This document shows, piece by piece, positions 1 to 35,013 of a stretch of 35,013 bases of DNA (the stretch's first letter is position 1; the number at the start of each line of letters is the position of its first letter). Under the pieces are notes generated by a model. It ran no database searches, was not told where the DNA came from, and saw nothing but the letters and a program-made list of their open reading frames with translations. The position numbers and the translations under genes were made by a program. This DNA comes from Gammaproteobacteria bacterium (GTDB taxonomy: Bacteria; Pseudomonadota; Gammaproteobacteria; Steroidobacterales; Steroidobacteraceae). The stretch is from assembly GCA_030040795.1 (NCBI GenBank), contig JASHTA010000458.1, positions 1 through 35,013 on the forward strand, in the 5' to 3' direction.

Positions 1-1601
1 AGAATCGCAAGGAGCGGCATCACGATCACGAGCATCGAGGGCGAGATGAACGCGAAGGTGTCGGTGAGCGGAACGAGAATCCAGCCGCTCGCGAGGGTAT
101 GCGCTATCGGAGCGCCGAACTTGAGCACGTCCGCACTGTCGAGCGCGCGCAGGCAGACCGGCAAGGCGACGGCGGACCCGAGGACGGCAAGGCCGAGCAG
201 CAGTACGGCCGCATCGTAGCCGGGACCCACGTGGGGCGACTTCGGTCGGTGCCCGTCGCCGAGCAGGCCGATGCCGAATGCCTTGACGAAAGTGGCGAAG
301 GCCACGGCCGCCGTCAGTGCGAGCCCCGCGCCGGCGAGGGCGAGCGTGAGGCGCCCGGCAAGCGAGGCGAGATGAAAACCCTGGAACACCGTTTGAAACG
401 TGAACCACTCGGTCACGAAACCGATCTGCGGCGGGAGCGCCGCGAGGCTCATCGTGGCGAAGAGCGCCCCGATGCCGAACACGAAGCTCGTCGTCCGCAG
501 CCAGCCGTGCTGTGCGAGGTGATAGCTGCCCCCCGCGGCGTAGACCCCGTCCGAGCAGAGGAACAAGCCTCCCTTTGCGAGCGCATGACCCGAGAGGTGC
601 AGGATCGCGACGGTCCACGCGAGCCCCGCCAGGCTCGGCTGTCCGCCGGCCCGGAAGAGCAGACTCGCTCCGAGGGCCGTGACGGCGATCGCCGCGTTTT
701 CCGCGGAAGAGAACGACAGCAACCGACGCCAGTCGTCCTGCTGGAACGCATAGAGTGCCGCGAGGATCGAGGAGATCACCGCGACCGCCGTGACGAGAAT
801 CCCGACGCCGAAGAGCCCTGCACTGCCGGCGGGCAGCCACTCCAGGAGACCTCTCGATAGCGCGAAGAACGCCGCGTTGAGCACGATGCCGGAGAGGAGA
901 GCTCCGGATGCGCCGCTGCCGCTCGCGTAGGCGCCCGGGAACCACTCGTAAAAGGGGAGAAGCCCCAGCTTTGCGCCGAATCCGATGAGGAGAAGCACGG
1001 CAACGAGCACCCGCACACCCGCCGGCCAGGCGGCTGCCCCGGCGGCGAACCGCGTGAAATCGACGCTTGCATGGGCGCCCTGTGCGAGCAAGAGCAGGGC
1101 AAGCAATATCGCGACCGCGCCAATCTCGAGCAGCGCGAGCATGTACAGCGTGGCGCGGCCGGCTGCGGGCGACGTGCGCTCGGCGAGAAGCATCACCGCA
1201 CCGCCGAGGCTCATGATCTCCCACGCGACGAGGAAGGAGTACGCGTCCTGAACTCCAAAGACGCCGAGTGCGCCGATGAGCGACAGTGCCACGCCCGCGA
1301 GCCATCCGGAACGCGCTGCGCGGAAGGGGGTGCAAAGCGCAACGGCGAGCGCCGCCGGCAACAGGCCGAAGGCGATCAGCCAAAGCGCCTCGGGGGCGTA
1401 ATGGAGCCTGACCGGCACGTCCGACAGGGCGATGGGCAGGGTGAGCGCACCGCTACCTTGCAGCAATCCTGAAGCCGCGCCCCAGATGCCGACGGCCGCG
1501 CCGAGCGCGACCAGTATGCGTGCAATGGCCGGCAGCCGTGCGAGCGCTGCGAGCAAGCCCGCGATCCACAGCCAGAAGGCGCCGGCAAGCAGCTCAGGCA
1601 C
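1..1601 (-). CDS. hyfB: Hydrogenase-4 component B-like / MrpD-NuoL-family proton-translocating subunit (partial, runs off left edge; GTG start near 1601)
   Basis: Manual minus-strand translation from GTG 1601 (VPELLAGAFWLWIAGLLAAL...YSFLVAWEIMSLGGAVMLL...GFGAKLGLLPFYEWFPGAYASGSGASGALLSGIVLNAAFF...) stays open to position 1; start overlaps the stop of the upstream gene. Confidence 0.85.
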   Translation of the reverse strand, partial: MPELLAGAFWLWIAGLLAALARLPAIARILVALGAAVGIWGAASGLLQGSGALTLPIALSDVPVRLHYAPEALWLIAFGLLPAALAVALCTPFRAARSGWLAGVALSLIGALGVFGVQDAYSFLVAWEIMSLGGAVMLLAERTSPAAGRATLYMLALLEIGAVAILLALLLLAQGAHASVDFTRFAAGAAAWPAGVRVLVAVLLLIGFGAKLGLLPFYEWFPGAYASGSGASGALLSGIVLNAAFFALSRGLLEWLPAGSAGLFGVGILVTAVAVISSILAALYAFQQDDWRRLLSFSSAENAAIAVTALGASLLFRAGGQPSLAGLAWTVAILHLSGHALAKGGLFLCSDGVYAAGGSYHLAQHGWLRTTSFVFGIGALFATMSLAALPPQIGFVTEWFTFQTVFQGFHLASLAGRLTLALAGAGLALTAAVAFATFVKAFGIGLLGDGHRPKSPHVGPGYDAAVLLLGLAVLGSAVALPVCLRALDSADVLKFGAPIAHTLASGWILVPLTDTFAFISPSMLVIVMPLLAI

Positions 1602-2544
1602 GCTCGCTCTCCCCGACGATCTGGCCGCCCCGCACGCGCTGGGGCATGCGCCGCACCAGCATCAAAAGCGCATGGATGATCGCGGCCGGGTTGGGCGGAC
1701 AGCCGGGAACGTAGAGGTCCACCGGCAATACCCCTTCGAGCCCGTTGCCACAGGCATATCCGCCACCGTTGGTTCCGCCGGACACCGCGCAGGTGCCGAG
1801 CGCCATGACGAAGCGAGGCTCGGGCATCGCCCGATAGGCCTCCTGAAGCGGGTTCCTCAGGGCGTGGGTCACGGGCCCCGTGACGAGCAGCAGATCGGCG
1901 AAGCGGGGCGAGGGCGTGAAGAAGATGCCGAGACGATGCAGGTTGTAGAAGGGATTGTTGAGCGCCTGCAGCTCCGACTCGCAGCCGTTGCACGAGCCGG
2001 CATCGACGTGGCGGATGTGCAGGCTCCGTCCAAAGATGCGGCGGATCTCGCCTTTCAATTCCTTCTCCGCCGCAGAATCGCCGGCACCGGCACCCGCGTC
2101 GGCACGGGCACCGGCGGCACCCACGTTGGCGCCGACGCCTGCAGCCACACCCGAGGGGCGCGCCCACAGCAGGTCCTCCCGCCGGCGCACGCCGAAGGCC
2201 CAATCGTTCGATGGGCTGAACGCCTCCGTTGGACAGACCTCTACGCACATCTGGCAGACGACGCAGCGGCCATAGTCGACCTTGAGGCGCGCGCCGCCTC
2301 GCGACGCGCCGAGCGAATCCGCGCTGCCGTCGATGGGGTCCCCCTCCTCGATGGCGATCGCACCAGGCAGGCACGCATCCGCGCACTCGCGGCAGCCGCT
2401 CTGGCACTTCGCGGGATCGAACCGCGGCATCCCGAGAACGCCAGACTGGCCGTCGTCACCCTCGGACGGCCATTTCGTGCTGGCCTTGCCCTGCTTCAGC
2501 CCATATCGCGTCCAAAATGGCATGGCTTCTCTCCGCCCCTTCAA
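1594..2544 (-). CDS. Fused ferredoxin (HyfH-like) + hydrogenase small-subunit (HyfI/HycG/NuoB-like) protein
   Basis: Two 4Fe-4S motifs (CQSGCRECADACLPGA; CVVCQMCVEVCPTEAF), then SCNGCESELQALNNP...GTCAVSGG...GCPPNP. Confidence 0.88.
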   Translation of the reverse strand: MKGRREAMPFWTRYGLKQGKASTKWPSEGDDGQSGVLGMPRFDPAKCQSGCRECADACLPGAIAIEEGDPIDGSADSLGASRGGARLKVDYGRCVVCQMCVEVCPTEAFSPSNDWAFGVRRREDLLWARPSGVAAGVGANVGAAGARADAGAGAGDSAAEKELKGEIRRIFGRSLHIRHVDAGSCNGCESELQALNNPFYNLHRLGIFFTPSPRFADLLLVTGPVTHALRNPLQEAYRAMPEPRFVMALGTCAVSGGTNGGGYACGNGLEGVLPVDLYVPGCPPNPAAIIHALLMLVRRMPQRVRGGQIVGESERA

Positions 2545-4235
2545 CGGGCGCAGCCCGCGACCGTGAGGCCGAAGCTGGCCTCGTTGATGGCGTAGTCCAT
2601 CATGTTCGACTGGTGAACGGTGTGGGGGAATACGCGCCAGTTCGAGAAGCTCGGCGACTTGATCTTGACCCGCGCGAGCTTCCCGGCCGAATCGAGATGC
2701 ACGGCGTAGTAGACGGAGCCGCGTGGCGACTCCGCCCAGCCGAGGCCTTCACCCCGGGCGGCAGGCGGGCACTCCGCGCGGATGGCACCGGACGGCAATC
2801 CGCCGAGTGCGGCCTGGATGAGCTCGATGCTGTTCAGGGTTTCGGCGATCCGAACCTGCTGGCGCGCATGCGCATCGCATCCGTCGCTCGTGGCCACACG
2901 CAGCGGCAGCTCGCGATAAACGCCGTAGGGTTGATCGCGCCGCGGATCGCGATCCACTCCGGAGGCGCGCTCGATCGGGCCCGTGGCCCCCAGGTCGAAC
3001 GCGAGCTGCTTGCCGAGCACACCCGTCGTGATCAGCCGGTCGAGATGGGTCGTGGTGGTCTCGAGCATCTCCGCGTAACGCGCAAACTCGCGGTGGATCT
3101 TCGCGAGCCGCACGGCGATTCCGCCGAGACGCGGCTCGCGCCTGAGGCCGCCCGGGCAGACGAGGCTGCGCAGGAAGCGGCTGCCCGTCGCCTCCGCATT
3201 CAACTGCTTGGCGAGCTCCTCGAGATATTTGCCCTCGGCTTCTCCGACCTTGAGCGTCGTGGTGTGACAGAGATGGCCGAAGTAGTGCAGATGGTTGTAG
3301 AGCCGCTCGAGCTCCGCGAGGAGCACGCGCAGCCACTCGGCTCGCGGGGGCACGTCGCACTTCGCGGCCGCCTCGAGCGCTCGAGAGTAAGCGAGCGCGT
3401 GCGCGACGCTCCCGACGGCCGAGACCCGCTCGGCAAGGACGGTGCCGAGCTCGGGTCGTATGCCCTCGAAGCGCTTCTCCATTCCGCGATGCTTGAAGAA
3501 GAGCTGCGGGTCGTAGTGGAGGATCCCCTCGCCGATGTAGAAGAACGTGAACTGCGCCGACTCGAGCACGTCGGCCCGAATGGGACCGAAGGGAAGGAGT
3601 TGCACGTCGCGGTGCGCCGAGCCTGCGACTTCCGGCAAGCTCGAGGGCTCCGGAGCATACGAAAGCGGTGGTGCCGCTCCGGGGCGCAACGGCGGGCGCG
3701 TGGCGCGCGCGCCGGGCAACAGCACGAGCGGCTCGGGCTGCGGCTGATTCTGAAAGGACAGTCCGCACAGATCGGTGATCTCCCGCTCATACCAGGAGAC
3801 GAGCGGGGCGATGGACGCGAGGCTCGGCGGCGGAAGCGTTCCCGGCCGGCAGCGCCAGATCTCCGGCGGATGCCCTGCCGAGGAGTGAACGACATAGCGC
3901 AGCTCGATGGTCTCGGGCGGCGCAGCCTCGGCGCCGCTCCCCTGCACGTGCGGCTCGCCGGCGGTCTCCGGAAACCAGGCGTAGGCGAGCTGTACGCGCG
4001 CTCCCGCCGCAACCGCAGCGCCGCAGCGTTGCTCCAGGTCGCGGAGCGGCACGTCCCGGATCGGTGTGGCGTGGGCTTCCTGCCGCGCCCGCAACGGAGG
4101 CTGCTCCGGGCTCACGGACTGCCTCCGATCGCAAGCTGTGCGGCGATTACGGCGAAATAGTGCGCGAAGGCGCGCGGCCACCACACGCCGAGCACCAGAA
4201 GCGGTACGAGCGCGAGCCACATCGGCAGCACGCAC
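2541..4235 (-). CDS. Hydrogenase-4 large-subunit-like protein (NuoC-NuoD/HyfG-HycE type) lacking the [NiFe] CxxC motifs; true start probably near 4113
   Basis: N-terminal NuoC-like region (EREITDLCGLSFQNQPQPEPLVLLPG), HycE-like core (GILHYDPQLFFKHRGMEKRFEG...ERVSAVGSVAHALAYSRALE...NHLHYFGHLCHTTT). Conserved gene order with neighbouring hyf homologues. Confidence 0.88.
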   Translation of the reverse strand: MRAADVARARTASGARRVVAARLRALFRRNRRTACDRRQSVSPEQPPLRARQEAHATPIRDVPLRDLEQRCGAAVAAGARVQLAYAWFPETAGEPHVQGSGAEAAPPETIELRYVVHSSAGHPPEIWRCRPGTLPPPSLASIAPLVSWYEREITDLCGLSFQNQPQPEPLVLLPGARATRPPLRPGAAPPLSYAPEPSSLPEVAGSAHRDVQLLPFGPIRADVLESAQFTFFYIGEGILHYDPQLFFKHRGMEKRFEGIRPELGTVLAERVSAVGSVAHALAYSRALEAAAKCDVPPRAEWLRVLLAELERLYNHLHYFGHLCHTTTLKVGEAEGKYLEELAKQLNAEATGSRFLRSLVCPGGLRREPRLGGIAVRLAKIHREFARYAEMLETTTTHLDRLITTGVLGKQLAFDLGATGPIERASGVDRDPRRDQPYGVYRELPLRVATSDGCDAHARQQVRIAETLNSIELIQAALGGLPSGAIRAECPPAARGEGLGWAESPRGSVYYAVHLDSAGKLARVKIKSPSFSNWRVFPHTVHQSNMMDYAINEASFGLTVAGCAR

Positions 4236-5596
4236 CAGAAGGCCGTTCCCGCGGCGCGCGGCTGCCTATGGACAGCGGCCGACTCGGGGTGCTCGCCGAA
4301 GTACATCGTGCGAAAGTGATTGAGGAAGCCGATGAAAATCACGATGAGGAGCAGGAGCATCACGAAGACGGCCCACGCATTGGGCCCGGCGAGCCCCGCG
4401 CGCAGGATCGTGAACTCGCTCAAGAACAGCCCGAAGGGCGGCGCACCGGTGATCGCGACGGCGCCCGCCATCCACAGCAGGCCTGCGACCGGCATGGCGG
4501 TGAGGACGTAGTGGATGCGGCCGATCCGCTTGCTGTGAAAGGCGTGCATGGCGTCGCCTGCGCCGAAGAACATGAGCGACTTGTTGAGCGAGTGGTTGAG
4601 CATGTGATAGAGCGCGCCCGCGACCCCGAGCGGCCCGCCGAAGCCGAAGCCGAGCGTCATGACGCCCATGTGCTCGACGCTCGAGTACGCCATGAGGCGC
4701 TTGATCTCGGTCTGCCGAGTGATGAAGAGGGCGGCGATCAGAAGCGAGAGAGCGCCGATCACGACGACGACGGTGCGCGGCAGCGTGCCGAGATGCGCAC
4801 TGTCGGCGACCTGAATGAACCGGGCGATGCCGATCATCGCGGTGTTGAGGAGCGCGCCGGAGAGCATGGCGGACACGGGCGCGGGTCCCTCGCTGTGCGC
4901 ATCCGGGAGCCAGGTGTGCATCGGCGCCAAGCCCACCTTCGTTCCGAAGCCGATGAAGACCAGCAGGAAAGCGGCGAGCGCGATGGTCGGATTGAGCCGC
5001 GGCGCGACCGAGCGCAGCGCGGACCATGTGAGATCGTACGTCGCGCCGAGCGTGAGGCTTCCCCCCCAATAAAAGAAGATGATCCCGAGGAGCGCGAGGC
5101 TGATGCCCGCGGAGACGACGATGATGTACTTCCAGGCGGCCTCGACGCTCTCGCGCGTGCGCTCGAAGCCGACGAGGAATGTGCTGACGAGCGTCGTGAG
5201 CTCGATCGCGATCCAGTACACACCGACGTTGTTCATGAGGGGACCCAAGAGCGTCGTCAGCGCAAACCCGGCGAAGAGCGCGTAGAAGCGATGCAGGCGT
5301 TTCTCCTCGTCGAGCGCGCGCATGTAGCCGATGGCGTAGATCGAGGCGAGGAGATAGACGGTGGCGACGGAGAGCAGCACCCAGGCGCCGAGCGGATCGA
5401 CGATGAGGTAGCCGCGCCAGAGCGTGAACGGGCCCCCGAGCGCTCGTGGCAGGAGCGCGATCACGGCGCCGAAGGAGACGATGGCCGCGATCAGGTTGAG
5501 ATATTCGGAGGCTCGCGGCCGGCGCAAGGCGAGGCAGCCTGCGACCGCGGCGAGCGGCGCGAGCAGAATGACGGCGACGAGCGCTCCGATGCTCAT
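4112..5596 (-). CDS. hyfF: Hydrogenase-4 component F-like / NuoL-N family antiporter-like subunit
   Basis: Start MSIGALVAVILLAPLAAVAGCL at 5596; GFGTKVGLAPMHTWLPDAHSEGPAPVSAMLSGALLNTAMIG. Confidence 0.9.
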   Translation of the reverse strand: MSIGALVAVILLAPLAAVAGCLALRRPRASEYLNLIAAIVSFGAVIALLPRALGGPFTLWRGYLIVDPLGAWVLLSVATVYLLASIYAIGYMRALDEEKRLHRFYALFAGFALTTLLGPLMNNVGVYWIAIELTTLVSTFLVGFERTRESVEAAWKYIIVVSAGISLALLGIIFFYWGGSLTLGATYDLTWSALRSVAPRLNPTIALAAFLLVFIGFGTKVGLAPMHTWLPDAHSEGPAPVSAMLSGALLNTAMIGIARFIQVADSAHLGTLPRTVVVVIGALSLLIAALFITRQTEIKRLMAYSSVEHMGVMTLGFGFGGPLGVAGALYHMLNHSLNKSLMFFGAGDAMHAFHSKRIGRIHYVLTAMPVAGLLWMAGAVAITGAPPFGLFLSEFTILRAGLAGPNAWAVFVMLLLLIVIFIGFLNHFRTMYFGEHPESAAVHRQPRAAGTAFWCVLPMWLALVPLLVLGVWWPRAFAHYFAVIAAQLAIGGSP

Positions 5597-6291
5597 CCCG
5601 TGAGCCTCCGCAGCTCGAGCGTGCTGGAAGTTCCGGCGTGGACGACGAGGTAGCGCACGAGCACTCCGAAGCAAGCGACCACGACGAGCAGGTCGAAGAG
5701 GATCACGAGCTCGATGAGGAGCGGCATCCCGGGGACGAGAATCTGCGATCCGAGGAAGATGCCGTTCTCGAGCACGAGAATGCCGAGAACCTGGGAGATC
5801 ACCTCGCTGCGCACCGTGAGCATGAGAAAGCCGATGAGCTTCATCGACAGCATCACCGTGAGGGCGAGGACGGCAACCGTACCGGTGAGGCCGAGCGCCT
5901 GCCCGAGATGCGTCGCGACGACGAACGCGAACACGACGAGCATCGCGCCGACGACGAGGCTCGAGCTGGGAGCGAGGCGCTCGTGCAGCTCCCGATCGAC
6001 CTTCAGGCGGCGGACGATCCGCAGAAGCAGATAGGGCAGCACGAGCCCCCTGAAGAGCGCCGTGAGGACCGCGATGCCGTAGAGCTCGGGGTAGCCGCCA
6101 TAGAAGGCGACAGCCGCCGAAAGCAGTGCGATGAGCCACGACTGGACGGCGAACGCGATCAGGTACTCATACAGCCAGCGCGAGCCCAGCATCACGAACG
6201 CGAGCAGCAGGCTCGTGATCGCGAGGAGGCTGAAGAGCGAGCCGGCGAGGGGGGGTAACGCAGCGGCGAAGATGCCGTGAGCAGCCGGCAT
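5593..6291 (-). CDS. hyfE: Hydrogenase-4 component E-like membrane protein
   Basis: Start MPAAHGIFAAALPPLAGSLFSLL at 6291; multi-TM HyfE-like protein, stop/start overlap with the next gene. Confidence 0.82.
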   Translation of the reverse strand: MPAAHGIFAAALPPLAGSLFSLLAITSLLLAFVMLGSRWLYEYLIAFAVQSWLIALLSAAVAFYGGYPELYGIAVLTALFRGLVLPYLLLRIVRRLKVDRELHERLAPSSSLVVGAMLVVFAFVVATHLGQALGLTGTVAVLALTVMLSMKLIGFLMLTVRSEVISQVLGILVLENGIFLGSQILVPGMPLLIELVILFDLLVVVACFGVLVRYLVVHAGTSSTLELRRLTG

Positions 6292-6293
6292 AC

Positions 6294-7238
6294 CTACCTC
6301 AATTGGTTGGCGACGATCGCGAGGATCGCGAGGAGAAAGGATGCCGCAAGCGGCTCCTGGTAGCGGTAGTACCGCAGGCGCGATTGCGCGGTCTCGACGA
6401 ACACGACCGCCGCGGCAACCACCAGGAACTTCACGAACAGCGCCACGGCCGCCGCGAAGGCGCCCACCGCGAGCCCCTGGATCGACAGGCCCCAGGGCAG
6501 GAGCAGCACGTTGCAGAAGATCGTGTAGAGGATGAATTGCTTCATCGCCGAGGCCCACTTGAGCAATGCGAGGAGCGGTCCCGAGTACTCGAGAATCCGC
6601 GCCTCCTCGATCATGTACACCTCGATGTGCGTGCTCGAGTGGATGGGCAGCCGGTCCGTCTCGACGAGGAGGAGGATGAAGAAGGCTGCGACCAGGAAGA
6701 GGTGGGCCGGACCCCAGTACACGACGGGCTGCTGCACCAGCAGGTGATTCACGACGAAGGGCAGCATCGACTTGGCGAGGAGCGTGATCCCGACGAAGAC
6801 GAGGATGAGCGTGGGTTCGGCGAGGATGCCGAGCATCACGGTGCGCGATGAGCCGATCCCGCCGTAGGCGCTCCCGGAATCGAGTCCCGCGATCGTGATC
6901 ATGAAGGACCCGAGCGTGAGGATCAGGCCGCCGCCCAGGATATCGCCCATGTCCGAGAGCGGCAGCGGGAAATTCGTGAGGACGGGGATCAGGATCGGCA
7001 CCGTCAGCATGCAGGTGAAAGCGACGACGGGCGCGAACCAGTAGATGAAGCTCGCCGTTTCGGGCACGACGAGCTGTTTGTGGAAGAGCTTCCACAAGTC
7101 CCGGTAGGGCTGGAAGATGCCGGGCCCCTGCGCGCGCTGGACGCGCTCCTCCCATTGGACGATCACACCTTGAAGCAGGGGAGCCAGAGCGAGGACGGTG
7201 AGAACTTGCGCGATCTGCAGCAGGACGTCGCGGATCAC
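6294..7238 (-). CDS. hyfC: Hydrogenase-4 component C-like / NuoH-family subunit (GTG start at 7238 favoured; ATG at 7325 also possible)
   Basis: VIRDVLLQIAQVLTVLALAPLLQGVIVQWEERVQRAQGPGIFQPYRDLWKLFHKQ..., typical NuoH/HycD motif. Confidence 0.88.
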   Translation of the reverse strand: MIRDVLLQIAQVLTVLALAPLLQGVIVQWEERVQRAQGPGIFQPYRDLWKLFHKQLVVPETASFIYWFAPVVAFTCMLTVPILIPVLTNFPLPLSDMGDILGGGLILTLGSFMITIAGLDSGSAYGGIGSSRTVMLGILAEPTLILVFVGITLLAKSMLPFVVNHLLVQQPVVYWGPAHLFLVAAFFILLLVETDRLPIHSSTHIEVYMIEEARILEYSGPLLALLKWASAMKQFILYTIFCNVLLLPWGLSIQGLAVGAFAAAVALFVKFLVVAAAVVFVETAQSRLRYYRYQEPLAASFLLAILAIVANQLR

Positions 7239-7386
7239 AGCCGGTCTGCCTTTCGCTCGCCCAGGTTGGGGCGACCTCTGCGGCAATGTCGAGCGTTCAG
7301 GGAACGGAGCCGGGCCTGCCTCCAAGGCTGGATTTCACAGGCACGCAACAGCCGCTTCGGGCTTGAATCAAGCTCGGGTCTATGCA

Positions 7387-7421
7387 CTACCAATCCTCTC
7401 GTCACGAGACGGACTTGGTAG
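7387..7421 (-). promoter_or_regulatory. Candidate expression-platform hairpin of riboswitch R1, overlapping the aptamer 3' end
   Basis: Minus strand: CTACCAA-g-TCC-g-TCTCG-TGA-CGAGA-GGA-TTGGTAG. The 5' arm overlaps the CCTACC end of the aptamer. Confidence 0.6.
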
Positions 7422-7467
7422 GCATCATCAGCCGATTCCCGGCGGTTCAAGGAGGAATGCCATCTCC
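7417..7467 (-). ncRNA. Fluoride riboswitch (crcB motif) R1, leader of the hyf/Ehr operon
   Basis: Minus strand GGAGATGGCATTCCTCCTTGAACCGCCGGGAATCGGCTGATGATGCCTACC: P1 GGAG/CTCC, pseudoknot GGCAT/ATGCC, P2 GCCG/CGGC, conserved AACCGC and GCTGATGA. Confidence 0.9.
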
Positions 7468-7477
7468 GTCAGCCCGG

Positions 7478-7506
7478 AATATACGGATGACTGTGAAGAT
7501 CAGCAA
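7478..7506 (-). promoter_or_regulatory. Candidate sigma70-type promoter for the R1/hyf transcript
   Basis: Minus strand TTGCTG (7506-7501), 17-bp spacer, TATATT (7483-7478); predicted TSS just 5' of the R1 aptamer. Confidence 0.6.
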
Positions 7507-7531
7507 GCGCGCCGGAAAGCGACTCGCGCGC

Positions 7532-7560
7532 TTGCGTGCCAGAGCCGATCCCTCTAGGAT
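7532..7560 (+). promoter_or_regulatory. Candidate sigma70-type promoter for the R2/dynamin-MutS operon
   Basis: TTGCGT (7532-7537), 17-bp spacer, TAGGAT (7555-7560); predicted TSS a few nt before the R2 aptamer. Confidence 0.55.
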
Positions 7561-7571
7561 GAAGTTGACGC

Positions 7572-7624
7572 GGGAGATGGCCTCCTCCCCCAAAAGAACC
7601 GCCGCTTCGGCTGATGACGCCTGA
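7572..7624 (+). ncRNA. Fluoride riboswitch (crcB motif) R2, leader of the dynamin/ATPase/MutS-like operon
   Basis: GGGAGATGGCCTCCTCCCCCAAAAGAACCGCCGCTTCGGCTGATGACGCCTG: P1 GGGAG/CTCCC with 8-nt loop ATGGCCTC, P2 GCCG/CGGC, AACCGC, GCTGATGACGCCTG; pseudoknot GGCCTC/GACGCC with one mismatch. Confidence 0.88.
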
Positions 7625-7629
7625 ACCGC

Positions 7630-7642
7630 CCTCGCGGCGAGG
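7630..7642 (+). promoter_or_regulatory. Candidate SD-sequestering hairpin downstream of R2
   Basis: CCTCG-CGG-CGAGG, with the 3' arm containing the GAGG ribosome-binding site about 10 nt before ATG 7652. Confidence 0.5.
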
Positions 7643-7651
7643 ATCGGCGCC

Positions 7652-9736
7652 ATGTTCAACGAGAGCCAGCAACGCTATCTGGTGAGCCGGCTACGCAGCA
7701 TCGACGAGATGCTGAGCGAGGCGGTCGAGCGCCTTGCGCCCTCCGATAGCGGCCAGGTCTTTCGCGCCGTCGACGCCGATGCGACGCCCGCTCAGCGCAA
7801 GGTCCTCGCCGATCATCTCGCTCAGGTGCGCTTCGCGCTGCGCCGCTTCATGCTTGCCCGTCAGCTGCGCGACGAGCGCCGACCGACCGGAGGGTTGTGG
7901 TCCCTCCAGACCACGCTCGCTTTTGCGCAGGTTGCCGCGGAGGAGCTCAGACCCAAGTACTGGAGCGGCTACGGCGAGGTGGATCCCGAGTCCGCGGCGG
8001 CCGCCGAGCGCCTCGCGGCAGAGCTCGTGACACTGCTGCATCGGATGCAGGATTCCATCGCCCGGGGCGCGATGGGCGGACTTGCCGAGCGGATCGAGCG
8101 GCTGTCGAGCACACGCGAGGAGATTGCCCTCCTCAAGGAGCTGGAGCGCATCATCTCCCATCATGGGCTCCTCGAGCTGCGCGCGCCGCTCGAGGCGCTG
8201 GTGGAGCGAGCCGCATCGCCGCGCTTCGAGATTGCGGTCTTCGGCCGGGTGAGTGCCGGAAAGTCCTCTCTTCTCAACTGGTGGCTGGGCACCGCGCTGC
8301 TGCCCACCGGCATCACGCCGGTTACGGCGGTGCCGACCCGCATCGTGCACGGGAATGCGGCGCGCGTGCGGATCGAGCGGACCGGCGCCGCGCCGGTCGA
8401 AGTTCCCGTCGAGGATCTCGCGGCCTACATCAGCGAGCAAGGCAATCCGGCGAACGTCAAGCGAGTCCTGCGTGTTCTCATCGAAGCGCCCGCTTTGCGT
8501 CTCGAGGGCGGTATCCGCCTGGTTGACACACCGGGACTCGGTTCCCTGGCGACGGTCGGCGCGGCGCAGACGCTCGAATACCTGCCGCAGTGCGACCTCG
8601 GCGTCCTGCTCATCGAGGCCGGAGCACCTGTGGCGCCGGACGATCTCGACGTGGCCCGGGCACTTCTCGATGGAGGGAGCGACCTCGTCATCGCCTTGAG
8701 CAAGGCCGACCGGTTGAGCAGCGAAGAGCTCGAAGAGGCGCTGGCGTATGTCAAAGGGCAGTTCGAAGCTCGGCTCTCGATACCCTGCACGGTGCGGCCC
8801 GTCAGCACGGTCTCGGGGCACGAGGCACTGGCGGAGGCATGGTTTGCGGAGACCTTCGCGCCCCGCCTTGCGAGCCACACCGAGCGGGCGGCCGAGGCCC
8901 TCCGGCGCAAGATCGCCGTGCTGCGCGAATCGGTCGTCGCCGTGCTCGATGCGCGGCTGGGGCCCCCACATGCGGGATCGTCTGCGGAAGCCTCGAGCTC
9001 GGCCAAGGCTCCCCCGGTGGCCGACAGCTCGATGCGGCTCCACGACCGGATTGCACAAGTGCGCTCCGACTTCGAGCGGGCGAGATCGGAGCTGCTCGAT
9101 TTCAAGATTCGGCTGCCTCGCTTCAATGTCCGCGTGGTCGAAAGTGCGGCACGCGAGCTCGCCGGCTGCTGGATGGAAGGCGATCGGACCGCGGAACGAA
9201 CCCGGGATCGCGTGGCGGCGGCCATCGCCGGCTGTGCCGACGAGGTGGGACATGCGGTCATGAGCCGGCTCGATGAGCTGTGGGACAGCGTGATGCGAAT
9301 CGTCGAGGACAGCGCTCCCCACTTTGAGCGTGGAGCGATGGACGCCGAGAGCGCAAGGCGCGAGGCGGAGCGGGAGATCGCGCGGCCCCGCGGCCGTCCG
9401 GTATTCGATACGGCCGCGGTGTTGAGAAACCCGCTCCGGTGGGCTTCGCCCCAGTGGCTCCCCCGCTGGTCGCGCGTGCTGCTGGCGATCGCGCGGGCGC
9501 GCTTGAGACGGACGGTGCTTCCCGCCCTCACGACTCAGCTCGGTGTGTATGGCGATGCCCTTCACCACTGGGCGGTGGACTGCCTGGATCAACTGGGGCG
9601 CCGGTTCGATGCCGCGGTCGCGGCGCGCGAGAGCGCGGAGCGGTTCAGCGCGGAGCGCCCACTCACGGCGGAGGCGGCACGGGCCGCCCGGCGCGATCTC
9701 GAGCGGCTACAGCAGTGGCCGGCGGACGCGGCGTGA
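7652..9736 (+). CDS. Dynamin-like large GTPase (DLP 1)
   Basis: G1 GRVSAGKSS, G3 DTPGLGS, G4-like SKAD, DLP motif YISEQGNPANVKRV. Confidence 0.88.
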   Translation: MFNESQQRYLVSRLRSIDEMLSEAVERLAPSDSGQVFRAVDADATPAQRKVLADHLAQVRFALRRFMLARQLRDERRPTGGLWSLQTTLAFAQVAAEELRPKYWSGYGEVDPESAAAAERLAAELVTLLHRMQDSIARGAMGGLAERIERLSSTREEIALLKELERIISHHGLLELRAPLEALVERAASPRFEIAVFGRVSAGKSSLLNWWLGTALLPTGITPVTAVPTRIVHGNAARVRIERTGAAPVEVPVEDLAAYISEQGNPANVKRVLRVLIEAPALRLEGGIRLVDTPGLGSLATVGAAQTLEYLPQCDLGVLLIEAGAPVAPDDLDVARALLDGGSDLVIALSKADRLSSEELEEALAYVKGQFEARLSIPCTVRPVSTVSGHEALAEAWFAETFAPRLASHTERAAEALRRKIAVLRESVVAVLDARLGPPHAGSSAEASSSAKAPPVADSSMRLHDRIAQVRSDFERARSELLDFKIRLPRFNVRVVESAARELAGCWMEGDRTAERTRDRVAAAIAGCADEVGHAVMSRLDELWDSVMRIVEDSAPHFERGAMDAESARREAEREIARPRGRPVFDTAAVLRNPLRWASPQWLPRWSRVLLAIARARLRRTVLPALTTQLGVYGDALHHWAVDCLDQLGRRFDAAVAARESAERFSAERPLTAEAARAARRDLERLQQWPADAA

Positions 9737-10491
9737 GGCGTGGAGAGCCCGGAATGGCCGAAATGCGCTGGCCCCCCGGCTTCGTGTCGGAGTTGGCGCG
9801 GCGCCTGCGGCATGGGGAGCATCTGGCGCTTTGGGGTCCGCGCGGCAGCGGCAAATCCGCCGTCCTCGCGGAGCTTCAGGCGCGGCTGATCCGCATGCAG
9901 GTGCCCTGCGGTCTCTCACCCTCCACGACTTCGCTCGACGACATCACACGCGCGCTGGAGAGAGCCTATCCGGGTGTGGATACGGTGGAAATCGGACGGC
10001 GCACCGCCCGTGCACGGCTGTGGTGGGTTGCCGATCAGCACCCCGGGGTGCTGCTCCTCGATCACTTGTCGGATGTGAGCAATGCCATGGTCGCCTTCCT
10101 GCGCCGGTTGCACGGTGGCGTGATCGGCGCGCTCTCCGCGCTCGATGTCGACGACGAGCGCGAGCGGCGGGAGGTGAAGCCTTGGCGTTACGGCGCGATG
10201 TCCGTGCGCATGCCACTGACCTCCCGCTCCCGCTTGCGAAGGCTGCTGCGGGCGCGCCGTGCGCGTCTCGGCCTGCCGCCGCTCGATGAGAATCTGGAGC
10301 ATCGATTCCTGCACGCGGCACGGGGCCGACCCGGCTGGATCGTCCGATGCACCGAGCTCGAGTGCGATCGGCGCTACTGGTGCGAGCACGGGTTGCTCGT
10401 CACCGTGCTCTGCACGGACGCGGAGGTCGCGGTGCGCTTTGGCGCGCTCGATCTGCTTCGCCCCGCAGCGGACGCGGAGCCGCGCGTGTGA
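9733..10491 (+). CDS. Small P-loop ATPase/NTPase (GTG start at 9733 overlapping the preceding stop; ATG 9754 alternative)
   Basis: Walker A GPRGSGKS, Walker B-like HPGVLLLDHL; GTGA overlap with the upstream stop. Confidence 0.75.
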   Translation: MRRGEPGMAEMRWPPGFVSELARRLRHGEHLALWGPRGSGKSAVLAELQARLIRMQVPCGLSPSTTSLDDITRALERAYPGVDTVEIGRRTARARLWWVADQHPGVLLLDHLSDVSNAMVAFLRRLHGGVIGALSALDVDDERERREVKPWRYGAMSVRMPLTSRSRLRRLLRARRARLGLPPLDENLEHRFLHAARGRPGWIVRCTELECDRRYWCEHGLLVTVLCTDAEVAVRFGALDLLRPAADAEPRV

Positions 10492-12053
10492 CGGACGACC
10501 GGCCGTCCTTCAGCAGCATCCTTTTTGATCGTCCCTCCTGCGGCGCGGACGAGCGGCGGGGCGAGCCGGAGTGCTTCGGAGATCTGCATCTGGATCAGAT
10601 CGTGGCGGCGGTGACGGCGGGGCGCGGCGAATACGAGCTGCAATCTCTCTTCCATGCCCCTCTGCAGAGCATCGCGGCCATTCACTATCGCCACGAGGTT
10701 TTCCGCGATCTGGAGGATCGCGTGCTGCGTGCGCGGGTCGGCGCCTTCGGCGAGGCCATGCGGAGCGTGCGGGAGCGCCTCGCTCAGTCGCAGAAGGCAC
10801 ATTACCGCCTGCAGCAGCAGCGCTGGTTTCTCGATGCCGCGAGCCTCTATTGCGAGGCTGTCGTGCGGCTGCACGCGGATCTCGGCGCGACCCAGGTGCA
10901 ATCGCGCGGGCTGTGCGCTTTGCGCGGCTTTCTGGGTCCATTCGTGCGCTCCGAGGGATTCGGATCGATGCGCGATGAGGCACGGCGGATCGCCGAGGCT
11001 CTCGCGGCGATCCGCTACGAGCTGTACATCGACGGCGCTCGCATCGAGGTGCGGCGCGATCAGGGCGAGCCCGACTACGGCGCCGAGGTGTCGAAGGTTT
11101 TCGCCAAGTTCGAGCGGCCGGGAGCCAAGGAGTACCGATTCCGTTTCCACGAGTACCGGGACATGAATCACGTGGAAGCGGAGATCCTCGAGCGCGTCGC
11201 CCTGCTCTTCCAGAGCACCTTCGCCGCGCTCGCGGCGTTCTGCGATCGCTATCGCGAGGCGGCGTTCGATCCCACGATTCTGCGGTTCGACCGGGAGGTG
11301 CAATTCTATCTCGCGTATCTCGAGCACAGGGCTCACATCGAGGCCGCCGGCCTTGCCTTCTGCTATCCGGAAGTCAGTGACCGCTCGAAGGCCGAAGGGG
11401 GCGAGGCGTTCTTCGACCTTGCGCTCGCGGGCCGCCTCGCAGCCGAGCGCAAGGCAGTCGTGACCAACGACTTCCATCTCGAAGGCGCGGAGCGAGTCCT
11501 CGTCGTCTCCGGCGCCAATCAGGGAGGCAAAACCACGTTCGCCCGCGCATTCGGCCAGCTTCACTATCTTGCCGCGCTCGGATGCCCGGTGCCGGCGCGC
11601 AAGGCGCGGCTCCTGCTCTTCGATGGGCTTTATACGCACTTCGAGCGGGAGGAGCGCGTCGAGAGCCTGCGCGGCAAGCTCGAGGATGAGCTCCTTCGGA
11701 TGAGACGCATCCTCGATGCGGCCACCGCGCGCAGCGTCCTCATCATGAACGAGAGTTTCGGCTCCACGACGCTCGAGGATGCGCTCTACCTCGGGCAGCG
11801 GGTTCTGCGCCGAGTGATCGACCGGGACCTCATCTGTGTCTGCGTGACTTTCGTCGAGGAGCTCGCCTCGCTCGATCGGGCGACGGTCAGCATGGTGAGC
11901 CAGGTCGATCCGGCAGACCCCACGGTGAGGACCTTCCGCGTGGTGAGGCAGCCTGCGGACGGGCTCGCCCACGCCCTCGCGATCGCCCGCAAGCATCATC
12001 TCCGCTACGAGGAGATCCGAGCGCGCATCGTGGCCCGGAGCGCTTCCGCATGA
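10488..12053 (+). CDS. MutS-like ATPase A (no mismatch-recognition domain apparent)
   Basis: GTG start at 10488 overlapping upstream stop; Walker A SGANQGGKTTFARAFGQ, Walker B-like SVLIMNESFGSTT aligned to the MutS ATPase core. Confidence 0.85.
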   Translation: MTDDRPSFSSILFDRPSCGADERRGEPECFGDLHLDQIVAAVTAGRGEYELQSLFHAPLQSIAAIHYRHEVFRDLEDRVLRARVGAFGEAMRSVRERLAQSQKAHYRLQQQRWFLDAASLYCEAVVRLHADLGATQVQSRGLCALRGFLGPFVRSEGFGSMRDEARRIAEALAAIRYELYIDGARIEVRRDQGEPDYGAEVSKVFAKFERPGAKEYRFRFHEYRDMNHVEAEILERVALLFQSTFAALAAFCDRYREAAFDPTILRFDREVQFYLAYLEHRAHIEAAGLAFCYPEVSDRSKAEGGEAFFDLALAGRLAAERKAVVTNDFHLEGAERVLVVSGANQGGKTTFARAFGQLHYLAALGCPVPARKARLLLFDGLYTHFEREERVESLRGKLEDELLRMRRILDAATARSVLIMNESFGSTTLEDALYLGQRVLRRVIDRDLICVCVTFVEELASLDRATVSMVSQVDPADPTVRTFRVVRQPADGLAHALAIARKHHLRYEEIRARIVARSASA

Positions 12054-13630
12054 AGGCGCATCTGATGTTTCAGGACCGCGACTTCGACGCGAAAGCCGCG
12101 TTGCCGCGATCGGCCCAGGCGTTGACGCAGGACCTCGGGCTCGATGCGCTGTTCGATGCAATGGCGCAGGGCGACGAGTTCCTGCAGGACGTGGCGCGGC
12201 ACGCCGTGCTGACGAGCCTCGCGGATCCCGGGCAGATCGCCTATCGCCAGCGCGTTCTGGAGGACTCCCTCGCGCATCCCGACATCGCGAGGGACATGTA
12301 TGCGCTTGCGGTGGACGCGATCGAGCGTGAGAGACGGATCTGGGGCTGGACGCTCGACCGGCATCCGGAGAGCGTGCTCCGCCGTTCGCTCGATGTGCTG
12401 CGTCTTTTCGTCGAGATCCTGAGGAAGCTGAAGCGGATCGCCGAGGAGCGGGCGGAAGAGGTCCGCTCGGAAGGCTTCACGGGCCTATTTGCGATGCTGC
12501 GGACCGAGCTCGGCGAGGAGTATCTCGGGGAGGTCGAGCATCACCTCTCGCGCCTCGAGCTGCGCCGAGGCATGGTCCTCGGCGCGAAGCTCGGGGAGGG
12601 GAACAAGGCCGCCGGCTACGACCTGCGCAAATCCTCCGAGAGCCGAGGCGGCCTGCTGCAGCGGATTCAAACCTGGGTGGGACAGATCGGAAGCGATGAG
12701 CGATCGAGTCATGCCTTCGAGATCGACCCGCGTGATGAGGCCGGTCATCAGGCGCTCGGCGACATTCGCAGCCGCGGACTCGCCGTTGTCGCCATGAGAG
12801 TGGGGGACGCGGCCGATCACACGCTCGGCTTCTTCAGGATGCTGCGCGCCGAGCTGGCGTTCTATGTGGGTTGCCTCAACCTCCGGGACCGCCTGGCGGG
12901 AAAGGGCGAAGGGGTGTCGATCCCGCACACGGCACCGGCGGCGGACGAAGCACTTGCCGGCCGAGGCCTGTACGACATCGCGTTGGCGCTCAGCATGGAC
13001 GGCCGGGTCGTGGCCAACGACTTCAGCGCCGACGGCAAGCGCCTGATCATGATCACAGGCGCGAACCGCGGTGGCAAAACGACGTTCCACCGCAGCCTCG
13101 GGCAAGCCCAGCTGATGATGCAATGTGGCCTCTTCGTTCCGGCGGCGTTTTTCCGTGCAAGCCTCTGCGCCGGCGTGTTCACGCATTACAAGCGCGAGGA
13201 GGACGCCGGCATGAGGACGGGCAAGCTCGAGGAGGAGCTCAATCGGATGAGCGCGGTCGTGGACGAGCTGCGGCCGGGCAGCCTCATGCTGTTCAATGAA
13301 TCATTCGCCTCGACGAACGAGCGCGAGGGATCGGAGATCGCGCGCCAGATCGTGCAGGCGCTCCTGGACTCGGACGTGAGGGTCGCCTATGTCACGCACC
13401 TCTACGATCTCGCGCACGGGCTCCATCGTGCGCGGATGGGGACGGCGCTCTTTCTTCGCGCGGAGCGCCTGGCGGACGGTCGCCGGACGTTTCGCGTATT
13501 GGAAGGCGAGCCGCTGCCGACGAGCTACGGCCCGGACCTCTACAGCAGAATCTTCAGCGCGCCGCAGTCCGATGCGCCGAGTAGCGGCGGCCGACCCATG
13601 CAAAGAGAGGTACGGCCGCAAGCTGGGTGA
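12050..13630 (+). CDS. MutS-like ATPase B
   Basis: ATGA overlap with upstream gene; Walker A TGANRGGKTTFHRSLGQ, Walker B-like SLMLFNESFASTN. Confidence 0.85.
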   Translation: MKAHLMFQDRDFDAKAALPRSAQALTQDLGLDALFDAMAQGDEFLQDVARHAVLTSLADPGQIAYRQRVLEDSLAHPDIARDMYALAVDAIERERRIWGWTLDRHPESVLRRSLDVLRLFVEILRKLKRIAEERAEEVRSEGFTGLFAMLRTELGEEYLGEVEHHLSRLELRRGMVLGAKLGEGNKAAGYDLRKSSESRGGLLQRIQTWVGQIGSDERSSHAFEIDPRDEAGHQALGDIRSRGLAVVAMRVGDAADHTLGFFRMLRAELAFYVGCLNLRDRLAGKGEGVSIPHTAPAADEALAGRGLYDIALALSMDGRVVANDFSADGKRLIMITGANRGGKTTFHRSLGQAQLMMQCGLFVPAAFFRASLCAGVFTHYKREEDAGMRTGKLEEELNRMSAVVDELRPGSLMLFNESFASTNEREGSEIARQIVQALLDSDVRVAYVTHLYDLAHGLHRARMGTALFLRAERLADGRRTFRVLEGEPLPTSYGPDLYSRIFSAPQSDAPSSGGRPMQREVRPQAG

Positions 13631-14813
13631 TCACGCAGAAGCCGATCGCGGCAGGAATCGAGCGATCGTAGAGCATCCCGATCGCGGCGCTTCCCACGAA
13701 CCAGAAGAGGCCATAGCCCGCGGTGAAGAGTCCGAACGCCGAGGCGCGGCGGTCCGCGGCGATCATCGGCGAGACGGCGGCCGGAATGATCGATTCGTGC
13801 ACGCCGATGCCGAGTCCCCAGATTGCCGCGCCGATGAGGGCAACGGTGAAGTTGCCGAGGAACACGAGCGGCGCGAACGCGGCCGCGACCACCGTCAGGA
13901 CGATGAGCACCTTGAATCCGAAGCGATCGAACAACTTCCCGAAGACGAGCGAGCCGGTCCCGCTCACGGCCATCGCGACGGAGTAGAAAATCGCGACCCA
14001 TTCGGCGGGTACCACGGCGTGGCGCGACCAGTGGTACGCGATCAAGGGATAATCCGCGAAACCGGCGGCGACGAGCGCCGCTCCGGCCAGGTAGACCCAG
14101 TAAAGACTCGGCAACTGCTTGGCGCTCACGTCGGGCGGTTGAGGCGGCTCGAGGTCCTGAGGACGGGGATAGAGCCAACGGGCGGTGAGGACCAGCGCGA
14201 TGTTGATCGCGGCAGGGATCAGCAGAGCCGCAAAGGCCCGGTGGTAGTCGGCTCGGCGCGCGAGCAAAGCCGCGACGGCGAGCGGACCCGTAAGCGCGCC
14301 GAATTGATCGAGCGCTTCGTGCAAGCCGAACGCCCAGCCGTAGCCCCCGATCTGGCGGCCCGCATGAGAGAGCATGACGTCGCGCGGCGGATTTCGCGTC
14401 GCCTTGCCGACTCGCTCGAGAACGATCAGCGCCGCCGCGGCGGGCCAGCTGCGGGCGAGTGCGAGCGCCGGAACCGAAGCCATCTGGACGACGTAGCCGA
14501 GAATCGTGATCGCCCAGAATTCGCCCGTTGCATCCGCCCACCGCCCGGAGAGAAGTCGCAGGCCGTAGCCTGCCAGCTCGCCGAGGCCCATGATGATGCC
14601 GATCGCCGTGGCGGTGACGCCGAGCGATCCCAGGAAGGGACCCAAGATGCTCCTCGAGCCCTCGTAGGTCGCATCGGCGAAGAAGCTCAACAGGCCGATC
14701 AGCAGAACAAAACGCAGCGCGAGGCGGCGCGCCCGGGCCGCGTCGGCTGTCGCTCCCGTGCGCCCGGCAGTCCTGGCGGCCGAAGGCGAGCGGTCTCGAT
14801 CGCTCAGTCGCAT
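13554..14813 (-). CDS. MFS transporter
   Basis: Start MRLSDRDRS at 14813; 12-TM-like hydrophobic pattern, LLSFFADATYEGSRSILGPFLGSLG, GKATRNPPRDVML. Confidence 0.85.
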   Translation of the reverse strand: MRLSDRDRSPSAARTAGRTGATADAARARRLALRFVLLIGLLSFFADATYEGSRSILGPFLGSLGVTATAIGIIMGLGELAGYGLRLLSGRWADATGEFWAITILGYVVQMASVPALALARSWPAAAALIVLERVGKATRNPPRDVMLSHAGRQIGGYGWAFGLHEALDQFGALTGPLAVAALLARRADYHRAFAALLIPAAINIALVLTARWLYPRPQDLEPPQPPDVSAKQLPSLYWVYLAGAALVAAGFADYPLIAYHWSRHAVVPAEWVAIFYSVAMAVSGTGSLVFGKLFDRFGFKVLIVLTVVAAAFAPLVFLGNFTVALIGAAIWGLGIGVHESIIPAAVSPMIAADRRASAFGLFTAGYGLFWFVGSAAIGMLYDRSIPAAIGFCVITQLAAVPLFAWVGRRYSAHRTAAR

Positions 14814-15157
14814 TCTCCGACGGACGGAGGATCGGCCTGGTCCGGATTGATCACGCCGAAGCAGGCCGGCGTATACGCGTAGAAGAGGCGCACCTTCTCC
14901 CGGTGCAGCAAGTCGAGGAGCTTCTGGGCCTCCTCCGGCGTCACGATGAATTCCACTTCGACCGTGAGCGCCCCGGCGAGCTCGAAGAAGCGAGCCTCGT
15001 GCAAGACGTGGTGGCGGCCGAAGCCACCCATCGCCTTGAAGGCGGAGCCGCCGCGGATGCCCAACTTGTTGCCTTCGGCAAGGAGCCACTCCCACACGAG
15101 CTTGCCGTGATGCCGGTGATTCTCATGCACGTAGAAGCGAAAGAAGGACCCTTGCAT
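14804..15157 (-). CDS. DUF190 family protein (CrcB-associated)
   Basis: GKLVWEWLLAEGNKLGIRGGSAFKAMGGFGRHHVLHEARFFELAGALTVEVEFIV typical of DUF190; located next to crcB. Confidence 0.88.
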   Translation of the reverse strand: MQGSFFRFYVHENHRHHGKLVWEWLLAEGNKLGIRGGSAFKAMGGFGRHHVLHEARFFELAGALTVEVEFIVTPEEAQKLLDLLHREKVRLFYAYTPACFGVINPDQADPPSVGECD

Positions 15158-15216
15158 GACTCGTTCCTCGCCCCGCGTTCCGAAGTCCGCTCGTCTCGCC
15201 TCAGCCCCTCAGCCCT

Positions 15217-15597
15217 TCAGCCCTTCAGCCACTCCACGGTACCGATCCCGGCGACCGTCATGAGCACGGACCCGCCGAGATGGATCGCGATGGCCGCAAG
15301 CGCCCACGGCATTTCCGCGCCCCGCAGGAGCGTCACGAGTTCCGCGGAGAAGGTGGAGAACGTCGTGAGACCCCCGCAAAACCCCGTGATGACGAACAGG
15401 CGCCACTCGGGAGCGAGCGCCGAGAAGCTCGAGAAGAACGCGATGGCCGCGCCGATGATGTAGCCGCCGATGAGGTTGGCCGCGATGGTTCCGGGCGGAA
15501 TGGTCGGGAAGAGACTGTTGAGCCTTGTGCCGAGCCACCAGCGCAGCAGGGCACCGAGACTCGCTCCGAGACTGATAGCAACGATCGACTTCCACAT
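15217..15597 (-). CDS. crcB: Fluoride channel/exporter CrcB (Fluc)
   Basis: [19 protein letters not shown]...[16 protein letters not shown]...[15 protein letters not shown]. Confidence 0.95.
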
Positions 15598-15685
15598 TCA
15601 CGTGCCCCTCCGCCGCCGGAGCGAGAGCCGTCCGAGATCGGGCCGATGAGTCTACGACATCTCACAGCGCACATCTCGCGGCCCG

Positions 15686-15714
15686 TTGACGGCCTTCAGT
15701 CCTCACCGTAATCT
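15686..15714 (+). promoter_or_regulatory. Candidate sigma70-type promoter upstream of R3
   Basis: TTGACG (15686-15691), 17-bp spacer, TAATCT (15709-15714). Confidence 0.55.
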
Positions 15715-15723
15715 TGCCGCCAC

Positions 15724-15770
15724 GGGGATGGAGTCCCCCGCGAACCGCTCTCGATGCTAATGACTCCTGC
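15724..15770 (+). ncRNA. Fluoride riboswitch-like element (crcB motif) R3, plus-oriented, no evident cognate gene
   Basis: GGGGATGGAGTCCCCCGCGAACCGCTCTCGATGCTAATGACTCCTGC: P1 GGGG/CCCC with 8-nt loop ATGGAGTC, pseudoknot GGAGTC/GACTCC, AACCGC, GCTAATGA; P2 is weak. Confidence 0.75.
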
Positions 15771-15876
15771 CCAGTGTGTCGGATTGCACGCGCGGCAGGA
15801 GCATGCATGCCGGCCGCGTAGCGGGTATGCCATGCGCCAAGAGCACGCCGAGTCGTTCGCGCTTGAAAAGCCCTGC

Positions 15877-17658
15877 CTATCCCATTCCCTGCACGCCGGC
15901 GACTCGTACGAGACGCGCATCGAGCGCGGCGATTCTGCGCCGCAGCTCGTCGATGGCCGACGACCGATCGGCGGCTCGCTCCGCACTGCGCCGGCGGATC
16001 GCGATGCCGTTGGCGATCGCGGTATCAATTCCGCCGACCGTCGTGTCGATCTGCCGCAGCATCTGTCGTTCCGCCTCGTGCACGCTCTTCTTCAGCCGCT
16101 CCTCGATATCGTGGCGAATCCGTCCCGCCTGTGTCTCGACGAGCTCGGTTGCCGTCGCCTTCATGCGCCTGACGATGAGGGGACCGGCCAGCATCCGCGG
16201 CAGCGCGAGGACGGCGGCGGAGGAGAGGAGTTTCAGGCTCGTCGGCTCGTACCAGAATTTGTAGTAGAAGTGAGACTCCGTCGTCCAGCGGGAATCGGTT
16301 CGGATGCCTTCGAACTGCACCGCGAACAGCTCGCTCGAATGACGCATCAGCTCATCGACGCTCTCCTGCAGGCTCGCCCAGAACCGGGAGCACAATGTCT
16401 CGAAGGCGCGCGAGAGCTCGACATCCTCGCGAACGAGCCAGCTCTCATAGGCGGAGCGGATCTCTTGGATGACCCGGTCTTCGAGACCGAGCTGCAGCTG
16501 CCGGGCCGGTTGCTTTTTCAGGTCGGAGAACCACCGGTCGACGCACTGGCCGATGTGGGCCTGCTGCTCGCGCATGAACGAGTCGAGGCCCGGCTCGATA
16601 TCCTCCTTGAGGAGCCTCCGCGCATCCGCTTCGAGCAATACCTGCGTGTCGGCTCGGACGCGCTCGGCCTTCGCCTTTTCTTCGCGAAACGCCGCGACGT
16701 TCGCCTCGAATCGCTCGAGCGGCTCGGTGAGCGCCTTCGATTCGACGTCGAGCGCGAAGCGCGCCTGCGCGAGCAGCCGCTTGAGACTGCGGACGAGCGA
16801 GCTCAGCCACGCGTCCGTCTTCTCGCTCGCCATGAAGCGGCGCAGGGTCGACTCGAGCTCGCGAAAGCCGCTGCGCGCGAGCGCCTCGGAATCTCCCGCC
16901 CGCTTCCCATCGAGCGCGAGCCGGGCGGAAACGGCAAAGATCGGTACCTCGGCGTCGAGCGCTTTGCGCACCGCCGCGCTCGAGAACGCCAGCGCCTCGC
17001 GAAGCTCCTCCGGACGGAGGTAGTCCGTCTTGTTGAGCACGCAAAAGACCTTGCCGGCGTAGGCGCGGATGTCCTTGAGGAAGTCGAGCTCGGCGCGGCT
17101 CACCGGTTGGTCGACGGAGGCCACGAACAGCACCGCATCGGCCTGCGGCAGGTACTTGCGAGTCTCGTCGGTGTTGTGCTCGTAGACGGAGCCGATGCCC
17201 GGCGTGTCGACGAGTCTCACGCCGTTCGCGAGCCAGGGCGAGGGATGATCGATGACGACGCGCTCGACGCCCTTCGCGTTGGCGGGATTGCCCCGCTCCG
17301 TCACGTACTCGCCGAGCGCCGCCGGCTCGATCGTGAGCCGTTGTCCGCCTCGCATCTCCATGTGAACCCGCACGTGAGGACCTGCGCGGATGGCCGTGAC
17401 GACCGAGGTGAGGGGTACAACGCCCGCGGGCAGCAAGGGCTCTCCGAGCAGGGCATTGATGATGCTGCTCTTGCCGCGCTTGAATTCGCCCGCGACGACG
17501 AGATTGAACACCTCGTCACCGAGCTTCTCCTCGAGCCAGCGACACGTCTCCGCGTCGACGCCGGGCAGCGCGGCCGCCTCGCGGAGACAACTCTCGAGCT
17601 CGAGGCGCCGCGAGTCGTCCGCGGCGTTTGCTCCCGGCAGGGCCATTGGACTGCTCAT
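15877..17658 (-). CDS. Dynamin-like GTPase (DLP 2); start MSSPMALPGAN at 17658 favoured
   Basis: G1 GEFKRGKSS, G3 DTPGIGS, G4 NKTD, YVTERGNPANAKGVERV; SD GGAAGGAG at 17667-17674. Confidence 0.9.
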   Translation of the reverse strand: MSSPMALPGANAADDSRRLELESCLREAAALPGVDAETCRWLEEKLGDEVFNLVVAGEFKRGKSSIINALLGEPLLPAGVVPLTSVVTAIRAGPHVRVHMEMRGGQRLTIEPAALGEYVTERGNPANAKGVERVVIDHPSPWLANGVRLVDTPGIGSVYEHNTDETRKYLPQADAVLFVASVDQPVSRAELDFLKDIRAYAGKVFCVLNKTDYLRPEELREALAFSSAAVRKALDAEVPIFAVSARLALDGKRAGDSEALARSGFRELESTLRRFMASEKTDAWLSSLVRSLKRLLAQARFALDVESKALTEPLERFEANVAAFREEKAKAERVRADTQVLLEADARRLLKEDIEPGLDSFMREQQAHIGQCVDRWFSDLKKQPARQLQLGLEDRVIQEIRSAYESWLVREDVELSRAFETLCSRFWASLQESVDELMRHSSELFAVQFEGIRTDSRWTTESHFYYKFWYEPTSLKLLSSAAVLALPRMLAGPLIVRRMKATATELVETQAGRIRHDIEERLKKSVHEAERQMLRQIDTTVGGIDTAIANGIAIRRRSAERAADRSSAIDELRRRIAALDARLVRVAGVQGMG

Positions 17659-17695
17659 GACGACGACTCCTTCCATCATGCGCTCGAGCGCATGC

Positions 17696-17819
17696 GGCAG
17701 GAGTCATCAGCGCCGGCCGCCCCAAGAAGGGGCGTCCGGTGCGTTCCGATGCTCGCGGCCCGCTCAGTCCCGGTTCCGGAAGCTCGAGCGAGTGGAGGAC
17801 CGCGGGGGACTCCATCCCC
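17696..17819 (-). ncRNA. Fluoride riboswitch-like element (crcB motif) R4 with an inserted stem, leader of DLP 2
   Basis: Minus strand GGGGATGGAGTCCCCC ... GGAACGCACCGGACGCCCCTTCTTGGGGCGGCCGGCGCTGATGACTCCTGCC: P1 and pseudoknot as in R3, long P2 (GC.CCGG.CGCCCC/GGGGCG.CCGG.GC), GCTGATGA; about 57 nt inserted between P1 and the AAC-GC segment. Confidence 0.72.
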
Positions 17820-17836
17820 AAGCGTGGTAGGACGAG

Positions 17837-17865
17837 AGGCTAATGAAGCTTTCCTCCAGCGTCAA
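17837..17865 (-). promoter_or_regulatory. Candidate sigma70-type promoter upstream of R4
   Basis: Minus strand TTGACG (17865-17860), 17-bp spacer, TAGCCT (17842-17837). Confidence 0.45.
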
Positions 17866-17936
17866 CGGCTTCGGACAACGGAGCTTCGAATGGCGCGGCT
17901 TCGGACGGCACGGCCTTTCGTGTCGACGCCGCAGAG

Positions 17937-19559
17937 GTGAGCGTCATGGACCTGCGCGAATACGAAACCGCGAAGTTCGAAATGGCGGAGATCGTTCGGG
18001 CAATCGTCGGCTCCGCGCCGCAAGGGGCCGCGGACATTTCGGATGCCGCACGCGATCTCTTCGGACGGCTCGCGGAGGACCGCTTCAATCTGGTTGTGGC
18101 GGGGCGGTTCAGCCGAGGCAAGACGACGCTCATGAACGCAATTCTCGGCACGGACCGCCTTCCAACCGGAGTGCTGCCGCTCACGTCGGTCATCACGAGC
18201 GTCGCGTATGGGAGCCGCGAGCGTGTGCAGATCGACCCCGAAGGCGCAGCGATTGGGTTCGAGATCGCCATGGAAGCGCTGCCGGACTACATCACCGAGT
18301 GCGGCAATCCCGGTAACGTGCGCCGAATCCGGGCGGCGCGCATCGAGCTGCCGGCCGAGATCCTGAGGCGAGGATTCTACTTCATCGACACGCCCGGCCT
18401 CGGCTCCGCCATGGCTGAGAACAGTCGCACCACTGAAGCGTTTCTGCCTCAAGCGGACGCCGCGATACTCGTCTCCGGCTACGACGGACCGCTCGCCGGC
18501 GAGGAGCTCCAAGTGGCGCGAGCGATCGGCGCGGCGGACCGGCCGCTCTTCGTCGTGCTCAACAAGTGCGATCTGATCGACGCGCGATCGAGGTTCGAGG
18601 TGGAGCGCTACGTTCGCGCGAGGCTGGAGGATGTTCTGCCGCGGTCCCCGATGCGGCTTTTTCCGGTTTCGGCCCTGACCGGCTTCATGGCGAGGATGAA
18701 AGGCGATCGAGCGGGATACGCCGGAAGCGGCGTCGCACACCTCGAGGAGGCGCTGACGCGCTTTTTGCTCGAGGAGAAGAGCCGCGTGGTGCTCGGCGGC
18801 CTGATGCGTCGCGTCGGGGAACTGCTGGAGCGGGTCGAATCGGCGAGCCTGCAGCCGGGGCTGGTCAGGCGTCTTGCAGCGCTGTCCGAGCGTCTGGCGC
18901 CGCGGCGCGGTGCTGCCTCGTCCGGCGGTCCGGCAAAGACGAGGATGGAGGACTGCTCGATCTGTCTTCGGGTTCGCGAGGCGGTATCGGACTTCTTGCG
19001 CCGGTATCAGCTCGATCTCGTCACGCAGGGCGGCGAACGCGATCGGTTGGCCGCGGCAGGGGGTCTATGCGGGAGACACCTCTGGCTCTACGCCTCGATT
19101 GCCGCCGAGCGGGACGTTTGCCTCGCTCTCGCGCCGCTCGTCGAGAGAATGGGCAAGGTGCTGCAGGAAACGCCCTCTACGATGGCGGACGCGAAGCTCG
19201 ATTCGACGATCGCCGTATGCAGGCTCTGCGAAAGGCAGCGGGAGAGCGAGGCACAGGCGGTCACCGCTTTCATCGGAAGGCTCGAAGCGCTGCGCACCGG
19301 CGCGCCCGGAGACCTCCCGTCCGTTTGTCTGCCGCACTTGCGAGCGGTTGCCCGCCACGCGACGGACGGCCGGCTGCTGCGGAGGCTCGTCGAGCGCCAG
19401 ACGGACGCGGCTCACCGTCTCGCCGAGGACATGCGCCGATACACGCTGAAGCACGACGGCTTGCGCCGTGGACTTGCGACGGAAGAGGAGACACGGGCCG
19501 CGCGGAATGCGATTGCCTTTCTCGCGGCGGACCGCTCGTTGGCGACGGATCGGGGGTAA
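17937..19559 (+). CDS. Dynamin-like GTPase with C-terminal Cys-rich (DUF6062-like) domain (DLP 3); GTG 17937 or ATG 17946 start
   Basis: G1 GRFSRGKTT, G3 DTPGLGS, G4 NKCD, YITECGNPGNVRRI; C-terminal CSIC...GGLCGRHLW...CRLC...SVCLPHL. Confidence 0.88.
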   Translation: MSVMDLREYETAKFEMAEIVRAIVGSAPQGAADISDAARDLFGRLAEDRFNLVVAGRFSRGKTTLMNAILGTDRLPTGVLPLTSVITSVAYGSRERVQIDPEGAAIGFEIAMEALPDYITECGNPGNVRRIRAARIELPAEILRRGFYFIDTPGLGSAMAENSRTTEAFLPQADAAILVSGYDGPLAGEELQVARAIGAADRPLFVVLNKCDLIDARSRFEVERYVRARLEDVLPRSPMRLFPVSALTGFMARMKGDRAGYAGSGVAHLEEALTRFLLEEKSRVVLGGLMRRVGELLERVESASLQPGLVRRLAALSERLAPRRGAASSGGPAKTRMEDCSICLRVREAVSDFLRRYQLDLVTQGGERDRLAAAGGLCGRHLWLYASIAAERDVCLALAPLVERMGKVLQETPSTMADAKLDSTIAVCRLCERQRESEAQAVTAFIGRLEALRTGAPGDLPSVCLPHLRAVARHATDGRLLRRLVERQTDAAHRLAEDMRRYTLKHDGLRRGLATEEETRAARNAIAFLAADRSLATDRG

Positions 19560-19649
19560 CCCGAACGGGTAACCCGCCCGGACCACATGCTATATTGCAG
19601 AGGCCTTTGGTGGCTCGCTGCTCGGTGTACCCCGCTCTGCAACGGCGCG

Positions 19650-19687
19650 CCCCGGACCACTGAGTTAACCCCGGACCGCTGAGTTAA
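19650..19687. repeat. Two tandem 19-nt direct repeats upstream of the DyP/encapsulin operon
   Basis: ccccggaccactgagttaa (19650-19668) and ccccggaccgctgagttaa (19669-19687), one mismatch. Confidence 0.85.
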
Positions 19688-19697
19688 GGAGTCACGC

Positions 19698-20759
19698 GTG
19701 CCGTCCCCCGTGCCGCAACCAGTCGTCGCCTCGCTCACGCGCGCCTCCGTCTTTCTCGTCGTGGCCGTAAACGCGGGGCCGGAATGCAATGCGGCAGTCC
19801 GGGCTCTGTGCAATGATCTCGCCGCTCTTCTGCGTGCGGTGAGCTTCCGGGATCTCGATGGCCGGTTGTCCTGCGTCATGGGGTTCGGCTCCGATGCCTG
19901 GGACCGCCTGTTCGGAGCGCCGAGGCCGAAGGAGCTGCACCCCTTCCGCGAAATACGCGGCCGCCATCACGCGGTGGCAACGCCGGGCGACATCCTCTTT
20001 CACATCCGCGCCACGCGCATGGATCTGTGCTTCGAGCTCGCGGCGCAGATCATGTCGCGGCTCGGCAACGCGGTTTCCGCGTTGGACGAAGTGCACGGCT
20101 TCAAATTTTTCGACGATCGCGACCTGCTCGGGTTCGTCGATGGAACGGAAAACCCCGTCGATCAAGCGGCGCTCGACGCGACGATCATCGGCGAGGAGGA
20201 CGCCGCGTTCGCCGGCGGAAGCTATGTGATCGTGCAGAAGTACCTTCACGACCTGAAAGCCTGGAACGGCCTGCCGGTCGAGCAACAAGAGAGAATCGTC
20301 GGCAGAACCAAATTGTCGGATATCGAGCTGGACGATACCGTCAAGGCAAGCTTCGCACACAACGTGCTGACCTCCGTCGTAGAGGATGGCAAGCAGCTCG
20401 AGATCGTGCGCGACAACATGCCGTTCGGGGAGGTGGGGAAGGGAGAGTTCGGGACGTATTTCATCGGTTACGCCCGGTCGCCCCGGAGAATCGAGCGGAT
20501 GCTCGAGAACATGTTCGTCGGCCAGCCGCCGGGCAACTACGACCGGCTCCTGGACTTCAGCCGTGCGGTGACGGGAACGCTCTTCTTCGTGCCCTCGGCG
20601 ACATTTTTGGACGATGTCTCGACCCAGGCATCGCCGCCGTCGGGCGCCGCCCCGAACGCCGACCCGCGCGAACCCCGGGATCCATCCCGCCCGCGAGGGT
20701 CTTCGCCCGACGGCTCACTCGGAATTGGCTCACTGAAAAGAGAGACCGGACATGAATAA
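19698..20759 (+). CDS. Dyp-type peroxidase with C-terminal encapsulin cargo-loading peptide
   Basis: GFVDGTENP heme-peroxidase motif; C-terminus DGSLGIGSLKRETGHE matches the known DyP encapsulin-targeting peptide type. Confidence 0.93.
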   Translation: MPSPVPQPVVASLTRASVFLVVAVNAGPECNAAVRALCNDLAALLRAVSFRDLDGRLSCVMGFGSDAWDRLFGAPRPKELHPFREIRGRHHAVATPGDILFHIRATRMDLCFELAAQIMSRLGNAVSALDEVHGFKFFDDRDLLGFVDGTENPVDQAALDATIIGEEDAAFAGGSYVIVQKYLHDLKAWNGLPVEQQERIVGRTKLSDIELDDTVKASFAHNVLTSVVEDGKQLEIVRDNMPFGEVGKGEFGTYFIGYARSPRRIERMLENMFVGQPPGNYDRLLDFSRAVTGTLFFVPSATFLDDVSTQASPPSGAAPNADPREPRDPSRPRGSSPDGSLGIGSLKRETGHE

Positions 20760-21555
20760 TCTTCATCGGGAACTCGCCCCCATCTCCGAAAAGGCCTGGG
20801 CTCAGATCGAAGAGGAGGCCGCTCGGACTCTCAAACGCCACTTGGCGGCGCGCCGTGTCGTGGACACGCATGGCCCGAAGGGCCTCGATCTTGCCGCGGT
20901 CGGCACCGGCCATCTCCGGGAGATCCAGTCGCCGGGTGACGGGATCAAGGCCGCCCAGCACCTGGCGCGGACGCTCGTCGAGCTGCGCGCTCCGTTCGAG
21001 CTCACGCGTCATGCGATCGACGATGTGGAACGCGGCTCAACGGATTCGGACTGGGCACCTTTGAAGGAAGCGGCACGCAGGATCGCTTTCGCCGAAGACC
21101 GTGCCGTGTTCGATGGATACGCCGCCGCGGGAATCCAGGGCGTCCGTCAAGGCGCGAGCAATCCGGTCTTGCAGCTCCCGGCCGACGTCAAGGGCTATCC
21201 GGCCGCGGTAGCACAGGCGGTAAGCCAATTGCGCGTGGCCGGCGTCAACGGCCCTTACACTCTCGTACTGGGACAGGCGCCCTACACGAGCGTCAGCGGC
21301 GCCAGCGACGAAGGTTATCCGATCCTGCGGCACATTCAGCGCCTGGTCGACGGCGAGATCGTTTGGGCGCCGGCCATCGAAGGGGGTATCGTCCTGACGA
21401 CCCGTGGCGGTGATTTTGAGCTGGATATCGGCCAGGACGTCTCCATCGGTTACCAAAGCCATTCCAGCGCGAGCGTTGAATTGTACTTCCTCGAGACCTT
21501 CACGTTCCGGCTGCTGACAACCGAGGCTGCCGTGGCGTTCTCCGCCGCGCCTTGA
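20752..21555 (+). CDS. Encapsulin shell protein, family 1 (linocin M18-like)
   Basis: MNNLHRELAPISEKAWAQIEEEAARTLKRHLAARRVVDTHGPKG...GIQGVRQGASN; overlaps the DyP stop by 8 nt. Confidence 0.94.
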   Translation: MNNLHRELAPISEKAWAQIEEEAARTLKRHLAARRVVDTHGPKGLDLAAVGTGHLREIQSPGDGIKAAQHLARTLVELRAPFELTRHAIDDVERGSTDSDWAPLKEAARRIAFAEDRAVFDGYAAAGIQGVRQGASNPVLQLPADVKGYPAAVAQAVSQLRVAGVNGPYTLVLGQAPYTSVSGASDEGYPILRHIQRLVDGEIVWAPAIEGGIVLTTRGGDFELDIGQDVSIGYQSHSSASVELYFLETFTFRLLTTEAAVAFSAAP

Positions 21556-22088
21556 CCTCCTTCGATCTGGTCGGCTATGCCGCGGCGGCGTGCACCACGC
21601 TCGCCTTTGTGCCACAGCTGCTGAAAATCCGCCGCGAGCGCTCCACCGACGACATCTCCGGCGGCATGTACGTGGTGTACATCGCCGGCCTCGCCCTGTG
21701 GCTCGCTTACGGCGTTCTCGTCGCCTCCTGGCCGGTCATCATCGCGAACGCCGCGACGATGTGTTTCGCAACCGCAGTGCTCTCGATGAAATGGCGCTTC
21801 ACCCGTTCCTCTGCGGTTCCAAAGGGCCTGCAGAGGAGCGATCACTGTCCGCTTTGCGGGCAGCCTAACGACTGCGGGTCGAGCGCGGGCGCGCGAGCCT
21901 GCTGGTGCGTCGACGCCGCCATCTCTGCAAAGGCGCTCGAAGCCATTCCGCCCGGGCTGCGGGGTAAGGCCTGTTTGTGCAAGGCCTGCGCCTGCGGGCA
22001 GGCGCGAGCGCCTCATCAATCGAATCCGTCGCTGGCAGGCGAGCGGCTCGTTCGAGTATCATGCTCGACCCAGAGCGGCGGCAGTTGA
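21552..22088 (+). CDS. SemiSWEET/PQ-loop membrane protein fused to a C-terminal Cys-rich (CWC-like) domain (TTG start overlapping encapsulin stop)
   Basis: DLVGYAAAACTTLAFVPQLLKIRRERSTDDIS (SemiSWEET) followed by CPLCGQPNDCG...CWCVDAAISAKALEAIPPGLRGKACLCKACACG. Confidence 0.78.
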   Translation: MTSFDLVGYAAAACTTLAFVPQLLKIRRERSTDDISGGMYVVYIAGLALWLAYGVLVASWPVIIANAATMCFATAVLSMKWRFTRSSAVPKGLQRSDHCPLCGQPNDCGSSAGARACWCVDAAISAKALEAIPPGLRGKACLCKACACGQARAPHQSNPSLAGERLVRVSCSTQSGGS

Positions 22089-22089
22089 A

Positions 22090-23466
22090 GTGCCCGAAAG
22101 CCCGAATTCCATCCAAGAGCGCATCCGGCGCCTGCTCACCTCCCGTACCCAGCGCCTGTTTCTTCAGGTGGGACTGCCCTGGGCCGCGGCCCTGCTCGTC
22201 GGGCTGATCTCCGTGCTCTACGCGAATTGGAGCACGGACGTCTACGACGTATTCGTCGCATGGATCACGCCACGCTGGTGGCTCGCGTTCGTGCTGACCC
22301 CGGGCCTCACGGTGATCGGCGTCTATCTCACTCGCCGGTGGTTCTACGGCAGCGAGGGCAGCGGCATCCCTCAGGTGATCGCAGCAGTCCATGCTCCGCG
22401 CGGGGACGACGACACGCTGATGCAGCGCCTGTTCGGCCTGCGCGTGATCTTGGGCAAGATCGGCGTGTCGCTCATCGGACTTCTCGGAGGCCTCACGCTC
22501 GGGCGCGAGGGACCGACGGTGCATATCGGCGCAGCGATCATGGCAGAGACCCGGCGCTTCTATCCGCGCGGGAGCCCGCGGCTCGAGCGGCAGTTGTTGA
22601 TTGCCGGAGCGGCGGCAGGCTTGTCGGGCGCATTCAATACGCCTCTCGCCGGCGTCGTCTTCGCGATCGAGGAGATCGCGCGCGACTTCGAGACCCGCAC
22701 CAACGGCACCATGATCACCGCGGTGGTGTTTGCGGGGCTCACCTCGCTTGCGCTCGCCGGCAACTATCTTTATTTCGGCCAGCTCGACGTGCCCGGCAGC
22801 TTGCACCTGACGTTCATCCTGCCGGTGATCGTTGCGGCGGTCGCCTGCGGGCTGCTCGGAGCGGCATTCAATCTGGCGGTGCTGCGCTGGATGAAATGGA
22901 TGCCGGCGCCCTTGCAGGCACTCAAGGTCAGGCGTCCGCTCTGGTACGCGCTGTTGAGCGGCTTCATCATCGCGGGTATTGGAATCGCTACGCGCGGGCA
23001 GACCTGGGGCAGCGGGTACGATCAGGCCCGCGCGCTGCTTCATGGCACGGCGCCTCTCAGCCAGGCGTTCGGTGCTACCAAGTGGGTGTCGTTGGTCGTC
23101 AGCTACCTGGTCGGCCTGCCGGGCGGACTCTTCTCTCCTTCGCTCTCGATCGGAGCGGGCGTTGCGCAATGGGTGCACGCGCTCTTCTCGTCGACTTCTA
23201 TGGCGGCCGTGATCGCTCTCTGCATGACGGGCTACCTCGCGGCGGTCACCCAGTCACCGATCACCTCATTCGTGATCGTGATGGAGATGACCAATGGCAC
23301 GGGCATGGTCATTCCGATGATGGCGACGGCGCTCGTGTCGGCACGCATCGCCGGCCTGTTCACCCCGCCGCTTTACGAAGCGCTCGCCGAGCTCAAGTAC
23401 TTCAACTACGAGCCGCCCGCCGAGGCTCGCGTGATGCCGGGTCCGCAGCCGCCCGCGGCGGCATGA
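22090..23466 (+). CDS. ClC-family voltage-gated chloride channel/transporter
   Basis: GSGIPQVI, GGLTLGREGPTVHIGAAI, GLPGGLFSPSLSIGAGVAQ. Confidence 0.92.
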   Translation: MPESPNSIQERIRRLLTSRTQRLFLQVGLPWAAALLVGLISVLYANWSTDVYDVFVAWITPRWWLAFVLTPGLTVIGVYLTRRWFYGSEGSGIPQVIAAVHAPRGDDDTLMQRLFGLRVILGKIGVSLIGLLGGLTLGREGPTVHIGAAIMAETRRFYPRGSPRLERQLLIAGAAAGLSGAFNTPLAGVVFAIEEIARDFETRTNGTMITAVVFAGLTSLALAGNYLYFGQLDVPGSLHLTFILPVIVAAVACGLLGAAFNLAVLRWMKWMPAPLQALKVRRPLWYALLSGFIIAGIGIATRGQTWGSGYDQARALLHGTAPLSQAFGATKWVSLVVSYLVGLPGGLFSPSLSIGAGVAQWVHALFSSTSMAAVIALCMTGYLAAVTQSPITSFVIVMEMTNGTGMVIPMMATALVSARIAGLFTPPLYEALAELKYFNYEPPAEARVMPGPQPPAAA

Positions 23467-23547
23467 GGCACGTCGAAGTCCGACCCGCGGGTCCGTGCAG
23501 CTGCGTTAGGATAACGCGCCGCGGCGCTGCGGCGGGGGTCACGTCCG

Positions 23548-24069
23548 ATGAGCGATTTTCCCGAGGTGTTCTCCGATACCTCCACCGTCACGGAGGCGAA
23601 GCTCGAGTTCGTCTTTCAAATTCGCCTGTGGTTCACGCGGGTACAGAACATCGAGAACATGCCCTCCGGCGCCGGCCGGGGCGCCGTCTACGTCGACCGC
23701 GGCACGATAGAGGGCCCACGGCTCACCGGGACCGTCGTCCCGGACAGCGGAGGCGACTGGGCGCTCTTCCGCCCCGACGGCGTGCTCGCGACCGACGCGC
23801 GCTACATGCTTCGCGCGGACGACGGCACGCTGATCCTCCTTCATAACCGCGGCTATCTCTGGGGCCGCAAGGCGGATGTGATGCCGCGGATCCGCGCGTG
23901 GATCTTCGCGGGAGGCCCGCCGGTTGCGCACTCCGAGTACTACCTTCGAGCGTTTCCCACCTTCGAGGTCGAAGCAGGCAAGCACGACTGGCTGATGCGG
24001 CATGTCGTCGTCGGCGTCGGGGAGCGGCAGGGAGACGGTAACCTGATCCGCTACTACGCGTTGCTCTGA
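23548..24069 (+). CDS. DUF3237 family protein
   Basis: GRGAVYVDRGTIEGPRLTGTVVPDSGGDWALFRPDGVLATDARYMLRADDGTLI...FEVEAGKHDWLMRHVVVGVGER. Confidence 0.75.
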   Translation: MSDFPEVFSDTSTVTEAKLEFVFQIRLWFTRVQNIENMPSGAGRGAVYVDRGTIEGPRLTGTVVPDSGGDWALFRPDGVLATDARYMLRADDGTLILLHNRGYLWGRKADVMPRIRAWIFAGGPPVAHSEYYLRAFPTFEVEAGKHDWLMRHVVVGVGERQGDGNLIRYYALL

Positions 24070-24071
24070 GC

Positions 24072-25760
24072 ATGCCGGAGCACGATTTCGTCATTGTCGG
24101 AGCCGGTTCGGCCGGCTGTGTGTTGGCCAACAGGCTCTCGGAGGATGGCGCCCACCGTGTGCTGCTCCTCGAGGCGGGCGCGAGCGATCACCGCATGCTG
24201 ACGGCCGTTCCTGTCGCGTGGCTCGCGGCGGCGAGCACGCCGGCCATCGGCTGGGGCTTCGAGGCGGAGCCCGAGGCCGCGACGGACCTGCGCAGCATCC
24301 CTCAGCCTCGTGGGAAGCTTCTCGGCGGGACCTCCTCGATCAACGGGATGATGTACAGCCGTGGCAACGCCGGCGATTACGATCGGTGGCGCGATGCCGG
24401 GCTTGCCGGGTGGGGATTCGCAGACGTGCTGCCGTACTTCAAGCGCATGGAGACGAGCTGGCGCGGCGAGGGTCCCTTTCACGGTGGCTCGGGACCCCTC
24501 GCCGTCTCGCGCCAGCCGCGCGATCCGTTCATCACGCCTCGCATGCTGGAGGCCGCCGCGAGGCTCGGTTACGCCGAGAGCGCGGACTTCCACGGTCCGC
24601 AGGCCGAAGGCTTTGGACTGCCTGACTTCACCATCCGCCGGGGCCGCCGCGACAGCACGGCGATCGCCTATCTCGCCCCGGCACAGCACCGGCGCAACTT
24701 GACCGTGGAGACGCGCGCGCACGCGACACGCGTCGTGATCGAGCACGGCCGCGCGATCGGCGTGGAGTACGTGAAGAGCGGACAACGGCACCTCGCGCGT
24801 GCGGCGCGCGAGGTGATCGTAGCCGCCGGCGCGTTCAACTCACCGCAGCTGCTGCTGCTCTCCGGAATTGGACCGCCGCGGGAGCTCGAGGCGGCAGGAA
24901 TCGCGCCGCTGCACGCGCTGGCCGGCGTGGGCAAGAACCTTCAGGACCATCCGCTCGTCGTCGCCGCCTACCGGGCGTCGCGCCCCTGCACGTTCGAGCG
25001 CGCGCTACGGCTCGACCGCCTCGCGCTCGCGCTGCTCGCGTGGCGGCTCGCAGGCACAGGGCCGCTCGCCGCGAATCCCATCTCGATTCAGGGCTTTCTG
25101 CGGCTCGGGTCGGCGGCTCGCTGGCCCGACGTGCAGTTCCAGGTGTCGCATGTCTCGATGCTGGCGCGGCCGTGGTTTCCGGGCTGGCGGCCGGGAGCCG
25201 GACACCAGTTCACGGCCGTCGCGCTGAGCCTGCGTCCGGCCGGGACGGGGGAAGTGACCTTGCGCTCCGCCGATCCGTTGGCTTCGCCGCGTATCCGGCT
25301 CGGCCTGCTCGGGAACGAAGCCGACCGGCGCACCGCTCGGGAGATGCTGAGGCTTGCGCGCCGGTTCTTCGCGACGGATCCCGTATCGGCGCTCGTCAGC
25401 GCGGAGCTCGCGCCGGGTCCCGCCGCCCGCTCGGACGAGGAGCTCGATGCGTACATTCGCGCGACGATTCAAACCGGAGCGCATCCGGCCGGCACGTGCG
25501 CGATGGGCCGGGACGATCCCGCGGTGCTCGATGCGCACCTCAAGGTGCGGGGAATCGAGTCGTTGCGAGTGGCCGATGCCTCCTCGATGCCCGACGTGGT
25601 GAGCGGCAACACGAATGCGCCCACCATCATGATCGCGGAGAAGGCCTCCGATTTGATTCTGGGCCGGCCGCCGCCCCCGCCGTCATCGTTCCCGCTGTCG
25701 CCCGCGCCAGAGCCGCTCAGCTCCGCGGGAGCAACAGCCGGCTCACCGCGATCGCGGTGA
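24072..25760 (+). CDS. GMC-family FAD-dependent oxidoreductase (choline/alcohol dehydrogenase-like)
   Basis: FVIVGAGSAGCVLANRLSE, RGKLLGGTSSINGMMYSRG, C-terminal HPAGTCAMG...LRVADASSMPDVVSGNTNAPTIMIAEKASDLIL. Confidence 0.93.
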   Translation: MPEHDFVIVGAGSAGCVLANRLSEDGAHRVLLLEAGASDHRMLTAVPVAWLAAASTPAIGWGFEAEPEAATDLRSIPQPRGKLLGGTSSINGMMYSRGNAGDYDRWRDAGLAGWGFADVLPYFKRMETSWRGEGPFHGGSGPLAVSRQPRDPFITPRMLEAAARLGYAESADFHGPQAEGFGLPDFTIRRGRRDSTAIAYLAPAQHRRNLTVETRAHATRVVIEHGRAIGVEYVKSGQRHLARAAREVIVAAGAFNSPQLLLLSGIGPPRELEAAGIAPLHALAGVGKNLQDHPLVVAAYRASRPCTFERALRLDRLALALLAWRLAGTGPLAANPISIQGFLRLGSAARWPDVQFQVSHVSMLARPWFPGWRPGAGHQFTAVALSLRPAGTGEVTLRSADPLASPRIRLGLLGNEADRRTAREMLRLARRFFATDPVSALVSAELAPGPAARSDEELDAYIRATIQTGAHPAGTCAMGRDDPAVLDAHLKVRGIESLRVADASSMPDVVSGNTNAPTIMIAEKASDLILGRPPPPPSSFPLSPAPEPLSSAGATAGSPRSR

Positions 25761-27003
25761 GCGCAGCCGCCGCCGAGCCCAGGAGAATTCCGAGCTTTGC
25801 GGCGCGCAGCAGAGCCTCGTCCGCGAAGGCCAGCCCGGCGACGAAGATCGACAGGGTAAAGCCGATCCCACCTAGACAACCGACGAGCAGGACGCCCTTC
25901 ATCGTCACGCCACGCGGCAGCGCACAGAGGCCGAGCTTGAGGCACGCGAGTGTGGCGAGGGTGATGCCGAGCGGCTTGCCGAGGACGAGCGAGGCGGCGA
26001 TTCCCGCAGCGAGCGTCGATTGCGCGGCGCCGTCCAGAGCGAGTCCACGAAAGTCGATCCCGGCGTTGGCCAGAGCGAAGATCGGCATGATGCCGTACGC
26101 GACCCATGGATGCAGCGCATTGCTGAGGCGTACGGACAGTGAAACGGCTTGCAGTGGCGCCGAACGGGAGTCCGAGACCGGAACGAGGAAGCCCAGAATC
26201 ACGCCCGCAAGAGTCGGATGGACGCCGCTGCGCAGCAGTCCGATCCAGATGACGACGCCCGCAGCAACGTAGATCGGCCATCCCAGCAGCCGGAGACGGG
26301 CGAGGGCGATCACGGAGGCCGACGCCGCTGCGACTACGGCAAGACTCGCGAGCGAGAGGCTATTCGAGTAGCCGAATGCGATGATGACGACTGTGCCGAT
26401 GTCGTCGATGATGGCGAGCGCGAGGAGCAACGCGCGCAGCGGGCGAGGCACGCGCGGCCCGAGCAGAGCGAGCACGCCTACGGCGAATGCGATGTCGGTC
26501 GCCGTTGGCACGGCCCATCCTCGCCACAGCAGCGGTCCGTGGTCGATCGCAAGGAAGGTGAGGGCGGGCGCGATCATGCCCCCGAGCGCCGTGACGACGG
26601 GGAGCATGGCGAGCCGGCGGCTCGCTAGCGCGCCCTCGTGCACCTCCCGGCGGACTTCGAGGCCCACGACCAGAAAGAAGACGCTCATGAGACCGTCGTT
26701 GACCCAGAACTGAAGTGTTCGCGTCGAGACGGCGCCGCCGATCGAGAACGGGAGAGGTAGATGCCACAGCCTCTGGTAGGCGGCAGACCAAGGTGAGTTT
26801 GCCCAGACGAGCGCGACTGCCGTGGCGGCGAGAAGGACGAGTGCACCCGCGGCTTCGATGTGCAGGAAATGCGCGACGGGGCCGCCGAACCGGCGCGCGA
26901 CAACACGCGTCAGGTGCGAAGGGGATCGAGCGGGCAGGCGGGGCTGGGGTACCGATCTCGGCACGGGCAAGTCCTCGAAGGGCTGGCGGCCCGACCAACC
27001 CAA
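25717..27003 (-). CDS. nhaA: Na+/H+ antiporter NhaA
   Basis: FFLVVGLEVRREV, PTATDIAFAVGVLALLG, LALAIIDDIGTVVIIAFGYS, GCLGGIGFTLSIFVAGLAF. Confidence 0.93.
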   Translation of the reverse strand: MGWSGRQPFEDLPVPRSVPQPRLPARSPSHLTRVVARRFGGPVAHFLHIEAAGALVLLAATAVALVWANSPWSAAYQRLWHLPLPFSIGGAVSTRTLQFWVNDGLMSVFFLVVGLEVRREVHEGALASRRLAMLPVVTALGGMIAPALTFLAIDHGPLLWRGWAVPTATDIAFAVGVLALLGPRVPRPLRALLLALAIIDDIGTVVIIAFGYSNSLSLASLAVVAAASASVIALARLRLLGWPIYVAAGVVIWIGLLRSGVHPTLAGVILGFLVPVSDSRSAPLQAVSLSVRLSNALHPWVAYGIMPIFALANAGIDFRGLALDGAAQSTLAAGIAASLVLGKPLGITLATLACLKLGLCALPRGVTMKGVLLVGCLGGIGFTLSIFVAGLAFADEALLRAAKLGILLGSAAAALTAIAVSRLLLPRS

Positions 27004-27052
27004 AAGACCTGCCGCGCCAATCGTGGCAGGCGCGGTACCCGTTCATAGATTT

Positions 27053-27100
27053 AGCACGGCAGCTATTGCTGCGTCGAGCACGGCAGCTATTGCCGCGTCG
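27053..27100. repeat. Two tandem 24-nt direct repeats between the histidine kinase stop and nhaA start
   Basis: agcacggcagctattgctgcgtcg (27053-27076) and agcacggcagctattgccgcgtcg (27077-27100), one mismatch; each can form a cggca-gctat-tgccg-type hairpin. Confidence 0.85.
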
Positions 27101-27127
27101 GGCCCCCTCTCCGTCAGCCCGTCTCCC

Positions 27128-30100
27128 TCACAGGCTGCCGGCCGCGCGCGAAGTCTCCGAGCCGAGGGTCTGAAGCGCCGCCACGACCCGCTGCCGCTCC
27201 GCCGCGATGCGGGCGATCTGCTGCAACAGCGCTCCCTCGCTCAGGCTCGCGGCTTGAGATTCGAGCGCGGCGCAGAGCTCTCGCAGGCACTTCGCGCGAA
27301 TGCTGGCGCTTGCGCCCTTCAGGGAGTGCGCCGCCCGCTCCAGGGCGGCGCGATCGCGCCGGACGAGACAGCGATCGAACTCCGCGAGCAGCTGCTCGCT
27401 CATATAGATGAACGTGTGCGCGAGCTCCCGGACGAATCCTGCGTCGTCGCCCATCAGCTCGCGAAGGGTGGCAATGTCCACCGGCGCATCGCTCGGCCCC
27501 GAGGCAACGAGCTGCACCACATCGGCGTCGTTGAGCACGGCGCCGCTCGGCGGAGTCCCGCGTCCTGCCGCGCCCGGGGCGTGCAGGCCAAATCGCTCCA
27601 GGACGGCCTGAAGCCGCGCGACATCGAGCGGCTTCGTGATGAGATCGTCCATGCCGGCCTCGAGACAGCGCTCCCTCTGGCCCGTCATCGCGCTCGCCGT
27701 CAGCGCAACGATCGGCGTGCGGCGATCGCTCTGCTCGAGGCTGCGCATCCGGCTGGTCGCGGCATAGCCGTCCATGAGAGGCATCTGCAGATCGAGCAAT
27801 ACCAGATCGAAGCGCCCCTGGGCGAAGGCGTGAACGGCCTCGAGCCCGTTGCCTGCGACGCTCACGCCGCAACCGAGCCGCTCGAGAAAGCTGCGGGCCA
27901 CTTTCTGATTGACGAGATTGTCCTCGACGAGCAGCACCTTGCCCACGTACCGCTGGGCGAATCTCGCAGGAGCGTGGGGCGCAAGCTCCTGGGCGACGGC
28001 CGCCGGGGGCTCGGGCAGCAGCCTTTCTTCGCTCACACGGTCCGCTTCGACGACCTTCAGCGGCAGCACGAACCAGAACGTCGAGCCGCGGCCGAGCTCG
28101 CTCTCGACGCCGACCTCGCCGCCCATGAGCTCGACGAGGCGGCGCACGATCGAGAGGCCGAGGCCCGTGCCGCCGAAATGCCGCGTCGTCGAGGAGTCTG
28201 CTTGAACGAACGGCTGGAACAGCGTCGGGAGCGTTCCGGAAGCGATGCCGATGCCGGTGTCCCGCACTTCGAAGCGGGCGAGCACGTGATCTTCATGCCG
28301 GCCGGAAACGGCGACGTGCACGGTGACGCCGCCTGCATGAGTGAATTTGATGGCATTGCTGATGAGGTTGATGAGACATTGCCGGATGCGCTGGCGGTCG
28401 CCCACGACGCGACGCGGCACCTCCGGCCCGACGCCCACCTCGAGGCGCAGGCCCTTCGCGGCGGCTTGAAAGGCGAGGATGGCGCGGGTCTCGGCGACGC
28501 TCGCCGGCAGGTCCATCTCGACGGAATCGATGTCGAGCTTGCCCGCCTCGATCTTGGAGAAGTCGAGAATGTCGTTGATCACGGCGAGCAGCGAGTTCGC
28601 GCTGGCATGGATCGTTTCGGCGTAGTCGCGCTGCGCGGTGTCCAGCTCGGAGTCGAGCAGGAGGCTCGTCATGCCGATGATGCCGTTCATCGGCGTGCGA
28701 ATCTCGTGGCTCACGTTCGCAAGAAAGGCGCTCTTCGAGCGGCTGGCGGCCTGGGCCGCCTCCGAGGCCTGGATGAGCGCATCGCGCGCCGCGCGCGCCT
28801 CGGTCACATCTTGCATCGAGCCGGCAAGGTGCAGCGGTCGGCCGCTCGCGTCCCGCTCCGCTTCTCCACGCATCCGCGCCCAGCGGTACATCCCGGATCC
28901 GGTCCGCATGCGCACTTCCACGTCGAACGGCTCGTTCTGCTCGAAGTGCGCGCGCTGCGCGGCGCGGCAGGCTTCAAGGTCGTCGGGATGGACGAGACTC
29001 TCGGGCGTTTGCACGACCCCGGAAACCCGGCCTTCGGCAAACCCGAGAATCGCCTCGAAGCGCGGCGATACCCACAGGGAATTGCCGACGAGGTCCCACT
29101 CCCACAGTCCATCCTGCGTTCCGCGGATGGCACGGTCGAAGCGCTGGCGAGCCGTCCTGAGGGCGTCCTCGGCAAGCTTCTGCTTGTGGATGTCCTGCAT
29201 GGACCCGCACACTCGGACGGCGCGGCCCTCCGAATCGAGCTCGGGCTGACCGCGAACCAGGAACCATCGATAGGTGCCGTCTTTCAGGCGCAGCCTGAGG
29301 TCGTGCTGGTAGGGCATTCCGGAGATCCGGTGCCGGCGGACCAGCTCTCGGGTCGCGGCGCGGTCCTCGGCGGGCGTGATCGCGGCCACATCGTCGATGG
29401 TCTCGAGCTTGAGCTCGCCGGGGCCGTAGCCGAGCAGCGCATAGTAGCTGGAGGACGCCCAGTGCTTGCGGGTGAGCAGGTCCACTTCCCAGTGCCCCTC
29501 ATGCAGCGACAAGGAGGCGCGCTCGAGCCGGCGCTGCGCGTCATCCAGAGCTTCGGCCTGCGTGCGGAACTTTTCGGCCGCTTCGACTTCGACGGTGATA
29601 TCGCGCGTCGCGCCGAGCGCGCGTAACGGGCGGCCGCTCTCGTCGCGCAGGAACTTCTGGTAGAGCTGCAAGTGGCGAATCTGGCCCTTGTTCCCGCTGC
29701 GGCGCATGCGGATGGTCATGCTCCCGGTGCCGTCGGCGAGCGCCTTCAGAGTAGCGGCCTTCACGACGGTCGCATCCTCCGGAAGGATGCTCGCGATCAC
29801 ACGCCGTCCGAGCTCCTGCGGGTCGGACGCATCCCCGAACTCCGCGTGCACGCCGTGAAACCAGGTGAATCGCTCGAGCGTGTAGTCGTACTCCCAGCAT
29901 TCGATTCCCGCGGCTTCCGCCGCGAGGGTCAAATGATCCAGGAGCTTGCGCTCGTGCTCCGCGTTGCGGCACAGCTGCTCTGCGGCCTCGAACTCGCTCG
30001 TGATGTCCCAGCTCACGCCGAGCGATCTGACGGGCCGGCCCTGAGCGTCGGTCCACGTACGCGCGTAGGCCTGAATGTGCCGGATGGAGCCGTCCGCAAG

Positions 30101-30385
30101 CTGCAGCCGGTAACGGAACGAGGCGTCCGGATTGCCCTGCGCGAGGGCCTCGTTGATGACTCGGTGGCCGACGTTCATGTCGTCGGGATGCACCCAGCGG
30201 AACAGCTCTCCGCCGAGCTCCTGGCCGTAGTGCCTGTTCGTTGCCGCCCGGGCCAGCCGATTCTCGTCCCACGAGATCTTCTGGGTCGTCCAGTCGAGCT
30301 CCCAGACGAAGATGCCTGCGGCTTGCGTGGCGATGCTCAATCGCTCGAGTAGCTCGTGCTCTGTCAGCGAGTCGTTGGTCGCCAT
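27128..30385 (-). CDS. Multi-PAS hybrid sensor histidine kinase (HisKA-HATPase-REC-Hpt)
   Basis: Repeated PAS/PAC segments, [21 protein letters not shown], HATPase [38 protein letters not shown]...[13 protein letters not shown], Hpt [10 protein letters not shown]. Confidence 0.94.
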
Positions 30386-30555
30386 CGTGGATATCGCAGC
30401 CGCCCCCGGTGACCAGGGCCGACCGATACTAGGGATGTGACCGGATGGCGACAGAGACCCACGTACCGAAACACAGTCTGCCGCGAAGGAGTGAGAGGCG
30501 GATCACACTCCCGAAATGACTGCTCCGCGCCGATCGGCGAGGCGGCCGAGGCCGC

Positions 30556-31407
30556 TCAGGCGGGCTCGTTGAGCGTGTGGATGAGGTACCCGCCCGACTT
30601 CTCGTCGCGCTCGAGGGCGAGCAGGCGCCGAGCGGCCGCTTCCTCGAGCAGGCGGTTGAACGAGCGGAATCCGTAATAGCTCTCGTTGAAGCCCGGCCGT
30701 ACGCGCTTCAGGGCCTGCTTCACCATGGAGCCCCATACCTTGCCTTCCTCGCCGCGCTCGGCGGACAGCGCATCGACGGTTGCGAGGACCAGATCGAACG
30801 CCTCCTGCTTCTTGTCCTCGTCGCGCTCCTTGGATTCTCCGGCTGGCGCGGCGGCCGCCTCCGATGCAGATGCCGGCTCGATCGAGGGCTCTCCGGCCGC
30901 CTTCTTGCGCGTGCCGCGGCGCGATTTCTGCTCTCTCACCAGGTCGTCGTAGTAGATGAACTCGTCGCAGCTCGCTATCAGCAGGTCGGAGGTCGAGTTC
31001 TTCACGCCGAGGCCGATGACGCCCTTGTCGTTCTCGCGCAGCTTGCTCACGAGCGGGGAGAAATCCGAATCGCCGCTGATGATCACGAACGTGTCCACAT
31101 GCGGCTTGGTGTAGCAGAGATCGAGCGCATCGACGACCATGCGGATGTCCGCGGAGTTCTTGCCGGACTGCTTGACGTGAGGAATCTCGATGAGCTCGAA
31201 GCCCGCATGGTGCATGCCGGCTTTGAATTCCTTGTATCGCTCCCAGTCGCAGTACGCCTTCTTCACGACGATGGAGCCTTTGAGCAGGAGCCGCTCGAGA
31301 ACCCGCTTGATGTCGAACTGGGCGTAGCGCTCGTCGCGCACTCCGAGCGCGATGTTCTCGAAGTCGCAGAAGAGCGCGAGATTGGCGGTCTCCGGCTGGG
31401 CGCTCAC
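30556..31407 (-). CDS. NYN (PIN-like) domain protein with C-terminal OST-HTH/LOTUS-like domain (GTG start 31407 favoured)
   Basis: ANLALFCDFENIALG...KNSADIRMVVDALDLCY...DTFVIISGDSDFSPLVSKLRENDKGVIGLG; C-terminal VWGSMVKQALKRVRPGFNESYYGFRSFNRLLEEAA. Confidence 0.87.
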   Translation of the reverse strand: MSAQPETANLALFCDFENIALGVRDERYAQFDIKRVLERLLLKGSIVVKKAYCDWERYKEFKAGMHHAGFELIEIPHVKQSGKNSADIRMVVDALDLCYTKPHVDTFVIISGDSDFSPLVSKLRENDKGVIGLGVKNSTSDLLIASCDEFIYYDDLVREQKSRRGTRKKAAGEPSIEPASASEAAAAPAGESKERDEDKKQEAFDLVLATVDALSAERGEEGKVWGSMVKQALKRVRPGFNESYYGFRSFNRLLEEAAARRLLALERDEKSGGYLIHTLNEPA

Positions 31408-32609
31408 GGGCTCACCGGAGCGAACGTCGGCGTCTCGCCGAGGTCGAGCCGCTTGGCGAGCGGCACGCAGAAGATATCGATGGGCGTGGAACGCCCGCGC
31501 AGCGTCATAGGCGGCAGCTCCACGGCGTGGATGTCGACGCCGCTCGCATCGAGCGAGCGCTTGACGGTGCCCGAGAACACCATCTCTCCCGCGCGGGCGC
31601 GCTGGCACAGGCGCGAGGCGATGTTCACGGCGTCGCCGATGATGGTGTAGTTCATGAACATGGCGGAGCCGACGTTCCCGGCGACCACATCGCCCTCGTT
31701 GATTCCGATGCCGAGGCCGGTCTCGATCTGATGGCGATCGCGCCAGGATTCGGCAAGGTTGTTGAAGCGCTCCAGCATCTCCTGCGCCGCAAGAATGGCC
31801 CGGGCCGAGCTGTCGCTTTGTTCGAGCGGCACGCCGAAGCCCACCATGAGGCAGTCGCCCGCCATGTGAAAGACGGTGCCTCCGTGCTGAAAGGCGATCT
31901 CGACGAGCAGAGAGAAATACTCATTGAGCAGCGGCACCACCTCGTGGGGGCTCAAGCGCTCGGAGATGCCCGTGAAGCCGCGCAGGTCGGCGAACATGAC
32001 CACTGCGCGGGTGCGGATGTCCGAGGAAGCGAGAATGCTGTCGCGCAGCTCCGAGTTGTCGAGGATCCGGTCGGCGAGCTGGGGCGAGACGTAGCGGCGA
32101 AACGTCCGGCGAAGCTCCTCGCGCCGAGTGACTTCGGCTCTGAGCGCTGCGTCGGCCGCCTCGCGGCGCGCGGAACTCTGGCGCGCAAGCGCGGTGAGGC
32201 GGGTGAGCAGCACCTCGCGCGAGACCTGGCGCGTGACGAAGTCGTCGGCGCCCGCGGAGAAGGCATCTACCCGCAGCTTCACGCTGCGGCTAACGACGAT
32301 CACCGGCAGGTGCATGGTAGCCGGATGCTCCTTCAAAGATCGGCACAGCTCGAGCGCTTGCAGCTGTGGGGCATCGGCGTCGACGAAAATGAGGTCCGGA
32401 ACGTAGTCCGCGAGGCGGGCGACCGCTTCGGCCGTCGTCGCGAACGGTTGCAGCTCGAAGCGCAGCTCCGAGCTGCCGTCCGCCACGAGCGGCAGCACCG
32501 CGGCGCATTCGCCCGCCGCGAGGACGCGCAGCAGCGGGCCGCAACGAATCAAATGACTACTCTCGATTCCGTTCTTCATCCGAATCCTGCTCCAGCCGGT
32601 CGGCTCCAT
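31404..32609 (-). CDS. Receiver-like domain + class III adenylate/guanylate cyclase (start could be 32579)
   Basis: REC-like VPDLIFVDADAPQLQALELCRSLKEHP; cyclase VVMFADLRGFTGISERL...HMAGDCLMVGFG...YTIIGDAVNIASRLCQ. Confidence 0.88.
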   Translation of the reverse strand: MEPTGWSRIRMKNGIESSHLIRCGPLLRVLAAGECAAVLPLVADGSSELRFELQPFATTAEAVARLADYVPDLIFVDADAPQLQALELCRSLKEHPATMHLPVIVVSRSVKLRVDAFSAGADDFVTRQVSREVLLTRLTALARQSSARREAADAALRAEVTRREELRRTFRRYVSPQLADRILDNSELRDSILASSDIRTRAVVMFADLRGFTGISERLSPHEVVPLLNEYFSLLVEIAFQHGGTVFHMAGDCLMVGFGVPLEQSDSSARAILAAQEMLERFNNLAESWRDRHQIETGLGIGINEGDVVAGNVGSAMFMNYTIIGDAVNIASRLCQRARAGEMVFSGTVKRSLDASGVDIHAVELPPMTLRGRSTPIDIFCVPLAKRLDLGETPTFAPVSP

Positions 32610-33216
32610 TGTGCACGCGCCGCAGCGCCTCTGCAGCGAATTCGTTCGGAGGCAATCCCGAGCGCGAGCCCACGCTTTCCAGTCGATCGATGAGCTGATC
32701 GACCAGGCGGCCCAGGAACTCGACCTCGAGAGGCGACATCGAGGCCAGCAGAAAGCTCGACATGCGGTCCATGTCCGGCGCGAACGATCGGCAGACCGTC
32801 CAGCCCTTCGGCGTGAGCCGCAGCATCTTGCGCCGGCGGTTGTCGGGGTCGCGCCGATCGGCGATCCGGCCTTGGCGGCGCAGGGTCGCGACCGACCGGC
32901 TGACGTTCATGGGATGCATCCCCGTCGCATCGCACAGCTCGTGCGCGGCGGCTTCCGGCATGGAAGCGAGCGTGACGAGCACGCGCGCGTCGTTGATCGT
33001 GAGGTGGTAGCGCTCGGCGAAGCGGGAGAAGAAGGGCCTGTTGATGAGGTTCGTGAGCTTCATCAACCGGTACCAGACCGACTGTTGCGACAGCGCCGGC
33101 TCGCCGGCCGCTGCGGCCGCGCGTTGCCGGCCGACGGGAGCCGCTGCCTGCAAAAGTGCTGCGGCATCCCGGCCGTGTGCCGGTCTCGACATGTCCAAGC
33201 GTTCGGCTTTGTGCAT
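32557..33216 (-). CDS. MarR-family transcriptional regulator
   Basis: Winged-helix LTINDARVLVTLASMPEAAAHELCDATGMHPMNVSRSVATLRRQGRIADRRDPDNRRRKMLRLTPKG. Confidence 0.88.
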   Translation of the reverse strand: MHKAERLDMSRPAHGRDAAALLQAAAPVGRQRAAAAAGEPALSQQSVWYRLMKLTNLINRPFFSRFAERYHLTINDARVLVTLASMPEAAAHELCDATGMHPMNVSRSVATLRRQGRIADRRDPDNRRRKMLRLTPKGWTVCRSFAPDMDRMSSFLLASMSPLEVEFLGRLVDQLIDRLESVGSRSGLPPNEFAAEALRRVHNGADRLEQDSDEERNRE

Positions 33217-33273
33217 CTTGTCAGTGGTTCTTGAGTCCGCGATTATACGTCGCAGCCCGACCGGCGCGAACCT

Positions 33274-34029
33274 ATGCAGCCCAGGTTTAACCAGAAAGTT
33301 GCCGTCGTCATTGGCGGCAACAGCGGCATCGGCCTAGCGTCGGCGCATGCGTTCGCGCTGGAGGGGGCGCGCGTGGTCGTCACTGGCCGGGATACGGCCA
33401 CGCTCGCACGCGCGGTGGCATCCATTGGCGCCGGCTCGCTCGCCGTGCGGTGCGACGTGTCCAATCTGCGCGAGATCGATGCGCTGATGGATGAGATCCG
33501 CACGAAGCTCGGACGCATCGATGTCCTCTTCGTCAATGCCGGCGTCGGCGCATTCATCCCCATCGAGGCCGTCACGGAGGAGGATTGGGATCGCCTGATG
33601 GCTGTGAACCTCAAAGGCGTGTTCTTCACGGTGCAGAAGGCCCTCCCGCTCATGTCGCGCGGGGCGGCGATCGTGCTCAACTCCTCGATCGGCTGGAAGA
33701 AGGGCATTCCGACGGGATCGGCCTACGCGGCGAGCAAGGCGGGCGTCCGTGCCCTCGGGCGCAACTTCGCGGCCGAGCTCGTGGGGCGCGGCATTCGCGT
33801 CAACGTCGTGAGTCCAGGTCCGGTGGAGACGCCGATCATCGGGCGCACGGTGGGGCTATCGCCCGAGAGGATTCCGCAGCTGCGCAAAGAGATGCTCGCG
33901 AACACGCCGATGAAGCGCATGGGCGAGCCGTCGGAGGTCGCCCGCGCCGCGCTGTTCCTGGCCTCGGACGAGGCTTCTTTCATCACTGGAGTTGATCTGC
34001 TGGTCGACGGCGGTGCAGCAAGCTTCTGA
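33274..34029 (+). CDS. Short-chain dehydrogenase/reductase (SDR)
   Basis: VVIGGNSGIGLASAHAF, NAGVG, SAYAASKAGVRAL, classical SDR C-terminus FITGVDLLVDGGAASF. Confidence 0.94.
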   Translation: MQPRFNQKVAVVIGGNSGIGLASAHAFALEGARVVVTGRDTATLARAVASIGAGSLAVRCDVSNLREIDALMDEIRTKLGRIDVLFVNAGVGAFIPIEAVTEEDWDRLMAVNLKGVFFTVQKALPLMSRGAAIVLNSSIGWKKGIPTGSAYAASKAGVRALGRNFAAELVGRGIRVNVVSPGPVETPIIGRTVGLSPERIPQLRKEMLANTPMKRMGEPSEVARAALFLASDEASFITGVDLLVDGGAASF

Positions 34030-34045
34030 GAGCCCGATCGGCGCT

Positions 34046-34083
34046 GGCGCCAATCATCGTGGGCGCCAATCGTCGCGGGCGCC
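34046..34083. repeat. 16-nt period GGCGCC-containing repeat between convergent genes
   Basis: ggcgccaatcatcgtg / ggcgccaatcgtcgcg / ggcgcc at 34046, 34062 and 34078. Confidence 0.7.
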
Positions 34084-34098
34084 GGGCAGAGCGGGCTT

Positions 34099-35013
34099 TC
34101 AGGAGAACATCCCGCGCAGGATGCGCTTTTGCACCTTGTCGCTCGCGTTGCGCGGCAGAGCATCCAGGAACTCCACCCGACGTGGGCGCTTGTAGGATGC
34201 AAGACGCTCCCGGCAATGCATCTCGATCTGCTCCGCGGAGGCGGTCTTGCCCGGCCACAGCGCGATGGCCGCGCAAACCGTCTCGCCGTAGAGCGGATGG
34301 GGAATGCCGAACACCGCCGCTTCGCGCACGGCGGGATGGGTGGCCAAGACGTTCTCGACTTCCTTCGGATAGATGTTCTCGCCCCCGCTGATGATCACGT
34401 CCTTGCGCCGGTCGACGAGGGTGAAGAATCCTTCGGGCTCCGCCCGTGCAAGGTCGCCGGTGTAGATCCATCCGTCGCGAATGGTCTCGCGGGTGGCCTC
34501 GGGGTTGCGCCAGTAGCCGATCATCCCCATCGTGCGCTGATTGACGATGATCTCGCCGATGCCCCCGACCTCGACCGGGTTGCCCTGCTCATCGACGATG
34601 CGGCTCTCGGTGAGGAGCGCCTGGCGTCCGGTGGTCTGGGACCAGCGCTCGTGGTCTTCGGAGCGCAGCACGCTCACCATTCCGGCCTCCGTCGAGCCGT
34701 AGAGCTGGTTGAAGCGCGCCCGGGGGAACATCTCCCGCGCCTTGGCGAGCGTCGGAGGCGTGATGGGCATGGAGCCATAGAAGATCTTGTCGAGACTGGA
34801 GAGATCGTACTGCCCGATGCGCGGGTGGAACGCGAGCATCGCGAGGGTCGTCGGAACGAGGATGGCGAGCGTGATGCGGTGCTGCTCGATGAGCGCAAAG
34901 ATCGTCTCGGGATCGAACGAGCCTCGATGGATGATGCCGGTCGATCCCATGAACAGGCTCTGATGCAGCGCCATGTTGAGTCCGGCCGCGTGGAACAAGG
35001 GCACGGCCATCAG
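34099..35013 (-). CDS. AMP-binding acyl-CoA synthetase (partial, runs off right edge)
   Basis: QLYGSTEAGMVSVL, IYTGDLARAEPEGFFTLVDRRKDVIISGGENIYPKEVENVL, SYKRPRRVEFLDALPRNASDKVQKRILR. Confidence 0.92.
   Translation of the reverse strand: MMAVPLFHAAGLNMALHQSLFMGSTGIIHRGSFDPETIFALIEQHRITLAILVPTTLAMLAFHPRIGQYDLSSLDKIFYGSMPITPPTLAKAREMFPRARFNQLYGSTEAGMVSVLRSEDHERWSQTTGRQALLTESRIVDEQGNPVEVGGIGEIIVNQRTMGMIGYWRNPEATRETIRDGWIYTGDLARAEPEGFFTLVDRRKDVIISGGENIYPKEVENVLATHPAVREAAVFGIPHPLYGETVCAAIALWPGKTASAEQIEMHCRERLASYKRPRRVEFLDALPRNASDKVQKRILRGMFS

Follow-up and report, generated by a model that had tools for sequence, protein, structure and literature searches.

How might fluoride control an operon for a membrane complex when the hairpin behind its riboswitch carries no U-tract? 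This question is raised by a locus of a Gammaproteobacteria bacterium of the Steroidobacteraceae, which lies in a stretch of 35,013 nucleotides that we call the window. The elements discussed below are listed in Table 1.

Table 1. Positions of the features in the window
Feature	Position	Strand	Evidence or remark
Candidate promoter	7478..7506	minus	TTGCTG 7506-7501, 17 nt, TATATT 7483-7478; read from sequence
Fluoride riboswitch aptamer R1	7412..7476	minus	RF01734, 58.5 bits, E 6.3e-14
Pseudoknot 5' strand GGCAU	7457..7461	minus	read from RF01734 aptamer alignment
Switching hairpin	7382..7425	minus	predicted fold, -23.4 kcal/mol; form kept in relatives
Shine-Dalgarno-like GAGAGGA	7394..7400	minus	hairpin 3' arm; read from sequence
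Leader ORF, 50 codons	7235..7387	minus	GTG start in hairpin; TGA overlaps next start
NuoH/HyfC-like membrane subunit, first operon gene	6294..7238	minus	PF00146, E 5.5e-34
HyfE-like region, limits approximate, named by position only	5593..6293	minus	open frame
HyfF/NuoL-like antiporter subunit, start approximate	4112..5596	minus	PF00361; hydrogenase-4 subunit F models
NuoC/D-like large subunit, start uncertain	2541..4235	minus	PF00346, PF00329; without [NiFe] ligands
NuoI-NuoB fusion	1594..2544	minus	PF01058 and Fer4; proximal Fe-S cysteines kept
HyfB-like antiporter subunit, runs past window end	3..1601	minus	PF00361; hydrogenase 4 subunit B model
Divergent fluoride riboswitch R2	7564..7630	plus	RF01734, 39.8 bits; upstream of dynamin-like GTPase gene
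Third fluoride riboswitch R3	15715..15776	plus	RF01734, 46.4 bits
nhaA-I RNA	26981-27040	minus	RF03057, 49 bits; upstream of NhaA 25717-27003

The aptamer end is shared with a hairpin that buries a ribosome binding site

An earlier note on this DNA had read a near-textbook fluoride aptamer on the minus strand, within a span (7387-7467) that takes in the hairpin and most of the aptamer, and had proposed a check with the RF01734 covariance model. We ran this search and the reading was confirmed, with R1 matched over its full length at 58.5 bits (gathering score, 34). This match predicts that R1 responds to fluoride. As read from the sequence, the R1 pseudoknot pairs GGCAU in the P1 loop with AUGCC in the 3' strand (7425-7421); the corresponding strands of other aptamers in our comparison are GGAGU and ACUCC. 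Just upstream of the aptamer, TTGCTG and TATATT make a weak candidate promoter: the TATATT is retained in three relatives (L011-L013), and a strict consensus promoter scan did not report the pair.

The hairpin described in the note (CTACCAA.TCC.TCTCG-TGA-CGAGA-GGA-TTGGTAG) was found as well, but it is longer than stated. Its base is extended by AUGC (7425-7422), which pairs with GCAU (7385-7382), and from 7425 to 7382 the predicted pairing is AUGC-CUACCAA-UCC-UCUCG with CGAGA-GGA-UUGGUAG-(U)-GCAU, at about -23 kcal/mol. The 5' arm thus absorbs the entire 3' strand of the pseudoknot. Because the hairpin uses all of AUGCC, the two folds are mutually exclusive, which agrees with the note's claim that the end of the aptamer doubles as a hairpin arm. 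Its view that this is no ordinary intrinsic terminator held too: the hairpin of such a platform is present but the U-tract is absent, and a scan of 7150-7760 returned 0 terminator-like sites. An intrinsic terminator in the window was rejected on these grounds.

What the note had missed is a coupled leader ORF whose Shine-Dalgarno (SD) sequence and start codon are buried in the hairpin. In the predicted fold, GAGAGGA is fully paired and the leader GTG also lies within the hairpin, an arrangement typical of an SD-sequestration platform, with SD and start paired in a fold that competes with the aptamer. Relatives have GGAGGA at the SD position. A switching hairpin of this kind could do without a U-tract because it would act by blocking the ribosome binding site.

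A MAFFT alignment of the hairpins was too gappy apically for pair counting, and arm swapping was used instead. With a folding program that does not model pseudoknots, on which basis all hairpin energies were computed, native arms were compared with arms exchanged among loci that share a pseudoknot type, and gave -20.6 against -18.3 kcal/mol for a group of 17 loci and -17.6 against -12.4 kcal/mol for one of 41. The gap is a modest but consistent hint that pairing was maintained while the sequences changed.

The leader ORF is joined to the first gene of the operon

The leader GTG (7387-7385) sits six bases past GAGAGGA, and the last 4 nt of the ORF, which ends with a TGA (7237-7235), are also the first 4 nt of the NuoH/HyfC-like gene, itself begun by a GTG. 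The resulting GTGA (7238-7235) is an NUGA stop-start overlap as expected of a termination-reinitiation pair. When four to five related leaders were compared, substitutions were spread evenly over codon positions 1, 2 and 3 (4,5,3; 8,11,11; 7,7,8), and the adjacent nuoH-like gene in the same comparisons gave 14,4,38; 21,7,76; and 17,5,72, as is usual for a gene. A conserved leader peptide was therefore rejected, the even spread being the reason. Indels between the closest leaders were of 3 bases. Leader residues thus seem to drift under a frame and stop position that are kept, and the peptide itself seems unimportant; as far as sequence comparison can tell, the sole job of the ORF seems to be delivery of ribosomes to the first pump gene.

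For any single locus, a frame match is not rare (shuffle P from 0.01 to 0.77 with the phase held). This makes the single-locus chance test weak, and we therefore moved the case to many loci and shifted-frame controls. The close set consisted of orthologous loci from the order, genus and family, with first subunits 83-94% identical. An ORF runs from the hairpin to the next start in all 16 of its loci with an R1-type aptamer, the window included. These ORFs have 21-53 codons, open at the hairpin with the SD in its 3' arm, and end at -4 relative to the NuoH-like start in 12 loci and at +3 in 4; among other frames of this set, 1/32 ends at that start. The divergent R1/R2 pair is kept in L011, L012 and L013.

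One aptamer and one operon are served by two expression platforms

A wider scan of named genomes yielded 80 loci from Alpha-, Beta- and Gammaproteobacteria. L070 was excluded as a second contig of the L069 genome and the window was added, which again made 80 loci to be scored (79 relatives and the window). They share some genomes with the close set, so the two sets of counts are not additive. The NuoH-like gene is preceded by a fluoride aptamer in 77/80 loci from all three classes, a count that takes in aptamers with GATAACTCC. This and the following counts are descriptive rather than formal probabilities, because search rules were tuned between counts and the loci are partly related.

Of the loci outside the Burkholderiaceae, 57/59 have an ORF that begins at the hairpin and stops at the NuoH-like start (the exceptions are L068 and L130), with the exact 4-nt overlap in 48/59. 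The leaders measure 76-201 nt, show a T-run in 2/59 and form 50 clusters below 70% identity; the start codon was scored as TTG in 9/57. When the start was chosen by SD score alone, the rule held in 48/55 cases, compared to 18/110 shifted frames. The layout of aptamer, hairpin and relay ORF thus recurs over three classes of Proteobacteria.

The Burkholderiaceae group (18 loci, one of them a MAG labelled Rudaea) has leaders mostly of 180-260 nt, in which a hairpin is followed by a T-run in 12/18 by the rule used, as in ATGCCTACAGGGTCCCCGG...CCGGTAGGCATTTTT, and the ORF rule holds in 3/18. By sequence, the usual platform of the Burkholderiaceae for this aptamer and operon is an ordinary terminator, which makes terminator and relay ORF a natural comparison of platforms.

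A paralogous operon on another contig of the same genome (C97), with a first subunit 44% identical, is also preceded by a fluoride aptamer. In some of its relatives (L055-L057) the hairpin immediately precedes the start of the NuoH-like gene itself, and in others (L027, L043, L047, L052-L054) it precedes a short ORF leading to that gene. Because a like hairpin can face the gene start in one case and a relay start in the other, this points to translation as the controlled step. The L027 relay ORF begins MAF, as does the NuoH-like protein in L055-L057, which suggests that relay ORFs can arise by splitting off an old gene start.

The operon encodes an Ehr-type complex

Ehr (energy-converting hydrogenase-related) complexes have subunits like those of group-4 hydrogenases, without NiFe ligands but with the Fe-S proteins kept. 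The earlier note had called the operon hydrogenase-4/Ehr-like, and of the two names only the second stands. Although it can be aligned with HycE of formate hydrogenlyase and with MBH, the large subunit has ERVSAVGSVAH in place of the N-terminal CxxC of hydrogenases and ends in FGLTVAGCAR, without DPCxxC. The two CxxC motifs that bind the NiFe site in [NiFe] hydrogenase 4 or formate hydrogenlyase are thus lacking, and the N-terminal, nickel-ligand CxxC was found in 0/71 relatives. The NuoB-like part retains its proximal Fe-S cysteines, as seen in an alignment to 7z0s_G, and the operon includes NuoH- and NuoL-like membrane subunits, in line with the ion-translocating membrane complex that the note had placed downstream of R1. 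The C97 counterpart of the HyfE-like region is a frame without a match in Pfam. No formate dehydrogenase gene was found among the window ORFs scanned. By its sequence, the operon encodes an Ehr-type complex, set apart from other Ehr complexes by the fluoride aptamer and the NuoI-NuoB fusion. The label formate hydrogenlyase does not fit these loci because the large subunit lacks the nickel-ligand CxxC.

Fluoride probably acts on translation of the leader

Given the aptamer, the overlapping hairpin, the buried SD and start, the coupled ORF and their conservation, all seen in the sequence and its comparison, we propose that R1 is a translational ON switch relayed via the leader ORF by termination-reinitiation, with a probability of about 0.72. 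Translation, not termination, is the likely point of control. In the absence of fluoride, AUGCC would pair into the hairpin, burying GAGAGGA and the leader GTG, and few ribosomes would load. In its presence, the docked aptamer would hold AUGCC in the pseudoknot and the hairpin would lose its base, leaving the leader SD and GTG exposed. Ribosomes would then translate the leader, stop at the UGA in GUGA and reinitiate on the NuoH/HyfC-like gene, whereupon the Ehr complex would be made. We infer fluoride binding by R1, leader translation and reinitiation; Rho, acting on a leader left untranslated, may add to the switching as a side effect. We count the use of GTG as the leader start in the window against this model.

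The hairpin could instead be a terminator, U-less or Rho-dependent, which fluoride would antiterminate and to which the leader ORF would be incidental. Intrinsic terminators are well documented in fluoride riboswitches (PMC13273304), Rho could be drawn to a leader that is not translated, and the Burkholderiaceae mostly have a hairpin and then a U-tract between the same aptamer and operon. A terminator, though, needs neither an SD and start in its 3' arm nor ORFs that end at the next start, and the Burkholderiaceae terminator group is largely without such an ORF (3/18); the U-tract, for its part, is absent in the window and present in only 2/59 of the remaining loci. We consider this reading improbable. 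We are just as skeptical of mixed control, in which fluoride gates leader translation but chiefly so that the long operon mRNA is shielded from Rho or RNase, and not for reinitiation on the NuoH-like gene. Variable leader length and an unconserved peptide would suit ribosome cover as well as coupling, but mere cover does not call for an exact 4-nt overlap, which is found in 48/59 loci.

It is very improbable that R1 no longer responds to fluoride or that the hairpin is a constitutive stability element. Fluoride binding by R1 is a prediction from sequence, which leaves some room for this view, but the aptamer fits the family consensus over its whole length and is kept in 77/80 loci of three classes.

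The locus has the setting of a fluoride-resistance island

The window contains three fluoride aptamers and the whole genome seven. R2 heads an apparent operon (7652-14882, plus strand) for a dynamin-like GTPase, an AAA ATPase and two MutS domain V proteins. No relay ORF intervenes here: in the window, as in several relatives, the hairpin is followed directly by the next start codon. In the R3 region (15715-15832, plus strand), the hairpin, CUCCUGCC..GGCAGGAG, has AGGAG in its 3' arm and is followed by ATG CCG GCC GCG TAG, four codons that are possibly a minimal relay ORF, and then by a long ORF (ATG 15832). Downstream of R3, after a second dynamin-like GTPase gene, a group of genes (19698-23466, plus strand) encodes a Dyp-type peroxidase, an encapsulin shell protein, a PQ-loop/CWC protein and a member of the CLC channel family; fluoride control of an encapsulin, if it occurs here, would be unusual. 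The same 35 kb contain an nhaA-I RNA, which belongs to a class of lithium riboswitches (PMC9646797).

Other loci show related settings. In L008 (contig C197), three more fluoride aptamers occur within 2 kb (4340-4404 and 5115-5176, minus strand; 6193-6252, plus strand), next to genes for a prenyltransferase-like protein and a CBS-domain protein and an ORF of unknown family. In L119, where the NuoH-like match is at 894, an element resembling the aptamer lies some 170 bases upstream of that match and has one of its internal segments duplicated (AACCGCCCTCAGGGATCCCATAACCGCCCTCTGGGATGATGACTCC). On a conjugative plasmid of a Burkholderia cenocepacia blood isolate (L138, NZ_CP073671.1), the Ehr operon lies in a related fluoride-resistance island, beside enolase, pyrophosphatase, mutS-like, dynamin-like, crcB and CLC genes. 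The window, too, has the setting of such an island.

Comparison with known systems

The association of crcB motifs with formate-hydrogenlyase-type genes, which the earlier note cited as established, is indeed published: crcB-motif genes listed by Weinberg 2010 include formate hydrogen lyase, mutS and Cl- or K+ transport (PMC2864571), and a 2024 review repeats the formate hydrogenlyase association (PMC11139923). Our loci share with those the aptamer, its link to a Hyf/Hyc-like operon and the mutS-like genes nearby, but differ in a large subunit without [NiFe] ligands. This corrects the label, since the fluoride-linked "formate hydrogenlyase" of these loci cannot be a [NiFe] hydrogenase, and shifts the question to the role of an Ehr complex under fluoride stress. 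The complex might be a dedicated fluoride-stress ion pump, with electrons passing from the Fe-S arm to a non-nickel site, that restores the proton gradient consumed by fluoride and by fluoride exporters and is gated via a content-free relay ORF, which would leave the aptamer hairpin and the first pump gene free to evolve separately, a speculative account that we think unlikely as a whole.

The link of crcB to such operons is thus known. A leader ORF as platform seems to be new among fluoride riboswitches; in a text search of the open literature, none of the matches listed joined a fluoride riboswitch with coupling or a leader peptide. Fluoride riboswitches would gain a translational platform that recurs and can be tested, and whose regulated ORF is a ribosome relay, not a source of peptide. 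In fluoride riboswitches with intrinsic terminators, of the B. cereus and T. petrophila type, the pseudoknot nucleotides change partner and become part of the base of the switching hairpin (PMC13273304). R1 shares the aptamer and, as proposed, this strand exchange and the ON logic with them, but lacks the U-tract, has an SD and start in the 3' arm and would have a coupled leader ORF as its output. For overlapping stop and start codons, coupling was strict in 13/14 tested pairs (PMC6728339). The nearest tested case is the ppe2 B12 riboswitch of Mycobacterium tuberculosis, where the stop of the uPPE2 uORF overlaps the next start (AUGA) and downstream expression needs uORF translation, mostly by termination-reinitiation (PMC11260477). 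R1 would likewise gate an ORF whose stop overlaps the next start. Whereas ppe2 is an OFF switch for B12 and a single case in M. tuberculosis, R1 is a proposed ON switch for fluoride that is found in many Proteobacteria and is built on a structurally unrelated aptamer.

Follow-up and report, generated by a model that had tools for sequence, protein, structure and literature searches.

According to PMC5742357, the MutS4 subfamily goes back to Lin et al. 2007. In this same paper (Kim et al. 2017), a MutS4 operon led to more homologous recombination in M. smegmatis, and the MutS4 island of M. yongonense also includes enolase and NADH-dehydrogenase/hydrogenase genes. Weinberg et al. 2010 (PMC2864571) reported that genes for ion transport and formate hydrogen lyase, and also mutS, are preceded by the crcB motif, and suggested DNA damage. 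Fluoride islands were already known in 2017, fluoride resistance in E. cloacae FRM being assigned by deletion (PMC5533749) to a gene set, ppaC, uspA, eno, gpmA, crcB and a cation ATPase, which also adjoins the MutS4 pair on Enterobacteriaceae plasmids.

The locus described here resides in a contig of a Steroidobacteraceae genome (JASHTA010000458.1, positions 1 to 35,013), the whole of this 35,013-nucleotide stretch being referred to as the window. Sequence and ORF lists show four ORFs on the + strand, joined by three 4-nt stop/start overlaps, downstream of a fluoride riboswitch. The first (7652..9736, 694 aa, stop TGA at 9734-9736) encodes a dynamin-like GTPase, DLP1 (PF00350, E 7e-19). The second (9733..10491, 252 aa, stop TGA at 10489-10491) encodes an AAA_22-like P-loop ATPase (PF13401, E 6e-07, barely above cut-off), and starts at a GTG overlapping the DLP1 stop as GTGA. 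The third (10488..12053, 521 aa, PF00488, stop at 12051-12053) and the fourth (12050..13630, 526 aa, PF00488, stop ending at 13630) are MutS genes, and belong to the MutS4A and MutS4B subfamily. The MutS4A gene starts at GTG 10488, in a GTGA overlap found within GTGTGA; the MutS4B gene at ATG 12050, in an ATGA overlap (12050-12053). A longer MutS4A ORF, from ATG 10347, is an unlikely gene, and the 10488 start is preferred because family members begin M.F.SILF, as the protein read from this start does. The Pfam matches (Dynamin_N, AAA_22 and two MutS_V domains) are all above cut-off. The four overlapping NTPase genes and their riboswitch lead, both proposed by the earlier sequence-only reading, were thus borne out, the latter by an RF01734 match just upstream of the first ATG.

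This riboswitch, R2 (7564..7630, + strand, 39.8 bits vs. a gathering score of 34), ends 22 nt from the first ATG of the operon. Two more RF01734 matches are found in the island. R1 (7412..7476, - strand, 58.5 bits) is divergent from R2, and leads the genes of a hydrogenase-4/NuoH-like membrane complex (687..7256, - strand), recognized by tblastn to annotated plasmid genes and by NuoH models, with the NuoH match at 6297-7232. The third (15715..15776, + strand, 46.4 bits) has no clear + strand gene downstream. In the minimum free energy fold, the 3' core of the R2 aptamer (7614-7621) pairs in a predicted OFF helix with residues 7646-7653, which cover the first two bases of the DLP1 start codon. 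This helix is a hypothesis, because the leader folds no better than shuffled sequences (z-score -0.08). Fluoride most likely raises expression of the operon, the start codon being, by prediction, released when the aptamer folds.

The MutS4A/MutS4B pair is present in about 90 loci across many phyla, in bacteria as in archaea. Orthologues came from plasmids, from one phylum-level genome and from a wide genome scan. Closer to the source genome, the search within the order recovered 1 genome of 196, the window's own, and no full-length orthologue was found outside that genome in the class sample. A pair on an M. branderi plasmid, used in place of the published M. yongonense pair OEM_51400/51410, matches the MutS4A and MutS4B proteins of the window at 46-47%, and has a riboswitch 32 nt upstream. 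Wherever both genes occur, they are adjacent and in the order A-B. The same 4-nt overlap recurs in 72 of 84 measurable, independent loci, and hence reflects more than chance. Translational coupling, suggested earlier for the whole operon, is likely for the MutS pair; the overlap between DLP1 and the P-loop gene was seen in the window only. In the tree, MutS4A and MutS4B form distinct clades (SH-aLRT 100 each), both placed outside MutS1 and MutS2, and grouped as sisters with a support of 95, a relation made less certain by the meeting of long branches. Divergence of the two proteins is correlated (Mantel r 0.78).

The catalytic motifs of the two proteins differ in a constant way. In the window, MutS4A has Walker A GANQGGKTT, MutS4B GANRGGKTT, and both have the Walker B Asn in an NE motif and GK in the signature; the switch His is replaced by Phe in MutS4A, and is retained in MutS4B. 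In the family alignment, Asn replaces the Mg-binding Walker B Asp in 166 of 167 members (78/78 A, 88/89 B), and the switch His is missing in 77 of 78 MutS4A sequences and present in all MutS4B sequences. Loss of the Asp in both subunits, and conservation of the His in B only, point strongly to an obligate and asymmetric MutS4A/MutS4B heterodimer, whose ATP sites would be composite. The heterodimer envisaged from the window alone is therefore probable, given adjacency, sister clades, correlated divergence and the fixed difference in catalytic motifs.

The models of MutS4A (pLDDT 87.7) and MutS4B (pLDDT 83.5) feature the lever/clamp/ATPase core of MutS, and the SMC-like ATPase put forward earlier as one option found no support. 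The fold is close to that of DNA-clamping MutS. Together with the recombination phenotype in M. smegmatis (PMC5742357) and the DNA damage suggested by the crcB-motif paper (PMC2864571), this speaks for the view derived from Weinberg 2010 and Kim 2017, in which MutS4AB would act in DNA repair or recombination and be raised as fluoride stress damages DNA. Yet mismatch-recognition and connector domains are absent: the proteins are 521-526 aa long, and the best structural alignments cover the core only, E. coli MutS being aligned from about residue 260. Furthermore, MutS1 and MutS2 are retained in MutS4-bearing genomes, the annotated neighbors inspected included no further gene for DNA repair, and the recombination result was obtained with an island which is of the fluoride type by content (enolase, NADH-dehydrogenase/hydrogenase), fluoride not being considered in that study. 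The families could not be told apart by the charge of the clamp, considered as a possible mark of DNA binding. A role in DNA repair or recombination is an alternative of fairly low probability, and not the one we favor.

Fold and sequence matches also lead to MutS2. The top PDB sequence match of MutS4 is MutS2, and close fold matches include MutS2 structures such as the collided-disome complex 7qv3. The domain layout is that of MutS2 minus the SMR end, MutS4A and MutS4B terminating shortly past the ATPase domain. MutS4AB may accordingly act in a MutS2-like ribosome rescue, splitting ribosomes stalled by fluoride-trapped translation GTPases. However, MutS1-type folds score equally well, and MutS4 lies outside the MutS2 clade; lacking the SMR domain too, it was rejected as a member of MutS2. 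Ribosome rescue is rated somewhat below the DNA role, as a rather unlikely reading. PHROGs matches were limited to MutS-like families of unknown function.

The neighborhood of the pair is that of fluoride resistance. In the window, a CrcB/Fluc-like fluoride channel gene is found at 15209..15601 on the - strand (in tblastn, 15247-15597 matches a plasmid CrcB at 53%). Among the 70 MutS4 loci that span 12 kb or more, 60 have at least one fluoride riboswitch, and many carry CrcB, enolase (29), pyrophosphatase (11) or hydrogenase-like complexes, a hydrogenase-4/NuoH-like complex being near MutS4 in 20. Neither fluoride riboswitches nor such neighbors (enolase, CrcB, pyrophosphatase, hydrogenase-like complexes) were found in 14 control stretches. 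In ten whole genomes, by our own count, about 30 of 49 riboswitch matches fall in the approximately 0.22 Mb of MutS4 loci. Of 76 testable loci, 36 have a riboswitch in the 500 nt preceding MutS4A, and another 15 have one at a greater distance upstream, on the same strand; about a third (25/76) have no same-strand riboswitch upstream at the threshold used, and this counts against the fluoride reading. On balance, the operon probably, though far from surely, serves against fluoride stress and belongs to a fluoride-resistance island that moves horizontally, with the MutS4A/MutS4B pair as the core of the operon. As far as sequence comparison goes, the riboswitch lead and the conserved MutS4A/MutS4B core are well established.

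The abundance of enolase and pyrophosphatase genes near MutS4 would also fit a reactivase, able to strip fluoride-inhibited metal enzymes such as these two, by analogy with the MutS-like KamC, whose model is among the NCBIfam matches. MutS4 scores on this model are 40.7 and 61.3 bits, far under the KamC cut-off of 300, and membership was rejected; true KamC, moreover, groups with MutS2 and keeps the Walker B DE. We regard a reactivase as unlikely.

The other two members of the operon are less constant than the MutS pair. DLP1 has intact G motifs (G1 GRVSAGKSS, G3 DTPG, G4 SKAD), scores 68.9 bits against PF00350 (cut-off 27), and its closest solved structures are 5owv and IniA 6j72. The window holds all three dynamin-like genes of the source genome, the others being DLPw2 (15877..17679, - strand, 600 aa, PF00350, E 1e-27) and DLPw3 (17937..19559, + strand, 540 aa, PF00350, E 3e-18). 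A dynamin-like gene was detected in 29 of the 70 loci that span 12 kb or more (41%); it may precede or follow the MutS4 pair, or be divergent from or convergent with it. In ten genomes, by our own tally, 12 of 13 strong dynamin proteins are either encoded inside or close to MutS4 islands or led by a riboswitch. At the level of gene content, dynamin-like GTPases are hence frequent in fluoride islands, but in no fixed position. PADLOC LeoA/LeoBC models match all three proteins, weakly to moderately, as an anti-phage system with Eleos-like dynamins would predict; the matches may reflect generic dynamin similarity, MutS4 has no PADLOC match, the P-loop protein a marginal one, and the genes lie under fluoride riboswitches and among fluoride genes. 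Anti-phage defense is thus highly improbable.

The P-loop gene is rare. It was found in one of the 70 loci. A search of 35 MutS4 genomes recovered homologues in 5, each of them named as Gammaproteobacteria or Proteobacteria, and there was no match in the plasmid collection. In one locus (L052) the P-loop and MutS4A genes are 18 nt apart. A Burkholderia gene adjoining a dynamin gene was ruled out as a homologue. Co-occurrence of all four genes, expected by the sequence-only reading, largely fails on this gene; in terms of neighborhood, the MutS4 genes are adjacent wherever both occur and the dynamin gene is frequent, but P-loop genes are rare and dynamin placement varies. The same reading had suggested that the four proteins may form one membrane-linked machine. 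The three overlaps in the window and the frequency of dynamin genes speak for it, the rarity of the P-loop gene and the changing position and orientation of the dynamin gene, absent from the stretch seen in most islands of 12 kb or more, against it, and a single machine seems very unlikely.

The following mechanism is offered with modest confidence. Fluoride would poison Mg-dependent phosphoryl-transfer enzymes, P-loop NTPases included, via NDP-MgF or NDP-AlF complexes. MutS4AB, having Asn in place of the Mg-ligating Asp, and a Gly-Lys signature, may be an ATP-switched clamp still cycling under fluoride, which would close round a fluoride-stalled nucleic acid, ribosome or enzyme complex and clear it. 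The dynamin-like protein might, as a separate task, look after the membrane when HF enters and ions cause stress, and the P-loop protein be a lineage-specific accessory. That the Asn substitution has to do with fluoride is itself our inference. A bolder version, in which loss of the Asp and gain of a Lys in trans make MutS4AB fluoride-tolerant and able to free stalled complexes, and fluoride stress has an entire class of bacterial dynamins devoted to it, is rather doubtful. No expression, binding or knockout data for MutS4 under fluoride were found in the literature searched. MutS4, annotated as mismatch repair in Enterobacteriaceae plasmids and mycobacteria, appears to be part of fluoride resistance; such a role would correct annotations, and reframe the published claim that MutS4 drives recombination. 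Why bacteria induce MutS-like ATPases and dynamins under fluoride can now be tested, 16 years on from the first listing of mutS behind this RNA. The natural, family-wide Asp-to-Asn change at the Mg site of Walker B, in genes switched by an RNA whose ligand is a Mg-bound anion, offers biochemistry a concrete lead.

The window pair shares with published MutS4 (PMC5742357) adjacent genes in the order A-B, overlapping stop and start codons and horizontal spread. It differs because led by a fluoride riboswitch and accompanied by dynamin-like and P-loop genes; published MutS4 was presented as DNA mismatch repair/recombination, with fluoride unmentioned. Subfamily, paired architecture, altered active site and dynamins are not identified in the portion of Weinberg et al. 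2010 (PMC2864571) considered here, and neither the dynamin link nor the active-site signature was found to have been reported before. The gene set of GI3, the fluoride island of E. cloacae FRM, also stands beside plasmid MutS4 pairs, yet only its six-gene operon was tested, and MutS is not mentioned (PMC5533749). The bacterial dynamin-like proteins 5owv and IniA share GTPase domain and motifs with those of the window, and were not tied to fluoride in the literature searched, whereas window-type proteins are encoded in fluoride islands, under fluoride riboswitches. Canonical MutS (MutS1) features Asp-Glu in Walker B, in contrast to the Asn-Glu of MutS4. MutS2 has a similar lever/clamp and ATPase core without mismatch domain, but differs by the SMR tail, the Walker B DE and its separate clade. 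KamC, in turn, is like MutS4 a MutS-like ATPase of about 500 aa devoid of the mismatch domain, and is set apart by its DE motif and its grouping with MutS2.

The sequence-only reading had described four ORFs joined by three stop/start overlaps; both were borne out by the sequence and the ORF lists, each overlap being 4 nt. The ORFs, all on the + strand, encode a dynamin-like protein (DLP, 7652-9736), a P-loop protein (9733-10491), MutS4A (10488-12053) and MutS4B (12050-13630). Pfam detects one Dynamin_N, one AAA_22 (barely above the cut-off) and two MutS_V domains. Sequence, ORF lists and family comparison place the MutS4A start at GTG 10488. A fluoride riboswitch (RF01734; 7564-7630, +) ends 22 nt 5' of the first ATG of the operon, and a second, divergent one (7412-7476, -) leads a hydrogenase-4/NuoH-like complex. 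Together the four genes make up an operon under a riboswitch, built around the MutS4 pair and located in a fluoride island. An OFF helix is predicted between 7614-7621 and 7646-7653. It is consistent with translational control, but the leader has no folding advantage over its shuffles.

In all loci carrying both genes MutS4A precedes MutS4B, and the overlap is 4 nt in 72 of 84 measurable cases. According to Lin et al. 2007, quoted in PMC5742357, such an overlapping A-then-B pair is the hallmark of the MutS4 subfamily. At the sequence level, MutS4A/MutS4B is the core of the operon. In the tree, A and B proteins each form one clade, are sisters, and fall outside MutS1, MutS2 and KamC, a topology subject to long-branch warning. 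Other MutS proteins are retained in genomes carrying MutS4. MutS4B used as tblastn query matched, at 80% coverage or more, 46 plasmid records, from hosts including Rubrobacter, Rhodococcus, Alicyclobacillus, Burkholderia, Mycobacterium, Enterobacteriaceae and others. Scanning GTDB genomes with an alignment yielded at least 539 relatives; the loci analyzed are the best 80 matches to the query, a non-random sample spanning many phyla, archaea included. Within the order, MutS4 was found in 1 of 196 genomes, the window's own. The window is an entire contig from a metagenome-assembled genome (3.9 Mb in 565 contigs, completeness 77%), which its gene content and relatives suggest to be gammaproteobacterial. 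The contig might therefore be misbinned; the sparse occurrence among relatives also fits horizontal transfer.

At least one fluoride riboswitch resides in 60 of 70 MutS4 loci of 12 kb or more. Of 76 testable MutS4A genes, a covariance model made from 23 Rfam-level matches places a riboswitch no more than 500 nt upstream of 36, and farther upstream, on the same strand, of another 15. Neither riboswitches nor reference-gene matches were found in 14 control stretches of 20 kb, drawn from only four other genomes of the class. In ten whole genomes, about 30 of 49 riboswitch matches lie, by our count, inside MutS4 loci, which make up roughly 0.5% of the sequence. Four extra riboswitches occur in the genome of the window, on contigs C97 and C197: one leads a second NuoH/Hyf-like complex, and three are packed within 2 kb on C197, where no reference gene matched.

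Neighbors in the 70 loci include enolase (29), hydrogenase-like complexes (20), DUF190 (18), CrcB (16), cation antiporters (12) and pyrophosphatase (11). On Enterobacteriaceae plasmids the MutS4 pair adjoins the set of genes that, according to deletion experiments, confers fluoride resistance on E. cloacae FRM (PMC5533749). The M. yongonense "MutS4 island" holds enolase and NADH-dehydrogenase/hydrogenase genes (PMC5742357), and therefore resembles a fluoride island by content; fluoride goes unmentioned in that paper. In the window, the span 19698-21555 (+) inside the island holds a DyP-type peroxidase gene and, behind it, a family 1 encapsulin shell gene; no encapsulin was found in other MutS4 loci. 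At 25717-27040 (-) an nhaA-I RNA motif (49 bits) precedes an NhaA-like antiporter gene, giving the island a second class of RNA switch. The P-loop gene is a lineage-specific island gene: among 35 MutS4 genomes searched, homologues were found in five others, all labelled Gammaproteobacteria or Proteobacteria, and adjoin MutS4A, NuoH, DUF190 or enolase in four.

Dynamin-like genes are present in 29 of the 70 loci, and 14 of 46 dynamin matches have a same-strand riboswitch about 0.8 kb or less upstream. Of the 13 strong Dynamin_N proteins in the ten genomes, 12 lie, by our tally, in or next to a MutS4 locus or are riboswitch-led elsewhere, with some of the leading riboswitches scoring under the Rfam cut-off. 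The genome under study has three DLPs, all of them in the window. The position of the dynamin gene varies, being before the pair in the window and after it in loci L094, L113 and L114, as does its orientation, divergent in L057 and L106, convergent in Burkholderia. For the DLP, the favored reading is a membrane arm distinct from MutS4AB. No paper naming both "fluoride riboswitch" and "dynamin" was found in a literature search. Fluoride riboswitches, some of them weak, also precede dynamin genes distant from the pair; such cases occur in Thermoanaerobacter, Anaerolinea, Pelotomaculum and an Acidobacteriaceae genome. On a Lichenicola plasmid (L051, 4455-7521) CrcB is divergent from a dynamin-like gene, with a riboswitch on the CrcB side; no MutS4 gene is annotated in the surrounding 12.5-kb stretch, hence a fluoride-dynamin link is possible without MutS4 nearby. 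In the window, a strong fluoride riboswitch (15715-15776, +; 46.4 bits) reads into the second dynamin gene (15877-17679, -) in antisense orientation, with no clear + strand gene over about 2 kb 3' of it. A weak match to the fluoride riboswitch model (17691-17828, -; 14.9 bits, E 0.11) immediately upstream of the same gene is possibly a decayed switch.

The AlphaFold models (pLDDT 87.7 for MutS4A, 83.5 for MutS4B) feature the MutS lever, clamp and ATPase core, and lack the mismatch domains. The Walker B Asp is changed to Asn in 78/78 MutS4A and 88/89 MutS4B proteins, the adjacent Glu being retained, and the MutS signature "STF" is replaced by "GKL" in most. Every MutS4B keeps the switch His, which is missing from 77/78 MutS4A. 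MutS4A and MutS4B probably form an obligate asymmetric heterodimer, whose output would be raised by rising fluoride. Mg-dependent phosphoryl-transfer enzymes can be trapped by fluoride as NDP-metal-fluoride complexes; complexes of this type are surveyed in PMC9599529. We tentatively suggest that, upon such trapping, MutS4AB would act as a still functional ATP clamp, and remove stalled complexes, the candidate client being DNA, the ribosome or an enzyme. Rival explanations, MutS4AB as DNA-repair, ribosome-rescue or enzyme-reactivase factor, overlap with this final clearing step.

Unlike MutS4, the MutS1, MutS2, KamC and other MutS-like proteins compared retain the Walker B Asp, with the exception of the canonical MutS of the genome under study (L001, contig C399). 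The latter has "MGE" where others have "MDE"; this is either an uncommon substitution or an artifact of assembly. The natural Asp to Asn change of MutS4 has an engineered counterpart in E. coli MutS D693N, of which a crystal structure is available (3k0s).

Follow-up and report, generated by a model that had tools for sequence, protein, structure and literature searches.

Fluoride riboswitches (Rfam family RF01734) reportedly had fluoride identified as their ligand in 2012, and what is known of the family leads one to expect an ON switch. Few inducing signals are, to our knowledge, known for bacterial dynamin-like proteins. Weinberg et al. (2010, PMC2864571) already listed mutS and formate hydrogen lyase genes in association with the crcB motif. 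Our literature search found no report joining fluoride riboswitches or bacterial fluoride resistance with dynamin, and a dynamin in a fluoride riboswitch regulon appears new to the literature, the riboswitch itself being of a known kind.

Within the window, the whole 35,013-nucleotide (nt) stretch analyzed here, a first-pass annotation had placed a fluoride riboswitch, here referred to as R2, directly ahead of a dynamin-like GTPase gene. The covariance-model search that it proposed bore this out, since cmscan reported an RF01734 match at 7564-7630(+) with 39.8 bits against the gathering cutoff of 34 (E value of 8.6e-8, or 2.3e-9 when the family was searched over the whole genome), and a protein with a Dynamin_N domain begins at ATG 7652. 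In the cmscan alignment, complemented by a script, P1 is formed by GGGAG (7572-7576) and CTCCC (7585-7589), the pseudoknot 5′ strand GGCCTC (7579-7584) lies within the P1 loop, and a joining segment (7590-7598) leads to the P3 hairpin GCCG-CTT-CGGC at 7601-7611 (stem 7601-7604/7608-7611), which is followed by the pseudoknot 3′ strand GACGCC (7616-7621). Both helices and the conserved core letters are all kept, with zero broken pairs. Judged by its sequence, R2 is a genuine RF01734 fluoride riboswitch, with fluoride binding itself predicted. It stands back to back with a divergent fluoride riboswitch, R1 (7412-7476, minus strand; 58.5 bits), 87 nt away, which leads a NuoH/Hyf-like operon and has a perfect pseudoknot, GGCAU/AUGCC.

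The C-C mismatch that had been noticed earlier in the R2 pseudoknot (GGCCTC/GACGCC) proved real: the script found five of the six pairs of GGCCUC/GACGCC formed and C·C at pair 4 (C7582·C7618). When pseudoknots were read by script in 64 aptamers, three combined a single mismatch at pair 4 with a Watson-Crick C-G at pair 6 and the 3′ strand GACGCC, namely, R2 (GGCCTC/GACGCC), the riboswitch ahead of this genome's second Hyf operon (GGCTTC/GACGCC), and a MutS leader of B. cenocepacia (GGCATC/GACGCC). The letters at the mismatch site differ among these three natural copies of the GGCNUC/GACGCC pattern, and at position 6 the remaining fully read GGC.../...GCC pseudoknots either have U·G or are unpaired. 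When 369 genomes of the class were searched by pattern for the GACGCC sub-type, only the two copies of this genome came up. The calculated helix energy of the R2 pseudoknot is −3.8 kcal/mol versus −6.6 kcal/mol for the common GGCATT/GATGCC, i.e., about 2.8 kcal/mol weaker, and from this weak helix with its C·C mismatch a higher fluoride threshold is predicted; R2 would need more fluoride, or would switch less fully, than its neighbor R1. Across 37 riboswitches, pseudoknot strength and OFF-state strength were not correlated (rho −0.22, p 0.19). In a published study (PMC11077080), switching by the fluoride riboswitch was found to require a wobble as the topmost pseudoknot pair, and the mismatch in R2 could possibly offset the loss of that wobble.

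Downstream of the aptamer, the pseudoknot end at 7621 lies 30 nt upstream of ATG 7652, and a Shine-Dalgarno (SD) sequence, GAGGA (7639-7643), precedes the ATG by 8 nt. Folding of the free RNA predicted an OFF hairpin at 7614-7653(+), in which AUG.CGCC (7614-7621) pairs with GGCG.CAU (7646-7653) and buries the start codon; the pseudoknot 3′ strand paired with GGCGCCAU at probabilities of 0.76-0.87. Locking the pseudoknot raised the unpaired probability of the ATG from 0.15 to 0.59, while the accessibility of the SD did not rise (0.57 to 0.45). In the mechanism that we propose, the pseudoknot 3′ strand (AUGACGCC) would, without fluoride, block initiation through pairing with GGCGCCAU at the start codon, whereas binding of Mg and fluoride would capture the 3′ strand in the pseudoknot and free the start, and the downstream genes would follow the dynamin gene through translational coupling. 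The OFF pairing was matched by 82 of 200 dinucleotide-shuffled downstream sequences, i.e., it is not above shuffles, so the translational ON switch proposed by the first-pass annotation is for R2 something that we infer. It is nevertheless likely, given the expectation for the family and the sibling leaders, whose overlap pairing beats chance. One sibling is the variant riboswitch at 17691-17828(−), before dynamin-like GTPase 2 (15877-17679, minus strand), which scores 25.4 bits, under the cutoff of 34, and in which P3 is extended and a long additional hairpin separates P1 from P3. The SD of this leader, AGGAGTC, is perfectly complementary to its pseudoknot strand GACTCCT, and the pairing of that strand with the downstream sequence reached 1.00 (0/200 shuffles as good). 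The corresponding counts were 0/200 for the leader of an apparent CBS-domain gene on contig C197 of this genome and 4/200 for that of the second Hyf operon, and in a C197 leader, too, the SD exactly complements the pseudoknot strand. The aptamer, the pseudoknot, the SD, the start codon, the tight operon, and the setting in a fluoride island are directly supported by the sequence. According to the folding models, R2 most likely acts on translation initiation via its own pseudoknot strand. That it raises expression of the dynamin-AAA-MutS-MutS operon upon fluoride entry by releasing the start codon, through switching steps that we infer, seems to us a reasonably probable account.

A different OFF structure had been suggested earlier, a hairpin CCTCG-CGG-CGAGG that would mask the SD until opened by fluoride. 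This hairpin is present at 7630-7642(+) and covers GAGG, but its predicted probability rises from 0.01 in the free RNA to 0.42 once the pseudoknot is locked, which is the reverse of OFF behavior and speaks against it as the OFF structure. Moreover, it shares zero bases with the aptamer, which leaves ligand binding without a direct way to open it, and we regard SD masking by this hairpin as highly improbable. We also give little credence to the reading that R2 binds fluoride yet acts on transcription through Rho-dependent termination. Rho is used by many proteobacterial leaders, and the failure of locking to release the SD in the predictions would suit such a mechanism; it is at odds with a leader in which no intrinsic terminator was found between aptamer and ATG, with a span of just some 85 nt separating the ATG from the predicted transcription start, and with the overlap of the siblings' pseudoknot strands with the SD or start.

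The mismatch and a lengthened joint raise the further question of whether R2 is a decaying copy that has been broken by both, leaving the operon constitutive or driven by another promoter. R2 is the lowest scoring of the three above-threshold RF01734 aptamers in the window, its pseudoknot falls in the weakest class, and its expression platform is no better than chance. However, the conserved core letters GATGG, AACCGCC, and GGCTGATGA are all intact, and a mismatch at the same pair, again combined with the C-G pair, is seen in two further genomic contexts, one of them a MutS leader; this recurrence in two independent sibling riboswitches argues against simple decay. The joining segment is 5 nt above the Rfam consensus length, the extra nucleotides, absent from the first-pass annotation, lying between P1 and AACCGCC. 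Judged from the aligned copies, this insertion is inside the natural range, such inserts being common at the P1-P3 joint (29 nt in the dynamin 2 leader and 27 and 19 nt at loci L020 and L024). We consider decay unlikely; R2 is probably functional, and probably weaker than the average fluoride riboswitch.

The best two-hexamer match to a sigma-70 promoter upstream of R2 (7 of 12 positions) is TTGCGT (7532-7537), a spacer of 17 nt, and TAGGAT (7555-7560), i.e., 7532-7560(+). The putative −10 hexamer ends 15 nt upstream of GATGG, and most other sampled fluoride riboswitches have 11-20 nt here. Taken alone, this putative promoter is not above chance (40 of 200 shuffles reach 7/12), and a stricter promoter scan of the R2 leader found none. 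Between R1 and R2 lies a perfect 10-bp inverted repeat, 7503-7512/7526-7535, which overlaps both putative divergent −35 hexamers and is possibly an operator.

The first gene of the R2 operon (7652-9736, plus strand) encodes the 694-amino-acid (aa) dynamin-like GTPase 1, which matches Pfam Dynamin_N at 68.9 bits (cutoff 27; E value of 7.1e-19) and carries the motifs GRVSAGKSS (P-loop), DTPG, and SKAD. The nearest solved sequences are IniA and 5owv, annotated as a GTP-binding protein, which we take to be the Campylobacter dynamin-like protein; the predicted structure has helical flanks at low confidence (mean pLDDT 57.6). Among 196 other genomes sampled from the order (E ≤ 1e-20) and 398 sampled from the phylum (E ≤ 1e-30), no close orthologue of dynamin 1 was found, and a scan of genome contigs returned one locus, in B. 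anthina. No close counterpart of the R2 leader came to light. An AAA ATPase of 245 aa (9754-10491, plus strand; Pfam AAA_22, 30.5 bits versus 27) starts 17 nt past the dynamin stop, and is followed by two MutS-like proteins with MutS_V domains, the first (10488-12053, plus strand) overlapping the AAA ATPase gene by 4 bp and the second (12050-13630, plus strand) overlapping the first by 4 bp. The 17-nt gap and the two overlaps make these four genes one operon by sequence. Each MutS-like protein is 45% identical to a protein of the B. multivorans island described below. We rejected a mismatch-repair identity for them, as the NCBIfam MutS equivalog gave 63.8 bits against a cutoff of 480 and the ATPase domain V alone matches. 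An anti-phage reading of dynamin and MutS was likewise rejected, the dynamins having weak LeoA-like matches and the AAA and MutS proteins none, in a neighborhood of fluoride genes. The MutS pair also occurs on plasmids of Rhodococcus, Mycobacterium, Alicyclobacillus, Caballeronia, Rubrobacter, and enterobacteria. In seven loci of other organisms (L013, L014, L016, and L021-L024) a fluoride riboswitch stands directly ahead of it, which makes the window operon a standard MutS unit preceded by dynamin and AAA genes.

The operon behind R2 is part of a fluoride-resistance island that includes CrcB, DUF190, MutS, CLC, and Hyf-like genes, and further island content comprises an MFS protein, two more dynamins, a Dyp peroxidase, and NhaA. 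Directly ahead of NhaA (25717-27003, minus strand) we observed an nhaA-I RNA (RF03057, 49 bits) at 26981-27040(−). The source assembly is of metagenome type and 77% complete; its three genuine dynamins all lie within the island. On contig C97 (L009 1-17493), which shares 197 identical bases with the window start and so extends the island to about 52 kb, there is a second operon of the Hyf-like type that has a fluoride riboswitch of its own (16714-16775, minus strand); a possible leader open reading frame (ORF) of 22 codons comes after this riboswitch. Including R2, this genome has seven above-threshold RF01734 copies. Matches above the cutoff occurred in 57 of 399 sampled genomes of the phylum (this one included), and this genome was the only one with more than two. 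Three further fluoride riboswitches of this genome are on contig C197 (L008 4340-6252), two of them preceding, as judged by eye, apparent CBS-domain proteins and a prenyltransferase-like protein.

The first-pass annotation had called a dynamin as first regulated gene unusual. Around 29 further riboswitches sampled from the phylum, no dynamin lay within about 1.5 kb, yet the arrangement recurs at dynamin 2 and in Burkholderia, so "unusual" is right as to frequency and wrong as to uniqueness. Islands of the same kind were found on plasmids of B. multivorans and B. cenocepacia (NZ_CP143553 and NZ_CP073671) and on a B. anthina contig (NZ_CABVLY010000003), all three with the order riboswitch, hypothetical protein, dynamin. 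Going by gene order and domain matches, dynamin-like GTPases are recurrent members of fluoride islands, and two in this window stand directly behind predicted fluoride riboswitches. Next to dynamin 2 we observed another above-threshold fluoride riboswitch (15715-15776, plus strand; 46.4 bits). It has the promoter-like pair TTGACG-17-TAATCT, and its pseudoknot strand is matched by a complementary SD; the sense ORF downstream runs antisense to dynamin 2, and this is an orphan or antisense riboswitch. On a plasmid of Lichenicola cladoniae (L015 11777-13521), a dynamin gene whose product is 42% identical to dynamin 3 of the window is divergent from a riboswitch-led crcB.

A fluoride switch ahead of two of the three dynamins here, together with the Burkholderia plasmid dynamin operon, offers a concrete and cheap test of what dynamins protect against, and the repeated occurrence of the mismatched pseudoknot amounts to a natural experiment on threshold tuning by fluoride riboswitches. 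We put forward only tentatively, as a rather doubtful proposal, that there are dynamin-like GTPases dedicated to the fluoride regulon which form a module against fluoride stress together with the paired MutS-like ATPases (e.g., in protection of membranes or P-loop NTPases), and that the mismatched, weak-pseudoknot riboswitch sub-type sets a higher threshold for such second-line genes. A part for dynamin in protecting membranes, or in tolerating metal-fluoride inhibition of P-loop enzymes, is speculative.

Compared with the RF01734 family, R2 is alike in its score above gathering, its P1/P3/pseudoknot layout, its conserved core, and its 5′ leader position in a fluoride island, and it differs by the C·C mismatch, by C-G replacing the usual U·G at the pseudoknot top, by the longer P1-P3 joint, and by dynamin as the first gene. 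Dynamin 1 shares with the bacterial dynamin-like proteins 5owv, IniA, and BDLP (2j68) the GTPase domain, including G1, G3, and a G4-like motif, and, in a low-confidence model, long helical flanks; it is alignable with them in the GTPase region only, and membrane action is putative. In the crcB-RNA MutS operons (PMC2864571), the same two gene classes are found that flank R2 and R1 here, whereas in the window dynamin and AAA ATPase genes separate the MutS pair from the riboswitch. Finally, the Burkholderia islands have a riboswitch in the dynamin operon in common with this locus, and identity with them is about 85% for NuoH, about 45% for the MutS pair, and 26% over 451 aa for dynamin. There, the dynamin gene is second, after the riboswitch and a gene for a 238-aa hypothetical protein, and the MutS pair lies on the other strand with its own riboswitch, whereas here dynamin comes first and the MutS pair is part of its operon.
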